A stretch of 64,000 nucleotides of DNA. Source: Georgenia satyanarayanai. GTDB taxonomy: Bacteria; Actinomycetota; Actinomycetes; Actinomycetales; Actinomycetaceae. Location of the stretch: positions 372,001-436,000 of the forward strand of contig NZ_JAMBNZ010000001.1 in the NCBI RefSeq assembly GCF_023715365.1. The letters are read 5' to 3'. Made by a program: the position numbers and the translations under genes. Below are positions 1 to 64,000 of this stretch, piece after piece; the first letter of the stretch is position 1; every line of letters starts with the position of its first letter. The notes under the pieces were generated by a model. The model saw nothing but the letters and a program-made list of their open reading frames with translations, was not told the origin of the DNA and ran no database searches.

Positions 1-198
1 GGCTTCGACGACCTCTACGTCGTCTCCAGCGAGCTCACCCCGGGCCTCACCACGATGGCGCTGCCGCACCGGGAGATGGGCCGGCTCGCCGCCCTGGCCC
101 TCATCGCCGAGCGCGACGGCGCCGAGCCCGCCGGGGAGCTGCTCGTCCCCTGCCCGGTGGTCCGCCGCGGCTCCGTCGGCCCGGCGCAGTCCTCGTAG
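1..198 (+). CDS. LacI-family transcriptional regulator, C-terminal fragment
   Basis: The window opens inside this gene; only the last 65 codons are present, in frame 1, ending at TAG. The peptide (GFDDLYVVSSELTPGLTT, then a helix with GRLAALALI, then LLVPCPVVRRGSV) matches the end of the periplasmic-binding-like effector domain of LacI/GalR regulators: the 'D-P-L-T-T' strand, the helix of the dimer face, and the closing 'P..VVRGS' strand. The DNA-binding domain lies outside the window, so operator and effector cannot be named. It converges on leuD, with a perfect palindrome between them. Confidence 0.75.
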   Translation, partial: GFDDLYVVSSELTPGLTTMALPHREMGRLAALALIAERDGAEPAGELLVPCPVVRRGSVGPAQSS

Positions 199-228
199 CC
201 GGCCTCGCCGGGGCGCCGGCCCACGTCG

Positions 229-246
229 CGAGAGCCGGATTCCTCC
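229..246. repeat. Single arm of the dispersed AGCCGGATTCCTCC repeat
   Basis: One unpaired copy (GAGAGCCGGATTCCTCC) of the arm that forms the perfect palindrome about 90 bp downstream. No matching second arm is close by. Confidence 0.6.
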
Positions 247-333
247 GTCGTCCCCCGCACCCCACGTCGTGAGAGTGGGTGGGGGTTGGACTCGCGCTGA
301 CACCCCGCGGACACACGGCGGCGGCGCCCCCTG

Positions 334-376
334 CGCCGAGAGCCGGATTCCTCCAGGAGGAATCCGGCTCTCGGCG
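334..376. terminator. Perfect 21-bp-arm palindrome between convergent genes; likely bidirectional terminator
   Basis: Two 21-base arms (334-354 and 356-376) are exact reverse complements with a single base between them. The arm core is GAGAGCCGGATTCCTCC. It lies between the end of the LacI gene (198) and the end of leuD (390), which face each other. The same core recurs at 52945, 54855 and 61599. There is no T-run, as is common for actinobacterial hairpin terminators. Terminator function is inferred from position and structure. Confidence 0.6.
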
Positions 377-389
377 GGGGTGGGATGGG

Positions 390-1064
390 TCAGCGCAGGG
401 GGGCCTGCTCGTGGGCGGGGACGCCGTCGTCGACGGGGCGGGCGGCGACGATCTCCACCGGCGGCAGGTGCTTGGCCGGGAGGGTCTGCGGCCGCCAGGC
501 GGCGCGGGACTCCTCGAAGGTGGTGATGTCCTGCTCGTGCTTGAGGGTGAGGCCGATGTCGTCCAGGCCCTCCATGAGGCGCCAGCGGGTGTAGTCGTCG
601 ATCTCGAACTGCGCGACGACCGAGCCACAGCTCACGGTGCGCGAGACGAGGTCGACGGTCACCTCGGTGCCCGGCGCGGTCTCGAGGACCTTCCAGATCT
701 GCTCGACGTCCTCCTGCGCGAGGATGCCCGCGACGAGGCCCTGCTTGCCCGAGTTGCCGCGGAAGATGTCGGCGAAGCGGGAGGCGAGGACGGCCTTGAA
801 GCCGTAGTCCTTGAGCGCCCACACGGCGTGCTCGCGGGAGGAGCCGGTGCCGAAGTCGGGTCCGGCGACGAGGACCGAGCCGCTGCGGTAGGCGTCCTGG
901 TTGAGGACGAAGTCCGGGTCACCGCGCCAGGCGGCGAACAGGGCGTCCTCGAAGCCGGTGCGGGTGACGCGCTTGAGGTAGACCGCCGGGATGATCTGGT
1001 CGGTGTCGACGTTGCTGCGGCGCAGCGGGACGCCGACGCCGGTGTGCTGGGTGAACTTCTCCAT
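390..1064 (-). CDS. leuD: 3-isopropylmalate dehydratase small subunit
   Basis: Small subunit of isopropylmalate isomerase, which with LeuC converts 2-isopropylmalate to 3-isopropylmalate in leucine synthesis. The 224-residue protein has the usual LeuD length and signatures: an N-terminal '[16 protein letters not shown]' segment, the swivel-domain '[19 protein letters not shown]' loop, and '[11 protein letters not shown]'. The ATG at 1064 was chosen because homology starts at [10 protein letters not shown]; longer upstream reading is LeuC antisense-like sequence. It follows leuC by 13 bases in the same direction, so the two are co-transcribed and probably translationally linked. The end of the gene faces the palindrome at 334-376. 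Confidence 0.95.
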
Positions 1065-1077
1065 GGCGCTTCTTCTC

Positions 1078-2505
1078 TCAGGCGTTGACGAGCTCGCGGG
1101 CGGGCTCGAGGTCGGCGGGCGAGGACAGGGTCCCCCGGACGGCGGTCGCGGCGGCGACGAGCGGCGAGACGAGGTGCGTCCGCCCGCCCTTGCCCTGGCG
1201 GCCCTCGAAGTTGCGGTTCGAGGTGGACGCTGCCCGCTCACCCGGCTTGAGCTGGTCGGGGTTCATGCCCAGGCACATCGAGCAGCCGGCGTTGCGCCAC
1301 TCGGCACCGAAGTCGAGGAAGACCCTGTCCAGCCCCTCGGCCTCGGCCTGGAGGCGGACGCGCGCCGAGCCCGGCACGACGAGGACGCGGACGTCGTCGT
1401 GCTTCTTGCGGCCCTTGATGACGTCGACGACGGCACGCAGGTCCTCGATGCGGCCGTTCGTGCACGAGCCGATGAAGACGGTGTCGACCGGGATGTCGCG
1501 CAGCGGGGTGCCCGGTTCCAGGCCCATGTACTCCAGCGCGCGCTCGGCGGCGACGCGGTCGCCCTCGTCGCCGATCTCGGCCGGGTTGGGCACGTTCGCA
1601 GAGAGCGGCAGGCCCTGGCCGGGGTTGGTGCCCCAGGTGACGAAGGGCTCGAGCTCGGAGGCGTCGAGGTGGACCTCGACGTCGAAGACGGCGTCGTCGT
1701 CGCTGCGCAGGGTCTTCCAGTACTCGACGGCGGCGTCCCAGTCGGCGCCCTCGGGGGCGTGCGGGCGACCCTTGAGGTACTCGAAGGTGGTCTCGTCCGG
1801 CGCGATCATGCCGGCGCGGGCGCCGGCCTCGATCGACATGTTGCAGATGGTCATCCGCGCCTCCATGGACAGGGAGCGGATGGCCTCGCCGCGGTACTCC
1901 AGGACGTAGCCCTGGCCGCCGCCGGTGCCGATCTTGGCGATGATCGCGAGGATGATGTCCTTGGCCGTGCTGCCCTCGGGGAGCTGGCCGTCGACGTTGA
2001 TCGCCATCGTCCTGAAGGGCTGGAGGGGCAGGGTCTGGGTGGCGAGCACGTGCTCGACCTCGCTCGTGCCGATGCCGAAGGCGAGCGCACCGAAGGCGCC
2101 GTGGGTGCTCGTGTGGGAGTCGCCGCACACGACGGTGAGGCCGGGCATGGTGAGCCCCAGCTGGGGTCCCACGACGTGGACGATGCCCTGGTCGGCGTCG
2201 CCCAGGGAGTGGATGCGGATGCCGAACTCCTCGGCGTTGCGGCGCAGCGTGTCGATCTGCGTGCGGCTGGTGAGGTCCGCGATCGGCAGGTCGATGTTGA
2301 GCGTGGGGGTGTTGTGGTCCTCGGTGGCGATCGTGAGGTCCGGGCGGCGCACCGGGCGTCCCGCGAGCCGCAGCCCCTCAAAGGCCTGCGGGCTCGTCAC
2401 CTCGTGCACGAGGTGCAGGTCGATGTAGAGGAGGTCGGGGGCCCCGTCGCTCCCTTCGCGCACGACGTGCGCGTTCCAGACCTTCTCCGCAAGGGTGCCG
2501 CTCAT
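1078..2505 (-). CDS. leuC: 3-isopropylmalate dehydratase large subunit
   Basis: Catalytic, [4Fe-4S]-carrying subunit of isopropylmalate isomerase in leucine biosynthesis (cytoplasm). The 475-residue length is normal. Aconitase-family motifs are visible: '[14 protein letters not shown]' near residue 140, '[15 protein letters not shown]' in the middle, and '[10 protein letters not shown]' near residue 410; the Cys of GSCTNG and the CxxC pair are the expected cluster ligands. The ATG at 2505 has a GGTGGAG ribosome site 5 bases upstream and the sequence [15 protein letters not shown] is the usual LeuC start. It heads the leuCD operon, transcribed away from the IclR-type regulator gene at 2616, with the operator between them. 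Confidence 0.96.
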
Positions 2506-2555
2506 GTTCTCCACCTCTCGGGCGCAGCGGTAGCCGCGGCCCTTCTCCGTCCCTT

Positions 2556-2577
2556 CCCGGACCCTGTTCGGTCCGGG
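2556..2577 (-). other. Hairpin in the leuCD leader
   Basis: CCCGGACC at 2556-2563 pairs perfectly with GGTCCGGG at 2570-2577 around a 6-base loop. It lies in the presumed leuCD 5' untranslated region, about 50 bases before leuC. I saw no leucine-rich leader peptide, so attenuation is not supported; it may just stabilise the leader. Confidence 0.35.
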
Positions 2578-2580
2578 GGC

Positions 2581-2609
2581 TTGCATCTCAGTGAGTGAGA
2601 TGCCAATAT
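2581..2609 (+). promoter_or_regulatory. ndgR promoter with overlapping palindromic operator
   Basis: GCATCTCA (2583-2590) and TGAGATGC (2596-2603) are exact inverted 8-mers separated by 5 bases. On the + strand the palindrome fills the spacer between a TTGCAT -35-like hexamer (2581-2586) and a CAATAT -10-like hexamer (2604-2609, 17-base spacing). Predicted transcription starts at the ATG at 2616, giving a leaderless message. IclR-type regulators of leuCD (NdgR in Streptomyces, LtbR in Corynebacterium) bind in this divergent region, so this is the likely site for both autoregulation and leuCD control. Confidence 0.65.
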
Positions 2610-2615
2610 CGCCAC

Positions 2616-3347
2616 ATGGACAACTCTAGCGGAGTCGGCGTCCTTGACAAGGCCGCCACGGTTCTCGGTGCCCTCGAGGCAGGGCCCGCGACCCTCGCGC
2701 AGCTCGTCGCTGCGACTCACCTCGCCCGCCCCACCGCCCACCGGCTGGCCGTCGCCCTGGAGCACCACCGCTTCGTCGCGCGGGACATGCAGGGCCGCTT
2801 CATCCTCGGCCCCCGGCTCAGCGAGCTCGCCTCGGCGGCCGGCGAGGACCGCCTGCTCGCGGCTGCCGGTCCGGTGCTCACCGCCGTGCGTGACCACACC
2901 GGGGAGTCGGTGCAGCTCTACCGCCGCCAGGGCGACCAGCGCATCTGCGTGGCCGCCGCCGAGCGGCAGATGGGCCTGCGCGACTCGATCCCGGTGGGCG
3001 CGACCCTCACGATGTCCGCGGGCTCGGCGGCCCAGATCCTCCTCGCGTGGGAAGAGCCGGACCGCCTCCACCGCGGCCTGCAGGGCGCGACCTTCACCGC
3101 GACGATCCTCTCCGGCGTGCGCCGCCGCGGGTGGGCGCAGTCTGTCGGGGAGCGCGAGCCGGGCGTCGCGTCCGTCTCCGCCCCCGTGCGCGGGCCCTCG
3201 GGCCGCGTGCTCGCCGCCGTGTCGGTCTCCGGACCGATGGAGCGCATGGGCCGCCAGCCCGGGCGCCTCCACGCCGGCGCCGTCGTCTCCGCCGCCAACC
3301 GCCTCACCGAGGTGCTGCGCCGTACCGAGGACACCCAGGAGGGCTGA
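2616..3347 (+). CDS. ndgR: IclR-family regulator of leucine synthesis (NdgR/LtbR type)
   Basis: A 243-residue IclR-family repressor. An N-terminal winged helix-turn-helix ([22 protein letters not shown]... [15 protein letters not shown], about residues 8-60) is followed by the IclR effector domain ([20 protein letters not shown], then [10 protein letters not shown], then [13 protein letters not shown] near the end). Genes of this type divergent from leuCD are known regulators of leucine and tryptophan or amino-acid-dependent growth in actinobacteria. ATG 2616 was preferred over GTG 2595 because the operator and -10 element overlap the longer reading and because the CAATAT box ends 6 bases before the ATG. 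There is no ribosome-binding site, in keeping with a leaderless transcript. Confidence 0.85.
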
Positions 3348-3518
3348 GCTCCTCCCTCGCCGCACGCGGGTCGGCATGCTCCGCAGATGACACGGCGAGG
3401 TGGGGCTCGGCGGGACGACGCCGCACGACGCGGCGCCTCGCCGCCCACCTGCGCGCCGGGTCCTGCGAGCGCCGGTGAGGGGCCCCGGCGCCGGGTCACC
3501 ACCTGAGACACTGGCCCC

Positions 3519-3911
3519 ATGCAGAAGAACCTCCTGGGTCCCGACCCCACGTACCTGCCCGAGGACCACCCCGACATGGCGGCGCGCGCCGCCGTCGAGC
3601 GCGGCGACGACCCGCGTGACGTCGCCGCCCGCCTGCCCGCGTCGAGCTACGCCTGGGCGGTGCTCGCCCGTGCGGCTTTCGACGAGAAGGACCCGGTCGC
3701 GGCCTACGCCTACGCCCGCACCGGCTACCACCGCGGCCTGGACGCGCTGCGTCGCGCCGGTTGGAAGGGTCAGGGCCCGATCCCCGCGGGCCACGTCCCG
3801 AACCAGGGCTTCCTCAGCGCCCTCCAGACGCTCGGGGACGCTGCCGCCGCGATCGGCGAGGACGACGAGGCCGCTCGCTGCCGCAACTTCCTCGCGGACG
3901 CCACCGTCTGA
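3519..3911 (+). CDS. DUF3151 family protein
   Basis: A 130-residue cytoplasmic protein of the actinobacterial DUF3151 family: it begins MQKNLLGPDPTYLPEDHPD, contains ASSYAWAVLARAAF, and then the conserved 'AYAYARTGYHRGLDALRRAGWKGQGPIP' stretch and 'PNQGFLSAL', ending with a TPR-like helical segment (GEDDEAARCRNFL). Function is not known. It may be leaderless: a GACACT hexamer (3507-3512) ends 6 bases before the ATG and there is no ribosome site. A strong hairpin terminator follows 17 bases after the stop, so it is a single-gene unit. Confidence 0.85.
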   Translation: MQKNLLGPDPTYLPEDHPDMAARAAVERGDDPRDVAARLPASSYAWAVLARAAFDEKDPVAAYAYARTGYHRGLDALRRAGWKGQGPIPAGHVPNQGFLSALQTLGDAAAAIGEDDEAARCRNFLADATV

Positions 3912-3927
3912 CCCGCACCACCGGGAG

Positions 3928-3954
3928 GCCGGACCGCGCTCGGCGCGGTCCGGC
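3928..3954 (+). terminator. Hairpin terminator after the DUF3151 gene
   Basis: Eleven-base perfect arms (3928-3938 and 3944-3954) with a 5-base loop, followed by TTCTCG. The position just after the stop codon supports Rho-independent type termination. Confidence 0.75.
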
Positions 3955-3984
3955 TTCTCGCATCGGTACGTTTTGGGCAACAGG

Positions 3985-4013
3985 TTCACAAAACAACGTG
4001 CGTACGTCATGAT
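3985..4013 (+). promoter_or_regulatory. Candidate promoter of the multicopper oxidase gene
   Basis: TTCACA (3985-3990), a 17-base spacer and CATGAT (4008-4013) lie in an unusually A/T-rich patch about 95 bases before the oxidase ATG. An imperfect stem with a GTTTTG (3970-3975)/CAAAAC (3989-3994) core overlaps the -35 region and could be an operator. Copper control is possible but not shown. Confidence 0.4.
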
Positions 4014-4106
4014 CGTCTGCGAGCACGTGCGCGGGAGGGGCCGCGTGGCGTGCCTGCGGCCCCTCCGCCGCACCCCTGTCCTCCACAGGTGAAAGGCCTC
4101 GCACCG

Positions 4107-6470
4107 ATGCGTTCCTCCCTCCGTCCCGCCCTGACGCTGAGCGCTGCCCTCACGCTGACCGCCCCGTTCGTCGCGGCCGTCCCGGCCCAGGCCCTCGTCC
4201 CACCGGCGTCCATCGCGACGACGTCGGCGCCCACCGCGACCGCACCCGCGGCCACGCCGACGGTGCCCGGCAACACCTTCCACCTGGCCGACAACGGCCT
4301 GCGCCGCACCGCGCGAGTCCTCACCTACGGGCGGCCCGGTGACGAGGTCCTCGTGGGCGACTGGGACGGGGACGGCACCGACACCCTCGCCGTGCGCCGC
4401 GGCAGCACGATCCACGTCTCCAACTCGCTCACCGGCGGTCGCGCGGACGCCGTCGTCGCCTACGGGCGGCCCGACGACGAGCTCCTCGTGGGCGACTGGA
4501 ACGGCGACGGGAAGGACACCCTCGCGGTGCGCCGCGGCGCGGAGTACCTCCTCAAGGACTCGATGAGCCCGGGTCCGGCGGACCGGGTGCTGCACTTCGG
4601 GCGCGGGTCCGACACCGTCATCGTCGGGGACTGGGACGGCGACGGCGTCGACGCCCTCGCCGTCCGTCGCGGCGCGCACTACTTCATCAACACGACGATG
4701 CGGTCCGGTCCCGCCGACACCGTCGTCTGCTACGGACGCGACGCCGACGACGTGTACGTGGGCGACTGGGACGGGTCGGGCGAGGACGCGCTCGCCGTCC
4801 GTCGCGGGGCGCGCTACCACCTGGCCGACCGGCTCCGTCACGGCCCGGCCGATCGCAGCGTGACCTTCGGGCGACCCGGCGACGTCACCCTCGTGGGGGA
4901 CTGGGACGGCGACGGCACCGACTCCCTGGCCGTGCGGCGCAGCTCCGGCTCGCCTGCCGGCCCGGTGGTGCCGGGCGAGCCCGGCGGACCCGTCGTCGTG
5001 CCCGGGGAGCCGGGCGGACCCGTCGTCGTGCCCGGGGAGCCGGACGGGCCGACCGACCCGGTCGACCCCGAGCAGCCCGAGCCGACCTTCGACCAGGCGC
5101 TGGCGATCCCGCCGCTGGCCGACTCGGTCGTCGACGAGGACGGCACCCGCGTCTTCCAGCTCACCGCCCAGGCGGGGACGACATCGTTCCGGGAGGGCGT
5201 CGAGACCGAGACCTGGGGCTTCAACGGGGACTTCCTCGGCCCCACTCTGCGGGCGCGCCGCGGTGAGCAGGTGGCCGTCGAGGTGACCAACACGCTCGGG
5301 GAGGCCACGAGCGTGCACTGGCACGGGATGCACCTGCCGCCGGAGATGGACGGCGGCCCTCACCAGGAGGTCGAGGCCGGCGGCACGTGGCGGCCCACCT
5401 GGCTCGTCGACCAGCCGGCGGCGACGCTCTGGTACCACCCGCACCCCCACGGGCTCACGGAGAAGCATGTCTACCTCGGGATGTCCGGCATGTTCATCCT
5501 CGACGACGACGCCGCGGACGCCGCCGGCCTGCCGAGCGAGTACGGCGTCGACGACATCCCCGTCATCGTCCAGGACAAGTCCTTCACCGCGGACGGCCAG
5601 CTGACCATGGAGTCCGCGGTGCCCAGCGGCGTCATGGGCGAGGCGCTGATGGTCAACGGCACCATCGGCGCGGTCCAGGAGGTGACGACCGAACGGGTGC
5701 GGCTGCGGCTGCTCAACGGCTCGACCCTGCGCAGCTACAACTTCGGCTTCGCGGACGACCGCTCCTTCCAGCTCGTCGCCTCCGACGGCGGCCTGCTCCC
5801 CGCCCCGCACGAGACGAACCGCATCCAGCTCTCGCCCGGTGAGCGGGCCGAGATCGTCGTCGAGATGGAGCCGGGCACCGAGACGATGCTGCGCTCCTAC
5901 CCGCAGCGGCTCGGCGAGATCGCCGACCCGCAGGGCTACGGTGCGCTCGACACGCTCGACATCCTGCGTCTGGAGGCCGCCGACGAGCTCGCGCCGTCCG
6001 CCGTCGTCGCCGGTGAGCTGTCCGACGACGAGCGTCTCGACGAGGCCGACGTCACCACGACCCGCACCTTTGTCATGAAGGACCTCAAGCTCAACGGTCA
6101 GCGGATGAAGATGGACCGCATCGACGAGGTCGTCACCGTCGGGACGACCGAGGTGTGGGAGGTACGCAACGAGGACCCGCTGCCGCACAACTTCCACATC
6201 CACGACGTCCAGTTCGAGGTGCTCTCCGTCGACGGCGCTCCCCCGCCGCCGGAGCTCTCGGGACGTAAGGACACGATCTACACCGAGCCGGGCCGCGAGT
6301 ACCGCCTCATCATGCGCTTCGAGCACTACGCCAACCCCGACATGCCGTACATGTACCACTGCCACCTCCTGCGCCACGAGGACTTCGGGCTCATGGGCCA
6401 GTTCGTCGTCGTGGAGCCCGGCACCGAGCCGCCGACGGAGGTGTCGGGGCCGAGTCACGAGCACCACTGA
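4107..6470 (+). CDS. Secreted multicopper oxidase with N-terminal FG-GAP-like repeats
   Basis: A 787-residue exported protein. A signal peptide (MRSSLRPALTLSAALTL, cleavage after AQA near residue 31) is followed by five repeats of about 46 residues built on 'YGRPGDEVLVGDWDGDGTD.LAVRRG' (residues about 70-290), an FG-GAP/VCBS-like, probably Ca-binding blade. A PGEPGGPVV repeat linker then leads to a cupredoxin region of CueO/CotA type. All four copper motifs are present: HWHGMH (near 403), WYHPHPHG (near 443), HNFHIHD (near 693) and YHCHLLRHEDFGLMG (near 750). Known relatives oxidise Cu(I), phenols, bilirubin or metals; the substrate here is unknown. The ATG at 4107 has AGGTGAAAGG upstream. 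The tail ends in SHEHH. The repeat fusion is not the usual domain layout. Confidence 0.88.
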   Translation: MRSSLRPALTLSAALTLTAPFVAAVPAQALVPPASIATTSAPTATAPAATPTVPGNTFHLADNGLRRTARVLTYGRPGDEVLVGDWDGDGTDTLAVRRGSTIHVSNSLTGGRADAVVAYGRPDDELLVGDWNGDGKDTLAVRRGAEYLLKDSMSPGPADRVLHFGRGSDTVIVGDWDGDGVDALAVRRGAHYFINTTMRSGPADTVVCYGRDADDVYVGDWDGSGEDALAVRRGARYHLADRLRHGPADRSVTFGRPGDVTLVGDWDGDGTDSLAVRRSSGSPAGPVVPGEPGGPVVVPGEPGGPVVVPGEPDGPTDPVDPEQPEPTFDQALAIPPLADSVVDEDGTRVFQLTAQAGTTSFREGVETETWGFNGDFLGPTLRARRGEQVAVEVTNTLGEATSVHWHGMHLPPEMDGGPHQEVEAGGTWRPTWLVDQPAATLWYHPHPHGLTEKHVYLGMSGMFILDDDAADAAGLPSEYGVDDIPVIVQDKSFTADGQLTMESAVPSGVMGEALMVNGTIGAVQEVTTERVRLRLLNGSTLRSYNFGFADDRSFQLVASDGGLLPAPHETNRIQLSPGERAEIVVEMEPGTETMLRSYPQRLGEIADPQGYGALDTLDILRLEAADELAPSAVVAGELSDDERLDEADVTTTRTFVMKDLKLNGQRMKMDRIDEVVTVGTTEVWEVRNEDPLPHNFHIHDVQFEVLSVDGAPPPPELSGRKDTIYTEPGREYRLIMRFEHYANPDMPYMYHCHLLRHEDFGLMGQFVVVEPGTEPPTEVSGPSHEHH

Positions 6471-6675
6471 CGCCACACCGGCGGGTCCGGCTCTGGCGCC
6501 GCCCGGACCCGTCCGCGTGCGGGCGTGTGACGGACGCGACACCCGTCGACGGGTGGACACGGCACCGTGGAACGGCCGCAGACCGTGGACCGTCCAGGAG
6601 GGCCGGCTCGCCCACCTCGGAGCGCACGTGTCGCGCGACACACGTCTCCACGCAATCCCATTCCGCGGACATGCG

Positions 6676-6708
6676 AAAGGCCCCCATCCACTCGGGATGG
6701 GGGCCTTT
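6676..6708 (-). terminator. Terminator of the tRNA-Gln/tRNA-Glu transcript
   Basis: Fourteen-base perfect arms (6676-6689 and 6695-6708) with a 5-base loop, ending in TTT on both strands. It lies 6 bases beyond the 3' end of tRNA-Glu and could also terminate transcripts coming from the oxidase side. Confidence 0.8.
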
Positions 6709-6714
6709 CTCGTG

Positions 6715-6787
6715 TAGCCCCGACCGGATTCGAACCGGCGCCGCCGCCTTGAGAGGGCGGTGTCCTAGGCCGCTAGACGACGGGGCC
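6715..6787 (-). tRNA. tRNA-Glu (CTC anticodon)
   Basis: A 73-base cloverleaf on the minus strand: acceptor GGCCCCG/CGGGGCT with a G-U first pair, anticodon stem CCGCC/GGCGG around loop CTCTCAA (anticodon CTC), T arm containing GGTTCGAATCC, discriminator A. The CCA end is not encoded. It is the second tRNA in a two-gene unit. Confidence 0.95.
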
Positions 6788-6842
6788 TCTAGCATTTTCA
6801 ACCTGGCTGAGGTTACCGGATCTCTCCGCCTCACTCAAACCG

Positions 6843-6914
6843 CTGGGGTACCAGGACTCGAACCTAGACTAACTGGACCAGAACCAGTCGTGCTGCCAAT
6901 TACACCATACCCCA
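6843..6914 (-). tRNA. tRNA-Gln (CTG anticodon)
   Basis: A 72-base cloverleaf on the minus strand: acceptor TGGGGTA/TACCCCA, anticodon stem ACTGG/CCAGT with loop TTCTGGT (anticodon CTG), T arm GGTTCGAGTCC, discriminator G. The CCA end is not encoded. It lies 55 bases upstream of tRNA-Glu, and the two share one promoter and one terminator. Confidence 0.95.
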
Positions 6915-6958
6915 TGGGGGTATTCCGTCCGCTCCTGCGAACGTCCTACCGGGCGGTA

Positions 6959-6988
6959 ACACTACCCTGCTCCGCGGGCGCGGATCAA
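6959..6988 (-). promoter_or_regulatory. Promoter of the tRNA-Gln/tRNA-Glu unit
   Basis: Reading the minus strand, TTGATC (6988-6983), an 18-base spacer and TAGTGT (6964-6959) form a good housekeeping-type promoter. Initiation near 6952 would give a leader of about 38 bases before tRNA-Gln. Confidence 0.6.
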
Positions 6989-7009
6989 AGCCGGGAGCGG
7001 TGGGCGTCG

Positions 7010-7429
7010 TCACACCCCGCGGTAGGTGCCGACGGTCCAGAGGTTCCCGTCCCGGTCCCGCACGCCGAAGGTGTGCGAGCCGTAGTCGGTGTCGTGGAGG
7101 GCCTCGGTCACCTCGAGGTCCGCGTCACCCTCCGCGCGGGCCCAGACGGCGTCGACGGTCGCGGCATCGGCGGCGACGACGTACACGCCCGCCGGTCCGA
7201 GGGCTCCCCAGTCCCCCGGCTTGCCACGGCTCCCGAACATGACCCCACCGCCGTCGGGCCAGCGCGCCTCGGCGTGGGCGACGGTGCCGTCGTCGTCGCG
7301 GTAGAGGGCGGTGACGACGAAGCCGAGGACCTCGGTGAGGATGCGGACCCCGGCGTCGACGTCGGTGAAGCCGACGCTGGGCCACACGGTGGGGGCGGAT
7401 GCGGGCAGAGTGTTCTCGTCGGTGCTCAT
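7010..7429 (-). CDS. VOC (glyoxalase/bleomycin-resistance) family protein
   Basis: A 139-residue single VOC-fold protein. Visible features are 'WPSVGFTDVDAGVRILTEVLGF' at the N-terminus, the metal-site-like 'HAEARWPDGGGVMFG', and 'DTDYGSHTFGVRDRDGNLWTVGTY' at the end, typical of the PhnB/YdfR-like branch. The substrate cannot be told from sequence. Its ATG overlaps the stop of the upstream AraC gene (TCAT at 7426-7429), so translation is coupled and the regulator probably controls this enzyme. Confidence 0.8.
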   Translation of the reverse strand: MSTDENTLPASAPTVWPSVGFTDVDAGVRILTEVLGFVVTALYRDDDGTVAHAEARWPDGGGVMFGSRGKPGDWGALGPAGVYVVAADAATVDAVWARAEGDADLEVTEALHDTDYGSHTFGVRDRDGNLWTVGTYRGV

Positions 7430-8262
7430 GACACCGATCGTGCGCCCGGGGTCCGAGCCCCGTCTTGGACGAATGGGAGCTCCTCGCGCAGCCAGGTGGT
7501 CATGCTCGCACCCGTGAGGGCGCGCCACTCGCGGGCGAGGTGCGCCTGGTCCGCGTAGCCGGTCTCGACGGCGACGTCCGCCAGCGGCCGGCGGGCGCGG
7601 AGCCGCCGCTGGGCGTGCTCGAAGCGGGTCACCCGCGACGCCTCCTTCGGGGTGAGCCCCGTCGCGCGGCGGAACTGCTCCCCGAGGTGGCGGCGGCCCC
7701 AGCCGACCGTGGCGGCGACGTCGACGACGGGCAGGCGGCCCTCGCTCGCGAGGATGAGCCGCCACGCCTCGGCGACCTCGGCCGGCGCTGCCCAGCCCGT
7801 GCCCCACCTGGAGCCGGCCAGCCGGAGGAGCAGCGCCTCGTCGAGGAGGCGGAAGCGGCCCGGCCAGTGTGGCGTGCCGGCCATCTGCTCGACGAGCCGC
7901 GCGGCGTCGGGTCCGAGGATGTCCTCCAGGCCGACGGCGCGGTCCCGCAGCTCCCCCGCGGGGATCCCAAGCAGCAGGCGGGCACCGAGCGGGCCGAGCG
8001 CGTACTGCACGCCCTCCTGGGGGCGGCTTGCATCGATGAGCGCGGGCACCGTGTGGAGCCCGCCGACCACGCCGTGAGCGCTGACGGTCTCCCCCAGGCC
8101 GCGCACGGTGAGCGGGCCGAGGAGCTCGACAACGAGCGTGAGGTGCCGGGAGGGGAGCCCCCGGTGGACCCCCGCCGGGTAGGCCGGGGCCCGGTAGCCC
8201 ACCGCCGTCGCGACCAGGGGCCGCAGGGGTGCGGGGACGGTGTGCGGCACGAGCGGGGACAC
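7426..8262 (-). CDS. AraC-family transcriptional regulator
   Basis: About 278 residues. The C-terminal third is an AraC/XylS DNA-binding domain with two helix-turn-helix motifs: 'VVDVAATVGWGRRHLGEQFRRATGLTPKEASRVTRF' and 'PLADVAVETGYADQAHLAREWRALTGASMTTWL'. The N-terminal part (SRHLTLVVELLGPL, then a helical segment with DAARLVEQMAG) is of the DUF6597-like sensor type common in actinobacterial AraC proteins. GTG 8262 was chosen because GGGAGG lies 11 bases upstream; GTG 8283 adds seven residues and is possible. It is first in a two-gene unit with the VOC gene and divergent from the HhH gene. Confidence 0.82.
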   Translation of the reverse strand: MSPLVPHTVPAPLRPLVATAVGYRAPAYPAGVHRGLPSRHLTLVVELLGPLTVRGLGETVSAHGVVGGLHTVPALIDASRPQEGVQYALGPLGARLLLGIPAGELRDRAVGLEDILGPDAARLVEQMAGTPHWPGRFRLLDEALLLRLAGSRWGTGWAAPAEVAEAWRLILASEGRLPVVDVAATVGWGRRHLGEQFRRATGLTPKEASRVTRFEHAQRRLRARRPLADVAVETGYADQAHLAREWRALTGASMTTWLREELPFVQDGARTPGARSVS

Positions 8263-8419
8263 GCCTCCATCGTCCTCCCGCACGGTGCCCGGGCCAAGGG
8301 CTCAGGACGTCTCGAGCAGCCCGAGGTCGAGGGCGCGGAGCACCGCCCGCGTCCGGGGCGAGGGCTCAGACGCCCGCCGCTCTCTTCCGCCGCAGCCGCG
8401 CGACGAGGACCATGGGGCG

Positions 8420-8626
8420 ATGAGCAGCGACGACGCCCCCGCCCCGGACCTGCCTCGGATCGGCCGACCCGCCACCAATGCCCTGCACGAGCAGGGCGTG
8501 ACCTCGCTCGACCAGGTGGCCACCATGTCGGAGCGCGAGCTCCTCGCGCTCCACGGCGTCGGCCCGCGCGCCGTCCGGCTGCTGCGCGAGGCGCTCGCCG
8601 CGCAGGGACGCGACCTGGCGCCGTAG
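8420..8626 (+). CDS. Small helix-hairpin-helix protein
   Basis: A 68-residue protein that is essentially one helix-hairpin-helix DNA-binding unit: 'GRPATNALHEQGVTSLDQVA' then 'MSERELLALHGVGPRAVRLLREAL'. The LxxxxGVGPRAVxxL pattern is the non-specific DNA-contacting hairpin seen in RNA polymerase alpha C-terminal-like and pathogenicity-locus (Cdd1-like) proteins. The ATG at 8420 follows GGACCATGGGGCG, a weak ribosome site. The role is unknown; it could assist DNA repair or recombination. Confidence 0.7.
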   Translation: MSSDDAPAPDLPRIGRPATNALHEQGVTSLDQVATMSERELLALHGVGPRAVRLLREALAAQGRDLAP

Positions 8627-8743
8627 CGGTCTGCGGCGCCTCGGATCGCCACCGGTGAGAGCCCGGGTGGCGAATCGTGGGCGCACGGGCCGGGCGTGCG
8701 GAAGGATGACTGGGTCACTGAGGACCCGACCGTGAGGAGCACG

Positions 8744-10246
8744 ATGCCGAGCGCATCATTCGGCTGGACGGCCCACGGGACGCCCCTGCACGACGACGGG
8801 GCGGTACCCGCCGGCCGTGACGGCCGGCTCGAGCTCGCCGACGTCGGCCGGCTCGCGCGCCGCGCGGCCCGCGGACTGGCCGGCGTCGCGCGCGCGGAGG
8901 AGCGCGAGACGCTCTCGAGCCTGCTGCACGCGCACCTCGCCGCCCCGGTGGAGGAGCTCGACGTCGTCGAGGAGGGCCGGCCCGCCTACGAGCACGTCAA
9001 CGTCCAGGCCGGCCTGGACGGCTGGCTCGCCGCGGACCACCGCAGCCACCGCCTCGTCGGCATCGTCGGCTACCAGCACCGGCAGTTCGGCCTCGCGGAG
9101 CTGCTCGAGGGCATCGGCGGCGTGCACGACCCCTACGGCCCGCGGCCGGGGAACGTCTCGCGCGTCAACCTGCCGAGCGGGCCCGGAGGGCAGGTCGCGT
9201 CGTGCGTGCGGTGCGGGCTCTACCTCGTGGACGACGGCGGAAGCCCGCTGGCCGTGCTGCTGCGTGGTGCGGACCCGGAGTCGGGCCTCACCACGGTGAC
9301 TGTCGAGATCACCGGCCCCCACGCTCCGACGGTCGCGGCGGCGGCCCGCGAGATCCAGGAGCTCGCGACGACGCACAACGTCTTCCGTGGTCAGGTGCTG
9401 TCCTTCGACCACGAGATCTTCGGGCACGGCGGGACCCTGCTGCAGTTCCACGAGCGTCCTGCCGTGGGGAACGAGGACGTCATCCTGCCGGCCGCGGCCG
9501 CCGAGGCCATCCGGCGGCAGGTCGTCGAGGTGGCTCGGCACAAGGAGCGGCTGCTGTCCGCCGGCCAGCACCTCAAGCGTGGGCTGCTCCTGTACGGGCC
9601 TCCGGGAGTGGGTAAGACGCACACCGTGCGGCACCTCATCAGCAGCCTCACCGGCACGACGGTCATCCAGCTGACCGGCGGGGCCCTGTCCCTCATCAGC
9701 GAGGCGTGCTCGGTGGCGCGGGCGCTGCAGCCGGCGATGGTCGTCGTGGAGGACGTCGATCTCATCGCCGAGGACAGGGACCTGCACTCCGGTGCCCACC
9801 CGCTGCTCTTCCAGCTCCTCGGGGAGATGGACGGCCTGGCCGAGGACGCCGACGTCGTCTTCGTGCTCACCACCAACCGGGCGGACCTGCTGGAGCCCGC
9901 GCTCGCCGCTCGCCCGGGGCGCGTGGACCAGGCGGTGGAGCTCCCGCTTCCCGACGGCGAGGCCCGCCGACGGCTGTTCGAGCTCTACTCCGGGACGCTG
10001 GTCCTGGACCGGTCCCACCTCGACGCCGTGGTGGATCGCACCGAGGGCGTCACGGCGTCCTTCGTCAAGGAGCTGCTCAGGCGGGCGGCCCTGTTCGCGG
10101 CGGAACGCGGCTCCGGGGACGGTGACGGGGGCCTGGCCGTCTCGGCCGAGGACCTCGACGCCGCGCTCTGCGAGCTGCTCGACACCCGCAACGCGATGAC
10201 GCGGGTGGTGCTCGGCGGCGCCGGCAATGCCACGCGGGAGGACTGA
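8744..10246 (+). CDS. AAA-family ATPase with a novel N-terminal region
   Basis: A 500-residue protein. The C-terminal half is a classic AAA module: Walker A GPPGVGKTHT near residue 285, Walker B VVVVEDVDLI near residue 331, sensor-1 TTNRADL, and a possible arginine finger in ARPGRVDQAVELPLPD, followed by the small helical lid. The first 250 residues are not recognisable; they include HAHLAAPVEELDVVEE and GYQHRQFGLAELLEGIGGVHDPYG. The layout resembles proteasome-ATPase/FtsH/Cdc48-type single-ring ATPases without a protease. The ATG at 8744 has GAGGAG 5 bases upstream. It stands alone. Confidence 0.8.
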   Translation: MPSASFGWTAHGTPLHDDGAVPAGRDGRLELADVGRLARRAARGLAGVARAEERETLSSLLHAHLAAPVEELDVVEEGRPAYEHVNVQAGLDGWLAADHRSHRLVGIVGYQHRQFGLAELLEGIGGVHDPYGPRPGNVSRVNLPSGPGGQVASCVRCGLYLVDDGGSPLAVLLRGADPESGLTTVTVEITGPHAPTVAAAAREIQELATTHNVFRGQVLSFDHEIFGHGGTLLQFHERPAVGNEDVILPAAAAEAIRRQVVEVARHKERLLSAGQHLKRGLLLYGPPGVGKTHTVRHLISSLTGTTVIQLTGGALSLISEACSVARALQPAMVVVEDVDLIAEDRDLHSGAHPLLFQLLGEMDGLAEDADVVFVLTTNRADLLEPALAARPGRVDQAVELPLPDGEARRRLFELYSGTLVLDRSHLDAVVDRTEGVTASFVKELLRRAALFAAERGSGDGDGGLAVSAEDLDAALCELLDTRNAMTRVVLGGAGNATRED

Positions 10247-10281
10247 CCGGCCGGGGGCACACCTGTCCCCTCGGCCTCCGG

Positions 10282-11907
10282 CTACGGGTCGGCGGTGATG
10301 AGCCAGCCGTGGCGGTCGCGGAACCACCACGTGCCCTCGGACCGGGTGATGGTGATCTCCTGGGCGTGGACCCAGTCATGGTGGTGCCAGCACAGGAGCA
10401 CGCCGTGCTCGACGTCGGTGCCTCCGAGGTGCTGGGCCCACCACAGCGAGTGGTGGACCTCCCCGAAGCCCGGTGGCTCGTCGCAGCCCGGGTACTGGCA
10501 GTGCCTGTCCCTCGCGATGATGGCCCGGACCTGGTTGGCGGGAAAGATCCGCTTCTCGCGGCCGGCGTCGAGGATGGTGGAGACGGCCCCGAAGATCACG
10601 CGGGAGATCTGAGACTCGCAGGCGAGCCGGGCCAGCACCGCGGGTGGGATGGGGGTGCCGTCCTCAAGGGTGGGCGGCTCGAGGCCGCGGACCTGCTCGT
10701 AGTCGATCGCGGTGGAGATGACGTGGTCGTCACCGGACTCCCACCGCTCGAGCCAGCGGCGGGTCTCCTCCGAGGCGGTGAAGAGCCCCACCTCGCCCTC
10801 CGGTGCGGGCGCCTCGGGGTCGCGCGGGCCGCCGGTGGCGGTGAGTGCGGCCTGGCTGGAGGGGCCGAAGGTGGCTCCGGGGGCGTAGGGACGCCCGTCG
10901 GGGCCGACCCGCGGGATGGCTGAACCCATGGCTGCGGCGAGGGCCCGCAGGGTCTCGATCGTGGTGGTGACGGTGAGGTGGGGCCGGATCCGTGCCGCGG
11001 CTCCCTGGATGCCGGCGTCGAGGGACTGGCTGGCCAAGGAGACAAGGGCGGCCGCGCGGCGCTGCGCCGGGGTGCGCTCGTCACCCTTGCCCTTGCGGCC
11101 CGCGTGCGCCTGCAGCGCGGTGCTGACGATCTGGCCGGCGACCTCGTCCAGCCAACCGCGGAGGTGGAAGCCGTCGGTGGTCCGGGAGAGCGTGAGCTCC
11201 TCCTTGCTGCCAGCCTCGCGCCATGCACGATCCGCGCCCTCCGGGTCCACCCTGACGGTCCAGGCCCGGACGAGCTGCGTGAAGGTGCCTGCGTCCATCG
11301 CCGATGCCTGCGCGACGAGGAAGGCCTCCCCCAGGTCCGCGTCGGTGAGCTGGGTCCGCAGCTGCCGGGTGCGGACGGCCTCACGGACGAGCACGGCGAC
11401 GTGGTCGGGACCGATGCGCCCCGCCGCCAGTGCTGCCCGGGTGAGGGGCAGGTGGTCGCGCAGCGCCCGTGACTCCCGGACCTGACGGGAGGCGCCGGCC
11501 GCGGTGGAGCCGGTGCGCTGCCGCAGCCAGGCGCTGTAGGTGCGTGAGCCCTGCAGCGCCCACAGGCCGTTGGCGTCCACGACGGTGAGCACCTGGGCGC
11601 GCAGGGCGGCGAGGTGCCGGGCGGCCCGCTCGATCTCGTCGAGCGCGTCGTGGGCCGCCTGGCCGGGGAGCTCGTGCCAGGGGACGTCAGTGAGGGCGGT
11701 GAGGGTGTCGGTGACACCCGTCAGCGCGGCGACCGGGCCCGGCAGCGTGGCGGTGGCGGTGGCGCCGCCATCGGCAGCGGGGGTGGCGTCGCCATCGGCA
11801 GCGGCGGTGGCGGTGGCGGTGGCGGTGGGCGCCGTGACACGGCGCTCATCCCCATCCAGCCTGGGCTTCCAGCCCGACGGCGCATCAGGCGGCATCTTTG
11901 CGGCCAT
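10282..11907 (-). CDS. DUF222 (13E12 repeat family) protein with C-terminal HNH nuclease domain
   Basis: A 541-residue protein. After an Ala/Thr-rich low-complexity start, the DUF222 helical region (WLRQRTGSTAAGASRQVRESRAL... LPLTRAALAAGRIGPDHV) fills the middle, and an HNH domain closes the protein: 'RDRHCQYPGCDEPPGFGEVHH' and 'LLCWHHHDWVH', with the two CxxC/HxH-type zinc ligands visible. The usual Asn of H-N-H is replaced by His in 'DVEHGVLLC'. Family members are multicopy, often damage-inducible genes in actinobacteria, linked to REP13E12 elements in mycobacteria. The ATG at 11907 has GGGGAGGTGA upstream. Two copies of a PafBC-type promoter precede it. Confidence 0.85.
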   Translation of the reverse strand: MAAKMPPDAPSGWKPRLDGDERRVTAPTATATATAAADGDATPAADGGATATATLPGPVAALTGVTDTLTALTDVPWHELPGQAAHDALDEIERAARHLAALRAQVLTVVDANGLWALQGSRTYSAWLRQRTGSTAAGASRQVRESRALRDHLPLTRAALAAGRIGPDHVAVLVREAVRTRQLRTQLTDADLGEAFLVAQASAMDAGTFTQLVRAWTVRVDPEGADRAWREAGSKEELTLSRTTDGFHLRGWLDEVAGQIVSTALQAHAGRKGKGDERTPAQRRAAALVSLASQSLDAGIQGAAARIRPHLTVTTTIETLRALAAAMGSAIPRVGPDGRPYAPGATFGPSSQAALTATGGPRDPEAPAPEGEVGLFTASEETRRWLERWESGDDHVISTAIDYEQVRGLEPPTLEDGTPIPPAVLARLACESQISRVIFGAVSTILDAGREKRIFPANQVRAIIARDRHCQYPGCDEPPGFGEVHHSLWWAQHLGGTDVEHGVLLCWHHHDWVHAQEITITRSEGTWWFRDRHGWLITADP

Positions 11908-11930
11908 CGCGCTCACCTCCCCGCTGAGAA

Positions 11931-11967
11931 CCTCTTCCCCCAACGGTAGATCCGACCACTGACATCG
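11931..11967 (-). promoter_or_regulatory. PafBC-type (RecA-independent) DNA-damage promoter, proximal copy
   Basis: On the minus strand this 37-base segment reads TGTCAGTG (11964-11957), exactly 8 bases, then TACCGT (11948-11943). This equals the mycobacterial RecA-NDp motif tTGTCRgtg-N8-TAnnnT bound through PafBC. It lies 24 bases upstream of the DUF222-HNH start codon. Confidence 0.7.
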
Positions 11968-12073
11968 CCCCGAGCGCGGCCCGAAGGTCCGCGCGGCCAC
12001 CGGTGCCCGCCGTGACGGCACCGTCCGCGCGTGCCCCGCGTGCCGTCACCGAACCCACCTCCAGCGGTGTCGT

Positions 12074-12110
12074 CCTCTTCCCCCAACGGTAGATCCGACC
12101 ACTGACATCG
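12074..12110 (-). promoter_or_regulatory. PafBC-type DNA-damage promoter, distal copy (exact 37-bp direct repeat)
   Basis: All 37 bases are identical to 11931-11967, 143 bases further upstream. TGTCAGTG is at 12107-12100 and TACCGT at 12091-12086. The DNA between the copies contains a GTGACGGCAC/GTGCCGTCAC hairpin and no gene. Together with the proximal copy this makes two tandem damage promoters for the HNH gene. Confidence 0.65.
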
Positions 12111-12126
12111 GTCCGGCCCGTGCGTG

Positions 12127-12215
12127 TTGACAGCCACACCCGCCCGGTGCCAAGATCTCGGCCATCCCCGGAAACGATTCCAACGGCTGCGACACCCAGC
12201 CCTGGAAACGTTTCC
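12127..12215 (+). promoter_or_regulatory. Promoter and two LacI-type operators of the sugar/ADP-ribosylglycohydrolase operon
   Basis: TTGACA (12127-12132), an 18-base spacer and CAAGAT (12151-12156) form a promoter, with the start expected near 12163. Downstream are GGAAACGATTCC (12170-12181) and GGAAACGTTTCC (12204-12215), near-perfect and perfect 12-base palindromes centred on CG, the hallmark of LacI/GalR operators. They are 34 bases apart, about three helical turns, which suits cooperative road-block binding by the regulator encoded just after. Confidence 0.8.
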
Positions 12216-12259
12216 GAATCGGGCCTGGCACCACCACTCAACGACGAAGGAGGGCGACA

Positions 12260-13318
12260 GTGACGTCTCCACGCGCGACGCTCATCCAGGTCGCCCGCCG
12301 CGCCGGGGTCTCCCTCGCCTCCACCTCCCGCGCCCTGCACGGCACCGGTGCCAGCCCCGCGATGGTCGAGCGCGTACGTGCCGCCGCCGAGGAGCTCGGG
12401 TACCGCCCCCACGAGACGGGCCGGTCCCTGCGCATGAAGCGCACCTTCCAGGTCGCCTTTGCCGTCGCCGACATCGGCAACCCCGTCTACATCGAGATGC
12501 TCACCGCGATCCACGCGGTCCTCGCGCCGCACGGCTACCGCGTCGTCGTCATGTCCACCGGGGGCACGGTCGCCTCGACCGTCGACCTCGTCCACAGCCT
12601 CGACGGCGGCTTCGTCGACGGCATGATCATCAGCCCGCTGCGCGTGGACGACGCCTTCGTCACCGCCGTCGAGGAGGCCACGGTCCCCGTCGTCGTCATC
12701 GGCCGCTCCCTGGCCGACCACGGCATCGACTCCGTCTCCACCGACTCCACCGGCGGCATCGTGCAGGCGGTCGACCACCTCGTCGCCGTCGGCCGCCGCC
12801 GGATCGGCTTCCTCAACGGCCCCCTCGACACCACCCCGGGCGAGGCCCGGCAGCGCGGCTTCGACGCCGCCACCCGCACCGCCGCCTTCACCGCCGCGAA
12901 CGGCGGCACCGAGGTGGCCGAGGACTTCACCGTCACCGCCGGCCTCGCCGCCGCCCACCGCCTCCTCGACCGCGCCGACGACGCCGGCACCCCCCTCGAC
13001 GCCGTCGTCGCCGCCAACGACCTCCTCGCCATCGGTGCCATCCGCGCCGCCGGCGAGCGTGGACTCACCGTGCCCGGCGACCTCGCCGTCACCGGCATGG
13101 ACGACACCGACATCGGCCGTGTCTTCCAGCCCAGCCTCACGAGCGTCTCGCTCGGCTCGGGCCGGCGCGGCCACCTCGCCGCCGAGCTCGTGCTCGGCCT
13201 CGTCGACGACGGTGAGGAGCGGGGCCGGTACGTCACCGTCGGCCCCGAGCTCATCGTCCGTGAGTCGTCCGTGTCCGCCCCCACCCCATCCCCCTCACCA
13301 CGCAAGGAGGACGCATGA
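12260..13318 (+). CDS. LacI-family repressor of the adjacent catabolic operon
   Basis: A 352-residue LacI/GalR regulator. The N-terminal helix-turn-helix (TLIQVARRAGVSLASTSRAL) with hinge helix (GYRPHETGRSLRMKRT) is followed by a type-1 periplasmic-binding-like effector domain, with 'DIGNPVYIEMLTAIH', 'FLNGPLDTTPGEARQRGF', 'AVVAANDLLAIGAI' and 'VTGMDDTDIGRVFQPSLTSV'. The hinge has RSLRM rather than the common 'ARSL'. The GTG at 12260 has AAGGAGGGC upstream. The stop overlaps the start of the first permease (ATGA), so the regulator is the first gene of its own operon and is autoregulated through the two palindromes upstream. The ligand is unknown. Confidence 0.88.
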   Translation: MTSPRATLIQVARRAGVSLASTSRALHGTGASPAMVERVRAAAEELGYRPHETGRSLRMKRTFQVAFAVADIGNPVYIEMLTAIHAVLAPHGYRVVVMSTGGTVASTVDLVHSLDGGFVDGMIISPLRVDDAFVTAVEEATVPVVVIGRSLADHGIDSVSTDSTGGIVQAVDHLVAVGRRRIGFLNGPLDTTPGEARQRGFDAATRTAAFTAANGGTEVAEDFTVTAGLAAAHRLLDRADDAGTPLDAVVAANDLLAIGAIRAAGERGLTVPGDLAVTGMDDTDIGRVFQPSLTSVSLGSGRRGHLAAELVLGLVDDGEERGRYVTVGPELIVRESSVSAPTPSPSPRKEDA

Positions 13319-14289
13319 CGGCACCGATGCTCGCCGCAGGAGCGCGGCCGGACGCACCCGCGCCCCGGCCCAGCCGCGGCTCACCCCGTCGCCGCAGCGG
13401 GCTCGATCGGGCCCGGCGCCGTGAGGCCGCCGCGCTCGTCATCCCCTCGCTCATCCCGATCCTCGTGCTCAGTGTCGCGCCCCTCATCGTCGGCGTCGCG
13501 CTCGCCTTCACCGACGCGCGCCTCGTGCGCAACCCGGAGTACACCTTCGTCGGCACCGAGAACTTCGCCCGGCTGCTCGACAACTCCTTCTTCTGGGACT
13601 CCTTCCGCATCGGCATGGTCTGGGCGGTGTCGGTCACGCTGCTCCAGCTGCTCGCCGGGATGGGTTTGGCGCTGCTCCTCAACTCCGGCCTGCGCCTCCA
13701 GGGCCTCACCCGCGTCCTGGCCCTCATCCCGTGGGCGATGCCGCCCGTCGTCGTGGCGATCATGTGGCAGATGATCTACTCGCCCAACGCGGGGCCGCTC
13801 AACGCCGTCCTCGGCGGCATCGGCCTGCCGGACGACATCAACTGGCTCGCCAACTTCTCCACCGCGCTGCCCGCCGTCATCGTCGTCGGCGTGTGGGTCG
13901 GCATGCCACAGACCACCGTCACCCTCCTCGCCGGCCTCCAGCAGATCCCCGAGGAGCTCCACGAGGCCGCCTCGATGGACGGGGCCAGCGCGTGGCGCCG
14001 CTTCACCGCTGTCACCTGGCCCTCGCTGCGCCCGATCGTCACCTCGATCACGTCGCTGAACTTCATCTGGAACTTCAACTCGTTCTCGCTGGTCTACGTC
14101 CTCACCGAGGGCGGCCCCGGCGGCCGGACGATGCTGCCGATGCTCTTCACCTACCTCGAGGCGTTCAAGAACCGGAACATCGGCTACGCCGCCGCGATGG
14201 GCGTCGTCCTCGTCGTCGTCGTCGTCATCCTCCTCGCCGTCTACCTGTGGTCCCAGTTCCGCGAGGACAGCACCGAGAGGAAGGGCTGA
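13315..14289 (+). CDS. Sugar ABC transporter permease (MalF/UgpA type)
   Basis: A 324-residue inner-membrane permease of the carbohydrate-uptake-1 family. Six or more membrane segments follow a positively charged N-terminus; the cytoplasmic EAA loop reads 'EELHEAASMDGASAWRRFTAVTWPSLRPIV', the site that contacts the ATPase. Start ATG overlaps the repressor stop (ATGA), with AGGAGG 4 bases upstream. It pairs with the permease at 14294 and the binding protein at 15162. No ATPase gene is in the operon, so a shared MsiK-type ATPase, usual in actinobacteria, must energise it. Confidence 0.9.
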   Translation: MTAPMLAAGARPDAPAPRPSRGSPRRRSGLDRARRREAAALVIPSLIPILVLSVAPLIVGVALAFTDARLVRNPEYTFVGTENFARLLDNSFFWDSFRIGMVWAVSVTLLQLLAGMGLALLLNSGLRLQGLTRVLALIPWAMPPVVVAIMWQMIYSPNAGPLNAVLGGIGLPDDINWLANFSTALPAVIVVGVWVGMPQTTVTLLAGLQQIPEELHEAASMDGASAWRRFTAVTWPSLRPIVTSITSLNFIWNFNSFSLVYVLTEGGPGGRTMLPMLFTYLEAFKNRNIGYAAAMGVVLVVVVVILLAVYLWSQFREDSTERKG

Positions 14290-14293
14290 GCCG

Positions 14294-15121
14294 ATGCGCA
14301 CCCTGATCCGCCCCGCCCAGTACGCGGCGCTCGTCGCCTACATCGTCTTCCTGGGCTTCCCGCTCCTGTGGCTCATCTCGGCCTCGTTCAAGTCCTCGGG
14401 GGAGCTCAACTCGCTCTCGATCAGCCTGCTGCCGGGCGAGTGGCACTGGGAGAACTACTCCAACGCCCTCGCCCGTCAGGGCCTGGTGCGCTCCGCCGCC
14501 AACAGCGCCGCCGTCGCCCTCGTCTCCACGGTGCTCGTCATCGTCATCGCGATGCCGACGGCGTACGTCCTGGCCCGCCTCAAGGGCAAGGTCCGGGCCG
14601 CCGGGATCGGCTGGATCCTCGTGAGCCAGGTCTTCCCGGTCATCCTTATCATCCTGCCGCTCTTCCTCATCCTGCGGACGCTCGGCCTCACCGACAGCCT
14701 CGTCGGCCTCACCCTCGTCCACACGACCTACACGTTGCCCTTCGCGCTGTGGATGCTCCAGGGCTACGTCACCGGCATCCCGGTGGACCTCGAGGAGGCC
14801 GGCTCGATGGACGGCGCCGCCCGGCTGCGGGTGCTGCGCTCGATCGTCTTCCCGCTGCTCGTCCCGGGAGTCGTCGCGACCGCGATGTTCTCCTTCGTCT
14901 CCTCGTGGAACGAGTTCTTCTTCGCCCTCGTCCTCCTGCAGTCCCCGGAGAACTACACCCTGCCCATCACGCTGAAGATGTTCATCGGCGGCGAGGGCAA
15001 GGTGGCGCTCGGCCCGCTGGCGGCCGGCTCCGTGCTCGCCGCGATCCCCAGCATCGTCTTCTTCTCGATCATGCAGCGCAAGCTCGTCGGCGGCCTCATG
15101 TCCGGCGCCGTCAAGGGCTGA
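14294..15121 (+). CDS. Sugar ABC transporter permease (MalG/UgpE type)
   Basis: A 275-residue partner permease with six predicted membrane segments, beginning MRTLIRPAQYAALVAYIVFLGFPLLWL. The EAA loop is 'DLEEAGSMDGAARLRVLRSIVFPLLVPGV'. The protein ends 'MQRKLVGGLMSGAVKG', the typical MalG-type tail. It starts 4 bases after the first permease stop, with AGGAAGG overlapping that gene's end. Together the two form the membrane channel of an importer for an unidentified oligosaccharide or glycoside. Confidence 0.9.
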   Translation: MRTLIRPAQYAALVAYIVFLGFPLLWLISASFKSSGELNSLSISLLPGEWHWENYSNALARQGLVRSAANSAAVALVSTVLVIVIAMPTAYVLARLKGKVRAAGIGWILVSQVFPVILIILPLFLILRTLGLTDSLVGLTLVHTTYTLPFALWMLQGYVTGIPVDLEEAGSMDGAARLRVLRSIVFPLLVPGVVATAMFSFVSSWNEFFFALVLLQSPENYTLPITLKMFIGGEGKVALGPLAAGSVLAAIPSIVFFSIMQRKLVGGLMSGAVKG

Positions 15122-15161
15122 CACCCAGACCCCACCCCCATCCCCCTCGAAAGGTCGACCA

Positions 15162-16445
15162 ATGAAGATCCGTGGAGCCTCCACAGCCGCATGCCTCACG
15201 ATCGCCGCGCTCACCCTCGCCGCCTGCGGTGGCGGGGGCGACGACGGCGGCAGTGCCGACGGGCCCGTGACCCTCAAGTTCCAGTCCCTCTCCGACCAGC
15301 CCGCCGCCATCGAGGCGACGGAGGCGATCGTCGCCGAGTGGAACGAGGCCAACGCCGACGTCCAGGTGGAGATCGTCCCCGCCGGCTGGGACGGCATCTA
15401 CGACAAGCTCATCACCCAGTTCAACGGCGGCGCCGCCCCCGACGTCATCCACTACGAGGCGGCGAGCATCGTCCCCTTCGCCCGCGACGGCTACCTCGCC
15501 GACCTCTCGGAGTACATGTCCGACGAGCGCCGCGCCGACATCCCCGAGGGCATCCTCGACTCGGTGACCGTCGACGACCAGGTCATCGCCTACCCCACCG
15601 AGCTGCAGTCCTACATGGTCTTCGCCAACACCGCGCTCCTGGAGGAGGCGGGCGTCGAGGTCCCCACCGGGGAGACGATGACGTGGGAGCAGCTGCGCGA
15701 GATCGCGCAGACGACGACGACGGACGACACCTACGGCCTCGGCTGGGGCCTGGCGAGCCCGACGGCGGCGTTCATGTCCTTCGCCCCGGGCTTCGGCGGC
15801 ACCTTCTTCGAGGGCACCGGCACCGACGCGAGCATCACGATCGGTGAGGGCGAGCTGGCCGTGCCCGAGCTCGTCCACACGATGGCCTTCGAGGACGAGA
15901 CGGTCCTCCCGGTCACCCTCACGCAGTCCGGCTCCGAGGTCCTCGCCTCCTTCTACGCCGGCCAGATCGCCATGACGGTCCAGGGCTCCTTCCAGGCCGC
16001 CAACATCGCCACCGACGCCCCCGAGGGCTTCGAGTGGACCGTGCTGCCCCCGCTCGAGGGCCCGCAGGGCGCCGGCCAGGCCGCCAACCCGCAGACCCTC
16101 TCGGTCAACATCGACTCCGAGCACGTCGAGGAGTCCGCCGAGTTCATCGAGTTCTTCACCGAGACCGAGAACCTCGCCGCCCTCAACGAGGCCGACGCGC
16201 TCATCCCGGCGACGACCTCCGCCCAGGAGTACATGGCCGAGAACCTCGGCGACGAGAACGGCTGGGCGACGATCCTCTCCTCCGGCCAGCACCTCGTCTC
16301 CGCGCCGTACCTGTTCGTCGACGCCTACGCGCAGTGGAAGGACACCGTGGCCACGCCCGCCTTCCAGCGCTACCTGGCGCAGGAGATCGACACCGCCGGC
16401 CTCGGCACGCAGCTCGAGGACGGCTGGGCCGAGATCACCGGCTGA
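15162..16445 (+). CDS. Sugar ABC transporter substrate-binding lipoprotein
   Basis: A 427-residue extracellular solute-binding protein (family 1). A lipoprotein signal with lipobox LTLAAC near residue 21 is followed by a GGGGDDGGS linker. The mature part has the family pattern: 'VTLKFQSLSDQPAAIEATEAIVAEWNEANADVQVEIVP' and 'DKLITQFNGGAAPDVIHYEA'. The ATG at 15162 has GAAAGG upstream. It lies between the permeases and the enzyme genes. A hairpin and a five-copy GC repeat follow, which could lower expression of downstream enzymes relative to this abundant protein. The ligand is not predictable; aromatic residues in the cleft suggest a carbohydrate. Confidence 0.9.
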   Translation: MKIRGASTAACLTIAALTLAACGGGGDDGGSADGPVTLKFQSLSDQPAAIEATEAIVAEWNEANADVQVEIVPAGWDGIYDKLITQFNGGAAPDVIHYEAASIVPFARDGYLADLSEYMSDERRADIPEGILDSVTVDDQVIAYPTELQSYMVFANTALLEEAGVEVPTGETMTWEQLREIAQTTTTDDTYGLGWGLASPTAAFMSFAPGFGGTFFEGTGTDASITIGEGELAVPELVHTMAFEDETVLPVTLTQSGSEVLASFYAGQIAMTVQGSFQAANIATDAPEGFEWTVLPPLEGPQGAGQAANPQTLSVNIDSEHVEESAEFIEFFTETENLAALNEADALIPATTSAQEYMAENLGDENGWATILSSGQHLVSAPYLFVDAYAQWKDTVATPAFQRYLAQEIDTAGLGTQLEDGWAEITG

Positions 16446-16452
16446 CCCCGTC

Positions 16453-16485
16453 GCGGGGCGGGTCCGATCACTGGGCCCGCCCCGC
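16453..16485 (+). terminator. Hairpin after the binding-protein gene
   Basis: Thirteen-base arms (16453-16465, 16473-16485) with one G-U pair and a 7-base loop, starting 8 bases after the stop. It probably acts as a partial terminator or an RNA-stabilising hairpin inside the operon. Confidence 0.5.
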
Positions 16486-16491
16486 CACACC

Positions 16492-16581
16492 CCGGCCGCC
16501 CCGCGGCCACCGGCCGCCCCGCGGCCACCGGCCGCCCCGCGGCCACCGGCCGCCCCGCGGCCACCGGCCGCCCCGCGGCCA
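16492..16581. repeat. Five exact tandem copies of an 18-bp GC repeat
   Basis: The unit CCGGCCGCCCCGCGGCCA is repeated five times without change. Each unit can fold by itself (GGCCG/CGGCC with loop CCCCG), giving a row of small hairpins between the binding-protein gene and the first ADP-ribosylglycohydrolase gene. Copy number is likely to vary between strains. Confidence 0.9.
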
Positions 16582-16617
16582 CCGCACGTACCGCAACACG
16601 AAGGCAGGAGTAGATCT

Positions 16618-17781
16618 GTGAGCTGGCTGGACGATCGATGCGTGGCGGTGATCACCGGCGCCGCCGTCGGGGACGCCCTGGGGGGAGCCACCGAGGGGTG
16701 GACCCCGGAGCAGATCGAGGAGCGCCACGGCGGCCGGGTGCGCGGCATCGTCGGCCCCTGGTACGAGAACTGGCGCACCGCGCGCCCGATCGCGCCCTAC
16801 CACAAGGGTGACGGGCACATCACCGACGACACCCTCATGACGCAGGCGCTGGTGGAGGTCTACGCCAAGCGGCGCGACCACCTCGACGCCTACGCCGTGG
16901 CCGAGGACCTCGTCCCGCTCATGATCGGCGAGCCCCGCTGGATCCCCGAGCTGGAGAGCGAGGCGCTCATCCTCCAGCGCGTCTTCCTCGCGGAGAAGTG
17001 GATCGTCGCCCGCCTCCACTACGGGCACGTGGACCCGCGCGAGGCCGGCGTCGGCAACGTCGTCAACTGCGGCGCGGCCATGTACATGGCGCCCGTGGGG
17101 CTGGCCAACGCCGGCGACCCGCGCGCCGCCTACGCCGAGGCGATCGACGTCGCCGGGGCCCACCAGTCCAGCTACGGGCGTGAGGCGGCCGGAGTCTTCG
17201 CCGCCATGGTCGCCGCCGCCGTCGCCCCCGGTGCGAGCGTCGACGCCGTCACCCGCGCCGCCCTCGACGTCGCCCACGACGGGACCGCCGCCGCCCTGCG
17301 CGCCGTCGTCGACGCCGTCGCCGGCCGCGACGTCCCCACCGACGACGACGGCGAGCGCAAGCTGGCCCGTGTCATCCGGGAGGCCGTGGCACCGTTCGAC
17401 TCCGTGGGCCCGGAGTACCGGCAGATGTCGATGGACGCCCGCCGCCCCTCGCGCACGAAGTCCATCGAGGAGCTGCCCGCGGCGCTGGGCTTCGTCCTCG
17501 GCCACCGCGGTGACTTCCGCGGCGCCGTCCTTGGGGCGGTCAACTACGGCCGTGACGCCGACTCGATCGCCGTCATGGCCGGCGCCGTCTGCGCGGGCCT
17601 CGGCGGGACCGAGGTGGTGCCCACCGAGTGGCTCGACGCGATCGAGACCGCCAGCCGCACCGACGTGCGCGCCACCGGCCGGCTCATGGCCGGCGTGGCC
17701 ACCGACATCCTCCGCGCCGACCGGGAGCGCGCCCGCGCCCGCGCCGCGGCGCTCGAGCAGCTGGAGGGGGCGTCGGCATGA
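16618..17781 (+). CDS. ADP-ribosylglycohydrolase-family hydrolase (first of two)
   Basis: A 387-residue all-helical DraG/ARH-fold protein. The two metal-site motifs are present: an N-terminal 'AAVGDALGGATEG' with 'HITDDTLMTQAL' near residue 68, and a C-terminal 'NYGRDADSIAVMAGAVCAGLGG' near residue 305. Classical members remove ADP-ribose from protein side chains with two Mg ions; many operon-encoded relatives act on small ribosylated or glycosylated molecules instead. The length exceeds DraG (about 295), with an extra helical region around 'PEYRQMSMDARRPSRTKSIEE'. The GTG at 16618 has AGGAG upstream. Its stop overlaps the next gene (ATGA). Sitting in a sugar-import operon, it more likely cleaves an imported glycoside than modified protein (inference). 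Confidence 0.85.
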   Translation: MSWLDDRCVAVITGAAVGDALGGATEGWTPEQIEERHGGRVRGIVGPWYENWRTARPIAPYHKGDGHITDDTLMTQALVEVYAKRRDHLDAYAVAEDLVPLMIGEPRWIPELESEALILQRVFLAEKWIVARLHYGHVDPREAGVGNVVNCGAAMYMAPVGLANAGDPRAAYAEAIDVAGAHQSSYGREAAGVFAAMVAAAVAPGASVDAVTRAALDVAHDGTAAALRAVVDAVAGRDVPTDDDGERKLARVIREAVAPFDSVGPEYRQMSMDARRPSRTKSIEELPAALGFVLGHRGDFRGAVLGAVNYGRDADSIAVMAGAVCAGLGGTEVVPTEWLDAIETASRTDVRATGRLMAGVATDILRADRERARARAAALEQLEGASA

Positions 17782-19160
17782 GGCTGACCTGGGCCCAGCC
17801 CGAGGATCTCCTCGCGCACGAGCTCGTCCAGTCCGCAGCCGAGGGGCGGGACGTCACCGCTGTCCGCGAGCGCTGGGTGGCCGCCGGCGGGGACCCGGTC
17901 CCGGCCGTGAGCGGCGCCGGCCCGGTCCCCGCTCCCCCGGCCCTGCGCGCCCTGGCCCGCGAGCTGCTCGACGAGCTCGCCGCCACCCCGGCCCCGCCGT
18001 CGCCGGCCGAGCCGGACGAGTGGGAAGAGATCGCCGCCCTGCTGGCCCCGGCCCCGCAGCTCGTCGGCCGCCCCGACGACGCGGCCTACCGCGAGCGCCT
18101 CGTCGGCGCGTGGACCGGCCGCGCCGCCGGGTGCCTGCTCGGCAAGCCGGTGGAGAAGATCCCGCGGCAGGGCATCGAGGAGATCCTCCGGGCCACCGGA
18201 CGCTGGCCGCTGGACCGCTGGTTCACCGCCGTCGGCCTGCCCGGCGACGTCGCGGCCCGCTGGCCGTGGAACCGCCGCTCGGCGCCGACCTCGCTGGAGG
18301 AGAACATCTCCGGCATGCCCGAGGACGACGACCTCAACTACCCGATCCTCGCCCTCGCCCTCCTCGAGCAGCACGGCCACGGCTTCACGACCGAGGACGT
18401 CGCCCAGCTGTGGCTCGACAACCTCCCCGCAGGGCGGGTCTTCACCGCCGAGCGCGCCGCCTACCGCAACATCCTCGACGCGCGCCCGGTCCCGGAGACG
18501 GCCACCCACCACAACCCCTTCCGGGAGTGGATCGGGGCGCTCATCCGCACCGACCTCCTCGGCTGGGTGCTGCCCGGTGACGTCCGCGCCGCCGCCCGCC
18601 TCGCCTGGGCCGACGCGCGCCTGAGCCACACCCGCAACGGCGTCTACGGCGCGATGTGGGCCGCGGCCCTCGGCGCGGCGACGATGGTGTGCGACAGCGT
18701 CGAGGACGTCCTCGACGCTGCCGACGCCGCCGTCCCGCCCGCCAGCCGGCTCGCCGCCGCGATACGCCTGGGCCGTGAGGCGGGGGCTGCCTGCGACGGC
18801 ACCGAGCCCGCCGTCCGGGACGGCCTGGACCGGCTCCACGCCGCATACGGAAACCTGCACTGGGTCCACACGCTGGGCAACGCCGCGACGATCGCCTTCG
18901 CGCTCACCGCCGGGCGTGAGGACTTCGGGGCCAGCGTGTCGATCGCCGTCATGGCCGGCTGGGACACCGACTCCGCGGCGGCCACGGTCGGCGCGGTGGT
19001 CGGCGGCCTCCGCGGCGCCGACGGGATCGGCGAGCAGTGGACCGCGCCCCTCCAGGGACGGATCGCCACCTCGCTGCCCGGCGGGGAGCAGCGCATCACC
19101 GACCTCGCCGAGCGCACCCTCGCGCTGGCCGTCCCGCTCCCCGCGGCGGTGACCCCGTGA
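17778..19160 (+). CDS. ADP-ribosylglycohydrolase-family hydrolase (second of two)
   Basis: A 460-residue paralogue that starts inside the stop codon of the first (ATGA). The first 100 residues are an extra region (MRLTWAQPEDLLAHELVQSA, an alanine/proline-rich linker). The hydrolase core starts at 'RERLVGAWTGRAAGCLLGKPVE'; the metal motifs are 'EDDDLNYPILALALLE' near residue 181 and 'VMAGWDTDSAAATVGAVVGGL' near residue 393. The EDDDLNY form of the first motif differs from the TDDT of its partner, so substrate or geometry may differ. Side-by-side pairs suggest two successive hydrolyses or a heteromer. It overlaps the ribokinase start (GTGA). Confidence 0.85.
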   Translation: MRLTWAQPEDLLAHELVQSAAEGRDVTAVRERWVAAGGDPVPAVSGAGPVPAPPALRALARELLDELAATPAPPSPAEPDEWEEIAALLAPAPQLVGRPDDAAYRERLVGAWTGRAAGCLLGKPVEKIPRQGIEEILRATGRWPLDRWFTAVGLPGDVAARWPWNRRSAPTSLEENISGMPEDDDLNYPILALALLEQHGHGFTTEDVAQLWLDNLPAGRVFTAERAAYRNILDARPVPETATHHNPFREWIGALIRTDLLGWVLPGDVRAAARLAWADARLSHTRNGVYGAMWAAALGAATMVCDSVEDVLDAADAAVPPASRLAAAIRLGREAGAACDGTEPAVRDGLDRLHAAYGNLHWVHTLGNAATIAFALTAGREDFGASVSIAVMAGWDTDSAAATVGAVVGGLRGADGIGEQWTAPLQGRIATSLPGGEQRITDLAERTLALAVPLPAAVTP

Positions 19161-20116
19161 GCGCAAGGCACGTCGCGGCCGGCGGCGCCGCGGCGGTGGC
19201 GACGCCGGTCGGTGCCGGGCGCGTCGTCGTCGTCGGCTCCGCGAACGTCGACCTCGTCGTCCCGGTGCCGCGCCACCCGGCCGGCGGCGAGACCGTGCTC
19301 GGCGGCACGCTCGAGCGCCACCCCGGCGGAAAGGGCGCCAACCAGGCCGTCGCCGCCGCGCGGGCGGGCGGCGCGGACACGAGCTTCGTCGGTGCCCTGG
19401 GCAGCGACGAGTCCGGCGAGCTGCTCCACGCCTCCCTCGCCGGCGCCGGGGTACGCACCGACCTCATCGCGCGCGTCGCCGAGCCCACCGGCACCGCGCT
19501 CATCTCGGTGGACCCGGGCGGTGAGAACACGATCATCGTCGCGCCCGGCGCCAACTCCCACGTCACGGTGGGCACCGAGCAGGCAGCCCGGATCGCGGAG
19601 GCGGACGTCGTCCTCGCCCAGCTCGAGATCCCGCTCGAGGCGATCCTCGCGGCCTCGGCCGCCCGCCGGGAGGGCACGCTCCTCGTCCTCAACGCCGCCC
19701 CCTCCAGGGAGCTGCCGGAGGAGGTGTGGACCGCCGTCGACGTCCTCGTCGTCAACGAGCACGAGGCGGCCGACCTCGCCGGCCGCGGTGACGGTGCCGA
19801 GCCGGCGGACCTGGCGCACGCGCTGCTCGCCCGGGTGCCCGCCGTCGTCGTCACCCTCGGGGGTGCCGGGAGCCTGGTCGCCGAGCGCGACGGGGAACCC
19901 GTCCACGTCCCCGCGTTCCCGGTGGAGCCCGTCGACACGACGGGCGCCGGGGACACCTTCTGCGGCGTTCTCGCCGCAGCCCTCGCCGGTGGTGCCACCC
20001 TCGCCGACGCTGCCCGCCTCGCGGCCGCGGCCGGCGCCCTGGCCACCACCGCCCCCGGCGCGCAGGAGTCCGTCCCCACCGCGACCGCCGTCGCGGACCT
20101 CGCGCGCCACCGCTGA
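19157..20116 (+). CDS. rbsK: Ribokinase (PfkB family)
   Basis: A 319-residue PfkB-family sugar kinase. Signatures: 'VVGSANVDLVVPVPRHPAGGETVLGG' at the substrate face, 'HPGGKGANQAVAAARAG' (PfkB motif 1), and 'VDTTGAGDTFCGVLAAAL' with the catalytic Asp (motif 2). The NVDL/GGKGANQA pattern fits ribokinase rather than fructokinase. It would phosphorylate the free ribose (or a similar sugar) released by the two hydrolases encoded just upstream. The GTG at 19157 overlaps the preceding stop, so the three are translationally coupled. No ribosome site of its own is evident. Confidence 0.85.
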   Translation: MSARHVAAGGAAAVATPVGAGRVVVVGSANVDLVVPVPRHPAGGETVLGGTLERHPGGKGANQAVAAARAGGADTSFVGALGSDESGELLHASLAGAGVRTDLIARVAEPTGTALISVDPGGENTIIVAPGANSHVTVGTEQAARIAEADVVLAQLEIPLEAILAASAARREGTLLVLNAAPSRELPEEVWTAVDVLVVNEHEAADLAGRGDGAEPADLAHALLARVPAVVVTLGGAGSLVAERDGEPVHVPAFPVEPVDTTGAGDTFCGVLAAALAGGATLADAARLAAAAGALATTAPGAQESVPTATAVADLARHR

Positions 20117-20130
20117 GCAAGAAAGGCGTC

Positions 20131-22167
20131 ATGTACACGTTCGACCCCCTCGTCCCGCGACTCATCGACCTCCCCACCGAGGTGCCCCTCGACGGCCTCA
20201 CCACCGAGCAGTCCACGGCGCTGGACGAGGCGAAGATCTTCGTCGGGCCGGCTGACCCGGCCGACCGGCCGGCGTGGCGCGAGGCCCTGCACCACTGGCG
20301 CGAGGCCGCCCGCGCGCGACACGGCTACCGCGGCGCCGCCTACGAACGGCCGGGGGCGGCGTGGGCCGCGCGGTGCCACACCGTCGCCCAGGTGTGGCTG
20401 TGGGACGAGCTGCTCTACTCCTTCGAGGAGCACCGCTTCACCCCCGAGCGCTTCCTCGCCGACGCCCGCGAGCGCTTCGGCGGGCTCGACGCCGTCGTCC
20501 TGTGGCACGCCTACCCGGTCATCGGCATCGACGACCGCAACCAGTGGGACTACTACCGCGACGTGCCCGGCATCGTCGAGCTCGTCCGCGAGCTGCACGA
20601 CGCGGGCCTGCACGTCTTCGTCGACTACAACCCGTGGGACACCGGCACCCGCCGCGGCGCCGACGACGTCACCGAGCTGGCCGACGTCGTCTCCTGGCTC
20701 GGCGCCGACGGCGTCTTCCTCGACACGCTGAAGAAGGCCGAGCCCGAGCTCGTCGCGCGCCTCGAGGAGGCCCGCCCGGGGATCGTCCTCGAGGGCGAGT
20801 CCAAGCTTGCCGTCGAGCGCATCGAGGACCACTCCTCCTCGTGGGCGCAGTTCTTCGCCGACTCCCCCGTGCCGGGCGTGCTGCGCGCGCACTGGTACGA
20901 GCGGCGCCACATGCAGCACCACGTGCGCCGCTGGCACCGCGACCACTCCGAGGAGCTGCAGTCCGCCTGGCTCAACGGCGTGGGCGTCATGGTGTGGGAG
21001 GTCGTCTTCGGCGTGTGGGTCGGCTGGACCCCGCGTGACGCCGCGACCGTGGCCCGGATGGTCGCCGTCCAGCGCGCCGCCGGCGACCTCCTTCTCGAGG
21101 GCGAGTGGACGCCGCTCACCGAGCTCGCGCCGGAGGCCGACGCCGCGGGCGTCCACGCCTCCCGCTGGGAGCTGGACGGCCTCACCCTGTGGACCCTCGT
21201 CAACCGCGGCTCGGAGGACTGGACCGGTCCCGTCCTTCCCGACGGCGCCGTCACCGGCGGCCGGCTCCTCGCCCTCACCGACGACGACGGCGCGGGCCCG
21301 GTCACCGTGCCGGGCCGCGGGATCGCCGCGCTGCTCCACGTCGCCGACGGCGTCGCCGCGCCCGAGTGGCTCCCCGGCCTCCAGGAGGAGCTCGCCCGCC
21401 GCCCCCACGTGCCGGACGCCCGCTTCCCGCACCGCCTCGCCCGCCGTGTCACCACCACCCCGGCGGGCCCCACCCCCCTCCCCGCCGACAGCGGAGTTGT
21501 CTCCGACGCTGCCCAGCCCCCCGCCGTCGTCGTCCCGGCGGGCGAGCACGTCCTCACCGTGCGCCACCGCGCGCGGGAGACCGGCATGTACCAGGGCGCG
21601 CCCTACGTCGACGAGTGGAAGCCGCTGCCCCCGCGCCTGCACGACGCGCGCACCCTCCAGCGCGAGCTCACCCTGCGGGCGCCGGTCGCCGTCGCCGTCC
21701 ACGAGGTGACGAACGAGGAGTTCGCCGTCTTCCTCGACGCGACCGGCTACCGGCCAGCCGTCGAGCACCGCTTCCTCGTCCACTGGCTCGAGGGCCGCCC
21801 CGCCCCGGGCACCGAGGACGAGCCGGTGACCTTCGTCGACCTCGACGACGCCCGCGCCTACTGCGCCTGGCGCGGCGGCCGGCTGCCCACCGAGGACGAG
21901 TGGCAGCTGGCAGGCGAGACCGGTGAGCTGCACCGCGGCACCCCGGCGGTGTGGAGCTGGACCGAGAGCGAGCACAGCGACGGCCGCACCCGCTTCGTCA
22001 TGCTCAAGGGCGGCAGCGACTACCGCGCCGAGGGCTCGGACTGGTACGTCGAGGGCGGCGTCCACGCCCCCGACCACTCCCTCAAGTACCTCCTGCCGGG
22101 GCTCGGCACGGCTCGCTCGGCGACCATCGGCTTCCGCTGCGCCTGGGACGGGGAGGTGACCCGATGA
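20131..22167 (+). CDS. Glycosidase-like barrel fused to a SUMF1/FGE-like domain
   Basis: A 678-residue cytoplasmic protein without a signal peptide. Residues about 1-460 look like a (beta/alpha)8 glycoside-hydrolase-type barrel: 'GLDAVVLWHAYPVIGIDDRN', 'GLHVFVDYNPWDTG', 'GADGVFLDTLKK' and 'GIVLEGESKL' sit at successive strand ends and offer Asp/Glu candidates; a beta-sandwich follows. Residues about 500-678 are a SUMF1/FGE-sulfatase-type domain ('VHEVTNEEFAVFLDATGY', 'ARAYCAWRGGRLPTEDEWQLA', 'TIGFRCAWDG'). The Cys pair that performs formylglycine formation is absent: the region reads 'LKGGSDYRAEGSDWY'. So sulfatase activation is unlikely; this domain may bind substrate. It starts 14 bases after rbsK and overlaps the CoA-transferase start. 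Confidence 0.7.
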   Translation: MYTFDPLVPRLIDLPTEVPLDGLTTEQSTALDEAKIFVGPADPADRPAWREALHHWREAARARHGYRGAAYERPGAAWAARCHTVAQVWLWDELLYSFEEHRFTPERFLADARERFGGLDAVVLWHAYPVIGIDDRNQWDYYRDVPGIVELVRELHDAGLHVFVDYNPWDTGTRRGADDVTELADVVSWLGADGVFLDTLKKAEPELVARLEEARPGIVLEGESKLAVERIEDHSSSWAQFFADSPVPGVLRAHWYERRHMQHHVRRWHRDHSEELQSAWLNGVGVMVWEVVFGVWVGWTPRDAATVARMVAVQRAAGDLLLEGEWTPLTELAPEADAAGVHASRWELDGLTLWTLVNRGSEDWTGPVLPDGAVTGGRLLALTDDDGAGPVTVPGRGIAALLHVADGVAAPEWLPGLQEELARRPHVPDARFPHRLARRVTTTPAGPTPLPADSGVVSDAAQPPAVVVPAGEHVLTVRHRARETGMYQGAPYVDEWKPLPPRLHDARTLQRELTLRAPVAVAVHEVTNEEFAVFLDATGYRPAVEHRFLVHWLEGRPAPGTEDEPVTFVDLDDARAYCAWRGGRLPTEDEWQLAGETGELHRGTPAVWSWTESEHSDGRTRFVMLKGGSDYRAEGSDWYVEGGVHAPDHSLKYLLPGLGTARSATIGFRCAWDGEVTR

Positions 22168-23372
22168 GCGTCTCCCGTGACGCCTCGGCCGGGGCCCTCG
22201 CCGGCCTGCGCGTCGTCGACGCCTCCACCCTCTTCGCCGGCCCGATGGCGGCGATGCACCTGGGTGACATGGGCGCCGACGTCGTCAAGGTCGAGCACCC
22301 CGACAGGCCCGACCCCTCCCGCAACCACGGCGCCGCCAAGGACGGGGTCAACCTGTGGTGGAAGACGCTGGGGCGCAACAAGCGCACCGTGACCGCCAAC
22401 CTCGGCAGCTCCGGCGGGCGGGAGGTGTTCCTCGCGCTGGCCGAGCGGGCCGACGTCGTCATCGAGAACTTCCGCCCCGGCACCCTGGAGCGGTGGGGCC
22501 TGGGCTACGAGGAGCTGTCTGCGCGCAACCCGCGGCTCGTCCTCGCCAGGGTGAGCGGCTTCGGGCAGGTGGGCCCCTACCGGACGCGTCCCGGCTTCGG
22601 GACGCTCGCCGAGGCGATGAGCGGCTTCGCGGCGATGACCGGGGAGCCGGACGGCCCGCCCACGCTACCGCCCTTCGGTCTGGCCGACGGCGTCGCGTCG
22701 CTCGCCACGGCCTTTGCCGTCATGGTGGCGCTGCAGTCGCGGGAGCGGACGGGGCACGGGCAGGTGGTCGACATGGCCATCATCGAGCCGATCCTCGCGA
22801 TGCTCGGCCCGCAGATCACCCGCTGGGACCAGCTGCGCACCGTGCAGCCGCGCACCGGCAACCGCTCGGCGAACAACGCCCCGCGCAACACCTACCGCAC
22901 ACGCGACGGGCAGTGGGTGGCGGTCTCGACGTCGGCGCAGTCGATCGCCGAGCGCGTCATGCGGTTGGTCGGGCGGCCCGAGCTCATCGAGGAGCCGTGG
23001 TTCGCCCGCGGTGCGGACCGGGCGGCGCACGCCGACGTCCTCGACGACGCCGTCGGCAGCTGGATCGCCGAGCGCACGCGCGACGAGGTGGTGGCCGCCT
23101 TCGAGGAGGCGCAGGCCGCCGTCGCCCCGATCTACGACGCGCAGGACATCGTCGCCGACCCGCAGTTCCAGGCCCTCGGGACCCTCCACGAGATCGAGGA
23201 CCCCGAGCTGGGCCCGATGCTCATGCAGGGACCGCTGTTCCGGCTCTCCGGCGCCGACGGCGTCATCCAGTTCACCGGCCGCGAGCACGGGGCGGACACC
23301 GACGCCGTGCTCGAGGAGCTCGACTTCCCCGCCGAGCGGGTGGCCGAGCTGCGCCAGGAGGGGGCGGTATGA
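22164..23372 (+). CDS. CaiB/BaiF-type (class III) CoA-transferase
   Basis: A 402-residue family III CoA-transferase. It starts 'LAGLRVVDASTLFAGPMAAMHLGDMGADVVKVEHPDRPD', then 'WWKTLGRNKRTVTANL' and 'VVIENFRPGTLERWGLGYEEL', the standard CoA-contacting segments. These enzymes move CoA between carboxylic acids. In formyl-CoA transferase the nucleophilic Asp sits in a 'YDxxxQAxxG' context; here the aligned stretch is 'GFGTLAEAMSGFAAMTG', with Gly at that position, so the chemistry may differ. ATGA overlap with the preceding gene and with the lyase after it. It probably activates an organic acid for the lyase encoded next (inference). Confidence 0.85.
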   Translation: MSVSRDASAGALAGLRVVDASTLFAGPMAAMHLGDMGADVVKVEHPDRPDPSRNHGAAKDGVNLWWKTLGRNKRTVTANLGSSGGREVFLALAERADVVIENFRPGTLERWGLGYEELSARNPRLVLARVSGFGQVGPYRTRPGFGTLAEAMSGFAAMTGEPDGPPTLPPFGLADGVASLATAFAVMVALQSRERTGHGQVVDMAIIEPILAMLGPQITRWDQLRTVQPRTGNRSANNAPRNTYRTRDGQWVAVSTSAQSIAERVMRLVGRPELIEEPWFARGADRAAHADVLDDAVGSWIAERTRDEVVAAFEEAQAAVAPIYDAQDIVADPQFQALGTLHEIEDPELGPMLMQGPLFRLSGADGVIQFTGREHGADTDAVLEELDFPAERVAELRQEGAV

Positions 23373-24208
23373 GCCTCCCGCCGCCGCTCACGCTGCTCTA
23401 CGTGCCGGGCGACCGGCCGGACCGGGTGGCGAAGGCGCTGGCGTCCGCGGCCGACGCCGTCATCGTCGACCTCGAGGACGCCGTCGCGCCGAGTGCCAAG
23501 GACGCGGCGCGGTCCGCCGTGGCGGAGCTGCTCGCTTCGGTGCCGTCCGGTCGCGCCGTGCAGGTGCGCGTCAACGCGGCCACCATGCCGTGGCACGCCG
23601 ACGACGTCGCCGCCGTGGCCGCGCTGCCGGCTCACGTGGGGCTGCGGCTGCCCAAGGCCGAGCACCCGGCCGCGGTGGACGCGCTCGTCTCGCGGGTGCG
23701 AGGACGCGAGGTGCACCTGCTCGTCGAGTCCGCGCTCGGGGTGGAGCGTGCCTTCGCGCTCGCCTCGGTCCCCGGGGTGTCCTCGATCGGGCTCGGGGAG
23801 GCGGACCTGCGCTCCGAGCTGCGCGTGGACGACGACGCCGGGCTCACCTGGGTCCGCAGCCGCGTGGTCGTCGCCGCGCGGGCAGCCGGGCTGCCTTCCC
23901 CCGTCATGTCCGTCTACCCGCACGTGAAGGACCTGGCCGGGCTCGCCGAGTCCTGCCGGGCCGGGCGGCGGCTCGGCTTCAGCGGCCGTACCGCCATCCA
24001 CCCGGCCCAGCTCGACACGATCCGCGCGGCCTTCCTGCCGACCCGCGAGGAGGTCGAAAGGGCACGGGAGGTCGTCACGCGCGTGGAGGATGCCGTCGCC
24101 GCGGGCACCGGTGCCCTCGTGCTCCCGGACGGGAGCTTTCTCGACGTCGCCATGGTCGAGCGCGCCCGCGCCACCCTCGCCCTCGCCGAGCACCACGGCG
24201 CCACCTGA
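23369..24208 (+). CDS. HpcH/HpaI aldolase / CitE-like acyl-CoA lyase
   Basis: A 279-residue TIM-barrel lyase of the CitE/malyl-CoA/citramalyl-CoA lyase type. Motifs: 'LYVPGDRPDRVAKALASAADAVIVDLEDAV', 'QVRVNA', 'LRLPKAEHP', the Mg-ligand region 'VESALGVERAFALASVPGV' and 'GLGEADLRSEL', and the C-terminal 'GRTAIHPAQLDTIRAAFLPT'. Family members split a beta-hydroxyacyl-CoA into acetyl- or propionyl-CoA and a 2-oxo acid. It is the last gene of the operon, coupled by ATGA to the CoA-transferase, a pairing known from itaconate/citramalate and related degradation. No hydratase gene is present. A repeat arm and a 181-base gap follow. Confidence 0.85.
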   Translation: MSLPPPLTLLYVPGDRPDRVAKALASAADAVIVDLEDAVAPSAKDAARSAVAELLASVPSGRAVQVRVNAATMPWHADDVAAVAALPAHVGLRLPKAEHPAAVDALVSRVRGREVHLLVESALGVERAFALASVPGVSSIGLGEADLRSELRVDDDAGLTWVRSRVVVAARAAGLPSPVMSVYPHVKDLAGLAESCRAGRRLGFSGRTAIHPAQLDTIRAAFLPTREEVERAREVVTRVEDAVAAGTGALVLPDGSFLDVAMVERARATLALAEHHGAT

Positions 24209-24276
24209 CCCGCCCCACCACCCCCCGGGGCACGCCCTCCCGCCACAGCCCTCTCACCGCCGAGAGCCCTCCCCTC

Positions 24277-24296
24277 GCCGACAGCCGGATTCCTCC
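24277..24296. repeat. Single arm of the dispersed repeat (GACAGCCGGATTCCTCC type)
   Basis: GCCGACAGCCGGATTCCTCC lies in the gap between the lyase and the esterase, with a shorter GCCGAGAGCCC fragment 20 bases before it. No opposite arm is present. Confidence 0.6.
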
Positions 24297-24389
24297 CCAC
24301 CCCTCCCGCCGCAGCACCGCCGCCCGGCCCACAGACCACTCGCCCTCATCCCGAGCGCGAGCCCCCACCGGCTCACCAAGGAGAACCCC

Positions 24390-26864
24390 ATGAGCTCAGC
24401 CCGCCTCTCGCGGCGCCTGGCGGTGACGGCAGCAGTCGCCGTCGTCGCCGGTGCGTCGCTCACCCTCCCCGCGCTCGCCGCCGAGCAGGGCACCCTCGTG
24501 CCCGCCGAGGCCACCGGCACCGCCGCCGGCACGGTCGACTACACGGTCTACCTCCCGCCCGGCTACGACGACAGCACCGACCGCTACCCCACCGTCTACC
24601 TCCTCCACGGCCGCGGGGACACCCAGGCCGCCTGGCAGCGGGTCGCCACCGACCTCGACGAGCTCATCACCTCCGGTGAGCTCCAGCCCGTCGTCGCCGT
24701 CATGCCCGACGCCCCCTGGAACGACCGCGGCAGCTGGTACACCGACTCCCTCTACACCGGTGACGCCGCCTCCGGGCCGGGCCTGCCCGTGGAGACCGCG
24801 CTCGCCGAGGACCTCGTCGAGCACGTCGACGCCACCTACCGCACCGTCGCGCACCGCGAGGCGCGCGCCGTCGGGGGTTACTCGATGGGCGGTGCCGGCG
24901 CGCTGCGCGTGGCGCTCGCCCACCAGGAGGACTTCTCCGCCGGCATCGTCCTCAGCCCCGCCGCGTACGTGCCCCAGCCACCGGCCGACTCGTCGGTCCG
25001 CGACTACGGCGCCTACGGCGTCGGCGACGCGCTCTTCGACGCCGACCGCTACACCGAGCTCTCCTACCCGACGGCGCTCGAGTCCCTCGATCCCGCACTG
25101 CCGGTCCACCTGTTCGTCGCCGTCGGCGACGACGAGTGGCCCAACCCGGACCCGGCCGAGGCGCAGCACGACATCGACCTCGAGTCGGCCCAGCTCTACA
25201 ACACCGCGCGGCGCGTGCCGGGCGTGACGGCCGAGCTGCGCGTCCTCGACGGCGGGCACGACTGGGACGTGTGGCAGCCCGCCTTCCGCGAGGCGATCGT
25301 CGACGTCGGGCAGCGCCTGCGGACCGAGCCCGCCGCGACCTGGGACGCCGAGCTGCTCGGTTCCGCGGGTGACGACCGCGCCGGCGGGATCGTCGAGACG
25401 GCCGACGGCGGGAGCGTCGTCGCCCTCAACCTTGCCGGTGCGTGGGACGGCTACGAGCCGGCCGGCGGGATGGACACCCTTCTCGTGCGCCGCGCGGCGG
25501 ACGGCACGGAGGCCTGGCGTCACGCCATCGCGACCGGCGCGAACGACCGCGCCTACGGCGTCGTCAACGGGGCCGACGACGGCGTGCTCGTGGCCGGCTA
25601 CACGCGCGGCACCCTCGCCACGGGCGAGGCGGACACGCAGGACGACGCGTTCGTCGCGGCGGTCGACGCCGCCGGTGAGCGCACGTGGACGCTCGAGCTC
25701 GGTGACCCGGGCGCGGCCGACCGCTTCTACGCGATCGCCCCGGACGGCGACGGCGGCGCGTACGTCGCCGGGTACACGAGCGGCAGCTTCGCCGGCACAC
25801 CGAGCGCCGGCGACAAGGACGCCGTCCTCGCCCGCGTCTCGGCCGGCGGCGAGCTGCTGTGGAGCACCCAGCTGGGCGGCTCCGGTGAGGACAAGGCGAT
25901 GGCCGTCGCGCTGACGAGCGACGGGGACGTCGTCGTCGGCGGCGTGAGCGGCGCCGGGCTGCCCGGTGCCGAGCACCTCGGCTCCGGCGACGGCTGGGTC
26001 GCGCGGTACGACGCCGACGGCGAGCAGCAGTGGGTCCGTGCGGTCGCCACCGCGGAGAACGACATGGTGAGCGGCCTCGTGCCGCTGGCCGACGGCGCGG
26101 TGCTGGCCGTCGGGCAGACCAAGGGCGTGCTCGGTGAGGCGGCACTCGGGGACAACGACATCGTCGTCCGGGCGCTGACCGCCGACGGCGAGGAGTCGTG
26201 GACGCTGCAGACCGGCACGTCCACTGACGACCGGGGCGTCACCGGCGTGGCGACCGCCGACGGCGGGGCGCTCGTCCTCGCGACGACCTACGGCGCGATG
26301 GGCGAGCCGCTGGGCGGGGTCGACGTCGTCGCGCTGCCCGTCTCGGCCGACGGCGTGGCCGGCGAGCCGCTCCAGCTCGGCTCCCGCGACCGCGACGGCG
26401 CCGACGAGTGGGACGAGGCCAACCTCTTCGCGGCGCCCGGGACGGAGGGCACGTGGCTGAGCGGGCTGACCTTCGGGGCACCGGACGGCGCGGTCAACGC
26501 CGGGGCGGGCGACGTCTTCGTCATGCGGCTGGCGTCCACGCCGGGGGAAGAGCCGACCGAGGAGCCGACGACGGCAGAGCCGAGCGAGCCCGAGCCCGAG
26601 CCCGAGCCGACCGTGACGCCCGGGGAGCCGAGCAGCCCGGAGCCGACCGTCACGCCGACGGACGGGCCCGCCCCCACGGACGGGCCCGGCAGCGAGTCGC
26701 CCGAGCCCAGCGCCACCCCGGTCCCGCCGGTGACGGACACCGCCTCCGGCGCGGGCGGGCTGCCCTCCACCGGCGCCGCGGTCATCGGTGCGGCCGTGCT
26801 CGCGCTGCTGCTCGCGGCGGCCGGCGCGGTGCTCGTGGCCCGCCGCCGCGGAGTCGCCGCCTGA
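24390..26864 (+). CDS. Wall-anchored (LPXTG) esterase with beta-propeller-like region
   Basis: An 824-residue surface protein. Signal peptide (SRRLAVTAAVAVVAGASLTLPALA) is followed by an alpha/beta-hydrolase of the esterase D/feruloyl-esterase type: 'YTVYLPPGYD', 'TVYLLHGRGDTQAAW', nucleophile Ser165 in 'GGYSMGGAGAL', and 'DGGHDWDVWQPAF' with the catalytic His. Residues about 325-715 hold tandem 45-residue repeats ('GGAYVAGYTSGSF', 'SGEDKAMAVALTSDGDVVVGG'), an SBBP-like propeller. A Pro/Glu/Thr stalk (EPEPEPEPTVTPGEP) leads to LPSTG (about residue 791), a membrane helix and RRR, the sortase signal. The ATG has AAGGAG 6 bases upstream. A role in deacylating plant polymers is likely but unproven. 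Confidence 0.85.
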   Translation: MSSARLSRRLAVTAAVAVVAGASLTLPALAAEQGTLVPAEATGTAAGTVDYTVYLPPGYDDSTDRYPTVYLLHGRGDTQAAWQRVATDLDELITSGELQPVVAVMPDAPWNDRGSWYTDSLYTGDAASGPGLPVETALAEDLVEHVDATYRTVAHREARAVGGYSMGGAGALRVALAHQEDFSAGIVLSPAAYVPQPPADSSVRDYGAYGVGDALFDADRYTELSYPTALESLDPALPVHLFVAVGDDEWPNPDPAEAQHDIDLESAQLYNTARRVPGVTAELRVLDGGHDWDVWQPAFREAIVDVGQRLRTEPAATWDAELLGSAGDDRAGGIVETADGGSVVALNLAGAWDGYEPAGGMDTLLVRRAADGTEAWRHAIATGANDRAYGVVNGADDGVLVAGYTRGTLATGEADTQDDAFVAAVDAAGERTWTLELGDPGAADRFYAIAPDGDGGAYVAGYTSGSFAGTPSAGDKDAVLARVSAGGELLWSTQLGGSGEDKAMAVALTSDGDVVVGGVSGAGLPGAEHLGSGDGWVARYDADGEQQWVRAVATAENDMVSGLVPLADGAVLAVGQTKGVLGEAALGDNDIVVRALTADGEESWTLQTGTSTDDRGVTGVATADGGALVLATTYGAMGEPLGGVDVVALPVSADGVAGEPLQLGSRDRDGADEWDEANLFAAPGTEGTWLSGLTFGAPDGAVNAGAGDVFVMRLASTPGEEPTEEPTTAEPSEPEPEPEPTVTPGEPSSPEPTVTPTDGPAPTDGPGSESPEPSATPVPPVTDTASGAGGLPSTGAAVIGAAVLALLLAAAGAVLVARRRGVAA

Positions 26865-26875
26865 CACAGCGCCGC

Positions 26876-26964
26876 TCCTCCACCGCACTGTGCGCCTCTT
26901 GTGCCCCTGTGCGCCTGGTAGACCAAGCGCACAGGGGACGCACGGGGCGCACAGTCGCCGGAGG
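26876..26964. terminator. Long imperfect hairpin between convergent genes
   Basis: A 28-base left arm (26887-26914) pairs with 26927-26955 with few mismatches around a 12-base loop, and the pairing extends outward to CCTCC/GGAGG. It lies exactly between the ends of the esterase (26864) and the MFS gene (26975), so a two-way terminator is likely. It is not a member of the AGCCGGATTCC family. Confidence 0.6.
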
Positions 26965-26974
26965 AGGTGGCTGG

Positions 26975-28498
26975 CTAGTCCGCGCTGCGCAGCGCCCGGA
27001 GCGCGATGACCGCGGCGACGACCATGAGCACGACACCGATCGCCGAGGTGATGACCACCCCGGAGTCGAAGGCGTGCCGCGCCGACTCGAGGAGCGTCTG
27101 CGCCACCGAGTCCGGCAGTCCGCCCGCCACCTCGGTCGCACCGCCGAGGGTCTCCCCCGCCGCCCGCGCGTCGTCGCCCGTCACCCCGTCCGGGACGACG
27201 ACGTTCGTCCGGTACACCGCGGTGAGGATGCTGCCGAGCACGGCCGTGCCGAGGACGGCGCCGAGCTCGTAGGCCGTCTCCGACACCGCCGACGCGGCGC
27301 CGGCCTTGGCCGCCGGGACGCTGGAGAGGATGAGGTCGTTGGAGATCGTCTCCGCCGCGCCCACCCCGGCGCCGAGGACCATGAACGCGACAAGGAGCCC
27401 GACGTCGGAACCGGCCGACCCGCTCACGAGCACCAGGCCGTAGCCGACGGCGTTGAGGAGCAGCCCGCCCGCGACCACCCGTGCGGGGCGCACGTGCTGG
27501 ACGACGCGCACGACGGCGAGGCCGGCGACCACAGTGACGACGAGCCCCGGCACGAGCACGAGCCCCGCCTCCATGGGCGTGCGCCCGCTGACCAGCTGGA
27601 GGTGCTGGGAGATGAAGAAGAGGAAGCCGACCATCGCGAAGACGCTGAGGAGGTTCGCCGCGACCGAGCCGCTGAAGACCGGGTTGGCGAAGAGCCGCAC
27701 GTCGAGCAGCGGCACGGGCCGGCGCAGCTGGCGACGGACGAAGCCGTAGCCGAGGGCGAGCCCGAGGACGATCGCGAGCAGCGCCGTCGTCGTCGGCCCG
27801 TCCTCCGCGATGCGCTTGATGCCGTAGACGAGCGGCACCATGGCGCCCAGCGAGAGGGCGATGCTCACCGGGTCCACGGGACCGGGCTCGGGGTCGCGCG
27901 ACTCGGGCACGAGCACCGGTCCCAGGACGAGCAGCGGCACGAGGACGGGCACCGCGAGGAGAAAGACCGAGCCCCACCAGTAGTGCTCGAGCAGGAAGCC
28001 GCCGAGGATCGGGCCGAGCGCCGCGCCGCCGGAGAAGCCGGCCGCCCAGATCGCGATCGCCGTCCGGCGCTGGACGGGGTCGGTGAAGATGTTGCGGATG
28101 AGGGAGAGCGTGGCCGGCATGAGCATCGCGCCGAAGAAGCCGAGGGCGGCACGTGCGGCGATGAGGAGCGGCGCGCTGGGCGCAAAGGCGGCGACGGCAG
28201 AGACGATTGCGAACCCGGTCGCGCCGATGAGGAGGAGCCGGCGGCGGCCCACCCGGTCCCCGAGGCTACCCATCGGCACGAGTAGACCGGCGAGCACGAG
28301 CGGGTAGGCGTCGACGATCCACAGCAGCTCGGTGCCACCGGGGCGTAGCGACTCGGAGATCGACGGGACTGCGAAGGCGAGGACGGTGTTGTCCACCGCG
28401 ACGAGCAGCACGGGCAGCATGAGCACGACGAGCGCCGCCCAGGGGCGGGCGGCCGGTGAGCTCGGCGTGACGGGTCGCGATGAGGTGGTCGAGGTCAA
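26975..28498 (-). CDS. MFS drug-efflux transporter, DHA2 (14-helix) family
   Basis: A 507-residue membrane protein with about 14 hydrophobic segments. It shows the DHA2 hallmarks: 'LLVAVDNTVLAFAVPSISESL' in helix 1, 'WIVDAYPLVLAGLLVPMGSLGDRVGRRRLLLIG' (motif A), and the motif C-like 'GAALGPILGGFLLEHYWW'. Closest in pattern to SmvA/QacA/EmrB-type proton-coupled exporters of cationic or hydrophobic drugs. The TTG start at 28498 has CGGAG 8 bases upstream; no better start lies before helix 1. It is divergent from a TetR gene with a palindromic operator between, a standard drug-inducible efflux pair. Confidence 0.88.
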   Translation of the reverse strand: MTSTTSSRPVTPSSPAARPWAALVVLMLPVLLVAVDNTVLAFAVPSISESLRPGGTELLWIVDAYPLVLAGLLVPMGSLGDRVGRRRLLLIGATGFAIVSAVAAFAPSAPLLIAARAALGFFGAMLMPATLSLIRNIFTDPVQRRTAIAIWAAGFSGGAALGPILGGFLLEHYWWGSVFLLAVPVLVPLLVLGPVLVPESRDPEPGPVDPVSIALSLGAMVPLVYGIKRIAEDGPTTTALLAIVLGLALGYGFVRRQLRRPVPLLDVRLFANPVFSGSVAANLLSVFAMVGFLFFISQHLQLVSGRTPMEAGLVLVPGLVVTVVAGLAVVRVVQHVRPARVVAGGLLLNAVGYGLVLVSGSAGSDVGLLVAFMVLGAGVGAAETISNDLILSSVPAAKAGAASAVSETAYELGAVLGTAVLGSILTAVYRTNVVVPDGVTGDDARAAGETLGGATEVAGGLPDSVAQTLLESARHAFDSGVVITSAIGVVLMVVAAVIALRALRSAD

Positions 28499-28544
28499 GA
28501 CGGTGCTCCGGTGACGGCGGTGACGGGCGCGGACTGCGCCGTCC

Positions 28545-28588
28545 TAAACTGTACCGTCTGGACGGTTTACCGTCACTGTGGGTAGCGT
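28545..28588 (+). promoter_or_regulatory. TetR-type operator and promoter between efflux gene and regulator
   Basis: A 25-base imperfect palindrome (28545-28569, TAAAC...GTTTA ends) contains a perfect inner ACCGTCTGGACGGT (28553-28566). A TAGCGT -10-like hexamer (28583-28588) ends 7 bases before the regulator ATG, so the operator would cover the -35 region of tetR and lie in the MFS promoter on the other strand. Confidence 0.65.
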
Positions 28589-28595
28589 CTCCCCC

Positions 28596-29144
28596 ATGTC
28601 GGCACGAGACAAGGTCCTGGACGCCTTCGAGGAGCTCCTCGTCATCGAGGGTGCGCGGGCGACGACGCTCGACGCCGTCGCCGCGCGGGCGGAGGTGTCC
28701 AAGGGCGGGCTCCTCTACCACTTCCGGAGCAAGGAAGCGCTCGTCGAGGGCCTCCTCGAGCGCCTCACCGCCCTCGCCACCGCCGACACCGAGGCGATGG
28801 CGGCCGACCCCCGCGGCCCCTCCGCCTACTACGTCGACACCTCGGTCGCCGACGGATCCCCTCTCGACCGCACGCTCGTCGCCGCCGCCGGGCTCGCACA
28901 GGACGCGAACGCCCGGGTGCGCGAGACGCTGCACGAGGTCCACCGCGGCTGGTTCCGGCTCATCCTCGAGGAGGTCGGCGACCGCGCGATCGCGCGCGCG
29001 ATCGTCCTGCTCGGCGACGGCCTCTACTACAACGCCGTCCTCGCCGGCGCCGTTGCCTCCGACGACGTCGCGGGCACCGAGCCGCAGGACCGCGCCGAGC
29101 TCCTCGAGGTCGTCGCACTCCTCAAGCAGCAGGCCCGCGGCTGA
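28596..29144 (+). CDS. TetR-family repressor of the divergent efflux pump
   Basis: A 182-residue TetR regulator. The N-terminal DNA-binding domain is 'ARDKVLDAFEELLVIEGARATTLDAVAARAEVSKGGLLYHFRSKEALVEGLLERL', matching the TetR_N helix-turn-helix. The C-terminal region (SAYYVDTSVADGSPLDRTLVAAAGLA...) is of the TetR_C_37-like ligand domain. The ATG at 28596 is chosen over GTG 28578 because a TAGCGT -10 box ends just before it. Divergent, 97 bases from the MFS gene, and the operator lies between, so it very likely represses the pump and itself. The inducer is unknown. An IS1182-like element sits 36 bases past its stop. Confidence 0.88.
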   Translation: MSARDKVLDAFEELLVIEGARATTLDAVAARAEVSKGGLLYHFRSKEALVEGLLERLTALATADTEAMAADPRGPSAYYVDTSVADGSPLDRTLVAAAGLAQDANARVRETLHEVHRGWFRLILEEVGDRAIARAIVLLGDGLYYNAVLAGAVASDDVAGTEPQDRAELLEVVALLKQQARG

Positions 29145-29913
29145 GGTCACGCCCACTGGGTGTGGACTTGTGGCCCTCTAGGGCCTGTTGCGAAATGGGG
29201 TGCAGGTCGGAGCCTGTGGATAGAGGGGCTCGGGCGTGTCGTTTGGCTTACCTGCGGGGCGTGGTGGCTGGGGGCGGGATCCTTGAGGTATGGCGAAGGA
29301 CTATCGGCCCGTGGACCGTGATCAGCAGTTCTTGCTCCCCCCGGACATGCGCTCGTGGCTGGCGCCGGATCATCTTGTGTGGTTTGTGATCTCGGTGGTC
29401 GAGCAGCTGGAGATGGAGCGGTTTGAGGCGCTGTCGCGGCGGGGCGGTGTGGGTCGTAAAGGCTTTGACCCGCGGATGCTGCTGACGGTGTTGATCTATG
29501 CCTATGCGATGGGTGAGCGCTCCTCGCGGCAGATCGAGCGGCTGTGCCACACCGATGTGGCCTTCCGTGTCGCTTGCGGTGGGGATGTTCCCGATCACAC
29601 CTCGATCGCCCGTTTCCGGCAGCGTCACGAGGAGGCGCTGGTGGAGGTGTTCACCGATGTGCTGGAGCTGTGTGCCCGCTCGGGGCTGGGCAAGTTGGGA
29701 ACGGTGGCCATCGATGGGACGAAGATCGCGGCCAACGCTTCGGATGATGCGATGCGCAGCGAGAAGTGGCTGCGCGAGCAGGCGGACCGGATCCTGAGCC
29801 AGGCCCAGGAGGCCGATGCCCAGGAGGACGCCCTGTTCGGTGCGGCTCGTGGTGATGAGCTGCCCGCTGAGCTGGCAGACCCCGCCACCCGTGCCGAACG
29901 CATCCGGCGGGCG

Positions 29914-31378
29914 GGGCCTGTCAAATGGTGTGTGTAAGGGGTGTGGCACTACACCCTGAAGGAGACACGCTGTGACGATTGATGCCATGCCGAAGATGAG
30001 CGCCGAGGAGCGCGCTGAGCGTCGTAGGAAGCAGGCCGAGCTGGCTGCCGAGCTGAAGGCCACCGGGGCACTGGATGAGGTGTTCGCCCGGATTGATGCT
30101 GGTGAGCCGCTGACCGGGGACGGTGGGGTGCTGGGCGGGATGCTCAAGGCCGCCCTGGAGCGGGGCCTGGAGGCCGAGCTGAGTGAGCACGTGGGCTATG
30201 AGAAGGGCGCCCCGGACGCTGCGGATCACCCGAACTCGCGTAACGGGCACTACGCCAAGACGGTGACCAGCGAGGTCGGTGACATCGAGCTCGCCGTCCC
30301 GCGTGACCGGGCCGGGACGTTCACCCCGATGCTGGTGGGCAAGGGCCAGCGCCGCCTGGACGGGGTCGATGGGATGATCATCTCGCTGTACGCGGGCGGG
30401 ATGACGCTGCGCGACATCTCCCACCACCTGGCCTCCACCGTGGGGGTGGATGTGAGCCACGAGACGATCAGCAAGGTCGTGGACTCCATCGCCGAGGAGG
30501 TGCTGGCGTGGCAGCGCCGCCCGCTGGAGTCGCTCTACCCGGTGATCTACCTCGACGCGATCATGGTCAAGGTCAAAGACGGCTCCCACGTGATCAACAA
30601 GGCCGCCCACATCGCCGTCGGGGTGGACATGGACGGCATCAAGCACGTCCTGGGGATCTGGGTGCAGACCCACGAGGGCGCCAAGTTCTGGGCCCAGGTC
30701 TGCGCGGACCTGGCCAACCGCGGAGTGCGCGACGTGCTCATCGTGTGCTGCGACGGGCTGACCGGCTTCCCCGAGGCCATCGAGGCGACCTGGCCACTGG
30801 CCACCGTCCAGACCTGCGTGGTCCACCTCATCCGCGCCGCGATGCGGTTCGTGTCCTACGGCGACCGCAAGGCCGTCGCCGCGGCCCTGAAGCCGATCTA
30901 CACCGCCGCCAGCGAGGACGCGGCACTGGAGGCGCTGGAGGCCTTCGAGGCCGGCTCCTGGGGCACGAAGTACCCCGCGGCCTCACGCTCGTTCCGGGCC
31001 GCGTGGGACCGGTTCATCCCGTTCCTGGCCTTCCCACCCGAACTACGCCGGGTGATCTACACGACGAACGCGATCGAGTCGCTGAACTACCAGCTACGCA
31101 AGGTCACCAAGAACCGCGGCCACTTCCCCAACGACGCCGCCGTGGTCAAGCTGCTCTGGCTGGCGATCTGCAACATCGAAGACAAGCGAGCCCGAGAGCG
31201 CGAAAAGGAACGCGGCCTGCCCGCCGCCGAACGCCGAGCCCCCGGACGCCTCATCGAAGGATCGGTGACCACGAACTGGAAGGCCGCCCTGGGCCAACTC
31301 GCCCTCGTCTACCCCGAACGAATCGAACCCTACCTGTAACGCCCGTCACACCCCTTACACACAGGGATTGACAAGCCC
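29914..31378 (+). mobile_element. Intact IS256-family insertion sequence
   Basis: The 1,465-bp element starts GGGCCTGTCAAATGG and, read from the other end, GGGCTTGTCAATCCC; both continue GTGTGTAAGGGGTGTG, giving about 32-base imperfect terminal inverted repeats. An exact 8-base target duplication, GGCGGGCG, flanks it (29906-29913 and 31379-31386), as expected for IS256. It carries one transposase gene and looks recently inserted. Confidence 0.92.
29972..31339 (+). CDS. IS256-family transposase
   Basis: A full-length 455-residue Mutator-type (IS256) DDE transposase. The catalytic positions are visible: Asp in 'VIYLDAIMVKVKDG', Asp in 'IVCCDGLTGFPEAI', and Glu in 'TTNAIESLNYQLRKVTKNRG'. 'GHYAKTVTSEVGDIELAVPRDR' and 'YAGGMTLRDISHHL' are also characteristic. 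The GTG at 29972 follows GAAGGAG by 6 bases. It has no frameshift and should be active. Base composition matches the host, so it has probably circulated among actinobacteria. Confidence 0.95.
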   Translation: MTIDAMPKMSAEERAERRRKQAELAAELKATGALDEVFARIDAGEPLTGDGGVLGGMLKAALERGLEAELSEHVGYEKGAPDAADHPNSRNGHYAKTVTSEVGDIELAVPRDRAGTFTPMLVGKGQRRLDGVDGMIISLYAGGMTLRDISHHLASTVGVDVSHETISKVVDSIAEEVLAWQRRPLESLYPVIYLDAIMVKVKDGSHVINKAAHIAVGVDMDGIKHVLGIWVQTHEGAKFWAQVCADLANRGVRDVLIVCCDGLTGFPEAIEATWPLATVQTCVVHLIRAAMRFVSYGDRKAVAAALKPIYTAASEDAALEALEAFEAGSWGTKYPAASRSFRAAWDRFIPFLAFPPELRRVIYTTNAIESLNYQLRKVTKNRGHFPNDAAVVKLLWLAICNIEDKRAREREKERGLPAAERRAPGRLIEGSVTTNWKAALGQLALVYPERIEPYL

Positions 31379-32601
31379 GGCGGGCGCTGGCCGACATCGA
31401 GGCCGAGAAGGCCGCCGAGGAGGCCGAGGACGCCCAGGCCGCCGAGGCCGACCGCCAGGCGGGCCAGGCCTATGAGCAGCGGGTGGGCGATCCTCACCGA
31501 CCTCCGGGGCGCGGGATCGGAGCTCCTCCCAGAGCGGCTGACCCGGTGGTCATCGCCCGGGCCCGGCTGGAGCGGGAGATCGCCCGCGCTCAGGGGCAGA
31601 TCGACAAGTACGCCCAGCGGGCTGCTGCGGGCGCAACGCAGGGACGTCGACCCAAGGGACAGCGGCCCCTGGCGTCGGTGGAGGACTACAGCTACGTCAA
31701 GCGCGCCCGCGCCGCTTTGGACGCGGCCCTGGAGAAGGCCCAACGCCCACCCGCGCCGGCGCCCGCGGGCCAGGGCAAGGTCCGCTACCGCAACATCACC
31801 GATCCCGACGCCCGCTCCATGCCCACCCGCAAGGGCTGGGTGACTGGCTACAACAACCAGCTCGCTGTCAGCGCCGACCAGCTCATCGTCGCGCTGAGCG
31901 TGGAGCAGAACCCGGCCGACAACCTGGCATTCGTCCCGATGCTGGAGAAGGTCGAGCAGGCCGCCGATCTCATGGCCCGCTGCGGCAGCCCCCACGCCGA
32001 GATCGGCATCGTGCTGGCCGACGCCGGCTACCGCAGCGAGGCCAACATCACCGCTCCGGGACCCGACCGGCTCATCGCCACCGGTAAGCACCGCACCGAC
32101 CTGCGCCGCGCGCGCCAGGAGCCGGCCAGTGGCCGCCCGCCGGCCCAAGCCAGCGCGCTGGAAGCGATGGACCACCGCCTACGCACCCCCGAAGGCCAGG
32201 AGGCCTACCGCCACCGCGGTCACCTCGTCGAGGGCACCAACGGACAGCTCAAGGACGTCATCGGACTACGCCGATTCGCGCGCCGAGGACTCAGGGCCGC
32301 CATCAGCGAACTGCACTTCGCCGCCGCAGTCCACAACGTCCTCAAGCTCTTCCGGGCCCAGGGCGCCATCGCCTGACGCCCACCGGGGCTCAGCACCCCA
32401 CAGTGCCCCACCACCGGCTCCAGGAGGCGTCACACCGGCCCGCACGGCTCCGAGCCCAACCCCCGGCGAACGCCTCACTCCCGCCGCCAGCCGAAACGAC
32501 ACCGAGCACACGGGCGCCCACGCCATCCACTGCACGCCGTCAAAGCGCAACGGGCCCTCTAAGGTCGGAAAGTCCACACCGAGTGACGGGCACGAGTGCC
32601 G

Positions 32602-33261
32602 TCAGCGGGGGTGGAGCACCTCGACCTCACCGGTCACCGGGTCGGTGAGCGTGACACGCGCGTCACTGCCCAGGTCGATCGCCACCGGCTCGCCCCACAC
32701 GAGCAGGTGGACCGTCGCCCCCGGCTCCGCCTCGGCGATGCGCCGGCGCAGCAGCACGACGTCGAGGTCCGTTCCCTCACGCACCTCCCACGAGTGCGAA
32801 CCGACCGCGAGGACCCAACGTCGCGCCGTTGTCGTCTGCCGCGGGGTGGTGCCGGGCAGGTTGATGCCGAAGATGGTGGTGAGCGGCGGGGCGAGCTCGT
32901 CGGCGGGCGGCTCCCCGACCGGCGCTCCCTCCCCGACCCAGACCCGCCGCTGCCCGCCGGCCGCGACGACCAAGCCCGGCGCCACGAGCGTCGCCTTCCC
33001 CGCGGCCGCGAGCTGGCCGCGCAACGGGGCGGCGTGGTCGGGCGGCACGAAGCCGACGATGACGTTGCGCCACACGACGACGACGCGTCCCTCCGCCCCC
33101 GGGGAGAGCTCGACGCGCGCAGGCACGGCGGATCGGGAGCACTCGGCGCCGGCGAGGGCAGTGATGATCGCGCGCTGCATCGCGGCGGCCTCGGCCACCC
33201 AGAAACCGGTGCCGACGTCGGCGGGAACCTCGGCGGAGCGCCAGCGGTCGAAGAGTCTCAC
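32602..33261 (-). CDS. Uncharacterised protein
   Basis: I do not recognise this 219-residue protein. It starts at GTG 33261 (MRLFDRWRSAEVP) and has no signal peptide or membrane segment. The centre reads 'RVVVVWRNVIVGFVPPDHAAPLRGQL', a beta-rich stretch that recalls proteins reporting a 'not-below' flag, then a Pro/Thr-rich region and a C-terminal beta-rich part with 'VREGTDLDVVLLRRRIAEAEPGATVHLLVWG'. Codon usage is like the neighbours. It ends 41 bases from the IS right end, so the insertion could have separated it from its original neighbours. Same direction as the small gene at 33295 upstream. Confidence 0.55.
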   Translation of the reverse strand: MRLFDRWRSAEVPADVGTGFWVAEAAAMQRAIITALAGAECSRSAVPARVELSPGAEGRVVVVWRNVIVGFVPPDHAAPLRGQLAAAGKATLVAPGLVVAAGGQRRVWVGEGAPVGEPPADELAPPLTTIFGINLPGTTPRQTTTARRWVLAVGSHSWEVREGTDLDVVLLRRRIAEAEPGATVHLLVWGEPVAIDLGSDARVTLTDPVTGEVEVLHPR

Positions 33262-33294
33262 GGCGCCATCATTCCTGACGGCGAGGCGGAGCCG

Positions 33295-33504
33295 TCACTC
33301 AGCTCGCGGGGTCAGGGCCGTCACGACGCACCGCCAGCCGTCGGCGTCCCGCGTGAACCGCTCGCGCGGGACCGTGCCGCCCGTGCCGACGAGCACCCAG
33401 TCCTCAGTCGCGAAGGAGCCGATCCGGTCGGCGTCGTTGGCGACGATCGCCTGCGCCCAGGCGTCGAGGAGTGCGCGTATCTCGTCCCGCGGGCGCGGGC
33501 CCAT
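33295..33504 (-). pseudogene. DUF4440/SnoaL-like protein with an internal deletion
   Basis: Only 69 residues, while NTF2-like proteins of this type have 120-130. The N-terminus 'RDEIRALLDAWAQAIVANDADRIGSFATEDWVLVG' is the first helix-strand part of the fold, and the end 'DADGWRCVVTALTPRAE' is the last strand ('DGRWRCVLTHLTP' in relatives). These are joined directly after 'VPRERF', so the middle strands and helix appear to be lost in frame. The reading frame stays open, so a short product could still be made, but it could not fold as the family does. It lies at the edge of a repeat-rich gap. Confidence 0.5.
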
Positions 33505-33572
33505 CCTCCGATGGTCCTCCGACCGCCGTCCATCGTCGAGGGGCAGATGTGGAGGGAGAGCCGGCTGCCGAC

Positions 33573-33721
33573 GAGGAATCCGGCTGTCGACGGAAGGGGG
33601 CCGGTGCCGGCGGGCTGGGCGGGATCCGGCTGTCGGCGAAAGGGGTCCGAGGGCGGCGGCGGGGCGGGATCCGACTGTCGGCGCATGGGCTGGCCGGGCC
33701 GGAGGAATCCGGCTGTCGGCG
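33573..33721. repeat. Four same-direction arms of the dispersed repeat
   Basis: Four copies of GGA(GGA)ATCCGGCTGTCGGCG-like sequence occur at about 33573-33591, 33621-33638, 33666-33683 and 33701-33721, at 35-48 base intervals and all in one orientation; a fifth, weaker GAGAGCCGGCTGCCGAC copy precedes them. They fill the gap between hemA and the short NTF2-like gene. No opposite arm makes a strong palindrome here. Confidence 0.7.
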
Positions 33722-33745
33722 CGAGGGGCGGGTGAGAAGTGGGGG

Positions 33746-35026
33746 TCAGTTGAGGGTGGCGGCGGGGACGGTGAGGCCGAGGACCTGCTCCAGGGCGCGG
33801 ACGTGCTCCTCGGCGCGGCCGTCGCGGGCGGCGGTACGGGCGTGGACGGTCGGCGTGTGGAGCAGCCGTGCGGCGAGACGGCGCAGCGCCCGGGCGGCGT
33901 CCTCGGAGGACACCTGACCGCCGGCGGGCAAGCGCGACAGCTCGTCGCCCACCGCGTCCTCCACCCGACGTCGCAGCGCGACGACGGCCTCGTCGACGGC
34001 GCGACCGGCGAGGTCCTCACCGAGCCGCTGAACTCCGCGCGCGACGAGCTCGCGCGCCCGGTCCACCTCGAGGGCCGTCGTCGGCGGCAGCTGCTCGCGC
34101 ACGGTCTCGAGGTCGACGAGCCGCACCCCGGGCACCTGCCCCACGGTCGGGTCCACGTCGCGGGCCAGCGCGAGGTCGACGACGACGAGCTCGTTGGCAC
34201 CCGCCCGCGAGCCAAGCACCTCGGTGACGGTCGCGACGTCGAGCACCACCGTGCCGGTCCCCCGGCAGGTCACGACGACGTCGGCCCGGACGAGGGCGGC
34301 AGCGAGGTCGGTGACGGCGACGGCGTCGTGGCTCTCCGCGAACCTCGTGGCCCGCCCGGAGGCGGACCACACCGCGACGTCCTCGACGCCGCGGGAGCGC
34401 AGCGCCGCGAGCGCGACCCCGGCGTACGCGCCGGTGCCGACGAGCAGCGCCCGGTCCCCGGCCAGCGAGCGGCCGGCGAGGTCGAGGGCCACGGACGCGA
34501 CCGACGCGCCGGCACGGGCGAGGTCGGTCGTCACGGCCACCTCGCGGGAGGTGCGGGACGCGTGCTGGAAGGTCCGCTCGAGCAGTGGCGTCGTCAGCCC
34601 CGCCGCGCGCGCCGCGTCCAGGGACCGGCGCACCTGCCCGACGATCTCCCGCTCCCCCACGACCATCGAGTCCAGCCCGCTCGCCACCTCGAAGAGGTGC
34701 CGGGTGGCGGCGTCGCCGGAGAGGGCGATCGTGTGCTCGGACACCTCGGAGGGGCACACGCCACTCGCGCGCGCGACGGCGTGGCGGGCGTGCTCGGCGG
34801 CGGCGACCGGGTCGGCGGCGTCGAGGTAGATCTCGAGGCGGTTGCACGTGGACAGGACGACGGCGCCGCCGATCCCGCAGTCCGCCTCCGGGTCGAGCGA
34901 GCCGGCCCCGGCCGCGGCATGGTCGGCGAGCACGGCGAGGAGCCGGTCGGCGCCCGCTGCGCTGAGCCGGTCGACGTGCGCCAGCCCCGCGTGGCGGTGG
35001 TTGGCCGAGATCACTGCAAGGGTCAC
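33746..35026 (-). CDS. hemA: Glutamyl-tRNA reductase
   Basis: First enzyme of C5-type tetrapyrrole synthesis: reduces glutamyl-tRNA(Glu) to glutamate-1-semialdehyde with NADPH. The 426-residue protein has the catalytic Cys61 in 'VVLSTCNRLEIY', the conserved 'GLDSMVVGEREIVGQVR' segment, the nucleotide-binding 'ALLVGTGAYAGVALAAL', and a C-terminal dimerisation helix region. Start GTG 35026 follows GGGGGAG. It is divergent from hemE and the rest of the pathway with only 49 bases between. The dependence on glutamyl-tRNA links it to gltX at 54966. The 3' end faces the repeat cluster. Confidence 0.95.
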   Translation of the reverse strand: MTLAVISANHRHAGLAHVDRLSAAGADRLLAVLADHAAAGAGSLDPEADCGIGGAVVLSTCNRLEIYLDAADPVAAAEHARHAVARASGVCPSEVSEHTIALSGDAATRHLFEVASGLDSMVVGEREIVGQVRRSLDAARAAGLTTPLLERTFQHASRTSREVAVTTDLARAGASVASVALDLAGRSLAGDRALLVGTGAYAGVALAALRSRGVEDVAVWSASGRATRFAESHDAVAVTDLAAALVRADVVVTCRGTGTVVLDVATVTEVLGSRAGANELVVVDLALARDVDPTVGQVPGVRLVDLETVREQLPPTTALEVDRARELVARGVQRLGEDLAGRAVDEAVVALRRRVEDAVGDELSRLPAGGQVSSEDAARALRRLAARLLHTPTVHARTAARDGRAEEHVRALEQVLGLTVPAATLN

Positions 35027-35075
35027 GAGTCTCCCCCTGGGAACCGCTGGTCGGCGGGGCAGGCACAATGGCTGC

Positions 35076-36128
35076 ATGACTGCTCCAGGCCGCAACGTTA
35101 ATACATCAGACGAAGTCCGTGGTCCCCTTCTGACCGCGTACTCCGGCCGGCGGCCCGAGCGCCTGCCCGTCTGGTTCATGCGTCAGGCCGGGCGTTCCCT
35201 GCCCGAGTACCACGAGGTACGGCGCGGCGTCGGCATGCTCGAGGCCTGCCTCAAGCCCGAGCTCGCGACGGAGATCACTCTCCAGCCGGTGCGCCGGCAC
35301 GGCGTGGACGCGGCGATCTTCTTCTCCGACATCGTCGTGCCCCTGCGGCTGGCCGGGGTGGACGTCGAGATCGTCTCCGGGGTCGGCCCCGTCATCGGCG
35401 AGCCGGTGCGCAGCGTCGCCGACGCCGAGCGCCTCGCCGCCCACGCGCCCGGCGACCACAGCGCCGTCCAGGAGGCCGTCCGCCTCACCGTCGCCGAGCT
35501 GGGCGAGACCCCGCTCATCGGCTTCGGCGGCGCCCCCTTCACCCTCGCGGCCTACCTCGTCGAGGGCCGCCCCTCGCGCGACCACCTTGCCGCCCGCGGG
35601 CTCATGCACTCCGACCCCGGCACCTGGGACCGGGTGATGACCTGGGCCGCGGACCTCACCGGGGCGTTCCTCCGCGCGCAGGTCGAGGCCGGTGCCCGCG
35701 CCGTCCAGCTCTTCGACTCCTGGGCCGGCGGCCTCTCGCTGGCGGACTACACCGCGTACGCCGCCCCCTACAGCGCCCGCGCCCTGTCCCACGTCAAGGA
35801 CCTCGGCGTCCCGATCGTCCACTTCGGCACCGGGACGAGCGAGCTCCTCGGCGCGATGCGCGACGTGGGCGCGGACGTCGTCGGCGTCGACTACCGCCTG
35901 CCCCTGGACGAGGCGAGCCGCCGTCTCGGCGGGACCACCCCGCTCCAGGGCAACATCGACCCGGCCCTCCTCACCGCTCCGTGGGAGGTCCTCGAGGCAC
36001 ACGTGGGCGACGTCGTCGCCCGCGGCCGCCAGGCCCCCGCCCACGTGCTCAACCTCGGCCACGGCGTCCCGCCCACCACCGACCCCGGCGTGCTCACCCG
36101 GATCGTCGAGCTCGCGCACAGCCTGTGA
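35076..36128 (+). CDS. hemE: Uroporphyrinogen decarboxylase
   Basis: Removes four acetate carboxyls from uroporphyrinogen III to give coproporphyrinogen III. The 350-residue length is normal; signatures 'PVWFMRQAGRSLPEYHEVR' and 'LIGFGGAPFTLAAYLVEG' are intact, as is the C-terminal 'VLNLGHGVPPTTDPGVLTRIVE'. The ATG at 35076 has no ribosome site; a CACAAT hexamer (35064-35069) ends 6 bases before it, so the message is probably leaderless. Its stop overlaps the hemY start (TGATG). It begins the forward heme operon. Confidence 0.95.
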   Translation: MTAPGRNVNTSDEVRGPLLTAYSGRRPERLPVWFMRQAGRSLPEYHEVRRGVGMLEACLKPELATEITLQPVRRHGVDAAIFFSDIVVPLRLAGVDVEIVSGVGPVIGEPVRSVADAERLAAHAPGDHSAVQEAVRLTVAELGETPLIGFGGAPFTLAAYLVEGRPSRDHLAARGLMHSDPGTWDRVMTWAADLTGAFLRAQVEAGARAVQLFDSWAGGLSLADYTAYAAPYSARALSHVKDLGVPIVHFGTGTSELLGAMRDVGADVVGVDYRLPLDEASRRLGGTTPLQGNIDPALLTAPWEVLEAHVGDVVARGRQAPAHVLNLGHGVPPTTDPGVLTRIVELAHSL

Positions 36129-37537
36129 TGCGTGACGCCGTCGTCGTCGGCGCGGGCATGGGGGGCCTCACCGCCGCCCACGCCCTCGCCGCGGCCCGTC
36201 TGCGCCCCCTCGTCCTCGAGGCGGGCGACCGGGTGGGCGGCCTGGTCCAGCACGCGCGCGTGGGCGGGATCGACGTCGACGCCGGAGCGGAGTCCTTTGC
36301 GCTGCGGCGGCCCGAGGTGGCCGACCTCGTCGCGCGGCTGGGTCTTGCACACGCGACTCCGGCGACGGCGTCGACCATCTGGACCGGCGACCGGGCGCTG
36401 ACGACCCCCGCCCGCTCCCTCCTCGGGATCCCGGCCGACCCGCTCGCCGACGACGTCGTCGCCGTCGTCGGTCCGGACGCCGCCACCCGCGCGGCCGCCG
36501 ACCTCACCCTCGACCCCGCCGCGGGCGCCGACGCCACCACCCTCGCCGAGCTCGTCACCGTGCGCATGGGAGCCGGCCTGCTCGAGCGGCTCGTCCGGCC
36601 GGTGGCGCGCGGCATCCACGGCGCGGACCCGGAGAACCTCGCCGTCGACGCCGTCGCACCCGGGCTGCGGGCCGCGCTCGTCACCCACGGCTCGCTCGCC
36701 GCCGCCGTGGCCGCCACGGTGCCGGACGGGCCGGCCGTGGGCTGCGTCGTCGGCGGGATGTGGCGCCTGCCCGCGGCGCTGGCGACGAGCGCGGAGGTCC
36801 GCACGGGTACGCGCGTGACAGCGGTGGCGCGCGGCTCGGACGGGACGTGGCTGGTCCACGCCGACGACGGCGCAGCCCCCGTCCGGACGCGCCGGCTCGT
36901 CCTCGCCGTGCCCGGTCCCGAGACGGTCGAGCTGCTCTCCGGCGCCCTGCCCGGTGAGCTGCCGGAGCTGCGGCCGGGGCACCCGATCGTCCAGGTGACG
37001 CTCGTCCTCGACGCGCCGCAGCTGGACGCCGCACCGCTCGGCTCGGGAGTGCTCGTGGGCCCGGACGCGGGCGTGCGGACCAAGGCCCTCACCCACGCCA
37101 CCGCGAAGTGGGCCTGGCTGCGGAGCGCGGTGCCGCAGGGCGTCCACGTGGTCCGCCTGTCCTACGGGCGCGCCGGCGACGACCCCGCCGCCATCGAGGC
37201 CGTCGACGCCGAGCTCGCCCTCGCCGACGCGCAGGCGCTGCTCGGCGTGCCGCTCGACCGTTCGCAGGTGCTCGACAGCCTCCGGGTCCGGCGCCCGCTC
37301 GGCCTGCCGCCGTCGGCCGCCGCCGACCCCGCCCTGCGCCCGCTGCTCGAGCGGGTGCGCGCGGCGACGGGGCTCGGGGTGTGCGGGGCGTGGGTGGCGG
37401 GGACGGGCGTGGCCGCCGTCGTCGCCCAGGCCGAGCAGGAGGCCGCGCGCCTCCTCGCCCGCCCCGGTGCACGCGACCGCTCGACACCGGGCGAGGTCTC
37501 CCCGCTCTCCGCCGTTCACCCGCCCATCCTCGACTGA
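36128..37537 (+). CDS. hemY: Protoporphyrinogen/coproporphyrinogen oxidase (HemY/CgoX)
   Basis: An FAD flavoprotein of 469 residues. The N-terminal dinucleotide fold is 'VVVGAGMGGLTAAHALAAARLRPLVLEAGDRVGG'; 'IDVDAGAESFALRRPEV' and the C-terminal 'GVCGAWVAGTGVAAVVAQ' are typical of HemY. In actinobacteria this enzyme acts as coproporphyrinogen III oxidase (CgoX) in the coproporphyrin-dependent heme route, and is normally followed by hemQ. Here it is followed by hemC instead. Start ATG 36128 overlaps the hemE stop by one base, so expression is coupled. Confidence 0.9.
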   Translation: MRDAVVVGAGMGGLTAAHALAAARLRPLVLEAGDRVGGLVQHARVGGIDVDAGAESFALRRPEVADLVARLGLAHATPATASTIWTGDRALTTPARSLLGIPADPLADDVVAVVGPDAATRAAADLTLDPAAGADATTLAELVTVRMGAGLLERLVRPVARGIHGADPENLAVDAVAPGLRAALVTHGSLAAAVAATVPDGPAVGCVVGGMWRLPAALATSAEVRTGTRVTAVARGSDGTWLVHADDGAAPVRTRRLVLAVPGPETVELLSGALPGELPELRPGHPIVQVTLVLDAPQLDAAPLGSGVLVGPDAGVRTKALTHATAKWAWLRSAVPQGVHVVRLSYGRAGDDPAAIEAVDAELALADAQALLGVPLDRSQVLDSLRVRRPLGLPPSAAADPALRPLLERVRAATGLGVCGAWVAGTGVAAVVAQAEQEAARLLARPGARDRSTPGEVSPLSAVHPPILD

Positions 37538-37600
37538 CAGGTCGCCGGCGCGACGGAGGTCACCTCGACTTCGATTCCCCGGGGTGTGCACACTTGAGGG

Positions 37601-38557
37601 GTGACCCCTCCCCCTCTCCGGCTCGGCACGCGCGCCTCGACGCTGGCGCTCACGCAGTCCACCACCGTGGCCAAGGCGCTGGAGGCCGTCACCGGCCGGG
37701 AGGTCGAGCTCGTCCGGATCCGCACGGAGGGCGACCGCAACCGCGCCTCTCTCGCCAGCCTCGGCGGCACCGGCGTCTTCGCCGCCGCGCTGCGCGAGGC
37801 ACTGCTCGCTGGGGAGTGCGACCTCGCCGTCCACTCCCTCAAGGACCTGCCCACGGCGCCGACGCCCGGCCTGTCGATCGGCGCGCTGCCCGAGCGCGCG
37901 GACTCACGCGACGTGCTGTGCGCCCGCGAGGGCTGGACCCTGCAGACGCTTCCCGACGGCGCACGGGTCGGCACCGGCTCACCGCGCCGGGCCGCCCAGC
38001 TGCTCGCCGCCCGCCCCGACCTCGACATCGTCGACATCCGTGGCAACGTCGAGACCCGCCTCGGGCGGGTGCAGCCCGGTGACCTCGACGCCGTCGTCCT
38101 CGCCCGCGCGGGGCTCGCCCGCGTCGGGCGGCTCGAGGCGGTCACCGAGACCCTCGACGCGGAGGTCGTCGTCCCCGCCCCGGGGCAGGGCGCGCTGGCC
38201 GTCGAGTGCCGCAGTGAGGACCTCGCCGACCTGGACCACCCGCTCGCCGCCGGCTTGCGCGCGCTCGACGACCACGCCACCCGCCTCGCGGTCACCGCCG
38301 AGCGCATCGTCCTGCGCGTCCTCGAGGCCGGCTGCGCCGCGCCGCTCGGCGCACTGGCCCACCTCGAGGGCGGGTCGCTGCACCTGCACGCGACCGTCGT
38401 CGAGCACGACGGCAGCCGCCGCCTCAGCCACCGCGCCCACGTCGCCCTCCCGACCGACGACGCCGCCTCCCTCGCGGCGGCGGAGTCCCTCGGCGCCGAG
38501 GTCGCGACCGCACTCCTCGAGGCGGGTGCCGCGAGCATCACCGGACGGCCCGCGTGA
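37601..38557 (+). CDS. hemC: Porphobilinogen deaminase (hydroxymethylbilane synthase)
   Basis: Joins four porphobilinogens into hydroxymethylbilane on a dipyrromethane cofactor. 318 residues; 'RLGTRASTLALTQS', 'VHSLKDLPTAPTPGL', 'RGNVETRLGRV' and 'VPAPGQGALAVECR' are standard, and Cys245 in 'LEAGCAAPLGA' anchors the cofactor. The GTG at 37601 is probably leaderless: CACACT (37589-37594) ends 6 bases before it, with TCGACT 18 bases further up. This suggests a promoter of its own inside the heme cluster, 63 bases after hemY. Confidence 0.93.
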   Translation: MTPPPLRLGTRASTLALTQSTTVAKALEAVTGREVELVRIRTEGDRNRASLASLGGTGVFAAALREALLAGECDLAVHSLKDLPTAPTPGLSIGALPERADSRDVLCAREGWTLQTLPDGARVGTGSPRRAAQLLAARPDLDIVDIRGNVETRLGRVQPGDLDAVVLARAGLARVGRLEAVTETLDAEVVVPAPGQGALAVECRSEDLADLDHPLAAGLRALDDHATRLAVTAERIVLRVLEAGCAAPLGALAHLEGGSLHLHATVVEHDGSRRLSHRAHVALPTDDAASLAAAESLGAEVATALLEAGAASITGRPA

Positions 38558-38633
38558 GTCTGGCCGCCTGCGCCGCGCTCCGCCGGGCCGGATCGCTGCC
38601 GCCCATGACCGCGAGCGCCACCGGACGGACGGA

Positions 38634-39395
38634 ATGAGCCTCGCCGGCCGCACGCTCCTGCTCCCCAACACCGACGCCGCGGACCGCCTCGCCCACGCGG
38701 CCGAGGAGCTCGGTGCGCGGACGGTGACGGCGGACCTCATCCGCCACGAGACCGTGGCGCCCACCGACGAGCTCGACGCCGCCCTCCGCGCGGCCGTGAG
38801 CGTCGACTGGGTGGCTCTCACCAGCGCCACGACGGTCGCGGCCGTCGCCGAGCGCGCGGCCGCCCTCGGCACGACGACGGCGCAGCTCCTCACCGGCCCG
38901 CGCGTCGCCGTCGTCGGCCAGGCGACCGGCGCCGCCCTCGCCGCGCACGGCATCACCGCGGACCTCGTCCCGCCGGAGCGCTCGAGCGCCGTCGACCTCC
39001 TCGCCGTCTGGCCCGAGGGCCGCGGCACCGTCCTCGTCCCGCGCTCGGAGATCGCCGCCCCCACCCTCGTCGACGGCCTGCGCGAGCGCGGCTGGCAGGT
39101 GCGCGACGTCATCGCCTACCGGACCGTCCCCGCGACGGTCGCCGATCCCGCGGTCGTCGAGATGCTCGACGGCGGAGGGGTCGACGTCGTCGTCCTCACC
39201 TCGGGCAGCACCGCGAGCGCCTTCGCCGCCCTCTACGGCACCACCGCGCCCGTGCGCGTGTGCGCGATCGGCGAGAGCACCGCCGACGCCGCGCGCCGCG
39301 CGGGGCTGCCGGTGCACGCCGTCGCCGACCACCAGACCACCGCCGGCCTGCTCGAGGCGGCGGGCCGCGCCCTCACCACCGGAGCCCGCCCATGA
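38634..39395 (+). CDS. hemD: Uroporphyrinogen-III synthase
   Basis: Cyclises hydroxymethylbilane with D-ring inversion to uroporphyrinogen III. 253 residues, with the weakly conserved two-domain HemD fold: '[24 protein letters not shown]', '[20 protein letters not shown]', '[23 protein letters not shown]', and '[18 protein letters not shown]' with '[19 protein letters not shown]'. It is a stand-alone enzyme, not fused to a methyltransferase as in some actinobacteria. It starts 76 bases after hemC with a weak GGACGG ribosome site, and its stop overlaps the hemB start (ATGA). Confidence 0.88.
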
Positions 39396-40372
39396 CGCAC
39401 CCGATCCCCACCGCCCGCCCGCGCCGGCTGCGCCGCAGCCCCGCGATGCGGCGGCTCGTCTCCGAGACCCGCCTGCACGCGGCGGACCTCGTGCTGCCGA
39501 TGTTCGTCAAGGAGGGCCTGGAGGAGCCGGCGCCGATCGCGTCGATGCCGGGCGTCGTCCAGCACTCGATGGACTCCCTGCGCCGCGCGGCCGTCGAGGC
39601 CGCCGAGGCGGGGGTCGGCGGGCTCATGCTCTTCGGCGTCCCGGCCACGCGCGACGCCGTCGGCTCCTGCGCGACGGACCCGGACGGGATACTCAACGCG
39701 GGCCTGCGCGCGCTCGTCGAGGAGGTGGGGGACGCCGTCGTCGTCATGTCCGACCTGTGCCTGGACGAGTTCACCGACCACGGGCACTGCGGCGTCCTCA
39801 CCGCCGACGGCACCGTCGACAACGACGCGACCCTCACCCGCTACGCCGAGATGGCGCTCGCGCAGGCGGAGGCCGGGGCCCACCTGCTCGGGCTGTCCGG
39901 GATGATGGACGGCCAGACCGCGGCGGTCCGGACCGCCCTCGACGGCGCCGGGCACAGCGACGTCGCGGTCCTCGCCTACTCCGCGAAGTACGCCTCCGCC
40001 TTCTACGGCCCCTTCCGCGACGCCGTCGACTCCGCGCTCCAGGGCGACCGCCGCACCTACCAGATGGATGCCGGCAACCGCCGCGAGGGGCTGCGGGAGG
40101 CGACGCTCGACCTCGCCGAGGGCGCTGACGTCGTCATGGTCAAGCCCGCGATGAGCTACCTCGACGTCCTGGCCGACGTCGCCGCCCACTCCCCCGTGCC
40201 CGTCGCCGCCTACCAGGTGTCCGGCGAACTCGCGATGATCGAGGCCGCGGCCGCGCAGGGCTGGATCGATCGGCGCCGGGCGATCGAGGAGTCCCTCCTC
40301 GGCATCCGCCGGGCCGGCGCGGACATGACCCTCACGTACTGGGCGACCGAGGTCGCCGGCTGGCTCCGCTGA
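39392..40372 (+). CDS. hemB: Delta-aminolevulinic acid dehydratase (porphobilinogen synthase)
   Basis: Condenses two aminolevulinates to porphobilinogen. 326 residues with Schiff-base lysines Lys199 ('[15 protein letters not shown]') and Lys251 ('[13 protein letters not shown]'). The metal segment reads '[14 protein letters not shown]': Asp replaces one Cys of the zinc-type triplet, so a Mg-dependent or mixed-metal form is likely. Start ATG 39392 overlaps the hemD stop. It lies 26 bases before hemL, the preceding enzyme in the pathway. Confidence 0.95.
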
Positions 40373-40398
40373 CCACCCCACCCACCCGAGAGGCACCG

Positions 40399-41742
40399 AT
40401 GAGCGACCTGCCCACCGACCCGATGGACGAGATCTTCACCTCCGCCCGCGCCGTCATCCCCGGCGGGGTGAGCTCGCCGGTGCGCGCGTACGGCTCGGTC
40501 GGCGGGGTGCCGCGCTTCGTCGCGTCCGCGCGCGGACCGCACATCACCGACGTCGCGGGGCGGGAGTACGTCGACCTCGTCATGTCGTGGGGGCCGGGGC
40601 TGCTCGGCCACGCCCACCCGGAGGTGGTGTCCGCCGTGCAGGAGGCGGCCGCGCGGGGCCTGTCCTTCGGCGCGCCGACCGTGGCCGAGATCGAGCTCGC
40701 CGAGGCGATCCGCGGGCGCGTGGCGCACGCGCAGCGCGTCCGTTTTGTCTCGACCGGCACCGAGGCGACGATGACGGCGATCCGCCTCGCCCGCGGGGCG
40801 ACCGGCCGCGACCTCGTCGTGAAGTTCTCCGGCCACTACCACGGGCACGTCGACGCCCTGCTCGCCGCGGCCGGCTCCGGTGTGGCGACCTTCGCCATGC
40901 CCGGTTCCGCCGGGGTGACGGCGGCGACGACGGCGCAGACCATCGTCCTGCCCTACAACGACGCCCCCGCGCTCACCGACCTCTTCGCCGCGCGCGGGCA
41001 CGAGATCGCCGCGGTCATCACCGAGGCGGCGCCCGCCAACATGGGCGTCGTCCCGCCCGATCCGGGCTTCAACGGGCTGCTGCGGCAGATGACCGAGGCG
41101 CACGGCGCGCTGCTCGTCCTCGACGAGGTGCTCACCGGCTTCCGCGTCCACCGCTCCGGCTGGTGGGGCCTGGAGCACGCCGACGCCGGCGGCGCGCGGG
41201 CCTGGGAGCCGGACCTCGTGACCTTCGGCAAGGTCGTCGGCGGCGGGATGCCGCTCGCCGCCGTCGGCGGACGGGCCGAGCTCATGGACCTCCTCAGCCC
41301 CCTCGGGCCCGTCTACCAGGCGGGCACGCTCTCGGGGAACCCGCTGGCGACGGCGGCCGGTCTGGCCACCCTGCGCCTCGCCGACGACGCGGTCTACGCG
41401 CGGGTGGACGAGGCGGCCGGCGTCATCGCCGACGCCGTGGGCGCCGCGCTCGACGCCGAGGGTGTCCCGCACCGGGTCCAGCGGGCCGGGAGCCTGTTCT
41501 CCGTCTTCTTCGGGGAGGCCGCGGCTGCCGCGCCGGTGCGGAACTACGCACAGGTCCAGGCACAGGAAGCCTTCCGCTTCCCGCCCTTCTTCCACGCGAT
41601 GCTCGACGCCGGTGTGGCCCTGCCGCCCTCGGTCTTCGAGGCGTGGTTCCTCTCCGCCGCGCACGACGACGCCGCGGTGAGCCGAGTGCTCGACGCCCTG
41701 CCGGCGGCGGCGCGTGCCGCAGCCGCCGCTCGTCCGGGCTGA
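40399..41742 (+). CDS. hemL: Glutamate-1-semialdehyde 2,1-aminomutase
   Basis: PLP enzyme that turns glutamate-1-semialdehyde into 5-aminolevulinate, directly after HemA in the pathway. 447 residues with the family start '[27 protein letters not shown]', '[20 protein letters not shown]', '[14 protein letters not shown]', the PLP-Asp region '[13 protein letters not shown]' and PLP-Lys278 in '[15 protein letters not shown]'. The ATG has GAGAGGCACCG upstream. It closes the forward heme unit and converges on a LysR gene 35 bases away. Confidence 0.95.
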
Positions 41743-41777
41743 GCCGCCCGGGTGCGCCGGCCGCTCCGGCGGTACGG

Positions 41778-42701
41778 TCAGCGGCCCGCCGCTGGCTCAC
41801 TCGGTCGTGCGGCCGCGACCCGTAGGAAGCTGCCGGCCGCGCCGCTCGGCACGTCGGGGCCGGCCCAGACCGCGCGGATGTTGCGCGCCAGCGTCACCGC
41901 CTCCCCCGCCGGCGTGCGGATCGGCACCCGGACGAGCCGGTGCTCGGCGATGTCCCGCGCGACGACGAGCCGGGAGACGACCGCGGGCGCGACACCCGCC
42001 CCGACGGCGTGGACGACCGCAGTCGTCGATGCCAGCTCCATCGCGACGGTCGGTGCCAGCCCGAGGCCGGCCAGCCAACGCACCAGCACCTCTCTGGTCC
42101 CGCTGCCCTGCTCGCGCATCACCAGGGGCGTGCCGGCCAGCTCCGTCGGCGTGACGCCGCGCTGCGCCCACGGGTGGGTCGGAGCGACGACGAGGAGGAG
42201 CTCGTCCTTGCGAATCGCCCGAGAACGCAGCCCCGCCGGTGCGCGTGACCCCTCGACGAACCCCAGCTGCACCGTCCCGGACCGCACGCTCCGCGCCACG
42301 GCGATGGAGTTGCCCACCTCGAGGGTGACCGAGACGTCGGGTTCACGGGCGGTCAGCGTGCCGACCCACACCGGGACCAGGTGCTCGGCCACCGTGAGAC
42401 TGGCTCCGACCCGCAGCCGGCGACGCCGCTCACCACGCAGCGCCGCCGCGCCGTCGACCAGCTCCTGGACCGCACCGAGCGTCACGCGCGCCCACCCCAC
42501 GACGGCGGCTCCCTCACCGGTCAGGATCGAGCCGTGCGTGGTACGCCGCACGAGCGCCAGGCCCAGCTGCCGCTCCAGGGCGCGCAGGCGTGCGCTGGCC
42601 GAGGGCTGACTCACCCCGAGGGAGCGGGCGGCCGCACCGATGCCACCGCGGTCGGCGACGGCGACGAGGAGCTCGAGCGAGGCGAGGTCGGGGCGGGGCA
42701 T
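41778..42701 (-). CDS. LysR-family regulator, divergent from a YeiH-type transporter
   Basis: A 307-residue LysR-type regulator. The N-terminal helix-turn-helix is 'SLELLVAVADRGGIGAAARSLGVSQPSASARLRALERQLGLALVRR', and the C-terminal part is a LysR substrate-binding domain ('RLRVGASLTVAEHLVPVWVGTL', 'LLLVVAPTHPWAQRG', 'GSGTREVLVRWLAG', 'VSRLVVARDIAEHRLVRVPI'), of the CysB/CbbR-like branch. It is divergent from the YeiH gene; ATAGG-N5-CCTAT overlaps its own start codon and may be its binding site. It probably activates the exporter in response to an oxidised sulfur or anionic metabolite (inference). Confidence 0.85.
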   Translation of the reverse strand: MPRPDLASLELLVAVADRGGIGAAARSLGVSQPSASARLRALERQLGLALVRRTTHGSILTGEGAAVVGWARVTLGAVQELVDGAAALRGERRRRLRVGASLTVAEHLVPVWVGTLTAREPDVSVTLEVGNSIAVARSVRSGTVQLGFVEGSRAPAGLRSRAIRKDELLLVVAPTHPWAQRGVTPTELAGTPLVMREQGSGTREVLVRWLAGLGLAPTVAMELASTTAVVHAVGAGVAPAVVSRLVVARDIAEHRLVRVPIRTPAGEAVTLARNIRAVWAGPDVPSGAAGSFLRVAAARPSEPAAGR

Positions 42702-42714
42702 AGGTGGAGCCTAT
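42700..42714. promoter_or_regulatory. Candidate LysR-type operator
   Basis: ATAGG (42700-42704) and CCTAT (42710-42714) are exact inverted 5-mers around 5 bases, the 15-base T-N11-A format of LysR sites. It overlaps the lysR start codon and lies 58 bases before the YeiH gene start. Confidence 0.45.
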
Positions 42715-42772
42715 GACCTGATCGGCAGTTCCGGTCTACCGCCGCCCGCTGCGGACGGGAAGGCTGGTCGGC

Positions 42773-43882
42773 ATGGCCCGTCCCGAGAAGCCCGCGCTGT
42801 CCCGCCCGACCGCCCCCGCGTCAGCTGCTGCCGACGTCCCGGCGAGCGGGCTCGTTCCCCACGACCCGTCCGGTGCGTGGCACTGGCTGGGCGGAGTGGC
42901 GCTGTGCGCCGCCGTCGCCGCCCTGGCGACGCTCGCCGGGAGCTGGGTGCCGCTCATGGGCGGGCCGGTCCTGGGCATCGTCCTGGGCATCGTGCTGGGC
43001 CGGCTCCTCCCGTCGACCGTGCAGGCGCTCCGGCCCGGCCTGAGGTTCACCTCCAAGGCGGTCCTGCAGGCCGCGGTGGTCCTCCTCGGGGCCGGGCTGT
43101 CGCTCGGTCAGGTCGCGCGCACCGGCCTGGACTCGCTCCCCGTCATGGTGGGGACGCTGCTCGTCGCGCTCGGCGGCACCGCCCTGCTCGGACGCCGTCT
43201 CGGTCTCGGGGAACAGACCCGCACCCTCATCGGCGTCGGCACCGGGATCTGTGGCGCCTCGGCGATCGCGACCGTGAGCGCCGTCATCGGCGCCTCGGAG
43301 GTCGCGGTCTCGCTGGCCGTCACGACGATCTTCGTGTTCAACGTGCTCGCGGCCGTGCTCTTCCCGGTCCTCGGGCACGCCCTCGGGCTGGGGCAGGAGG
43401 CGTTCGGGCTGTGGGCGGGAACCGCCATCAACGACACCTCCTCCGTCGTGGCGGCCGCCACCGTCTACGGCGCTGCCGCGACGAGCTACGCCGTCGTGGT
43501 CAAGCTCTCCCGCACCCTCATGATCATCCCGGTGTCCGTCGCACTGGCGGTGCGAGGGCACCGCGCCGAACGAAGGGCCGCGGACGGGACGGGGCAGGCG
43601 GCAGCCGGCGTGCCGTGGCGCAAGCTCGTCCCCGCCTTCCTCGTGCTGTTCCTCGTCGCCGCGGCACTGAACACGGCCGGCGTGGTCCCGGACGCGGCGC
43701 ACGACCCGATCAAGTGGATCAGCGTGTTCCTCACGACGATGGCGATGACGGCGATCGGTCTGTCCACCCCCGTCGCCGCGCTCAAGGAGGCAGGCTGGCG
43801 GCCCCTCGCCCTCGGCGGAATCCTCTCCGTCGCCGTCGCGGCGAGCAGCCTGGGCCTGCAGGCCCTCACCGGGGCGCTGTAG
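42773..43882 (+). CDS. YeiH-family putative sulfate exporter
   Basis: A 369-residue membrane protein of the YeiH/PF03601 family with about ten hydrophobic helices. The repeat core 'TLIGVGTGICGASAIATVSAVIGASEVAVSLAVTTIFVFNVLAAVLFP' and 'WAGTAINDTSSVVAAATVYG' are the family signature. The substrate has not been firmly proved; family members are annotated as sulfate exporters and are often next to a LysR gene, as here. The ATG at 42773 has GGGAAGG about 8 bases upstream. Regulation is probably by the divergent LysR protein. Confidence 0.85.
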   Translation: MARPEKPALSRPTAPASAAADVPASGLVPHDPSGAWHWLGGVALCAAVAALATLAGSWVPLMGGPVLGIVLGIVLGRLLPSTVQALRPGLRFTSKAVLQAAVVLLGAGLSLGQVARTGLDSLPVMVGTLLVALGGTALLGRRLGLGEQTRTLIGVGTGICGASAIATVSAVIGASEVAVSLAVTTIFVFNVLAAVLFPVLGHALGLGQEAFGLWAGTAINDTSSVVAAATVYGAAATSYAVVVKLSRTLMIIPVSVALAVRGHRAERRAADGTGQAAAGVPWRKLVPAFLVLFLVAAALNTAGVVPDAAHDPIKWISVFLTTMAMTAIGLSTPVAALKEAGWRPLALGGILSVAVAASSLGLQALTGAL

Positions 43883-44027
43883 CACACGCGGCGAGGCCCC
43901 CACCCGACGTGCGAGATGCCGGGGCGGGAGAGCCTCGAGTGACCCGATGGTGCAGGAGGTAGGACGCAGCCCCCCACTCCCCGAGTGGGACGAGGGTAGG
44001 CAGGTGAGCCGCTGACGGCGGTGGTGG

Positions 44028-44440
44028 TCAGCTCAGCATGCGTCTCCGCAGCACGAGGAGCGCCCCTCCCACGAGCACCAGCGCCACGACCGCCGCCGCG
44101 CCCGATTTCAGCGGAGCGCCCGTCGACGCGAGCCGGCCCGGACCTGCGTCGGACGAAGGCTGCGAGGTGTCCGCACCGGCATCGGTCGGGGCCGGTGCCG
44201 TCGGCTCACCCGTCGGCTCATCGGTCGGCTCATCGGTCGGCTCGACTGTGCGCTTCGGCCTGCTCGACCAGCTCCTCCAACGAGGCACCGGCGGAGCCCG
44301 CCTCGAGGTAGGACCAGCGCGCGAAGCCGTGGCGGTCGCGATGCCCAGCGCGTTGCCGGCGGTGTTCCACGCCGAGTACGCGAGCAGCGACGCGATCTCC
44401 ACCGACTCCTCGAGCCGTGGCGGGCAGGCGAGCCGGAGGA
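44028..44440 (-). pseudogene. Decayed C-terminal end of a wall-anchored surface protein (DUF4127-like)
   Basis: Only the tail of a gene remains. Reading the minus strand, 'EIASLLAYSAWNTAGNALGIA' resembles the C-terminal block of DUF4127 proteins. Then the sensible frame moves: 'HGFARWSYLEAGSAGASLEELVEQAEAHS' is in another frame, while the first frame gives an arginine-rich nonsense stretch. Both converge before an 'EPTDEPTDEPTGEPTAPAP' stalk and 'LASTG', a hydrophobic helix and RRR, a sortase-type anchor. No start codon or N-terminal domain is present; the 5' side is occupied by the permease stop at 44450. It seems to have lost its N-terminus and gained at least two frameshifts. Confidence 0.5.
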
Positions 44441-44449
44441 GGCAGGCTC

Positions 44450-45364
44450 TCAGCCCTTGAGGCCGGTCTGGGCCAGGCCCTGGATGAACTGGCGCTGGGC
44501 GAAGATGAATACGACGAGCACGGGCACGACCGTAAGGGTCGTCGCCGCGAGCTGGACGTTCCAGATCGGGCCGCCGTAGGCGTCGACGTACTGCGTCAGC
44601 GCCTGCGGCAGGGTGAAGTTCTCCCGGCTGGAAAGGAAGACGATCGGCTCGAGGTACATGTTCCAGGACTTGAGGAACATGAAGATCGCGACGGCGGCCA
44701 CGGCCGGGCGGGCCAGCGGGAAGGCGATCCGCCAGAAGATCCCGAACCGGGTGAGCCCGTCCATCCGGCCCGCCTCCTCCAGCTCGGCCGGCAGTGCGAG
44801 GAAGAACTGGCGCATGATGAAGGTCGCCAGCACGCTCGGCGCCCCGAAGATCGGGATGAGGACGAGCGGCCAGTGGGTGTCGATGAGCCCGACGGAGTTC
44901 ACCATCCGGAACAGCGGGACGATCGTCACCTCGATCGGCACCAGCAGCCCCACGAGGACGAGGACGAACAGCAGGTTCGCCCCCGGGAAGCGCACCCGCG
45001 CGAAGGCGTAGCCGGCCATCGAGGAGAACAGGATCGTCCCGAGGGTGACGAGCAGCGCGATGTACAGGCTGTTCCAGTACTGCTGCGCGAAGGGCTGCAG
45101 CTCGAAGACCTGCCGGTAGGGCTCGAGCGAGGGGCTGGCGGGCCACAGGGTGGGCGGCACGCGCAGGATCTCGCTCGTCGTCTTCATGCTCGACGTCGCC
45201 ATCCACCACGTGGGGAAGAGGAAGGGGACGCACGCGACGGCCATGACGGCGATGAGCACCCAACGCCAGGGACGGCGTCGGGCCTGGCGAGATCGCGGCG
45301 TCGTGTCGGGCGGGGGCGCGAAGGTCGTCTCCCCGACGGCCTGGTCGACCAGGTCAGACTTCAT
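44450..45364 (-). CDS. Sugar ABC transporter permease (MalG/UgpE type), second cluster
   Basis: A 304-residue permease with six predicted helices. A polar N-terminus is followed by 'VLIAVMAVACVPFLFPTWWMATSSMKTTSEIL'; the EAA loop is 'ELEEAGRMDGLTRFGIFWRIAFPLARPAV', and the C-terminus 'FIFAQRQFIQGLAQTGLKG' is typical of the family. The ATG at 45364 lies 11 bases inside the end of the other permease gene, so translation is coupled. Last intact gene of the LacI-FAD oxidoreductase-ABC operon. Confidence 0.9.
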   Translation of the reverse strand: MKSDLVDQAVGETTFAPPPDTTPRSRQARRRPWRWVLIAVMAVACVPFLFPTWWMATSSMKTTSEILRVPPTLWPASPSLEPYRQVFELQPFAQQYWNSLYIALLVTLGTILFSSMAGYAFARVRFPGANLLFVLVLVGLLVPIEVTIVPLFRMVNSVGLIDTHWPLVLIPIFGAPSVLATFIMRQFFLALPAELEEAGRMDGLTRFGIFWRIAFPLARPAVAAVAIFMFLKSWNMYLEPIVFLSSRENFTLPQALTQYVDAYGGPIWNVQLAATTLTVVPVLVVFIFAQRQFIQGLAQTGLKG

Positions 45365-46274
45365 GGAACACCCACCGCTTTCTCGTCTGCCACTGCACGA
45401 GAGTCAGGGCGAGGACGATGACGAACAGGAGGACGGCGACGGCGCTCGCGTAGCCGAACTGGTTGAACTCGAAGGCCTGGCGGTAGAGGTAGTAGACAAG
45501 CACCGTCGTCGTGTTCCCCGGCCCGCCCTTGGTGAGGACGTCGATGAGCGCGAAGGTCTCCAGCGAGCCGACGATCGTGAGGATCGAGACGAGGAGGAGC
45601 GTCGGGGAGATCATCGGCAGGACGATCGAGCGGAAACGCCGCCACGGTCCCGCGCCGTCGAGGGTCGCGGCCTCCTGGATCTCCTCCGGCACGCCCTGGA
45701 GGGCAGAGAGGAACAGGATCATGTTGAGGCCGACGTTCTTGAAGACCTGGACGACGACGACGGCGACCATCGCCGTCACGCTGCCGCGCAGCCAGTTCGG
45801 GCCGTCGATCCCGAGGCCGTCGAGGAAGGAGTTGATCCCGCCGTCCGCCTGGAGGAGGAAGCCCCACACGATCGTCCACGCCACGAGCGAGACGACGACC
45901 GGGGAGAAGAACGCGACCCGGAAGAACGTCGTCCCCGGCAGCTTCTGGTTGAGCAGGACCGCCAGGCCCAGCGCCAGGCTGATGTTGAGGACGACGACCC
46001 CGACGGAGAACCACAGGCTCGCGACGAGCGAGTCGTGCAGGGCGGAGTCCGCCAGCATCCGCTCGTAGTTCGCGGCACCGGCGAAGGTGAAGGTGCTCGC
46101 CAGGACGTTCCACTCGTGCAGCGAGTACCAGACCACCGCGATGAGAGGCCCGACGACGAACAGCAGGCTGCCCGCGATGACGGGGGCGGTGAAGGCGTAG
46201 CCCCAGGCGGCGTCACGCCGCCGCCAGGCGGACCGGCGCTGCCGGCCCGCCTGGCTTCCGGTGACAGTGGTCAT
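45354..46274 (-). CDS. Sugar ABC transporter permease (MalF/UgpA type), second cluster
   Basis: A 306-residue permease with six or more helices; the N-terminus (MTTVTGSQAGRQRRSAWRRRD) is basic and cytoplasmic, and the EAA loop reads 'EIQEAATLDGAGPWRRFRSIVLPMISPTL'. The ATG at 46274 shares a base with the binding-protein stop (TGATG), and the 3' end overlaps the partner permease. It forms the importer channel with the 44450 permease. As in the first cluster, no ATPase gene is present, so a shared MsiK-type ATPase is likely. Confidence 0.9.
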   Translation of the reverse strand: MTTVTGSQAGRQRRSAWRRRDAAWGYAFTAPVIAGSLLFVVGPLIAVVWYSLHEWNVLASTFTFAGAANYERMLADSALHDSLVASLWFSVGVVVLNISLALGLAVLLNQKLPGTTFFRVAFFSPVVVSLVAWTIVWGFLLQADGGINSFLDGLGIDGPNWLRGSVTAMVAVVVVQVFKNVGLNMILFLSALQGVPEEIQEAATLDGAGPWRRFRSIVLPMISPTLLLVSILTIVGSLETFALIDVLTKGGPGNTTTVLVYYLYRQAFEFNQFGYASAVAVLLFVIVLALTLVQWQTRKRWVFHEV

Positions 46275-47572
46275 CAGTCCGCGAGCAGCGGCTCGATCGC
46301 CGAGCAGACGTCCGCGAGAACGGCCTCGACGTCGGCCGACTCGTTCCACAGGGCGTCGAGGCCCGCGCGGACGGCGGAGTCGAGCTGGGCGAAGTTGCTG
46401 TGTGCGGGCTTCACCTGCGCCCCGACGATGCTGTCGATGACGGCTGTCTCCAGCTGCTCGGGCGATAGCAGCGGGTTGGCGTTGCCCAGCACGTCGGTGG
46501 TCAGGAGCGACTCACGCGGCGGCGGGAAGTAGGCGGCCAGCTTCTCCGCGCTCTCCGGGCTGGTGAAGTAGGCGAGGAAGTCCGCGGCGATCTCCGGGTT
46601 CCCGGCGTTCTGCAGGACGCCGATGCCGGCCTGGCCGATGACGCTCTGCTGACCGGCCGGACCCGCGGGCAGCGGGACGACGTCCCACTCGAAGGAGCCG
46701 TCGAGGGAGGCAGCGCGGGAGATCTGGGTGATCGTCATCGTCACGTCTCCCCCGAAGAAGTCCGCGCTGGTCCCCGGACCGGGGACGGCGTCCTGGGTGA
46801 AGATCGCGTCGTGGAACCAGGTCATCGAGTCCACCATCGCCGGGTCGGTGAAGGTGCACTGGGTGCCGTCCGCGGACCACGGAGTGGCGTCCCAGCCACC
46901 CCAGAGCGTGGCGAGGTTGCCCCAGGCGGCGTAGTCGAAGTCGCGGACGACGAGCCCGGAGCCGCCGAGCGCCTCGACGCTCGCGGCGGAGATGTCCCGC
47001 GCAGCGTCGAAGGTCCACTCCCCCGCGGCGAGGAGGTCGGCCGGGTTGTCCTGACCGGACTCGGAGATCCGGTCGGTGTTGACGAACACGACGAACGGGG
47101 AGTTGGAGAACGGGTAGGCGAACAGGCCGTCGTCCTGCGTCCAGAGGTCGAGGGACGAGTCGAGCAGGTCGTCGTAGGCGTAGCCCTCGGTCCCTTCGAG
47201 CGTGGGACGGATGTCAGCGAGCGCGCCGCTCTCCACGAACTCCGGGGCGGTGTTCTCGAAGATCCACGCGAGGTCCGGCGGATTGCCGCCGGCGAGCTGC
47301 GTCGTGAGCGTGGTCGTGTAGTCCTCGAAGGGCAAGGCCTCGAAGGTGACGCTCGCGACGGTCTCGGGATTCTCCTGGACGTACTTCTCGCCGATCTCGT
47401 CGAAGAGCGCGAGCTGGCTCTCATCAGCGGTCCAGACGGTCATGCGCAGGTCGACGGGCGAGTCCGGGGTGGTGGCCGAGCTGCCGCCGCTGTTGTCGGA
47501 GCCGCCACAGGCGGCAAGGGAGCCGACGCAGAGGACGGCAAGAGCAGGGACCAGAGTTCGACGGTGAACCAT
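46274..47572 (-). CDS. Sugar ABC transporter substrate-binding lipoprotein, second cluster
   Basis: A 432-residue family-1 solute-binding lipoprotein. The lipobox is SLAAC (near residue 22), then a GGSDNSGGSS linker. Mature motifs include 'LRMTVWTADESQLALFDEIGEKYVQENPE', 'TTTLTTQLAGGNPPDLAWIFENTAPEFVESG' and 'QAGIGVLQNAGNPEIAADFLAYFTSPESAEKLA'. The ATG at 47572 has AAGGAGACACG upstream. It sits between the FAD oxidoreductase and the permeases. The ligand is unknown, presumably an oligosaccharide or uronate released by the secreted enzyme encoded at 50545. Confidence 0.9.
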   Translation of the reverse strand: MVHRRTLVPALAVLCVGSLAACGGSDNSGGSSATTPDSPVDLRMTVWTADESQLALFDEIGEKYVQENPETVASVTFEALPFEDYTTTLTTQLAGGNPPDLAWIFENTAPEFVESGALADIRPTLEGTEGYAYDDLLDSSLDLWTQDDGLFAYPFSNSPFVVFVNTDRISESGQDNPADLLAAGEWTFDAARDISAASVEALGGSGLVVRDFDYAAWGNLATLWGGWDATPWSADGTQCTFTDPAMVDSMTWFHDAIFTQDAVPGPGTSADFFGGDVTMTITQISRAASLDGSFEWDVVPLPAGPAGQQSVIGQAGIGVLQNAGNPEIAADFLAYFTSPESAEKLAAYFPPPRESLLTTDVLGNANPLLSPEQLETAVIDSIVGAQVKPAHSNFAQLDSAVRAGLDALWNESADVEAVLADVCSAIEPLLAD

Positions 47573-47633
47573 CGTGTCTCCTTTTCTGGGGGGTGGTGCC
47601 GAGCGCCGGGCGGCGTCGGTGGAGGTGAGCCGG

Positions 47634-49247
47634 TCAGTAGCCGTAGACGCCGTCCGGCCAGTGGAGCTCCACGCCGTCGGCGAGGAGCCGCGAGCGCAGC
47701 TGGTCGACCAGGGCGGGGTCCCCGTGGACCTGGTGCGGGGTGGTGCGGTCGGTGATCGACGTGGCAGCGAGCACGCCCGCGACCTCACCGATGTTCCACT
47801 CGACCGGGTGCAGCCGGTAGCAGCCGTTGGTGATGTGGGTGGTGCCGATGTTCTTCGCCGCCGCGAGCAGGTTGGTCATCCGCTGCGGGACGAGCGCGCC
47901 GAGGGGGATCTCGAAGGGCGCGGAGCCGACGTCGATGTAGTTGTCGCCGCCGGTGGAAGGGTGCAGGTCGATGCGGTACATGCCCACGCCGACGCTGTCG
48001 GGGTAGCGGCGCGAGCCGGCGTCGCCGCGGACGGCGAGGGAGACGTCCTGCTCGCGGATCGTCTCGAGCGCGCGAATACGGCGTCCCTCGCGGTGGTAGG
48101 GCGCCATCGCCAGGCCGTCCTCGGTGCCCATGACGTCGGGGCGCAGGCGCAGGCCGGGCCAGCCGGTCCCACCGTCGGGGCGCGGGGCCTCGGTCTGCAT
48201 CCAGTAGAGCATCGAGAGGCTGAGCTGGCGGGCGTCCTCGAGGCGGGCTGCCGCGACGTCCTCGGGGACGTCGATGACCGGTCCCTCGAAGTAGTCGATG
48301 CTCGGCCAGTTCACGAGCGTGATGTCGCTGGGGTAGGTGCCCGGCTCGAAGAGGTCCTTGGCCGCGATGCGGCGGAAGGTCCACAGGTTCCCGTCGCCGG
48401 GGTTGAGGCTCTGGTCGGCGAAGACGGACAGCGGCTCGTCGCCCGGGTTGGGCTCGAAGTGCCGTTCGGTGATCTCCAGGGTGCGCGGGTGCGGCGCGGT
48501 CCAGCTGAGGAGGTTCCCGCCCCAGAAGTCGGGACGGACCGAGCGCCAGTGGTCGTACTGGGCGGGGCGCTCGATCGTGTGGTCCTCCCCCGCGATGTGG
48601 TCGACGGCGAAGCAGACCGAGACAGCCTGGATGTTCTCCGGCTGCGCCTCGGCGGGGGCGCTGGGCTCGCCGGTCTCCGCGGACGACTCGAAGCCGGTGA
48701 CGTACTCGGTGCCGGACAGCGGCAGCAGGTCACCGGTCTCGGTCGCGTCCAGCACGTAGTCGGCGCCGACGGTCGAGCGCTCGCCCGTGCGGAGGTCCTC
48801 GAGGGTGACGGAGCGGATCGTGTCCCCATCGGTCTCGCAGGCGACGGGACGGCGGTGCGTGAGGACGCGCAGCCGGCCGCCGGAGACGTAGGGGGCGAGC
48901 ATCTCGTCGATGACGGCGACGGCGACGCGGGGCTCGTGGCACAGCTTGCTCACCCAGCCGGCACCCGGGTTGAGGTCGCTCTTGCGGCGCGCGGCCTCCT
49001 TGAGCGGGTAGCTGCGGCGGTAGTAGTCGCGGATGCCGTCGCGGAAGCGACGGTAGGAGGCGGTGCAACCGAAGTCCTCGATCCACGGGTGCTCGTCCGG
49101 CGGGACCGCCTGGGACGTCGACTGGCCACCGAGCCAGCCGAACTCCTCGGTGAGGATGACGCTCGCGCCGTGGCGCAGCGCGCCGAGCGCGCCCGCCACC
49201 CCGCCGAGTCCTCCGCCGACGACGAGGACCTGGGTACGTAGTTCCAC
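47634..49247 (-). CDS. FAD-dependent oxidoreductase (PF12831 type)
   Basis: A 537-residue flavoprotein. The N-terminal Rossmann motif is 'TQVLVVGGGLGGVAGALGALRHGASVILTEEFGWLGGQST', and the C-terminal FAD segment is 'LLAAAKNIGTTHITNGCYRLHPVEWNIGEVAG'; both are typical of the FAD_oxidored family linked to polysaccharide-degradation clusters. The substrate is unknown; relatives oxidise sugars or sugar acids, or are annotated as xanthan-lyase-like. Start GTG 49247 with AAAGG upstream. It lies 33 bases after the LacI gene and 61 before the binding-protein gene. Confidence 0.82.
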   Translation of the reverse strand: MELRTQVLVVGGGLGGVAGALGALRHGASVILTEEFGWLGGQSTSQAVPPDEHPWIEDFGCTASYRRFRDGIRDYYRRSYPLKEAARRKSDLNPGAGWVSKLCHEPRVAVAVIDEMLAPYVSGGRLRVLTHRRPVACETDGDTIRSVTLEDLRTGERSTVGADYVLDATETGDLLPLSGTEYVTGFESSAETGEPSAPAEAQPENIQAVSVCFAVDHIAGEDHTIERPAQYDHWRSVRPDFWGGNLLSWTAPHPRTLEITERHFEPNPGDEPLSVFADQSLNPGDGNLWTFRRIAAKDLFEPGTYPSDITLVNWPSIDYFEGPVIDVPEDVAAARLEDARQLSLSMLYWMQTEAPRPDGGTGWPGLRLRPDVMGTEDGLAMAPYHREGRRIRALETIREQDVSLAVRGDAGSRRYPDSVGVGMYRIDLHPSTGGDNYIDVGSAPFEIPLGALVPQRMTNLLAAAKNIGTTHITNGCYRLHPVEWNIGEVAGVLAATSITDRTTPHQVHGDPALVDQLRSRLLADGVELHWPDGVYGY

Positions 49248-49280
49248 CAGTGGTGCCTTTCTTCTGGCCGGTTGTCCGGC

Positions 49281-50318
49281 TTACTGACACGGGGCGACGG
49301 TCGCCCCGGGGACGAGGGTGCAGGGGATGCTCACCTGGAGGGCGGCACCGACAGCCGGGTCGGGCGCGAGCTGGCGCAGGACCAGGCGCACCGCGTTCGC
49401 GCCCATCTCCCAGCGTGGGATGAGGAAGCCGCTCCAGTCCACGTCCTCACCGTTCGGCCGCTCGGGGTCTCCCAGCCGGGCGATCGACAGGTCGCGGGGG
49501 ACGTCGAGGCCGCGGGCGAGCGCGGCACGGCGCAGCGGGGCGGCAAGGTCGGAGGTGACGAGCGCGGCCGTGACGCCCGCACCCAGGAGGGTGTCGAGGA
49601 AGGTGCCGGACTCGAGGTCGGGAGCGTCGAAGGTGACGGGCTGCAACCCCGCGGCAGTCATCGCCTCCCGGTAGCCGCGGGAGCGGTCCTCGATGGACTC
49701 GTGGCCGGTGAACTCGTTGACCAGGACGATGCGCTGGTGGCCGAGACCGATGAGCCGCTCGACGACGGCGCGGGTGGCCTCGCGGTAGGCGGCTGCCGCG
49801 TACGGCGTCTGGCCTTGGGGCGCCTCCCGGCGGCCGACGAAGGCGAAAGGGAAGTCCTGACGGAGCATCTCGGCTAGGTCCTCGGGGTAGCTGCGGCGTC
49901 CGAGGAGCACGCAGCCGTCGGCCACCCGCAGCCGCCCGACGCGGCCCGTGGACACCAGGCTCCTGCCCGAGCGGCCGGACATCGAGGTGAACATGAGGAG
50001 ATCGACGCCGGAGCGTTCCGCCTCGTCCTCGATCCCCTCGAGGAAGGGGTAGTAGAAGTCGCCGCCCGAGTGCGGGAAGACCGGCTCGTAGGTGTAGACG
50101 CCGACGATCGAGCTGCGGCCTCCCGCCAGCAGCTGCGCGCTGGGGTTGGCGGAGTACCCGGTGACGGCGATGGCCTCGAGCACCCGGTCACGCACGTCGG
50201 CGCTGACCCGGCGCTGGGCGGCGCCGGTGCCGTTGAGGACCATCGACACGGTTGTCTGGCTGACGCCCGCCAGGCGTGCGACGTCCGCCTGCGTCGCGCG
50301 CCGTCCCTTGACCACCAT
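49281..50318 (-). CDS. LacI-family repressor of the second glycan cluster
   Basis: A 345-residue LacI/GalR regulator: helix-turn-helix 'TQADVARLAGVSQTTVSMVLNG', hinge 'GYSANPSAQLLAGGRS', and an effector domain with 'FPHSGGDFYYPFLEGIEDEAERSGVDLLMFTS', 'IVLVNEFTGHESIEDRSRGYREAM' and 'AALVTSDLAAPLRRAALARG'. The ATG at 50318 has AAGGAGACG upstream. It is the first gene of the minus-strand operon and divergent from the secreted GH43-like gene. Three CG-centred sites in the shared control region are the probable operators, so it controls both directions. Confidence 0.88.
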   Translation of the reverse strand: MVVKGRRATQADVARLAGVSQTTVSMVLNGTGAAQRRVSADVRDRVLEAIAVTGYSANPSAQLLAGGRSSIVGVYTYEPVFPHSGGDFYYPFLEGIEDEAERSGVDLLMFTSMSGRSGRSLVSTGRVGRLRVADGCVLLGRRSYPEDLAEMLRQDFPFAFVGRREAPQGQTPYAAAAYREATRAVVERLIGLGHQRIVLVNEFTGHESIEDRSRGYREAMTAAGLQPVTFDAPDLESGTFLDTLLGAGVTAALVTSDLAAPLRRAALARGLDVPRDLSIARLGDPERPNGEDVDWSGFLIPRWEMGANAVRLVLRQLAPDPAVGAALQVSIPCTLVPGATVAPCQ

Positions 50319-50353
50319 GTCGTCTCCTTCGACCGAGTGGCCTCAGGCAAACG

Positions 50354-50469
50354 GGTTTTGCGTAAAACCATAAGCGCCGGCTTTAGGTCGGGTCATGCGC
50401 ATAACTCCCGAGCGACTGCCTAGATGGCGCCACGGGCCTGATGTCCCGCCTTGTCGTTTTGCGTATGAC
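50354..50469. promoter_or_regulatory. Three CG-centred LacI-type sites in a divergent control region
   Basis: GGTTTTGCGTAAAACC (50354-50369) is palindromic except for one pair. ATGCGCAT (50395-50402) is a perfect short palindrome. GTCGTTTTGCGTATGAC (50453-50469) repeats the TTTTGCGTA half-site. All have a central CG, as LacI/GalR operators do, with centres 37 and 64 bases apart. They sit between the lacI and GH43-like genes. Confidence 0.65.
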
Positions 50470-50544
50470 GCTGTTCGATGCCGAGCACGCGCCCTCGCCG
50501 ACGACGGTGCCGGGCACTGCTTCAGCGACGAAGGAGAAGAACGG

Positions 50545-52872
50545 ATGAGAGCACGAGCACCACGGCTCGCCACGGCCGCCGCCCTGGCGTTCACCGTGCT
50601 GGTGGGGGCGATGGCCCCCGCGACGGCGGCGGTACCACGGAAGGACGCCGCGGCCACCACACAGGCGGCCACCGCCGTCGTGCAGGACGGGCCGAGCCAG
50701 GACAACCTGCCGGTCTTCGAGTACCAGGGCGTCATCACCGACAAGGAGACGATGTCGTACAACCCGACGAACGAGTACATCTTCCCCAGCGTCTTCCACG
50801 CGGGCGCCCACCTCGAGGACCCGCTGGCCGAGTGGTACCTCTACCTCGGTCCGCACGACGCGCCGGGCGGCATCGTCCTCATGTACGCGGACTCCCTTGC
50901 GGGGCCGTGGACGGAGTACGGGGGCAGCCCGGTCATCGCCAACGAGTGGGGCGAGTACTACTCCGTCTCGCACGTCGCGACGGCCGAACCCTTCTGGCAC
51001 CCGGAGGAGGACGAGCTCTACCTGTACTTCCACGGTGAGAACACGACGACGAGGTACGCGACGTCGTCGGACGGGATCCACTTCGAGTACGGCGGCGAGG
51101 CGGTGACGACGGTGCAGGGTGGGCCGGGGATCTCCGAGACGTCCTACGCACGCGTCTTCGAGCACCCCGACGCCGACTCCCGATACGCCTACGCGATGTT
51201 CTACATGGACAACACCCCGCAGAACATCCGCCGCATCCGCGTCGCGGAGTCGCACAACGGGCGCGACTGGGACGTGCGGCCCGACCCGCTCGTCGTCCCC
51301 GGCGCCGCCGAGGGGCAGAACGTCTCGAGCGCGAACCTGTGGGAGTGGGAGGGGCAGCTGTACGTCATCTACCACGCGTCGTCGGGCAAGATTCACGCGC
51401 GCACGGTGAACGACGCCCTCACCGAGACCGGCCCGACGTGGACCCTCCACGAGGCCAGCGGCGCGGGCGACGACACCGGTCGCGTCGCTGCCCCGGACAT
51501 CGTCACCGACGAGACCGGCACCTATCTCTTCTACGAGTCCGGCGACCGTCTGGGCGCGACGATCAAGTTCGCCAAGCTCAATCCCGACGCCGTGCGCGAG
51601 CCGGCTCCGGGCGCCGACCCGGACCCGCTGCGCCAGCAGTGCAGCGGCGCGGCGTCCGACGAGTTCGACGGCGCCTCCCTGGACACCGACCTGTGGTCCG
51701 CGGGGGTCCGCACCGGCGCGAGCGCGCACGAGCTGCGCGACGGCTCGCTCGTCCTGCCCACCTACCGGGCGGGCGTCAACGGCGCGCCGCTGCTCCTCCA
51801 GGAGCTGCCCGACGGCGCATGGGAGGTGACGACCGAGCTGAGCTTCAGCCCCGACCAGAGCTTCCAGCAGGCCGGGCTGCTGCTGTACGCCGACGACGCG
51901 AACTACGCCAAGCTCGACCTCGTCCACGGCTCCCAGGGGCTGCGCCTGGAGTACATCCTGCGGAGGAACGGCAGCGACCGGAACACCGGCTTCGACTCCG
52001 TGGTCCCCGATGCCGGGCTGGGCGAGACCTTGTGGCTGCGGCTGACGAGCGACGGCGACACCGCGGTGGCGTCGGTGTCCTTCGACGGCGAGAGCTTCGA
52101 GCCGTGGGGGCGGCCGGTGGACGTTGCGGCGCTGTCCCCCACCGCCGTCGGGCCCTTTGCCATGCGCGGCGCGACGAATGCTGCGGAGATCGAGGCGAGC
52201 TTTGCCTGGCTGCGGTGGACGCCGACAGCGTCCGAGCAGGAGGCCTGCGAGGGCGGTCTCGTCATCCCCGAGGTCTCGGACGACGACGAGACCTCCCCGC
52301 CGGGCAACGCCTCGTTGCGCACGACGAGCGGCTGGGCCACCGGTCTGCACGACGGCAGCTTCGAGGTCCTCGTCGACCTGTGGTGGGGCACCAACGGCAG
52401 CATCCTCGCGCTGTACGAGAACGGTGAGCTCATCGCCGTCGAGAACCTCGAGCTCGCCAGTCCGCGGGCGCAGTCGTTGCGCATCCCGGTGAGCGGCCGG
52501 CCGAACGGGACGTACACGTACACCGGGACACTCATCAACTCCCAGGGTGCGACGGAGACGCAGCCGGTGACCGTCGTCGTCGACAACGCCGGACCTGGCC
52601 GGGCTCAGCTGAGCCACGACAACTGGGACGGGGACGGCAGCTTCACCGTGGCCGCGGACCTGTGGTGGGGGACGAACGCGACGTCCTACCGGATCCTCGA
52701 GAACGGCGTCGTCGTCGCCGAGGGCCCGCTCGTGGCGGCCACGCCGGGCGCCCAGCGGGCGACGGCCACCGTGAGCGGCCGCGCGCCCGGGACGTACACC
52801 TACGTCGCCGAGCTCACGAACGCCGCCGGCACGACGGCGAGCGCCCCGGTGAAGGTGACCGTCCGCCGGTAG
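50545..52872 (+). CDS. Secreted GH43-like five-bladed propeller protein with ConA-like and two Ig-like modules
   Basis: A 775-residue exported protein. Signal peptide ends near ATAA (residue 29). Residues about 45-355 carry GH43/GH32-type propeller blades: 'YIFPSVFHAG', 'WYLYLGPHDAPGGIVLMYADSLAGPWTEYGG', 'FWHPEEDELYLYFHGENTTTRYATSSDGIHFEYGG', 'GQLYVIYHASSGKIHARTV'. Residues 366-570 form a DUF1349/GH43_C2-like concanavalin sandwich ('SDEFDGASLDTDLWSAG'). Two copies of a 75-residue chitinase-type E-set module ('FEVLVDLWWGTNGS', 'FTVAADLWWGTNAT') end the protein. The ATG has GAAGGAGAAG upstream. The substrate is probably a branched glycan; catalytic acids cannot be assigned with certainty. Confidence 0.8.
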   Translation: MRARAPRLATAAALAFTVLVGAMAPATAAVPRKDAAATTQAATAVVQDGPSQDNLPVFEYQGVITDKETMSYNPTNEYIFPSVFHAGAHLEDPLAEWYLYLGPHDAPGGIVLMYADSLAGPWTEYGGSPVIANEWGEYYSVSHVATAEPFWHPEEDELYLYFHGENTTTRYATSSDGIHFEYGGEAVTTVQGGPGISETSYARVFEHPDADSRYAYAMFYMDNTPQNIRRIRVAESHNGRDWDVRPDPLVVPGAAEGQNVSSANLWEWEGQLYVIYHASSGKIHARTVNDALTETGPTWTLHEASGAGDDTGRVAAPDIVTDETGTYLFYESGDRLGATIKFAKLNPDAVREPAPGADPDPLRQQCSGAASDEFDGASLDTDLWSAGVRTGASAHELRDGSLVLPTYRAGVNGAPLLLQELPDGAWEVTTELSFSPDQSFQQAGLLLYADDANYAKLDLVHGSQGLRLEYILRRNGSDRNTGFDSVVPDAGLGETLWLRLTSDGDTAVASVSFDGESFEPWGRPVDVAALSPTAVGPFAMRGATNAAEIEASFAWLRWTPTASEQEACEGGLVIPEVSDDDETSPPGNASLRTTSGWATGLHDGSFEVLVDLWWGTNGSILALYENGELIAVENLELASPRAQSLRIPVSGRPNGTYTYTGTLINSQGATETQPVTVVVDNAGPGRAQLSHDNWDGDGSFTVAADLWWGTNATSYRILENGVVVAEGPLVAATPGAQRATATVSGRAPGTYTYVAELTNAAGTTASAPVKVTVRR

Positions 52873-52944
52873 GGGCGGCCCGCCAGCCGGGCCTCGGCGA
52901 GCCTCCCTCGACCGACCATCAAGGACGGACGGCCGGAGCCCCTA

Positions 52945-52989
52945 CCGCCGACAGCCGGATCCTCCTCGGAGGAATCCGGCTGTCGGCGG
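52945..52989. terminator. Palindrome of the dispersed family (GACAGCC type) between convergent genes
   Basis: Left arm CCGCCGACAGCCGGATCCTCC (one base lost at ATTCC) starts at 52945; right arm 52968-52989. The GACAGCC/GGCTGTC variant is paired on both sides. It lies 72 bases after the GH43-like gene and 28 before the end of the AGE gene. Probable two-way terminator. Confidence 0.6.
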
Positions 52990-53016
52990 CGGGCGGCGGG
53001 TGGTCAGGGCGGGCGG

Positions 53017-54276
53017 TCAGTCCTGCAGGGCGCCGGCGCGCAGGGCGGAGGCGAAGGACGGGGTGAGCGGGACGTCGGCCATGAGGGCCGCCTGGTAGGC
53101 GTGGTAGACGTCCGGCTTGCCCTCCCACGTGCCCGACGCCGGCCGGTTCGCGGGGTCGAGCTCGTGGTGCCAGGAGCCGCCCTCGCGGTCGACGAGGTAG
53201 GTGTCGGCGTAGGCCCACCAGCGCTCGACGTCCGCGCCGTAGGCTGGGTCGCCGGTCACCCGCTCGAGCACGGTGGACGTGGCGATGGCCTCGGTGACGA
53301 CCCAGTGCATCCGGGCCCGGACGACGGGTTTCCCGGACCAGTCGGTCGTGTAGACGAAGCCCTCCGCGCCGTCGGCGTCCCAGCCGTCCGCCACCGCCCG
53401 GGCGGCGAGCGCCGCGGCGGCCTCGGGCAGTCCCGCGGGGGCGTCCGCGCCGAGCGTCGCGTCGACGGCGAGGAGAAGGCGCGCCCACTCCAGGCCGTGG
53501 CCCACGGTGGCGCCGTAGGGCTTGAAGGGGTCGGCCGGGCGGTCGCGGTTGTGCTCGAGCAGCGGGGCCCAGTCGGTGGCGAAGTGCTCGGGGATGCGCC
53601 ACTCGTTCTCCCGCGCCCAGGTGGCGACGTGCGCGGAGATGCGTCCGGCGCGGTGGTGCCAGCGGGCGTCAGAGGTGACGTCGCCGGCGGCGAGGTACGC
53701 CTCGACGCTGTGCATGTTGGCGTTGATGCCCCGGTAGGGGGCGAGCGTGGTCCAGGCGCGGTCCCACTCGTCCACGACAAGCCCCGCCTCCTCATCCCAG
53801 AAGTGCGCGTCCTGGGCGGCGAGGGCGAGGTCGAGCAGCTCGTCCGCACCGTCGACGCCCGCGGCAACGGCGGAGCTCGCCGCGAGGACGACGAACGCGT
53901 GGCCGTAGGCCTGCTTCGTGGTGTTGGACGGGCCGTCCGCGGTGACGGCGGCGAACCAGCCGCCGTGCTCGTCGTCGTGGAGCGGGCCGCGCAGGGAGCG
54001 CACGCCGTGGGCCGCGAGCGCCGCCAGCTCCTCGCGGGACGGACCGCCGGGCGCCGGTTCTTCGCCGGCGAGGACGCCCAGGCTGAAGATGTGCGTCATG
54101 CGGCAGGTGATCCACAGCTCGACGGTCGTCGGGTCCACCTGGCCCCGCTCGTCGAGGTAGCCGAAGCCGAGCTCGCAGCGGGCGCCCGCGCCGAAGCGCA
54201 GGAGCTCGGCCCGCTGGGCGCGGCGGAAGCCGTCGCTGCTAGGGCGGCTGTCGGCGGTGGGGGTGTGGTGCGTCAT
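53017..54276 (-). CDS. AGE-family sugar epimerase/isomerase
   Basis: A 419-residue (alpha/alpha)6-barrel protein of the N-acylglucosamine 2-epimerase family, close in motif to YihS/mannose isomerases: 'ELLRFGAGARCELGFGYLDERG', 'ELWITCRMTHIFSLGVL', 'YGHAFVVLAASSAVAAG', 'YRGINANMHSVEAYLAAGD', and 'PYGATVGHGLEWARLLLAV', which holds the catalytic His pair. It would interconvert aldose and ketose (for example mannose/fructose or a related sugar) in the cytoplasm, using sugar brought in by the adjacent transporter. The ATG at 54276 has GAAGGAAC upstream. It is convergent with the GH43-like gene. Confidence 0.85.
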   Translation of the reverse strand: MTHHTPTADSRPSSDGFRRAQRAELLRFGAGARCELGFGYLDERGQVDPTTVELWITCRMTHIFSLGVLAGEEPAPGGPSREELAALAAHGVRSLRGPLHDDEHGGWFAAVTADGPSNTTKQAYGHAFVVLAASSAVAAGVDGADELLDLALAAQDAHFWDEEAGLVVDEWDRAWTTLAPYRGINANMHSVEAYLAAGDVTSDARWHHRAGRISAHVATWARENEWRIPEHFATDWAPLLEHNRDRPADPFKPYGATVGHGLEWARLLLAVDATLGADAPAGLPEAAAALAARAVADGWDADGAEGFVYTTDWSGKPVVRARMHWVVTEAIATSTVLERVTGDPAYGADVERWWAYADTYLVDREGGSWHHELDPANRPASGTWEGKPDVYHAYQAALMADVPLTPSFASALRAGALQD

Positions 54277-54550
54277 CTCGGTTCCTTCCGAATCGCGGCC
54301 GTCCATACCGTAGTGCTCGCGCGCCCTTCCCCTGCGCAGACGCCGCCGTCACCGCCGACCCACCTGCTAGCCCGTGGCGGCACGTTGCCAGCATGAGTGG
54401 GACGTACAGCGTGACGATGGGCAACCGCGGCCGGCTTGTCGTCCCGGCCCTAGGTGAAGGAACGTGGACTGCGGAGGTCGAAAGGTCCACACCTAGCCAG
54501 CGCCAGGCGGCCGCCAGCGCACCGGCCCACCCCCTGGCGGGCGCCGACGA

Positions 54551-54754
54551 GGCCAGCGGATGACGTGGTAGGGGGACGTTAGATTGATCCGCCTCGTGGA
54601 TCAATCTAACGTCCCCGCACACACACTCCTCGTGCCTCCCTGCTGGACGCATGGGCCGCTCCCCCAGCTGCGAAGGCCAGCGGATGACGTGGTGCCGAGA
54701 CATGAGACGGCTCCGTCCGGCGGAGCATCTCGCATCCCCCCACACGCACGTCTC
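54551..54754. repeat. Two tandem hairpin units with conserved flanks and different stems
   Basis: Each unit starts with the identical 19-mer GGCCAGCGGATGACGTGGT (54551-54569 and 54675-54693, 124 bases apart) and ends with CCCC-CACACRCAC-CTCC. Between lies a hairpin: 54572-54616 has 19-base perfect arms and a 7-base loop; 54699-54736 has about 16-base arms with few mismatches and a 5-base loop. The stem sequences are unrelated while pairing is kept. I do not recognise the element. Confidence 0.75.
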
Positions 54755-54854
54755 CAGTCCTTCCCGGGCACGCACGGCTGGTCCGCCCTCGCCGCCATGA
54801 CGGAGCGGTGACTCAGAGCGGGGCACCGCACTCCCGCGGGCCCGCCTCCCCGCC

Positions 54855-54907
54855 CCTACGGCGACAGCCGGGTTCCTCGCGGGAGGAATCCGGCTGTCGG
54901 CGGTAGG
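54855..54907. terminator. Palindrome of the dispersed family after gltX
   Basis: Left arm 54855-54878 and right arm 54883-54907 match except for two positions; core GACAGCCGGGTTCCTC/GAGGAATCCGGCTGTC. It lies 59 bases beyond the gltX stop codon and probably terminates gltX transcription. Confidence 0.6.
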
Positions 54908-54965
54908 TGCACAGCCGGCGCTACGTGCAGTGTCGGCGGGGGCGGGGTGGGCCGAGGGCGGCGGA

Positions 54966-56492
54966 CTACAAAGTCGCGCGCAGGGCCCGCAGACGCGTGA
55001 GGGAGGCGTCCTTGCCGAGGATCTCCATCGACTCGAACAGCGGCGGCGACACGCGCCGGCCGGTGATGGCCACGCGCAGCGGCGCGTAGGCGAAGCGCGG
55101 CTTGATGCCCATCTCCTCGACGAGCACCGCCTTGAGCGCCTCCTGCTGGGACTCCGGGGAGAAGTCCGCCAGGCCCTCGAGCACGGCGATCGAGCGGTCG
55201 AGCACGTCGGCGGCCTCGGGGCGCAGCGCCCCGCGTGCGTCCTCCTCCACGGCCACGGCGTCGTCGGCCACGAAGAGGAATCCGAGCATCCCCGGCGCCT
55301 CGCCGAGCAGCGTCATACGCTCCTGGACCAGCGGCGCGGCGGCGGTGAGCAGCGCCTGCTGAGCGGCGGGCAGCTCCTCGAAGCTCCCCGCGGACACCAC
55401 GCCGGCGTCGCGCAGGTACGGCACGAGGCGCCCACGGAAGTCCTCCGGCGCCAGCAGGCGCAGGTGGGCGGCGTTGATGGCCTCGGCCTTCTTGAGGTCG
55501 AAGCGCGCCGGGTTGGGGTTGACGTCGGCGACGTCGAAGGCGGCGACCATCTCCTCGCGGCTGAAGATGTCGTTGTCCGGGGAGATCGACCAGCCGAGCA
55601 GCGCGAGGTAGTTGAGCAGGCCCTCGGGGGTGAAGCCGCGCTGGCGGTGGAGGAAGAGGTTGGACTCCGGGTCGCGCTTGGACAGCTTCTTGTTGCCCTC
55701 GCCCATGACGTAGGGCAGATGGCCGAACTTCGGCATGACCGAGGCGACGCCGATGTCGAGCAGCGCCCGGTAGAGCACCACCTGGCGGGGGGTGGAGGAC
55801 AGGAGGTCCTCACCGCGCAGGACGTGGGTGATGTTCATGAGCGCGTCGTCGACGGGGTTGACCAGCGTGTAGAGCGGCTGGCCGTTCCCTCGGACGATGA
55901 CGAAGTCCGGCACCGAGCCACCCTTGAAGGTGACCTCGCCACGGACGACGTCGTCGAAGCTCACGTCCTCCTCGGGCATGCGGATGCGCAGCACCGGCTG
56001 GCGGCCCTCGGCCCGGTAGGCGGCCCTCTGCTCCTCGGTGAGGTCACGGTCGTACCCGTCGTAACCGAGCTTGGGGTCCCGCCCGGCCGCGCGGTGACGT
56101 GCCTCGACCTCCTCGGGCGTCGAGAAGGACTCGTAGGCGTGCCCCGCCTCGAGCAGCTTCGCGGCGACGTCCGCGTACAGGTCCATGCGCTGGGACTGCC
56201 GGTAGGGCTCGTGCGGTCCGCCGACCTCGACGCCCTCGTCCCAGTCCATCCCCAGCCAGCGCATCGCGTCGAGGAGCTGCTCGTAGCTCTCCTCGGAGTC
56301 GCGGGCAGCGTCGGTGTCCTCGATCCGGAACACGAAGGTCCCGCCCACGTGGCGCGCGTAGGCCCAGTTGAACAGCGCCGTGCGGATGAGCCCCACGTGC
56401 GGGGTCCCCGTCGGCGAGGGGCAGAAACGGACGCGGACGGCGCCGGAGCGGGCGCCGTCGTCGGCAAGGGCGGGAGCGGGGTTCTCGGTCAT
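54966..56492 (-). CDS. gltX: Glutamyl-tRNA synthetase
   Basis: A class I aminoacyl-tRNA synthetase of 508 residues. The HIGH signature is '[23 protein letters not shown]' near residue 24 and the KMSKS signature is '[11 protein letters not shown]' near 268; '[16 protein letters not shown]' and a C-terminal anticodon-binding helical domain follow. It charges tRNA-Glu, which feeds both translation and HemA. The ATG at 56492 follows GGGGGCACC, a weak ribosome site. The DinB gene upstream ends 12 bases before the gltX start, so the two may be co-transcribed. Confidence 0.95.
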
Positions 56493-56504
56493 GGTGCCCC
56501 CAGC

Positions 56505-57077
56505 CTATCCAGCGCCGTCGGCGACCTCCTTCAGCCGCTCCACGTAGTCCGCCCACCACCGCTCGCCGCGGCGCGGCAGGTTGGTCGCGCCGGTGCGCAG
56601 GCCCGCGGCGCCGTCGATCTGCTCGCGGACGATGTCGGCGTGGCCGGCGTGCCGGGAGGTCTCGGCGACGACGTGGACGAGGACGTGGTGGAGCGTGACG
56701 TCCGCGGCCCGCCACCACGGCACGCGTCCGGGTGAGTCGAGGTCGAGCTCGGCGATGGTTGCGTCCGAGAACGCCCACGCCTGCCGGTACAGCCCGACGA
56801 CGTCATCGACCGACTCCTCCGCCGTCGCCCACATGTCGGCGTTGTCGGGCGCGTCGTCACTCATCCACGGCAGCTGGACAGGGCTCGGCCGGCCGAAGGT
56901 GTCCCCGAAGTAGCCGAGCTCGACGCCGGCGAGGTGCTTGACCAGCCCGAGCAGGTTGGTGCCGGTGGGCGTGTGCGGCCAGCGCAGGTCGCGCTCGGGG
57001 AGGCCCTCGAGCTTCCAGAGCATCGCGTCCCGGGAGCGCTGGAGGTACTCGTGGAGCAGGTCCTTCGGGTCCCTCAT
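56505..57077 (-). CDS. DinB/DUF664 family protein
   Basis: A 190-residue four-helix-bundle protein of the DinB/DUF664 family. 'LLGLVKHLAGVELGYFGDTFGRP' has the first metal His, and 'WWRAADVTLHHVLVHVVAETSRHAGHADIVREQIDG' carries the HxxxRHxGH-type pair, making the full triad for a metal centre. Some relatives are mycothiol- or bacillithiol-dependent transferases, fitting an actinobacterium, but the substrate is unknown. Its ATG overlaps the stop of the VOC gene (TCAT at 57074-57077), so these two are coupled, and it ends 12 bases before gltX. Confidence 0.85.
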   Translation of the reverse strand: MRDPKDLLHEYLQRSRDAMLWKLEGLPERDLRWPHTPTGTNLLGLVKHLAGVELGYFGDTFGRPSPVQLPWMSDDAPDNADMWATAEESVDDVVGLYRQAWAFSDATIAELDLDSPGRVPWWRAADVTLHHVLVHVVAETSRHAGHADIVREQIDGAAGLRTGATNLPRRGERWWADYVERLKEVADGAG

Positions 57078-57451
57078 GGCGACGTCCGCGAGAAGCACAG
57101 GCAGAACGGGTGGCCGGCCGGGCTCGCGTACACCTGGAAGTCCTCGTCGTCGTCGGGGTCCTGCGCCTCCTGGAGCAGCTGCGCCCCCACCGACATCACG
57201 TGCTCGTGGGCCGCGGCGACGTCCTCCACCCACAGGTCCAGGTGTACCTGCTGGGGGTTGCCGTCGGGCCACTGGGGCGGGACGTGGCCGGGCGCGAGCT
57301 GGACGGCGACCGGGCGCGTCCCGTCGATGACGACGTTGTGCCAGTCGTCGTGGCTCGGGTCGACCGTGCCGCCGAGGACTCCCGCCCAGAAGTGGCTCTC
57401 CGCGCCGATGTCGGCGGCGTCGAAGACGGTGGTCAGGCGCGTGATCTTCAC
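57074..57451 (-). CDS. VOC-superfamily (glyoxalase-like) protein
   Basis: A 125-residue glyoxalase-like protein (PF18029-type): 'ITRLTTVFDAADIGAESHFWAGVLGGTV', 'DWHNVVIDGTRPVAVQLAPG', 'QVHLDLWVEDVAAAHEHVMSVGAQLL', 'YASPAGHPFCLCF'. GTG 57451 is chosen because GAGGAGGCC lies just upstream and homology starts there; a longer reading to 57493 adds only non-conserved residues. Coupled to the DinB gene after it. The substrate is not known. Divergent from the K+ channel gene. Confidence 0.8.
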   Translation of the reverse strand: MKITRLTTVFDAADIGAESHFWAGVLGGTVDPSHDDWHNVVIDGTRPVAVQLAPGHVPPQWPDGNPQQVHLDLWVEDVAAAHEHVMSVGAQLLQEAQDPDDDEDFQVYASPAGHPFCLCFSRTSP

Positions 57452-57548
57452 GGTGGCCTCCTCGCTCGGGTGCGGACACGCTAGCGAGGGCAAGCGGCCG
57501 ATGGGAACAGCCCCGTCACGCGTGTGGGCGCAGGGGTCCGGATGGGTC

Positions 57549-57561
57549 TACAGTCCTCCCG
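57549..57561 (+). promoter_or_regulatory. -10 element of the K+ channel gene; leaderless start
   Basis: TACAGT (57549-57554) ends 6 bases before the GTG start codon at 57561, so transcription should begin at the start codon. A convincing -35 hexamer was not seen. Confidence 0.45.
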
Positions 57562-58931
57562 TGCCACACACGGGCCGCACGCGACCTTTCCTGCGCCGGC
57601 GATCCCCGGCACACCCCGCACAGGTCATCGTGGGGAGCTACGCGGCCGCGCTCGCCGCCGGCACCGCGCTCCTCATGCTCCCCGTCTCCGTGACCCCGGA
57701 GGCGGGCGGCAGCGCCGGCCTCGTCGACGCGCTCTTCACGGCGGGCTCCGCCGTCTCGGTGACCGGCCTGATCGTCGTCGACACCGCCACCTACTGGAGC
57801 GGCTTCGGGCACGTCGTCATCCTCGCGCTCATCGAGCTCGGCGGCCTGGGCCTCATGACCTTCGCCTCGCTGCTCGGGCTCGTGCTCGTCCACCGCCTGG
57901 GCCTGCGCTCGCGCATGGCCACGAGCGCCTCCCTCGGCACCCCGACCACCGGGGACCTGCGCGAGCTCGTCGTCGGGATCGCCAAGGTGGCCCTCACCGT
58001 CCAGGCCGCCACCGCCGTCGTCCTCGCGGCACGCTTCGCGCTCACCTACGACTACCCGCCCGGGCGGGCGCTGTGGCACGGCGTCTTCCACGCCGGCTCG
58101 GCCTTCAACAACGCCGGCTTCGCGCTGTACTCCGACAACGTCATGGGCTTCGTCGCCGACCCCTGGGTGTGTCTGCCCCTCGCCGTCGCTGTCATCCTCG
58201 GCGGCATCGGGTTCCCGGTCCTCATCCAGCTGCGCCGCCACGTGCGCATGCCGCGGCTGTGGAGCATGAACACCCGCATCGTCCTCGCCGGGACCGCGGT
58301 GCTGCTCGTCGGGGGCACCGTGACGATCACCGCCCTCGAGTGGGACAACCCCGGCACCCTCGGCCCGCTCGACGTGCCGGCGAAGCTGCTCGCGGGCTTC
58401 TTCGCTGCCACCGTCGCGCGCACCGCCGGCTTCAACTCGGTGGACGTCGCCGAGATGAACACCCAGACGTGGTTCGCCCAGGACGTCCTCATGTTCATCG
58501 GCGCCGGCCCGGCGGGCACCGCGGGCGGCATCAAGATCACGACGGCGGCCGTCCTCCTCGCCATCGTCCTCACCGAGGTCCGGGGCGAGGGCGCCGTCAA
58601 CGTCTTTGGCAGGCGTCTTGCCCGCTCCGTGCACCGCCAGGCCATCACGGTGCTCACGCTGTCGGTCGCCGTCGTCATGGGTGGCACGTGGGCGCTGCTC
58701 ATCACCACTGAGTTCACCCTGGACCAGCTCGTGTTCGAGGTGATCTCGGCCTTCGCCACGGTGGGCCTGTCCACCGGGATCACCCACCTCCTGCCCGACG
58801 GCGGGCAGCTGCTCCTCGTCGTCGTCATGTTCGCGGGCCGGGTCGGTCCCGTCACGCTCGCGACGGCATTGGCGCTGCGATCCCGCAAGCGCCTGTACGA
58901 ACTCCCGAAGGAGAGACCCCTCATTGGCTGA
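57561..58931 (+). CDS. ktrB: Trk/Ktr-type potassium channel subunit
   Basis: A 456-residue membrane protein with four pore repeats of the TrkH/KtrB superfamily: 'LFTAGSAVSVTGLIVVD', 'VFHAGSAFNNAGFALYSDN', 'FFAATVARTAGFNSVDVAEMNT' and 'VISAFATVGLSTGITHLL'; each has the selectivity-filter Gly in the pore loop. The intramembrane Gly-rich loop after repeat 3 is 'FIGAGPAGTAGGIKITTAAVL'. The shorter N-terminus fits KtrB rather than E. coli TrkH. It moves K+ inward, gated by the RCK subunit encoded next. GTG start 57561 is probably leaderless. Overlaps the regulatory subunit gene by 8 bases. Confidence 0.92.
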   Translation: MPHTGRTRPFLRRRSPAHPAQVIVGSYAAALAAGTALLMLPVSVTPEAGGSAGLVDALFTAGSAVSVTGLIVVDTATYWSGFGHVVILALIELGGLGLMTFASLLGLVLVHRLGLRSRMATSASLGTPTTGDLRELVVGIAKVALTVQAATAVVLAARFALTYDYPPGRALWHGVFHAGSAFNNAGFALYSDNVMGFVADPWVCLPLAVAVILGGIGFPVLIQLRRHVRMPRLWSMNTRIVLAGTAVLLVGGTVTITALEWDNPGTLGPLDVPAKLLAGFFAATVARTAGFNSVDVAEMNTQTWFAQDVLMFIGAGPAGTAGGIKITTAAVLLAIVLTEVRGEGAVNVFGRRLARSVHRQAITVLTLSVAVVMGGTWALLITTEFTLDQLVFEVISAFATVGLSTGITHLLPDGGQLLLVVVMFAGRVGPVTLATALALRSRKRLYELPKERPLIG

Positions 58932-59622
58932 GCACCTGCGCCCCCGCCGCCGCGGCATCACCTCCCTGGGGCGCGACGACTCCGTCGTCGTCGTCGGCCT
59001 GGGCCGCTTCGGCCAGGCCCTGGCCCTGGAGCTCGCCGCGTCCGGCGTCGACGTCCTCGGCATCGACAGCGACGAGACGATCGTCCAGGACCTCAACGGC
59101 CGCCTCACCCAGGTGGTCCGCGCCGACGCCACCCGGGAGGAGGTGCTGCGCCAGCTGGACGTCGCCGACTTCACCCACGCCGTCGTCGCGATCGGTTCGA
59201 GCATGGAGGCCTCCATCCTCACCAGCTCGTGGCTGCTGCGCCTGGCCGTGCCGCACGTGTGGGCCAAGGCCATCACCGCGGCCCACGGGCAGATCCTCAC
59301 CCAGCTGGGCGTCCACCACGTCGTCTACCCGGAGAACGACATGGGCCGGCGGGTGGCGCACCTGCTGCGGGGCACCATCGCCGACTACCTCGACCTCGGC
59401 GGCGGCTTCGCGATGGTGACCGCGGCGGCACCGGAGGCGATGACCGGCAGGCCCCTGGACAAGGTCGGCTTCCGCAAGAAGCACAACCTCAACGTCGTCG
59501 CCGTGCGCCAGCCCGACGGCAGCTGGGGGCACGCCACCGGTGAGACCGTGCTCGCCAAGGGCGACACGATCATCGTCGTCGGCCCGGCCGCCGTCGCCGA
59601 GCGGTTCATGGAGATGACCTGA
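58924..59622 (+). CDS. ktrA: Trk/Ktr K+ uptake regulatory subunit (RCK domain)
   Basis: A 232-residue RCK protein: the N-terminal nucleotide-binding fold is 'SVVVVGLGRFGQALALELAASGVDVLGIDSDE', with 'ADATREEVLRQLDVADFTHAVVAIGSS', and a TrkA_C domain follows ('PEAMTGRPLDKVGFRKKHNLNVVAVRQPDGS', 'LAKGDTIIVVGP'). It forms the cytoplasmic gating ring that binds ATP/ADP/NAD. TTG 58924 overlaps the channel stop by 8 bases; with the preceding GAAGGAGAG this is a good start. The two genes are the complete system. Confidence 0.92.
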   Translation: MAEHLRPRRRGITSLGRDDSVVVVGLGRFGQALALELAASGVDVLGIDSDETIVQDLNGRLTQVVRADATREEVLRQLDVADFTHAVVAIGSSMEASILTSSWLLRLAVPHVWAKAITAAHGQILTQLGVHHVVYPENDMGRRVAHLLRGTIADYLDLGGGFAMVTAAAPEAMTGRPLDKVGFRKKHNLNVVAVRQPDGSWGHATGETVLAKGDTIIVVGPAAVAERFMEMT

Positions 59623-59848
59623 GGCGACACCGCCGTCGTCACAAGACGACGAACATGCACCCGCGAGCGCCGTTGCCCGCTAGGGTGTGGATACGCACAG
59701 ACCTCGAGCCGGCTCACGCAGGCTGGTGGGGGGGCGACGACGGCGCTACTTCTCGGGCGGGGAGTGGCGCCGCCGTTGTGCGGACACCGACGGTGAGGCC
59801 CGGCGGGAGCGGTACCCTCGCCCGGAGGTCCTCGGAGGGAGAAGCACC

Positions 59849-60649
59849 ATGGCGCTGACCGTGGCGGTGGCGCAGTTCGCGCCCGGGCAGGACAAGGCCG
59901 CGAACCTGCGGACCATCGAGGAGCAGCTGCGCACGGCTGCCTCCCGCGGCGCGCGGCTCGCGGTGCTGCCCGAGTTCTCCGTCTTCACCGCGCCGGCCAT
60001 GGACGAGCGCTTCGTCGCGAGCGCCGAGCCGCTGGACGGGCCGAGCGTCGGGCGGCTGCGGGAGCTGTCGGCCGAGCTGGACCTCACCGTCGTCGCCGGG
60101 GTCAACGAGGCCGCCGACGGCGAGCGGATCCACAACGCGCTCGTCGGCCTCCAGGGCGGCGAGCTGCGCGCGCTCTACCGCAAGGTCCACCTCTACGACG
60201 CCTTCGGCTACCGGGAGTCCGACCGCGTCATCGCGGCCGACCCGCGGGAGGCCGCGCTGCTCGAGGTCGACGGCTTCACCGTGGGACTGCAGACCTGCTA
60301 CGACATCCGCTTCCCCGAGGTCTCGCGCACGCTCGTCGACGCCGGCGCCGACGTCCTCGCGGTGCCCGCCGCCTGGGCGCCCGGGCCGCTCAAGGAGTAC
60401 CACTGGGGCACGCTGCTGCGCGCTCGGGCGATCGAGAACACCGTCTACGTGCTGGGCGCGGACCAGACCGGGCCGACGAGCGTGGGCAACAGCGTCATCC
60501 TCGACCCCATGGGCGTGGCCCTGGCCGCGGCCGGCGAGGCGCCCGGCGTGGCCGTGGCACAGCTGGGTCGGACGCGTCTGGAGCAGGTGCGCGCAGTCAA
60601 CCCGGCGCTGCGGCTGCGCCGCTTCCGCGTGACGCCGGCGGAGGGCTGA
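59849..60649 (+). CDS. Carbon-nitrogen hydrolase (nitrilase superfamily)
   Basis: A 266-residue nitrilase-superfamily hydrolase. The Glu-Lys-Cys triad is visible: Glu42 ('VLPEFSVF'), Lys112 ('YRKVHLYD') and Cys150 ('QTCYDIRFPE'). The pattern 'KVHLYDAFGYRESDRV' and 'CYDIRFPE' place it among Nit1/Nit2-like deaminated-glutathione or omega-amidase enzymes. It probably removes an amide from a small metabolite; the precise substrate is not known. The ATG at 59849 follows GGAGGGAG by 9 bases. It is separated from ktrA by 226 bases with no feature I can support. Confidence 0.88.
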   Translation: MALTVAVAQFAPGQDKAANLRTIEEQLRTAASRGARLAVLPEFSVFTAPAMDERFVASAEPLDGPSVGRLRELSAELDLTVVAGVNEAADGERIHNALVGLQGGELRALYRKVHLYDAFGYRESDRVIAADPREAALLEVDGFTVGLQTCYDIRFPEVSRTLVDAGADVLAVPAAWAPGPLKEYHWGTLLRARAIENTVYVLGADQTGPTSVGNSVILDPMGVALAAAGEAPGVAVAQLGRTRLEQVRAVNPALRLRRFRVTPAEG

Positions 60650-60738
60650 GCAGCCCCGGACGGTGGCGTCTGACTTAGCGCACATGCCTATACAATTCCG
60701 CGGTCGGCAACGGGTGCCGGCCACGAGTGGAGGCGATG

Positions 60739-61578
60739 ATGCGCTCACACAACCAGGCGGCAGCAGTCGTCCTCAGCCTTGGCCTCGTGCTGGCCGCGTG
60801 CTCCGACGCGGAGGAGCCGCCCGCGGACGCCACGCCCAGCCCGACCGCACCGGCGCCGACGACGGAGACCACTGACGCCGCCGCCGAGGGCCACGGCGCC
60901 CACGGTGCGCAGGGCGCCGAGGATGCTCCGGCCGCAGCGGTGACCGGCCCTGTCACGGCCTCCGTCCTCGGCACCTCGACCGGCAGCTACGGCCCGCTGG
61001 ACGAGGGCCTGGGCAGCGCGACGAACACGCTCGTCGTCGAGGGCACCGTCACGCTCGTCAAGGACGAGGACGGCACCCAGATCTCCACCAACGTCACCGG
61101 CCTGCTCTCCGGTGCGCCCCACCCCGCCCACCTGCACGACGGTTCGTGCACCGAGTTCGGTGGGCACTACATGCACGACCACTCCGGCCCGCCGGAGCCG
61201 CCGAACGAGATCTGGCTGTCCTCCAGCAACGACCCGGCCGGGCCCCTCGAGCCCAGCCAGACGGGCACCGCGGTCGGCGCGGGCGGCGCCGACTGGGTCC
61301 CGCGGGAGACGCCGCTGTCGATGATGATTCACGACTCCGAGTTCCCCGGCCTGCCCATCGCCTGCGCGGACTTCGCCGCCTACGACGGACCCGCGACCCT
61401 CGTGCTCGAGCCCGCCGAGGATGGCGTCGAGGCGATCGAGTACTCCCTCGACGACGGCGAGTGGCTGGCCTACGAGGGTCCCGTCGAGATCGCCGAGCCG
61501 GGGACCTACACGGTGTCCTACGCGCCCGCCGGCGAGCACGACGACGCCCCGGAGATCTCCTTCACCGTCGCCGGCTAG
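60739..61578 (+). CDS. Secreted lipoprotein with a Cu/Zn superoxide dismutase-like region
   Basis: A 279-residue lipoprotein. Signal with lipobox LAAC (LVLAACSDAEE, Cys near residue 22) and a Pro/Thr-rich linker with histidines. The mature part has 'APHPAHLHDGSCTEFGGHYMHDHSGPP', 'IWLSSSNDPAGP' and 'MIHDSEFPGLPIACADF', recalling the HxH and Cys pair of Cu/Zn superoxide dismutase, though not all metal ligands can be placed. A C-terminal Ig-like part follows. The ATG at 60739 has GGAGG 5 bases upstream; TACAAT (60691-60696) is a likely -10 box. Metal-binding role plausible, activity unproven. Confidence 0.6.
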   Translation: MRSHNQAAAVVLSLGLVLAACSDAEEPPADATPSPTAPAPTTETTDAAAEGHGAHGAQGAEDAPAAAVTGPVTASVLGTSTGSYGPLDEGLGSATNTLVVEGTVTLVKDEDGTQISTNVTGLLSGAPHPAHLHDGSCTEFGGHYMHDHSGPPEPPNEIWLSSSNDPAGPLEPSQTGTAVGAGGADWVPRETPLSMMIHDSEFPGLPIACADFAAYDGPATLVLEPAEDGVEAIEYSLDDGEWLAYEGPVEIAEPGTYTVSYAPAGEHDDAPEISFTVAG

Positions 61579-61598
61579 GCCCGGTAGCCCCCCCTCAT

Positions 61599-61642
61599 GC
61601 GCCGAGAGCCGGATTCCTCGGGAGGAATCCGGCTCTCGGCGC
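61599..61642. terminator. Palindrome of the dispersed family (GAGAGCC type) between convergent genes
   Basis: Arms of 21 bases (61599-61619 and 61622-61642) are exact reverse complements with GG between; same core as at 334-376. It lies 20 bases after the lipoprotein stop and 17 before the end of metQ, on which it converges. Confidence 0.65.
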
Positions 61643-61659
61643 GTGTGGGGCGCGGCTGC

Positions 61660-62469
61660 TCACTCCACCGGGATGATGACGCCCTGGTACTCCTCCTCGA
61701 TGAACTGGTCCATCTCCTCGGAGGTGAGCAGCTCGTAGAGGGTCGCGATACGCGGGTCGTCCGCGAGCTCCGGCGTGGTCGACAGGACGTTGTAGTAGTC
61801 GCTGTCGCTCTCCTCGGCGAGGATCATCTTGTCCTCGCCCAGGCCTGCGGGCAGCGCGAAGGCGGCGGTGACGATCGCAGCGTCCTGGTCCTCCACGGCC
61901 TGCGGGAGGGTGGCGTTCTCGATCTCGACGAACTCGATGCCCCGCGGGTTCGCGGTGATGTCGGCGATCGTGATGGGCTCCTCGGTGACCTCGATGAGGC
62001 CGTGCGCGGCGAGCAGCTTGAGGGCGCGGCCCTCGTTGGTCGGGTCGTTGGGGATGGCGACCGAGGCGCCGTCGGGCAGCTCCTCCAGCGAGCCGAAGTC
62101 GTTGGAGTACAGGCCCATCCGCGGCAGGTAGACCTCGCCGACGGACACGAGGTCCTCGCCCATCGCCTCGTTGAAGGTCTCCATGAACGTCGTGTTCTGG
62201 AAGAGGTTGGCGTCCGCGTCGCCGTCCACCACGGCGGGGTTCGGCGTGTTGTAGTCGCTGAACTCGACGAACTCCACGGTCAGGCCCTCGGCCGGGGCGA
62301 GCTCCTCGGCGACGAAGCGCAGCATGTCACCGGCCGGGACCGCGAGCGCGGCCACGCGGATGGTGTCGGACCCGGCGTCGGAGGATCCGCCGTCGTCGTC
62401 CCCTCCCCCGCAGGCGGTGAGGGCAAGGGCGGCGACGACGGCGACGGGCAGGGTGCGGGTGAGGCGCAT
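61660..62469 (-). CDS. metQ: Methionine ABC transporter substrate-binding lipoprotein
   Basis: A 269-residue NlpA/MetQ lipoprotein. Lipobox ALTAC near residue 20; 'VAALAVPAGDMLRFVAEELAPAEGLTVEFVEFSDYNTPNPAVVDGDADANLFQNTTFMETFNE' and 'LYSNDFGSLEELPDGASVAIPNDPTNEGRALKLLAAHGLI' match MetQ. It binds L- or D-methionine and delivers it to MetI. The ATG at 62469 has a weak TTAGGAAGTAG ribosome site. It is the last gene of a metN-metI-metQ unit; the first gene extends past the window end. Only 11 bases separate it from metI. Confidence 0.92.
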   Translation of the reverse strand: MRLTRTLPVAVVAALALTACGGGDDDGGSSDAGSDTIRVAALAVPAGDMLRFVAEELAPAEGLTVEFVEFSDYNTPNPAVVDGDADANLFQNTTFMETFNEAMGEDLVSVGEVYLPRMGLYSNDFGSLEELPDGASVAIPNDPTNEGRALKLLAAHGLIEVTEEPITIADITANPRGIEFVEIENATLPQAVEDQDAAIVTAAFALPAGLGEDKMILAEESDSDYYNVLSTTPELADDPRIATLYELLTSEEMDQFIEEEYQGVIIPVE

Positions 62470-62480
62470 GGATCTACTTC

Positions 62481-63182
62481 CTAACGGTGGGAGGCGCGTC
62501 GGGCGACGTAGTTGCCGACGGACTGGAGGATCTGGACAAGGACGACGAGGAGCACGACGACGACGAGCATGTACTCGAGGCTGTAGCGCTGGTACCCGTA
62601 GCGGAAGGCGACGTCCCCGAGCCCGCCGCCGCCGACGGCGCCGACCATCGCGGAGTAGCCGATGAGGCCGACGACGGTCGTCGACAGTCCCAGCGTGAGG
62701 GCGGGGACCGCCTCGGCGAGGAGGACCTTGAACGTGATCGTGCGCCTGGTCGCGCCGAGGGAGACGGCGGCGTCGACGACGCCGCGGGGCACCTCGCGGA
62801 CGGCGATCTCCACGAGCCGGGCGAAGAACGGGATGCCGGCGATGGTGAGCGGGACGATCGAGGCGGTCGGGCCGATGAAGGTGCCGACGACCAGCCGGGT
62901 GAAGGGGATGAGCAGGATCATGAGGATGATGAACGGGATCGAGCGTCCGATGTTGACGACGACGTCGAGCAGCCGGTTCAGTGCCTTCCCCAGCGCGCGG
63001 GAGCCAAAGGGCTTGGCGTAGAGGCCGCCGTCTTCGGTGGTGACGAGGAGGACGCCGATCGCGATGCCGACGACGACCGTGAAGAGGAGCGCGACGAAGA
63101 CCATGTAGAGGGTCTCCCACGTCGCGGCGGTGACGACCTCGACGAGGTCGGACCAGAAGTCCGGGTCGTTGCGGTCGATCAT
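62481..63182 (-). CDS. metI: Methionine ABC transporter permease
   Basis: A 233-residue permease with five membrane helices. Family signatures: 'ETLYMVFVALLFTVVVGIAIGVLLV', 'NIGRSIPFIILMILLIPFTRLVVGT', the EAA loop 'DAAVSLGATRRTITFKVLLAEAVPALTLG', and 'VGAVGGGGLGDVAFRYGYQRY'. It forms the membrane channel with MetN as ATPase and MetQ as receptor. The ATG at 63182 overlaps the metN stop by four bases (ATGA). Confidence 0.94.
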   Translation of the reverse strand: MIDRNDPDFWSDLVEVVTAATWETLYMVFVALLFTVVVGIAIGVLLVTTEDGGLYAKPFGSRALGKALNRLLDVVVNIGRSIPFIILMILLIPFTRLVVGTFIGPTASIVPLTIAGIPFFARLVEIAVREVPRGVVDAAVSLGATRRTITFKVLLAEAVPALTLGLSTTVVGLIGYSAMVGAVGGGGLGDVAFRYGYQRYSLEYMLVVVVLLVVLVQILQSVGNYVARRASHR

Positions 63183-64000
63183 CGGACCACCTCCACGAAG
63201 AGTCCCTGCGAGCGCAAGTAGGTGAGCGCGGTCTGGATCTGCTCGCCGGACCCGGGGATCTCGAGGCGGGTGCGGCCGGTCTGGGTGCCGTCGTGGATGG
63301 TCTCCATGGCGGCGCCGAGGATCGCGACGTCCAGCCCCTGGTCGCGTGCCAGGCGCGCGATGACCGGCTCGGAGGAGGTCTGCTTGGTGAAGGTGACGTC
63401 GATGATCGTCGTGCCGCGCTCGGCGGGGAGCTCGCCGAGCTGGAAGAGCTCGGCGGCCAGGCGGGAGCCGGGCGTGGTGAGCAGCTGGTCCATGGGGCCG
63501 TGCTCGAGGATGCGGCCGTGCTCCATGAGCGCGGCGGAGTCGCAGATGCGCTTGATGACGTCCATCTCGTGGGTGATGAGGAGGACGGTGAGGCCGAGCT
63601 CGCGGGACAGGCGGCGAATGAGGTCGAGGACCGAGCGGGTGGTCTCCGGGTCCAGGGCCGAGGTCGCCTCGTCGGAGAGGAGGACGCTCGGGTTGTCGGC
63701 CAGGGCGCGGGCGATGCCGACGCGCTGCTTCTGGCCGCCGGAGAGCTGGGCGGGGTAGGCGCCGGCGCGGTCCGACAGGCCGACGAGCTCGAGGATCTCG
63801 GTGGCGCGCTGGCGGCGCTCGGCGCGGGAGGTGCCCGCGATCTCGAGGGCGAGCTCGACGTTGGACTGTGCGGTGCGCGAGGACAGGAGGTTGAAGTGCT
63901 GGAAGATCATCCCGGCGCGACGGCGGGCCTCGCGCAGCTCCTTGCCCTTGAGCTCGGAGATGGCGGCGCCGTCCACGGTGACCGTGCCGGAGTCCGGCTT
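63179..64000 (-). CDS. metN: Methionine ABC transporter ATPase, 5' end beyond the window
   Basis: The gene runs off the window end, so the N-terminus and Walker A are missing; 273 codons remain. Present are the Q-loop 'MIFQHFNLLSSRT', ABC signature 'LSGGQKQRVGIARAL', Walker B 'VLLSDEATSALDP' and H-loop 'LLITHEMDVI', plus the C-terminal NIL domain ('VITRLARDQGLDVAIL'-like, with 'GEQIQTALTYLRSQGLFVEVV'), which binds methionine and gives feedback inhibition. It couples translationally to metI. Confidence 0.94.
   Translation of the reverse strand, partial: KPDSGTVTVDGAAISELKGKELREARRRAGMIFQHFNLLSSRTAQSNVELALEIAGTSRAERRQRATEILELVGLSDRAGAYPAQLSGGQKQRVGIARALADNPSVLLSDEATSALDPETTRSVLDLIRRLSRELGLTVLLITHEMDVIKRICDSAALMEHGRILEHGPMDQLLTTPGSRLAAELFQLGELPAERGTTIIDVTFTKQTSSEPVIARLARDQGLDVAILGAAMETIHDGTQTGRTRLEIPGSGEQIQTALTYLRSQGLFVEVVR

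What the first reader, a model, noticed from the sequence alone, without database searches (positions are those of the whole stretch)
12127..24208. Ten-gene operon pairing a sugar importer with two ADP-ribosylglycohydrolases, a ribokinase, a CoA-transferase and a CitE-like lyase
Nearly all junctions from the repressor onward overlap or are 4-14 bases, so the genes act together. Seen: LacI regulator with two strong operators, two permeases, binding lipoprotein, two ARH-fold hydrolases, ribokinase, a barrel/SUMF1-like fusion, a class III CoA-transferase and a CitE-type lyase. Inference: an imported molecule containing a ribosyl (or similar) group linked to an organic acid is cleaved by the hydrolases, the sugar is phosphorylated by RbsK, and the acid is activated with CoA and split. 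I know of no described pathway with this exact set.
Basis: partly seen in the sequence, partly recalled or inferred. Interest (0 to 1): 0.75.

Follow-up and report, generated by a model that had tools for sequence, protein, structure and literature searches.

The report
Conserved actinobacterial riboside-plus-acid catabolic operon
A block of ten co-regulated genes, kept together in dozens of actinobacteria, looks like a still-undescribed pathway that imports a sugar compound, cuts it with enzymes of a family usually linked to ADP-ribose, and burns the sugar and an attached organic acid.

Summary
Ten codirectional genes (12260-24208): LacI, two permeases, binding lipoprotein, two ARH-fold hydrolases, ribokinase-like PfkB, barrel fused to an FGE/EgtB-like domain, class III CoA-transferase, CitE-type lyase. 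Seven of nine junctions are -4 to 14 bases; two are 40 and 172. The exact operator occurs twice in the 3.7-Mb assembly, both before this LacI. Of 80 named relatives, 61 keep all ten genes in order. Among 12 readable loci found through ARH2 instead, 11 carry CaiB-CitE. A secreted esterase (24390-26864), not in the finding, directly follows CitE in 18 of the 80. I read it as a catabolic operon for an imported riboside-type compound whose acid part is activated with CoA and cleaved. Operon unity is well supported; substrate and chemistry are inferred. Against a fixed pathway: three plasmid regions of rhizobia and relatives have ARH genes without CaiB-CitE, and 8 of 80 loci lack PfkB. Eight searches of open-licence papers showed no such pathway. 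Streptomyces coelicolor ARH homologues, probably of this cluster, have been treated as possible ADP-ribosyl hydrolases.

The parts
12170..12181 (+). LacI operator-like site GGAAACGATTCC
   Evidence: One of only two exact GGAAACGNTTCC sites in the assembly; similar sites before lacI in 66 of 70 relatives checked
12204..12215 (.). LacI operator-like palindrome GGAAACGTTTCC
12260..13318 (+). LacI-family repressor
   Evidence: PF00356, PF13377
13315..14289 (+). ABC permease A (sugar type)
   Evidence: PF00528; best NCBIfam models UgpA, MalF, all under their cut-offs
14294..15121 (+). ABC permease B (sugar type)
   Evidence: PF00528; GlcU, MalG models, all under their cut-offs
15162..16445 (+). Solute-binding lipoprotein
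   Evidence: PF01547, PF13416; solved relatives include maltose- and other sugar-binding proteins
16492..16584 (.). 18-bp tandem repeat, 5.2 copies, in the 172-base gap between SBP and ARH1
16618..17781 (+). ARH1, ADP_ribosyl_GH family hydrolase
   Evidence: PF03747 3.6e-47; E26, T69-D70-D71, D313, D315, S316 conserved in 87-88 of 88 near-full-length copies
17778..19160 (+). ARH2, ADP_ribosyl_GH family hydrolase with about 100 extra N-terminal residues
   Evidence: PF03747 4.6e-41; AlphaFold pLDDT 89.9, Foldseek DraG 3o5t TMt 0.76, MJ1187 TMt 0.74; E126, E182, D183-D185, D396, D398, S399 in 87 of 87
19157..20116 (+). PfkB-family kinase, ribokinase-like
   Evidence: PF00294; TIGR02152 273 bits, below cut-off 299.65; ribokinase 6znx 2e-64; N30, D32, G57-K59, N62, E157, D266 in 73 of 73
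20131..22167 (+). Glycosidase-like TIM barrel fused to an FGE/EgtB-like domain
   Evidence: PF03781 at 509-600; model pLDDT 81.4; Foldseek top matches amylase/fucosidase-type glycosidases (TMq about 0.24-0.33) and EgtB (TMq 0.18-0.19)
22164..23372 (+). Class III (CaiB/Frc) CoA-transferase
   Evidence: PF02515 2.3e-118; D174, the residue in the place of the Frc catalytic Asp (position recalled), in 89 of 89
23369..24208 (+). CitE/RipC-type C-C lyase
   Evidence: PF03328; RipC_Ccl 135.7 bits, below cut-off 375; PDB 8khl acyl-CoA lyase 1.4e-40
24390..26864 (+). Secreted, wall-anchored esterase with propeller repeats; follows CitE directly in 18 of 80 named relatives, sharing of the transcript here not shown
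   Evidence: PF00756, PF06739; PF00746 just under cut-off; (spacing -4 in L099 and 3 in L067, 49-571 in the other 16)

Best explanation
This is a LacI-repressed catabolic operon. The sugar-type permeases and lipoprotein import a glycoside (ATPase probably shared, since none is encoded among the ten genes). In the cytoplasm the two metal-dependent ARH-fold hydrolases and the glycosidase-like barrel/FGE protein cut its glycosidic bonds; the ARH enzymes most likely act on a ribofuranosyl (or similar cis-diol furanosyl) bond. The released pentose, probably ribose, is phosphorylated by the PfkB kinase, or by another ribokinase where PfkB is missing. The acid part, most likely a beta-hydroxy di- or tricarboxylic acid of the citramalate/malate/3-hydroxy-3-methylglutarate kind, is activated by the CaiB transferase and split by CitE into acetyl-CoA (or another acyl-CoA) and a keto acid. 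In some genera a secreted esterase prepares the substrate outside. Shown: gene content, conserved order, single regulator by sequence, conserved catalytic-type residues, ARH fold of ARH2 (model). Inferred: the sugar, the acid, that both come from one molecule, and each reaction.
For: Unit: 61 of 80 named loci have all ten genes in order, 8 more lack only PfkB; no unrelated gene sits inside the labelled run in 79 of 80; CaiB and CitE lie within 20 bases in 67 of 75, barrel/FGE and CaiB in 74 of 77; between-gene distance correlations 0.92-0.96 in 58 rows, the window included (shared species history included). One regulator: exact operators unique in the genome; operator-like sites before lacI in 66 of 70 loci, 116 sites in 20,370 nt, against 6 further downstream in at most 1.48 Mb. 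Independent of the barrel/FGE bait: 11 of 12 readable loci found by ARH2 carry CaiB-CitE on the same strand. Catalytic-type residues conserved. The two ARH proteins are the only PF03747 members in the assembly. Ribose: ribokinase best match; ARH genes beside ribokinase and a sugar importer in an Agrobacterium and a Mycolicibacterium plasmid, with permease and ribokinase in staphylococci (PMC3637587 passages) and with a nucleoside-type symporter and sugar kinase in E. coli yegTUV (PMC10819704 passages). PfkB-less relatives have another ribokinase-like gene, 42-50% identical at best, in 8 of 9. Acid: a separate CaiB (69%)-CitE (51%) pair in L177 sits beside cyclase-family and MmgE/PrpD genes and a second importer.
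Against: No substrate is known and no enzyme of the operon has been assayed here. PfkB scores below the curated ribokinase cut-off, CaiB and CitE far below the equivalog cut-offs, so their substrates are open. The barrel's likeness to glycosidases is by fold alone and weak (TMq about 0.24-0.33, rmsd 7-11 A). PfkB and the barrel/FGE gene are each missing in some relatives. Three plasmid regions of rhizobia and relatives, Nonomuraea L112 and L154 have ARH genes with no CaiB/CitE match in the stretch held. Two of the 80 (L041, L092) lack CaiB and CitE here; L041's genome holds at best a 38% CaiB. The barrel/FGE gene is patchy: 12 of 149 relatives, and in an even sample of the phylum only the window's own genome, 1 of 396. 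Loci L145 and L146 have no transporter beside the genes. The 172-base gap could hold a second promoter; the scan found none but is a weak test in such DNA.
Confidence: 0.45

Rival explanations
1. A glycoside-catabolic operon in which CaiB and CitE do not treat an imported acid but a carboxylic acid made later from the sugar itself (for example after oxidation or dehydration).
For: CaiB-CitE is more constant than PfkB: 8 of 80 loci keep CaiB-CitE without PfkB. The Sphingopyxis relative has ribokinase, barrel/FGE, a GH127-type protein and a CoA-transferase near several dehydrogenases.
Against: No dehydrogenase or dehydratase lies inside the labelled run in the 80 loci; the only insertion is three opposite-strand genes in L098.
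Confidence: 0.25
2. The ARH and barrel proteins act on non-ribose glycosides (for example alpha-glucosides or arabinofuranosides), and the PfkB kinase phosphorylates another sugar.
For: SBP relatives of known structure include maltose- and acarbose/maltose-binding proteins; the barrel resembles amylase-type glycosidases; PfkB is under the ribokinase cut-off; a GH127-type protein stands in place of ARH genes in Sphingopyxis.
Against: PfkB is far closer to the ribokinase models (273 and 231 bits) than to any other PfkB model (at most 98 bits) and keeps the ribokinase-type residues (roles recalled).
Confidence: 0.2
3. The ARH proteins are true ADP-ribosyl hydrolases that regulate or repair, and their place in the operon is regulatory rather than catabolic.
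For: Pfam family and fold are those of DraG/ARH3; metal-type and Glu residues are conserved. Papers list SCO2028-SCO2031 as putative ADP-ribosyl hydrolases (PMC5087735, PMC9411070 passages).
Against: The ARH genes sit between a sugar importer and catabolic enzymes; SCO2028 and SCO2030 showed no detectable activity on U-alpha-ADPr, the one substrate in the passage seen (PMC13036486). I did not search the genome for ADP-ribosyl transferases.
Confidence: 0.1

Closest known systems
E. coli yegTUV (GgaR/YegW target), MFS symporter + ARH-family protein + sugar kinase
   Same: Importer, ADP-ribosylglycohydrolase-family protein and sugar kinase in one repressed operon
   Different: MFS not ABC importer, one ARH, GntR regulator reported to sense ADP-glucose, no CaiB/CitE; gene functions stated to be unclear (PMC10819704, passages)
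Staphylococcal ARH-permease-ribokinase segment (SERP2216-2218)
   Same: ARH, permease and ribokinase side by side
   Different: Permease of the cytosine/purine/allantoin type, no acid genes listed in the segment (PMC3637587, passages)
S. coelicolor SCO2028-SCO2031 ARH homologues
   Same: Four consecutive numbers of ARH homologues, as in L145/L146 where two further ARH-like genes, ARH1, ARH2, PfkB, CaiB and CitE follow one another (mapping of the numbers to these loci is my inference from synteny and recall)
   Different: Treated as candidate ADP-ribosyl hydrolases; the passages seen give no operon or catabolic context
Itaconate/citramalate degradation (CoA-transferase + RipC/Ccl lyase)
   Same: CoA activation, then cleavage by a CitE-family lyase; RipC_Ccl is the best NCBIfam model for CitE
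   Different: No hydratase gene here (pathway steps recalled); score far below the equivalog cut-off
SUGCT, succinate-hydroxymethylglutarate CoA-transferase
   Same: Class III fold; among the best solved matches (9br6, 5.8e-48)
   Different: Substrate of the operon protein untested; similarity is family level

Membership tests
LacI-controlled ABC sugar import operon | LacI repressor, two BPD_transp_1 permeases and an SBP_bac_1 protein in one run with operators | tested here: met
   transcript not tested
ADP_ribosyl_GH (ARH/DraG) superfamily | PF03747 above gathering score in both proteins; ARH fold | tested here: met
   161.8 and 141.8 bits against 26.2; fold of the ARH2 model; ARH1 not modelled
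ADP_ribosyl_GH (ARH/DraG) superfamily | Metal-site acidic residues and catalytic Glu kept | tested here: met
   roles of the residues recalled from ARH3/DraG
Named ADP-ribosyl hydrolases (DraG, Tri1) | Score above curated equivalog cut-off | tested here: not met
   ARH1 57.9 against 337.05 (TIGR02662) and 45.2 against 490 (NF041672); ARH2 no match at 0.001
Ribokinase | TIGR02152 above curated cut-off | tested here: not met
   273.4 against 299.65
Ribokinase | Phosphorylates ribose | not testable with these tools
   -
Formylglycine-generating enzyme / EgtB | Full FGE domain with its catalytic cysteines, or the EgtB iron-site domain | tested here: not met
   Only part of PF03781 matches (profile 28-127 of 255); no cysteine among the invariant or nearly invariant columns of 29 sequences; need for cysteines recalled; iron-site domain not looked for beyond the Pfam scan
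A known glycoside hydrolase family | Match of the barrel to a Pfam family | tested here: not met
   Only PF03781 reported at E 0.01 or better; similarity is by fold alone and weak
Itaconate/citramalate C-C lyase (RipC/Ccl) | NF038242 above curated cut-off | tested here: not met
   135.7 against 375
Class III CoA-transferase | PF02515 above gathering score and catalytic Asp | tested here: met
   395.9 bits against 23.3; D174 in 89 of 89 (role recalled)
Anti-phage defence system | Match to PADLOC-DB | tested here: not met
   0 matches for the 8 proteins given (two permeases and the SBP left out)

The most novel reading that the evidence does not exclude
A clade of ARH-fold proteins, two to four side by side in the loci read and with ARH2 homologues in 55 of 296 genomes sampled from the class, are dedicated carbohydrate-cleaving enzymes of an undescribed pathway that dismantles a ribosyl compound linked to a beta-hydroxy acid, joining ribokinase to a CaiB/CitE acid branch; proteins now listed as ADP-ribosyl hydrolases would then be misnamed.
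Probability: 0.35. Interest if true: 0.8.

Novelty: new variant of a known kind. Interest (0 to 1): 0.6.

Why it matters
If right, it adds a catabolic pathway that recurs across actinobacterial families, gives a physiological role to ARH-fold proteins that are now counted among ADP-ribosylation enzymes, and points to a natural molecule that carries both a furanose and a CoA-activatable hydroxy acid. The apparently single-target operator makes the inducer directly findable with a reporter.

Tried and rejected
Considered and dropped: (1) a shift of the CaiB catalytic residue from Asp to Glu at E207, conserved in 89 of 89; the alignments to solved relatives show E207 at another, variable position, while D174 lines up with their Asp and is conserved in 89 of 89. 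(2) FGE or EgtB chemistry for protein 8: no conserved cysteine. (3) Defence role: no PADLOC match for 8 proteins. (4) Naming the substrate from the binding protein: solved relatives are general sugar binders at modest similarity. (5) Bacillithiol, methanopterin, ascarosides, HMG-glycosides and rhamnogalacturonan-II sugars as substrates: recalled ideas, none tested.

Led nowhere: phylum-wide search with A1 (1 of 396 genomes, the window's own); papers on ARH substrates or this pathway; passages of PMC5036795 and PMC2217521 held nothing that bears on the operon. L151 gave no gene calls with my high-GC codon model and was not assessed. Of 55 genomes with an ARH2 match I read one region each in 16. 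Of 21 plasmid records with an ARH1 match I opened 4, three from rhizobia and relatives plus Nonomuraea. Gene calls in relatives came from my own codon-usage script, not from annotation; it missed some real genes, e.g. lacI in L056 and citE in L075 and L095, which tblastn shows. The listing was cut; its inside-the-operon part was recounted.
Full report
What is there. The window lies in a 3.72-Mb assembly; by protein 8 the closest named relatives are Oceanitalea stevensii and Georgenia. From 12260 to 24208 ten genes run on the + strand, all open: LacI, two permeases, binding lipoprotein, ARH1, ARH2, PfkB, barrel/FGE, CaiB, CitE. Pfam gives a domain for each. No ATPase gene is among the ten; the three plasmid relatives opened carry ugpC in the cluster.

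One unit. GGAAACGNTTCC occurs exactly at two places in the assembly, both just before lacI. With a looser 12-mer, 66 of 70 named loci with a called lacI and at least 250 bases upstream have a site there, 116 sites in 20,370 nt, against 6 sites further downstream in at most 1.48 Mb (that length also contains some unscanned upstream DNA). I scanned 80 named loci fetched with the barrel/FGE protein (the best 80 of 176): by my gene searches have all ten genes in order and 8 have nine without PfkB (one of these, L085, broken by frameshifts). The other 11 are: L038, L046, L047, L082, L086, cut by contig ends; L056, L075, L095, where tblastn finds the gene my caller missed; L079, where the assembly has gaps and an 88% CaiB lies on another contig; and L041 and L092, truly partial. 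L041 has only permeases, SBP, ARH2 and barrel/FGE; L092 lacks CaiB and CitE. No unrelated gene lies inside the run except in L098. Short junctions (20 bases or less): LacI-permease A 46 of 72, permease A-B 73 of 74, permease B-SBP 7 of 74, SBP-ARH1 12 of 74, ARH1-ARH2 69 of 74, ARH2-PfkB 62 of 65, PfkB-barrel/FGE 55 of 66, barrel/FGE-CaiB 74 of 77, CaiB-CitE 67 of 75. Pairwise distances of six enzymes in 58 rows, the window included, correlate at 0.92-0.96; this includes shared species history, so it shows joint inheritance, not function.

How widespread. Protein 8 is found in 12 of 149 relatives (5 of 71 genera) and, in an even sample of the phylum, only in the window's own genome (1 of 396). 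It is thus patchy, yet where it occurs the set is nearly always whole.

A test free of the bait. The 80 loci are biased to loci that have protein 8. A search with the ARH2 alignment hit 55 of 296 class genomes. I read 16 regions: 12 have close ARH1 and ARH2 genes, 3 only a distant ARH2 homologue (L158-L160), and 1 could not be read with my gene caller (L151). CaiB and CitE stand on the same strand in 11 of the 12 (not L154), PfkB in 9 of 12, barrel/FGE in 5 of 12. Eleven of the 12 show one or two further ARH-like genes, before ARH1 in ten and after ARH2 in L147; only the two of L148, and two in L019, were tested and match PF03747, the rest rest on 26-32% BLAST matches or on reading by eye. Nonomuraea L112 has ARH-type genes and PfkB but no CaiB/CitE in the 21 kb held.

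Where the set breaks up. In three plasmid regions (Nitratireductor, Agrobacterium, Pseudochrobactrum) LacI, permeases, SBP and an ARH1 homologue (38-43%) are followed by UgpC, with a long second ARH in two and ribokinase in one; CaiB and CitE find no match in the about 19 kb held of each. In L092's genome two CaiB-CitE pairs lie elsewhere, one beside cyclase and MmgE/PrpD genes and a second importer. In a Sphingopyxis plasmid ribokinase (51% to PfkB), a barrel/FGE homologue (31%), a GH127-type protein and a distant CoA-transferase (35%) follow a TonB receptor. In Spirosoma the barrel/FGE homologue sits beside GH28. I read this as two modules, a riboside module and an acid module, joined in Actinobacteria.

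The enzymes. In near-full-length copies ARH1 and ARH2 keep the Glu and the acidic metal-type residues in 87-88 of 88 and 87 of 87. The ARH2 model (pLDDT 89.9) matches DraG and MJ1187 (TMt 0.76 and 0.74). They are the only PF03747 proteins in the assembly, and neither reaches the curated cut-offs of the named ADP-ribosyl hydrolases. PfkB is ribokinase-like: 273 bits on TIGR02152, under the cut-off of 299.65, best solved match ribokinase, key residues in 73 of 73. A second ribokinase-like gene (70%) lies about 60 kb away in the same assembly, with ABC transporter genes and a phosphotriesterase-family gene. The barrel of protein 8 (model pLDDT 81.4) matches amylase-, fucosidase- and arabinopyranosidase-type glycosidases by fold only, with low scores (TMq about 0.24-0.33, rmsd 7-11 A), its C-terminal part EgtB; D193, D198, E221 and E223 are in 85 of 85 (D165 in 81 of 85) and by position could be the catalytic acids (inference). 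CaiB keeps D174 in 89 of 89. CitE keeps D34, E36, D37, R67, E120 and D146 in 85 of 85; its best NCBIfam model is RipC_Ccl, far under cut-off.

The eleventh gene. 181 bases after CitE, 24390-26864 encodes an esterase (PF00756) with propeller repeats and a cell-wall anchor just under the Pfam cut-off. A homologue directly follows CitE in 18 of the 80 named loci (Georgenia, Cellulosimicrobium, Oerskovia, Actinotalea and others), with spacings from -4 (L099) and 3 (L067) to 571. It may prepare an acylated substrate outside the cell; whether it shares the transcript here is open.

Mechanism. Import, glycosidic cleavage, sugar phosphorylation, CoA activation and C-C cleavage follow from the families; the ribose, the hydroxy acid and their presence in one molecule are inference. 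I put about 0.9 on an inducible catabolic operon, about 0.5 on ribose or a near relative, and about 0.35-0.45 on the full chain.

Literature. Only open-licence PubMed Central papers could be searched. Eight searches aimed at such a pathway or its enzymes gave no description of this set, judged from listings and, for two papers, passages. Two more were aimed at known homologues. S. coelicolor SCO2028-SCO2031 are listed as uncharacterised DraG/ARH homologues (PMC5087735, which names the first three, and PMC9411070, all four; passages), and SCO2028 and SCO2030 showed no detectable activity on U-alpha-ADPr (PMC13036486, passages). That these are the ARH genes of L145/L146 is inferred from order and from recalled gene numbers. 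ARH genes beside a transporter and a kinase are on record in E. coli and staphylococci.

Verdict. A real, conserved, apparently singly regulated operon with a new combination of known enzyme kinds; substrate unknown.

Noticed in passing
24390-26864: Secreted esterase with propeller repeats and wall anchor just after the operon, not listed in the finding; follows CitE in 18 of 80 relatives.
   Followed up: partly
16492-16584: 18-bp GC-rich tandem repeat, 5.2 copies at 100% match, between SBP and ARH1; could act on expression or be neutral.
   Followed up: no
11940-11964 and 12083-12107: Exact 25-base direct repeat found only at these two places in the assembly, at the start of a gene that looks like HNH/DUF222 (family recalled, not tested).
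   Followed up: partly
L179:10467-11384 (assembly, outside the window): Second ribokinase-like gene, about 70% identical to the operon PfkB, in a cluster with ABC transporter, phosphotriesterase-family and glutamine-amidotransferase-like genes.
   Followed up: partly
L111:77-8379: Sphingopyxis plasmid: TonB receptor, ribokinase, barrel/FGE homologue, GH127-type protein, CoA-transferase in a row.
   Followed up: partly
L026:9608-11602: A second, 50% identical barrel/FGE gene in genome G119, outside an ARH operon, next to a LacI gene and near PfkB- and sugar-importer-type genes.
   Followed up: no
L153:12714-13435: Two small opposite-strand genes inserted between CaiB and CitE, looking like a toxin-antitoxin pair (by eye, not tested).
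   Followed up: no
L098:5322-7727: Three opposite-strand genes, partly phosphatase-like by eye, inserted between ARH1 and ARH2 in Kribbella.
   Followed up: no
L042:14150-14932: PEP-mutase/isocitrate-lyase family gene touching the end of CitE in one Promicromonospora; a gene annotated as the same family lies near the Sphingopyxis cluster.
   Followed up: no
8696-10246: AAA-type ATPase-like gene upstream (by eye, not tested).
   Followed up: no
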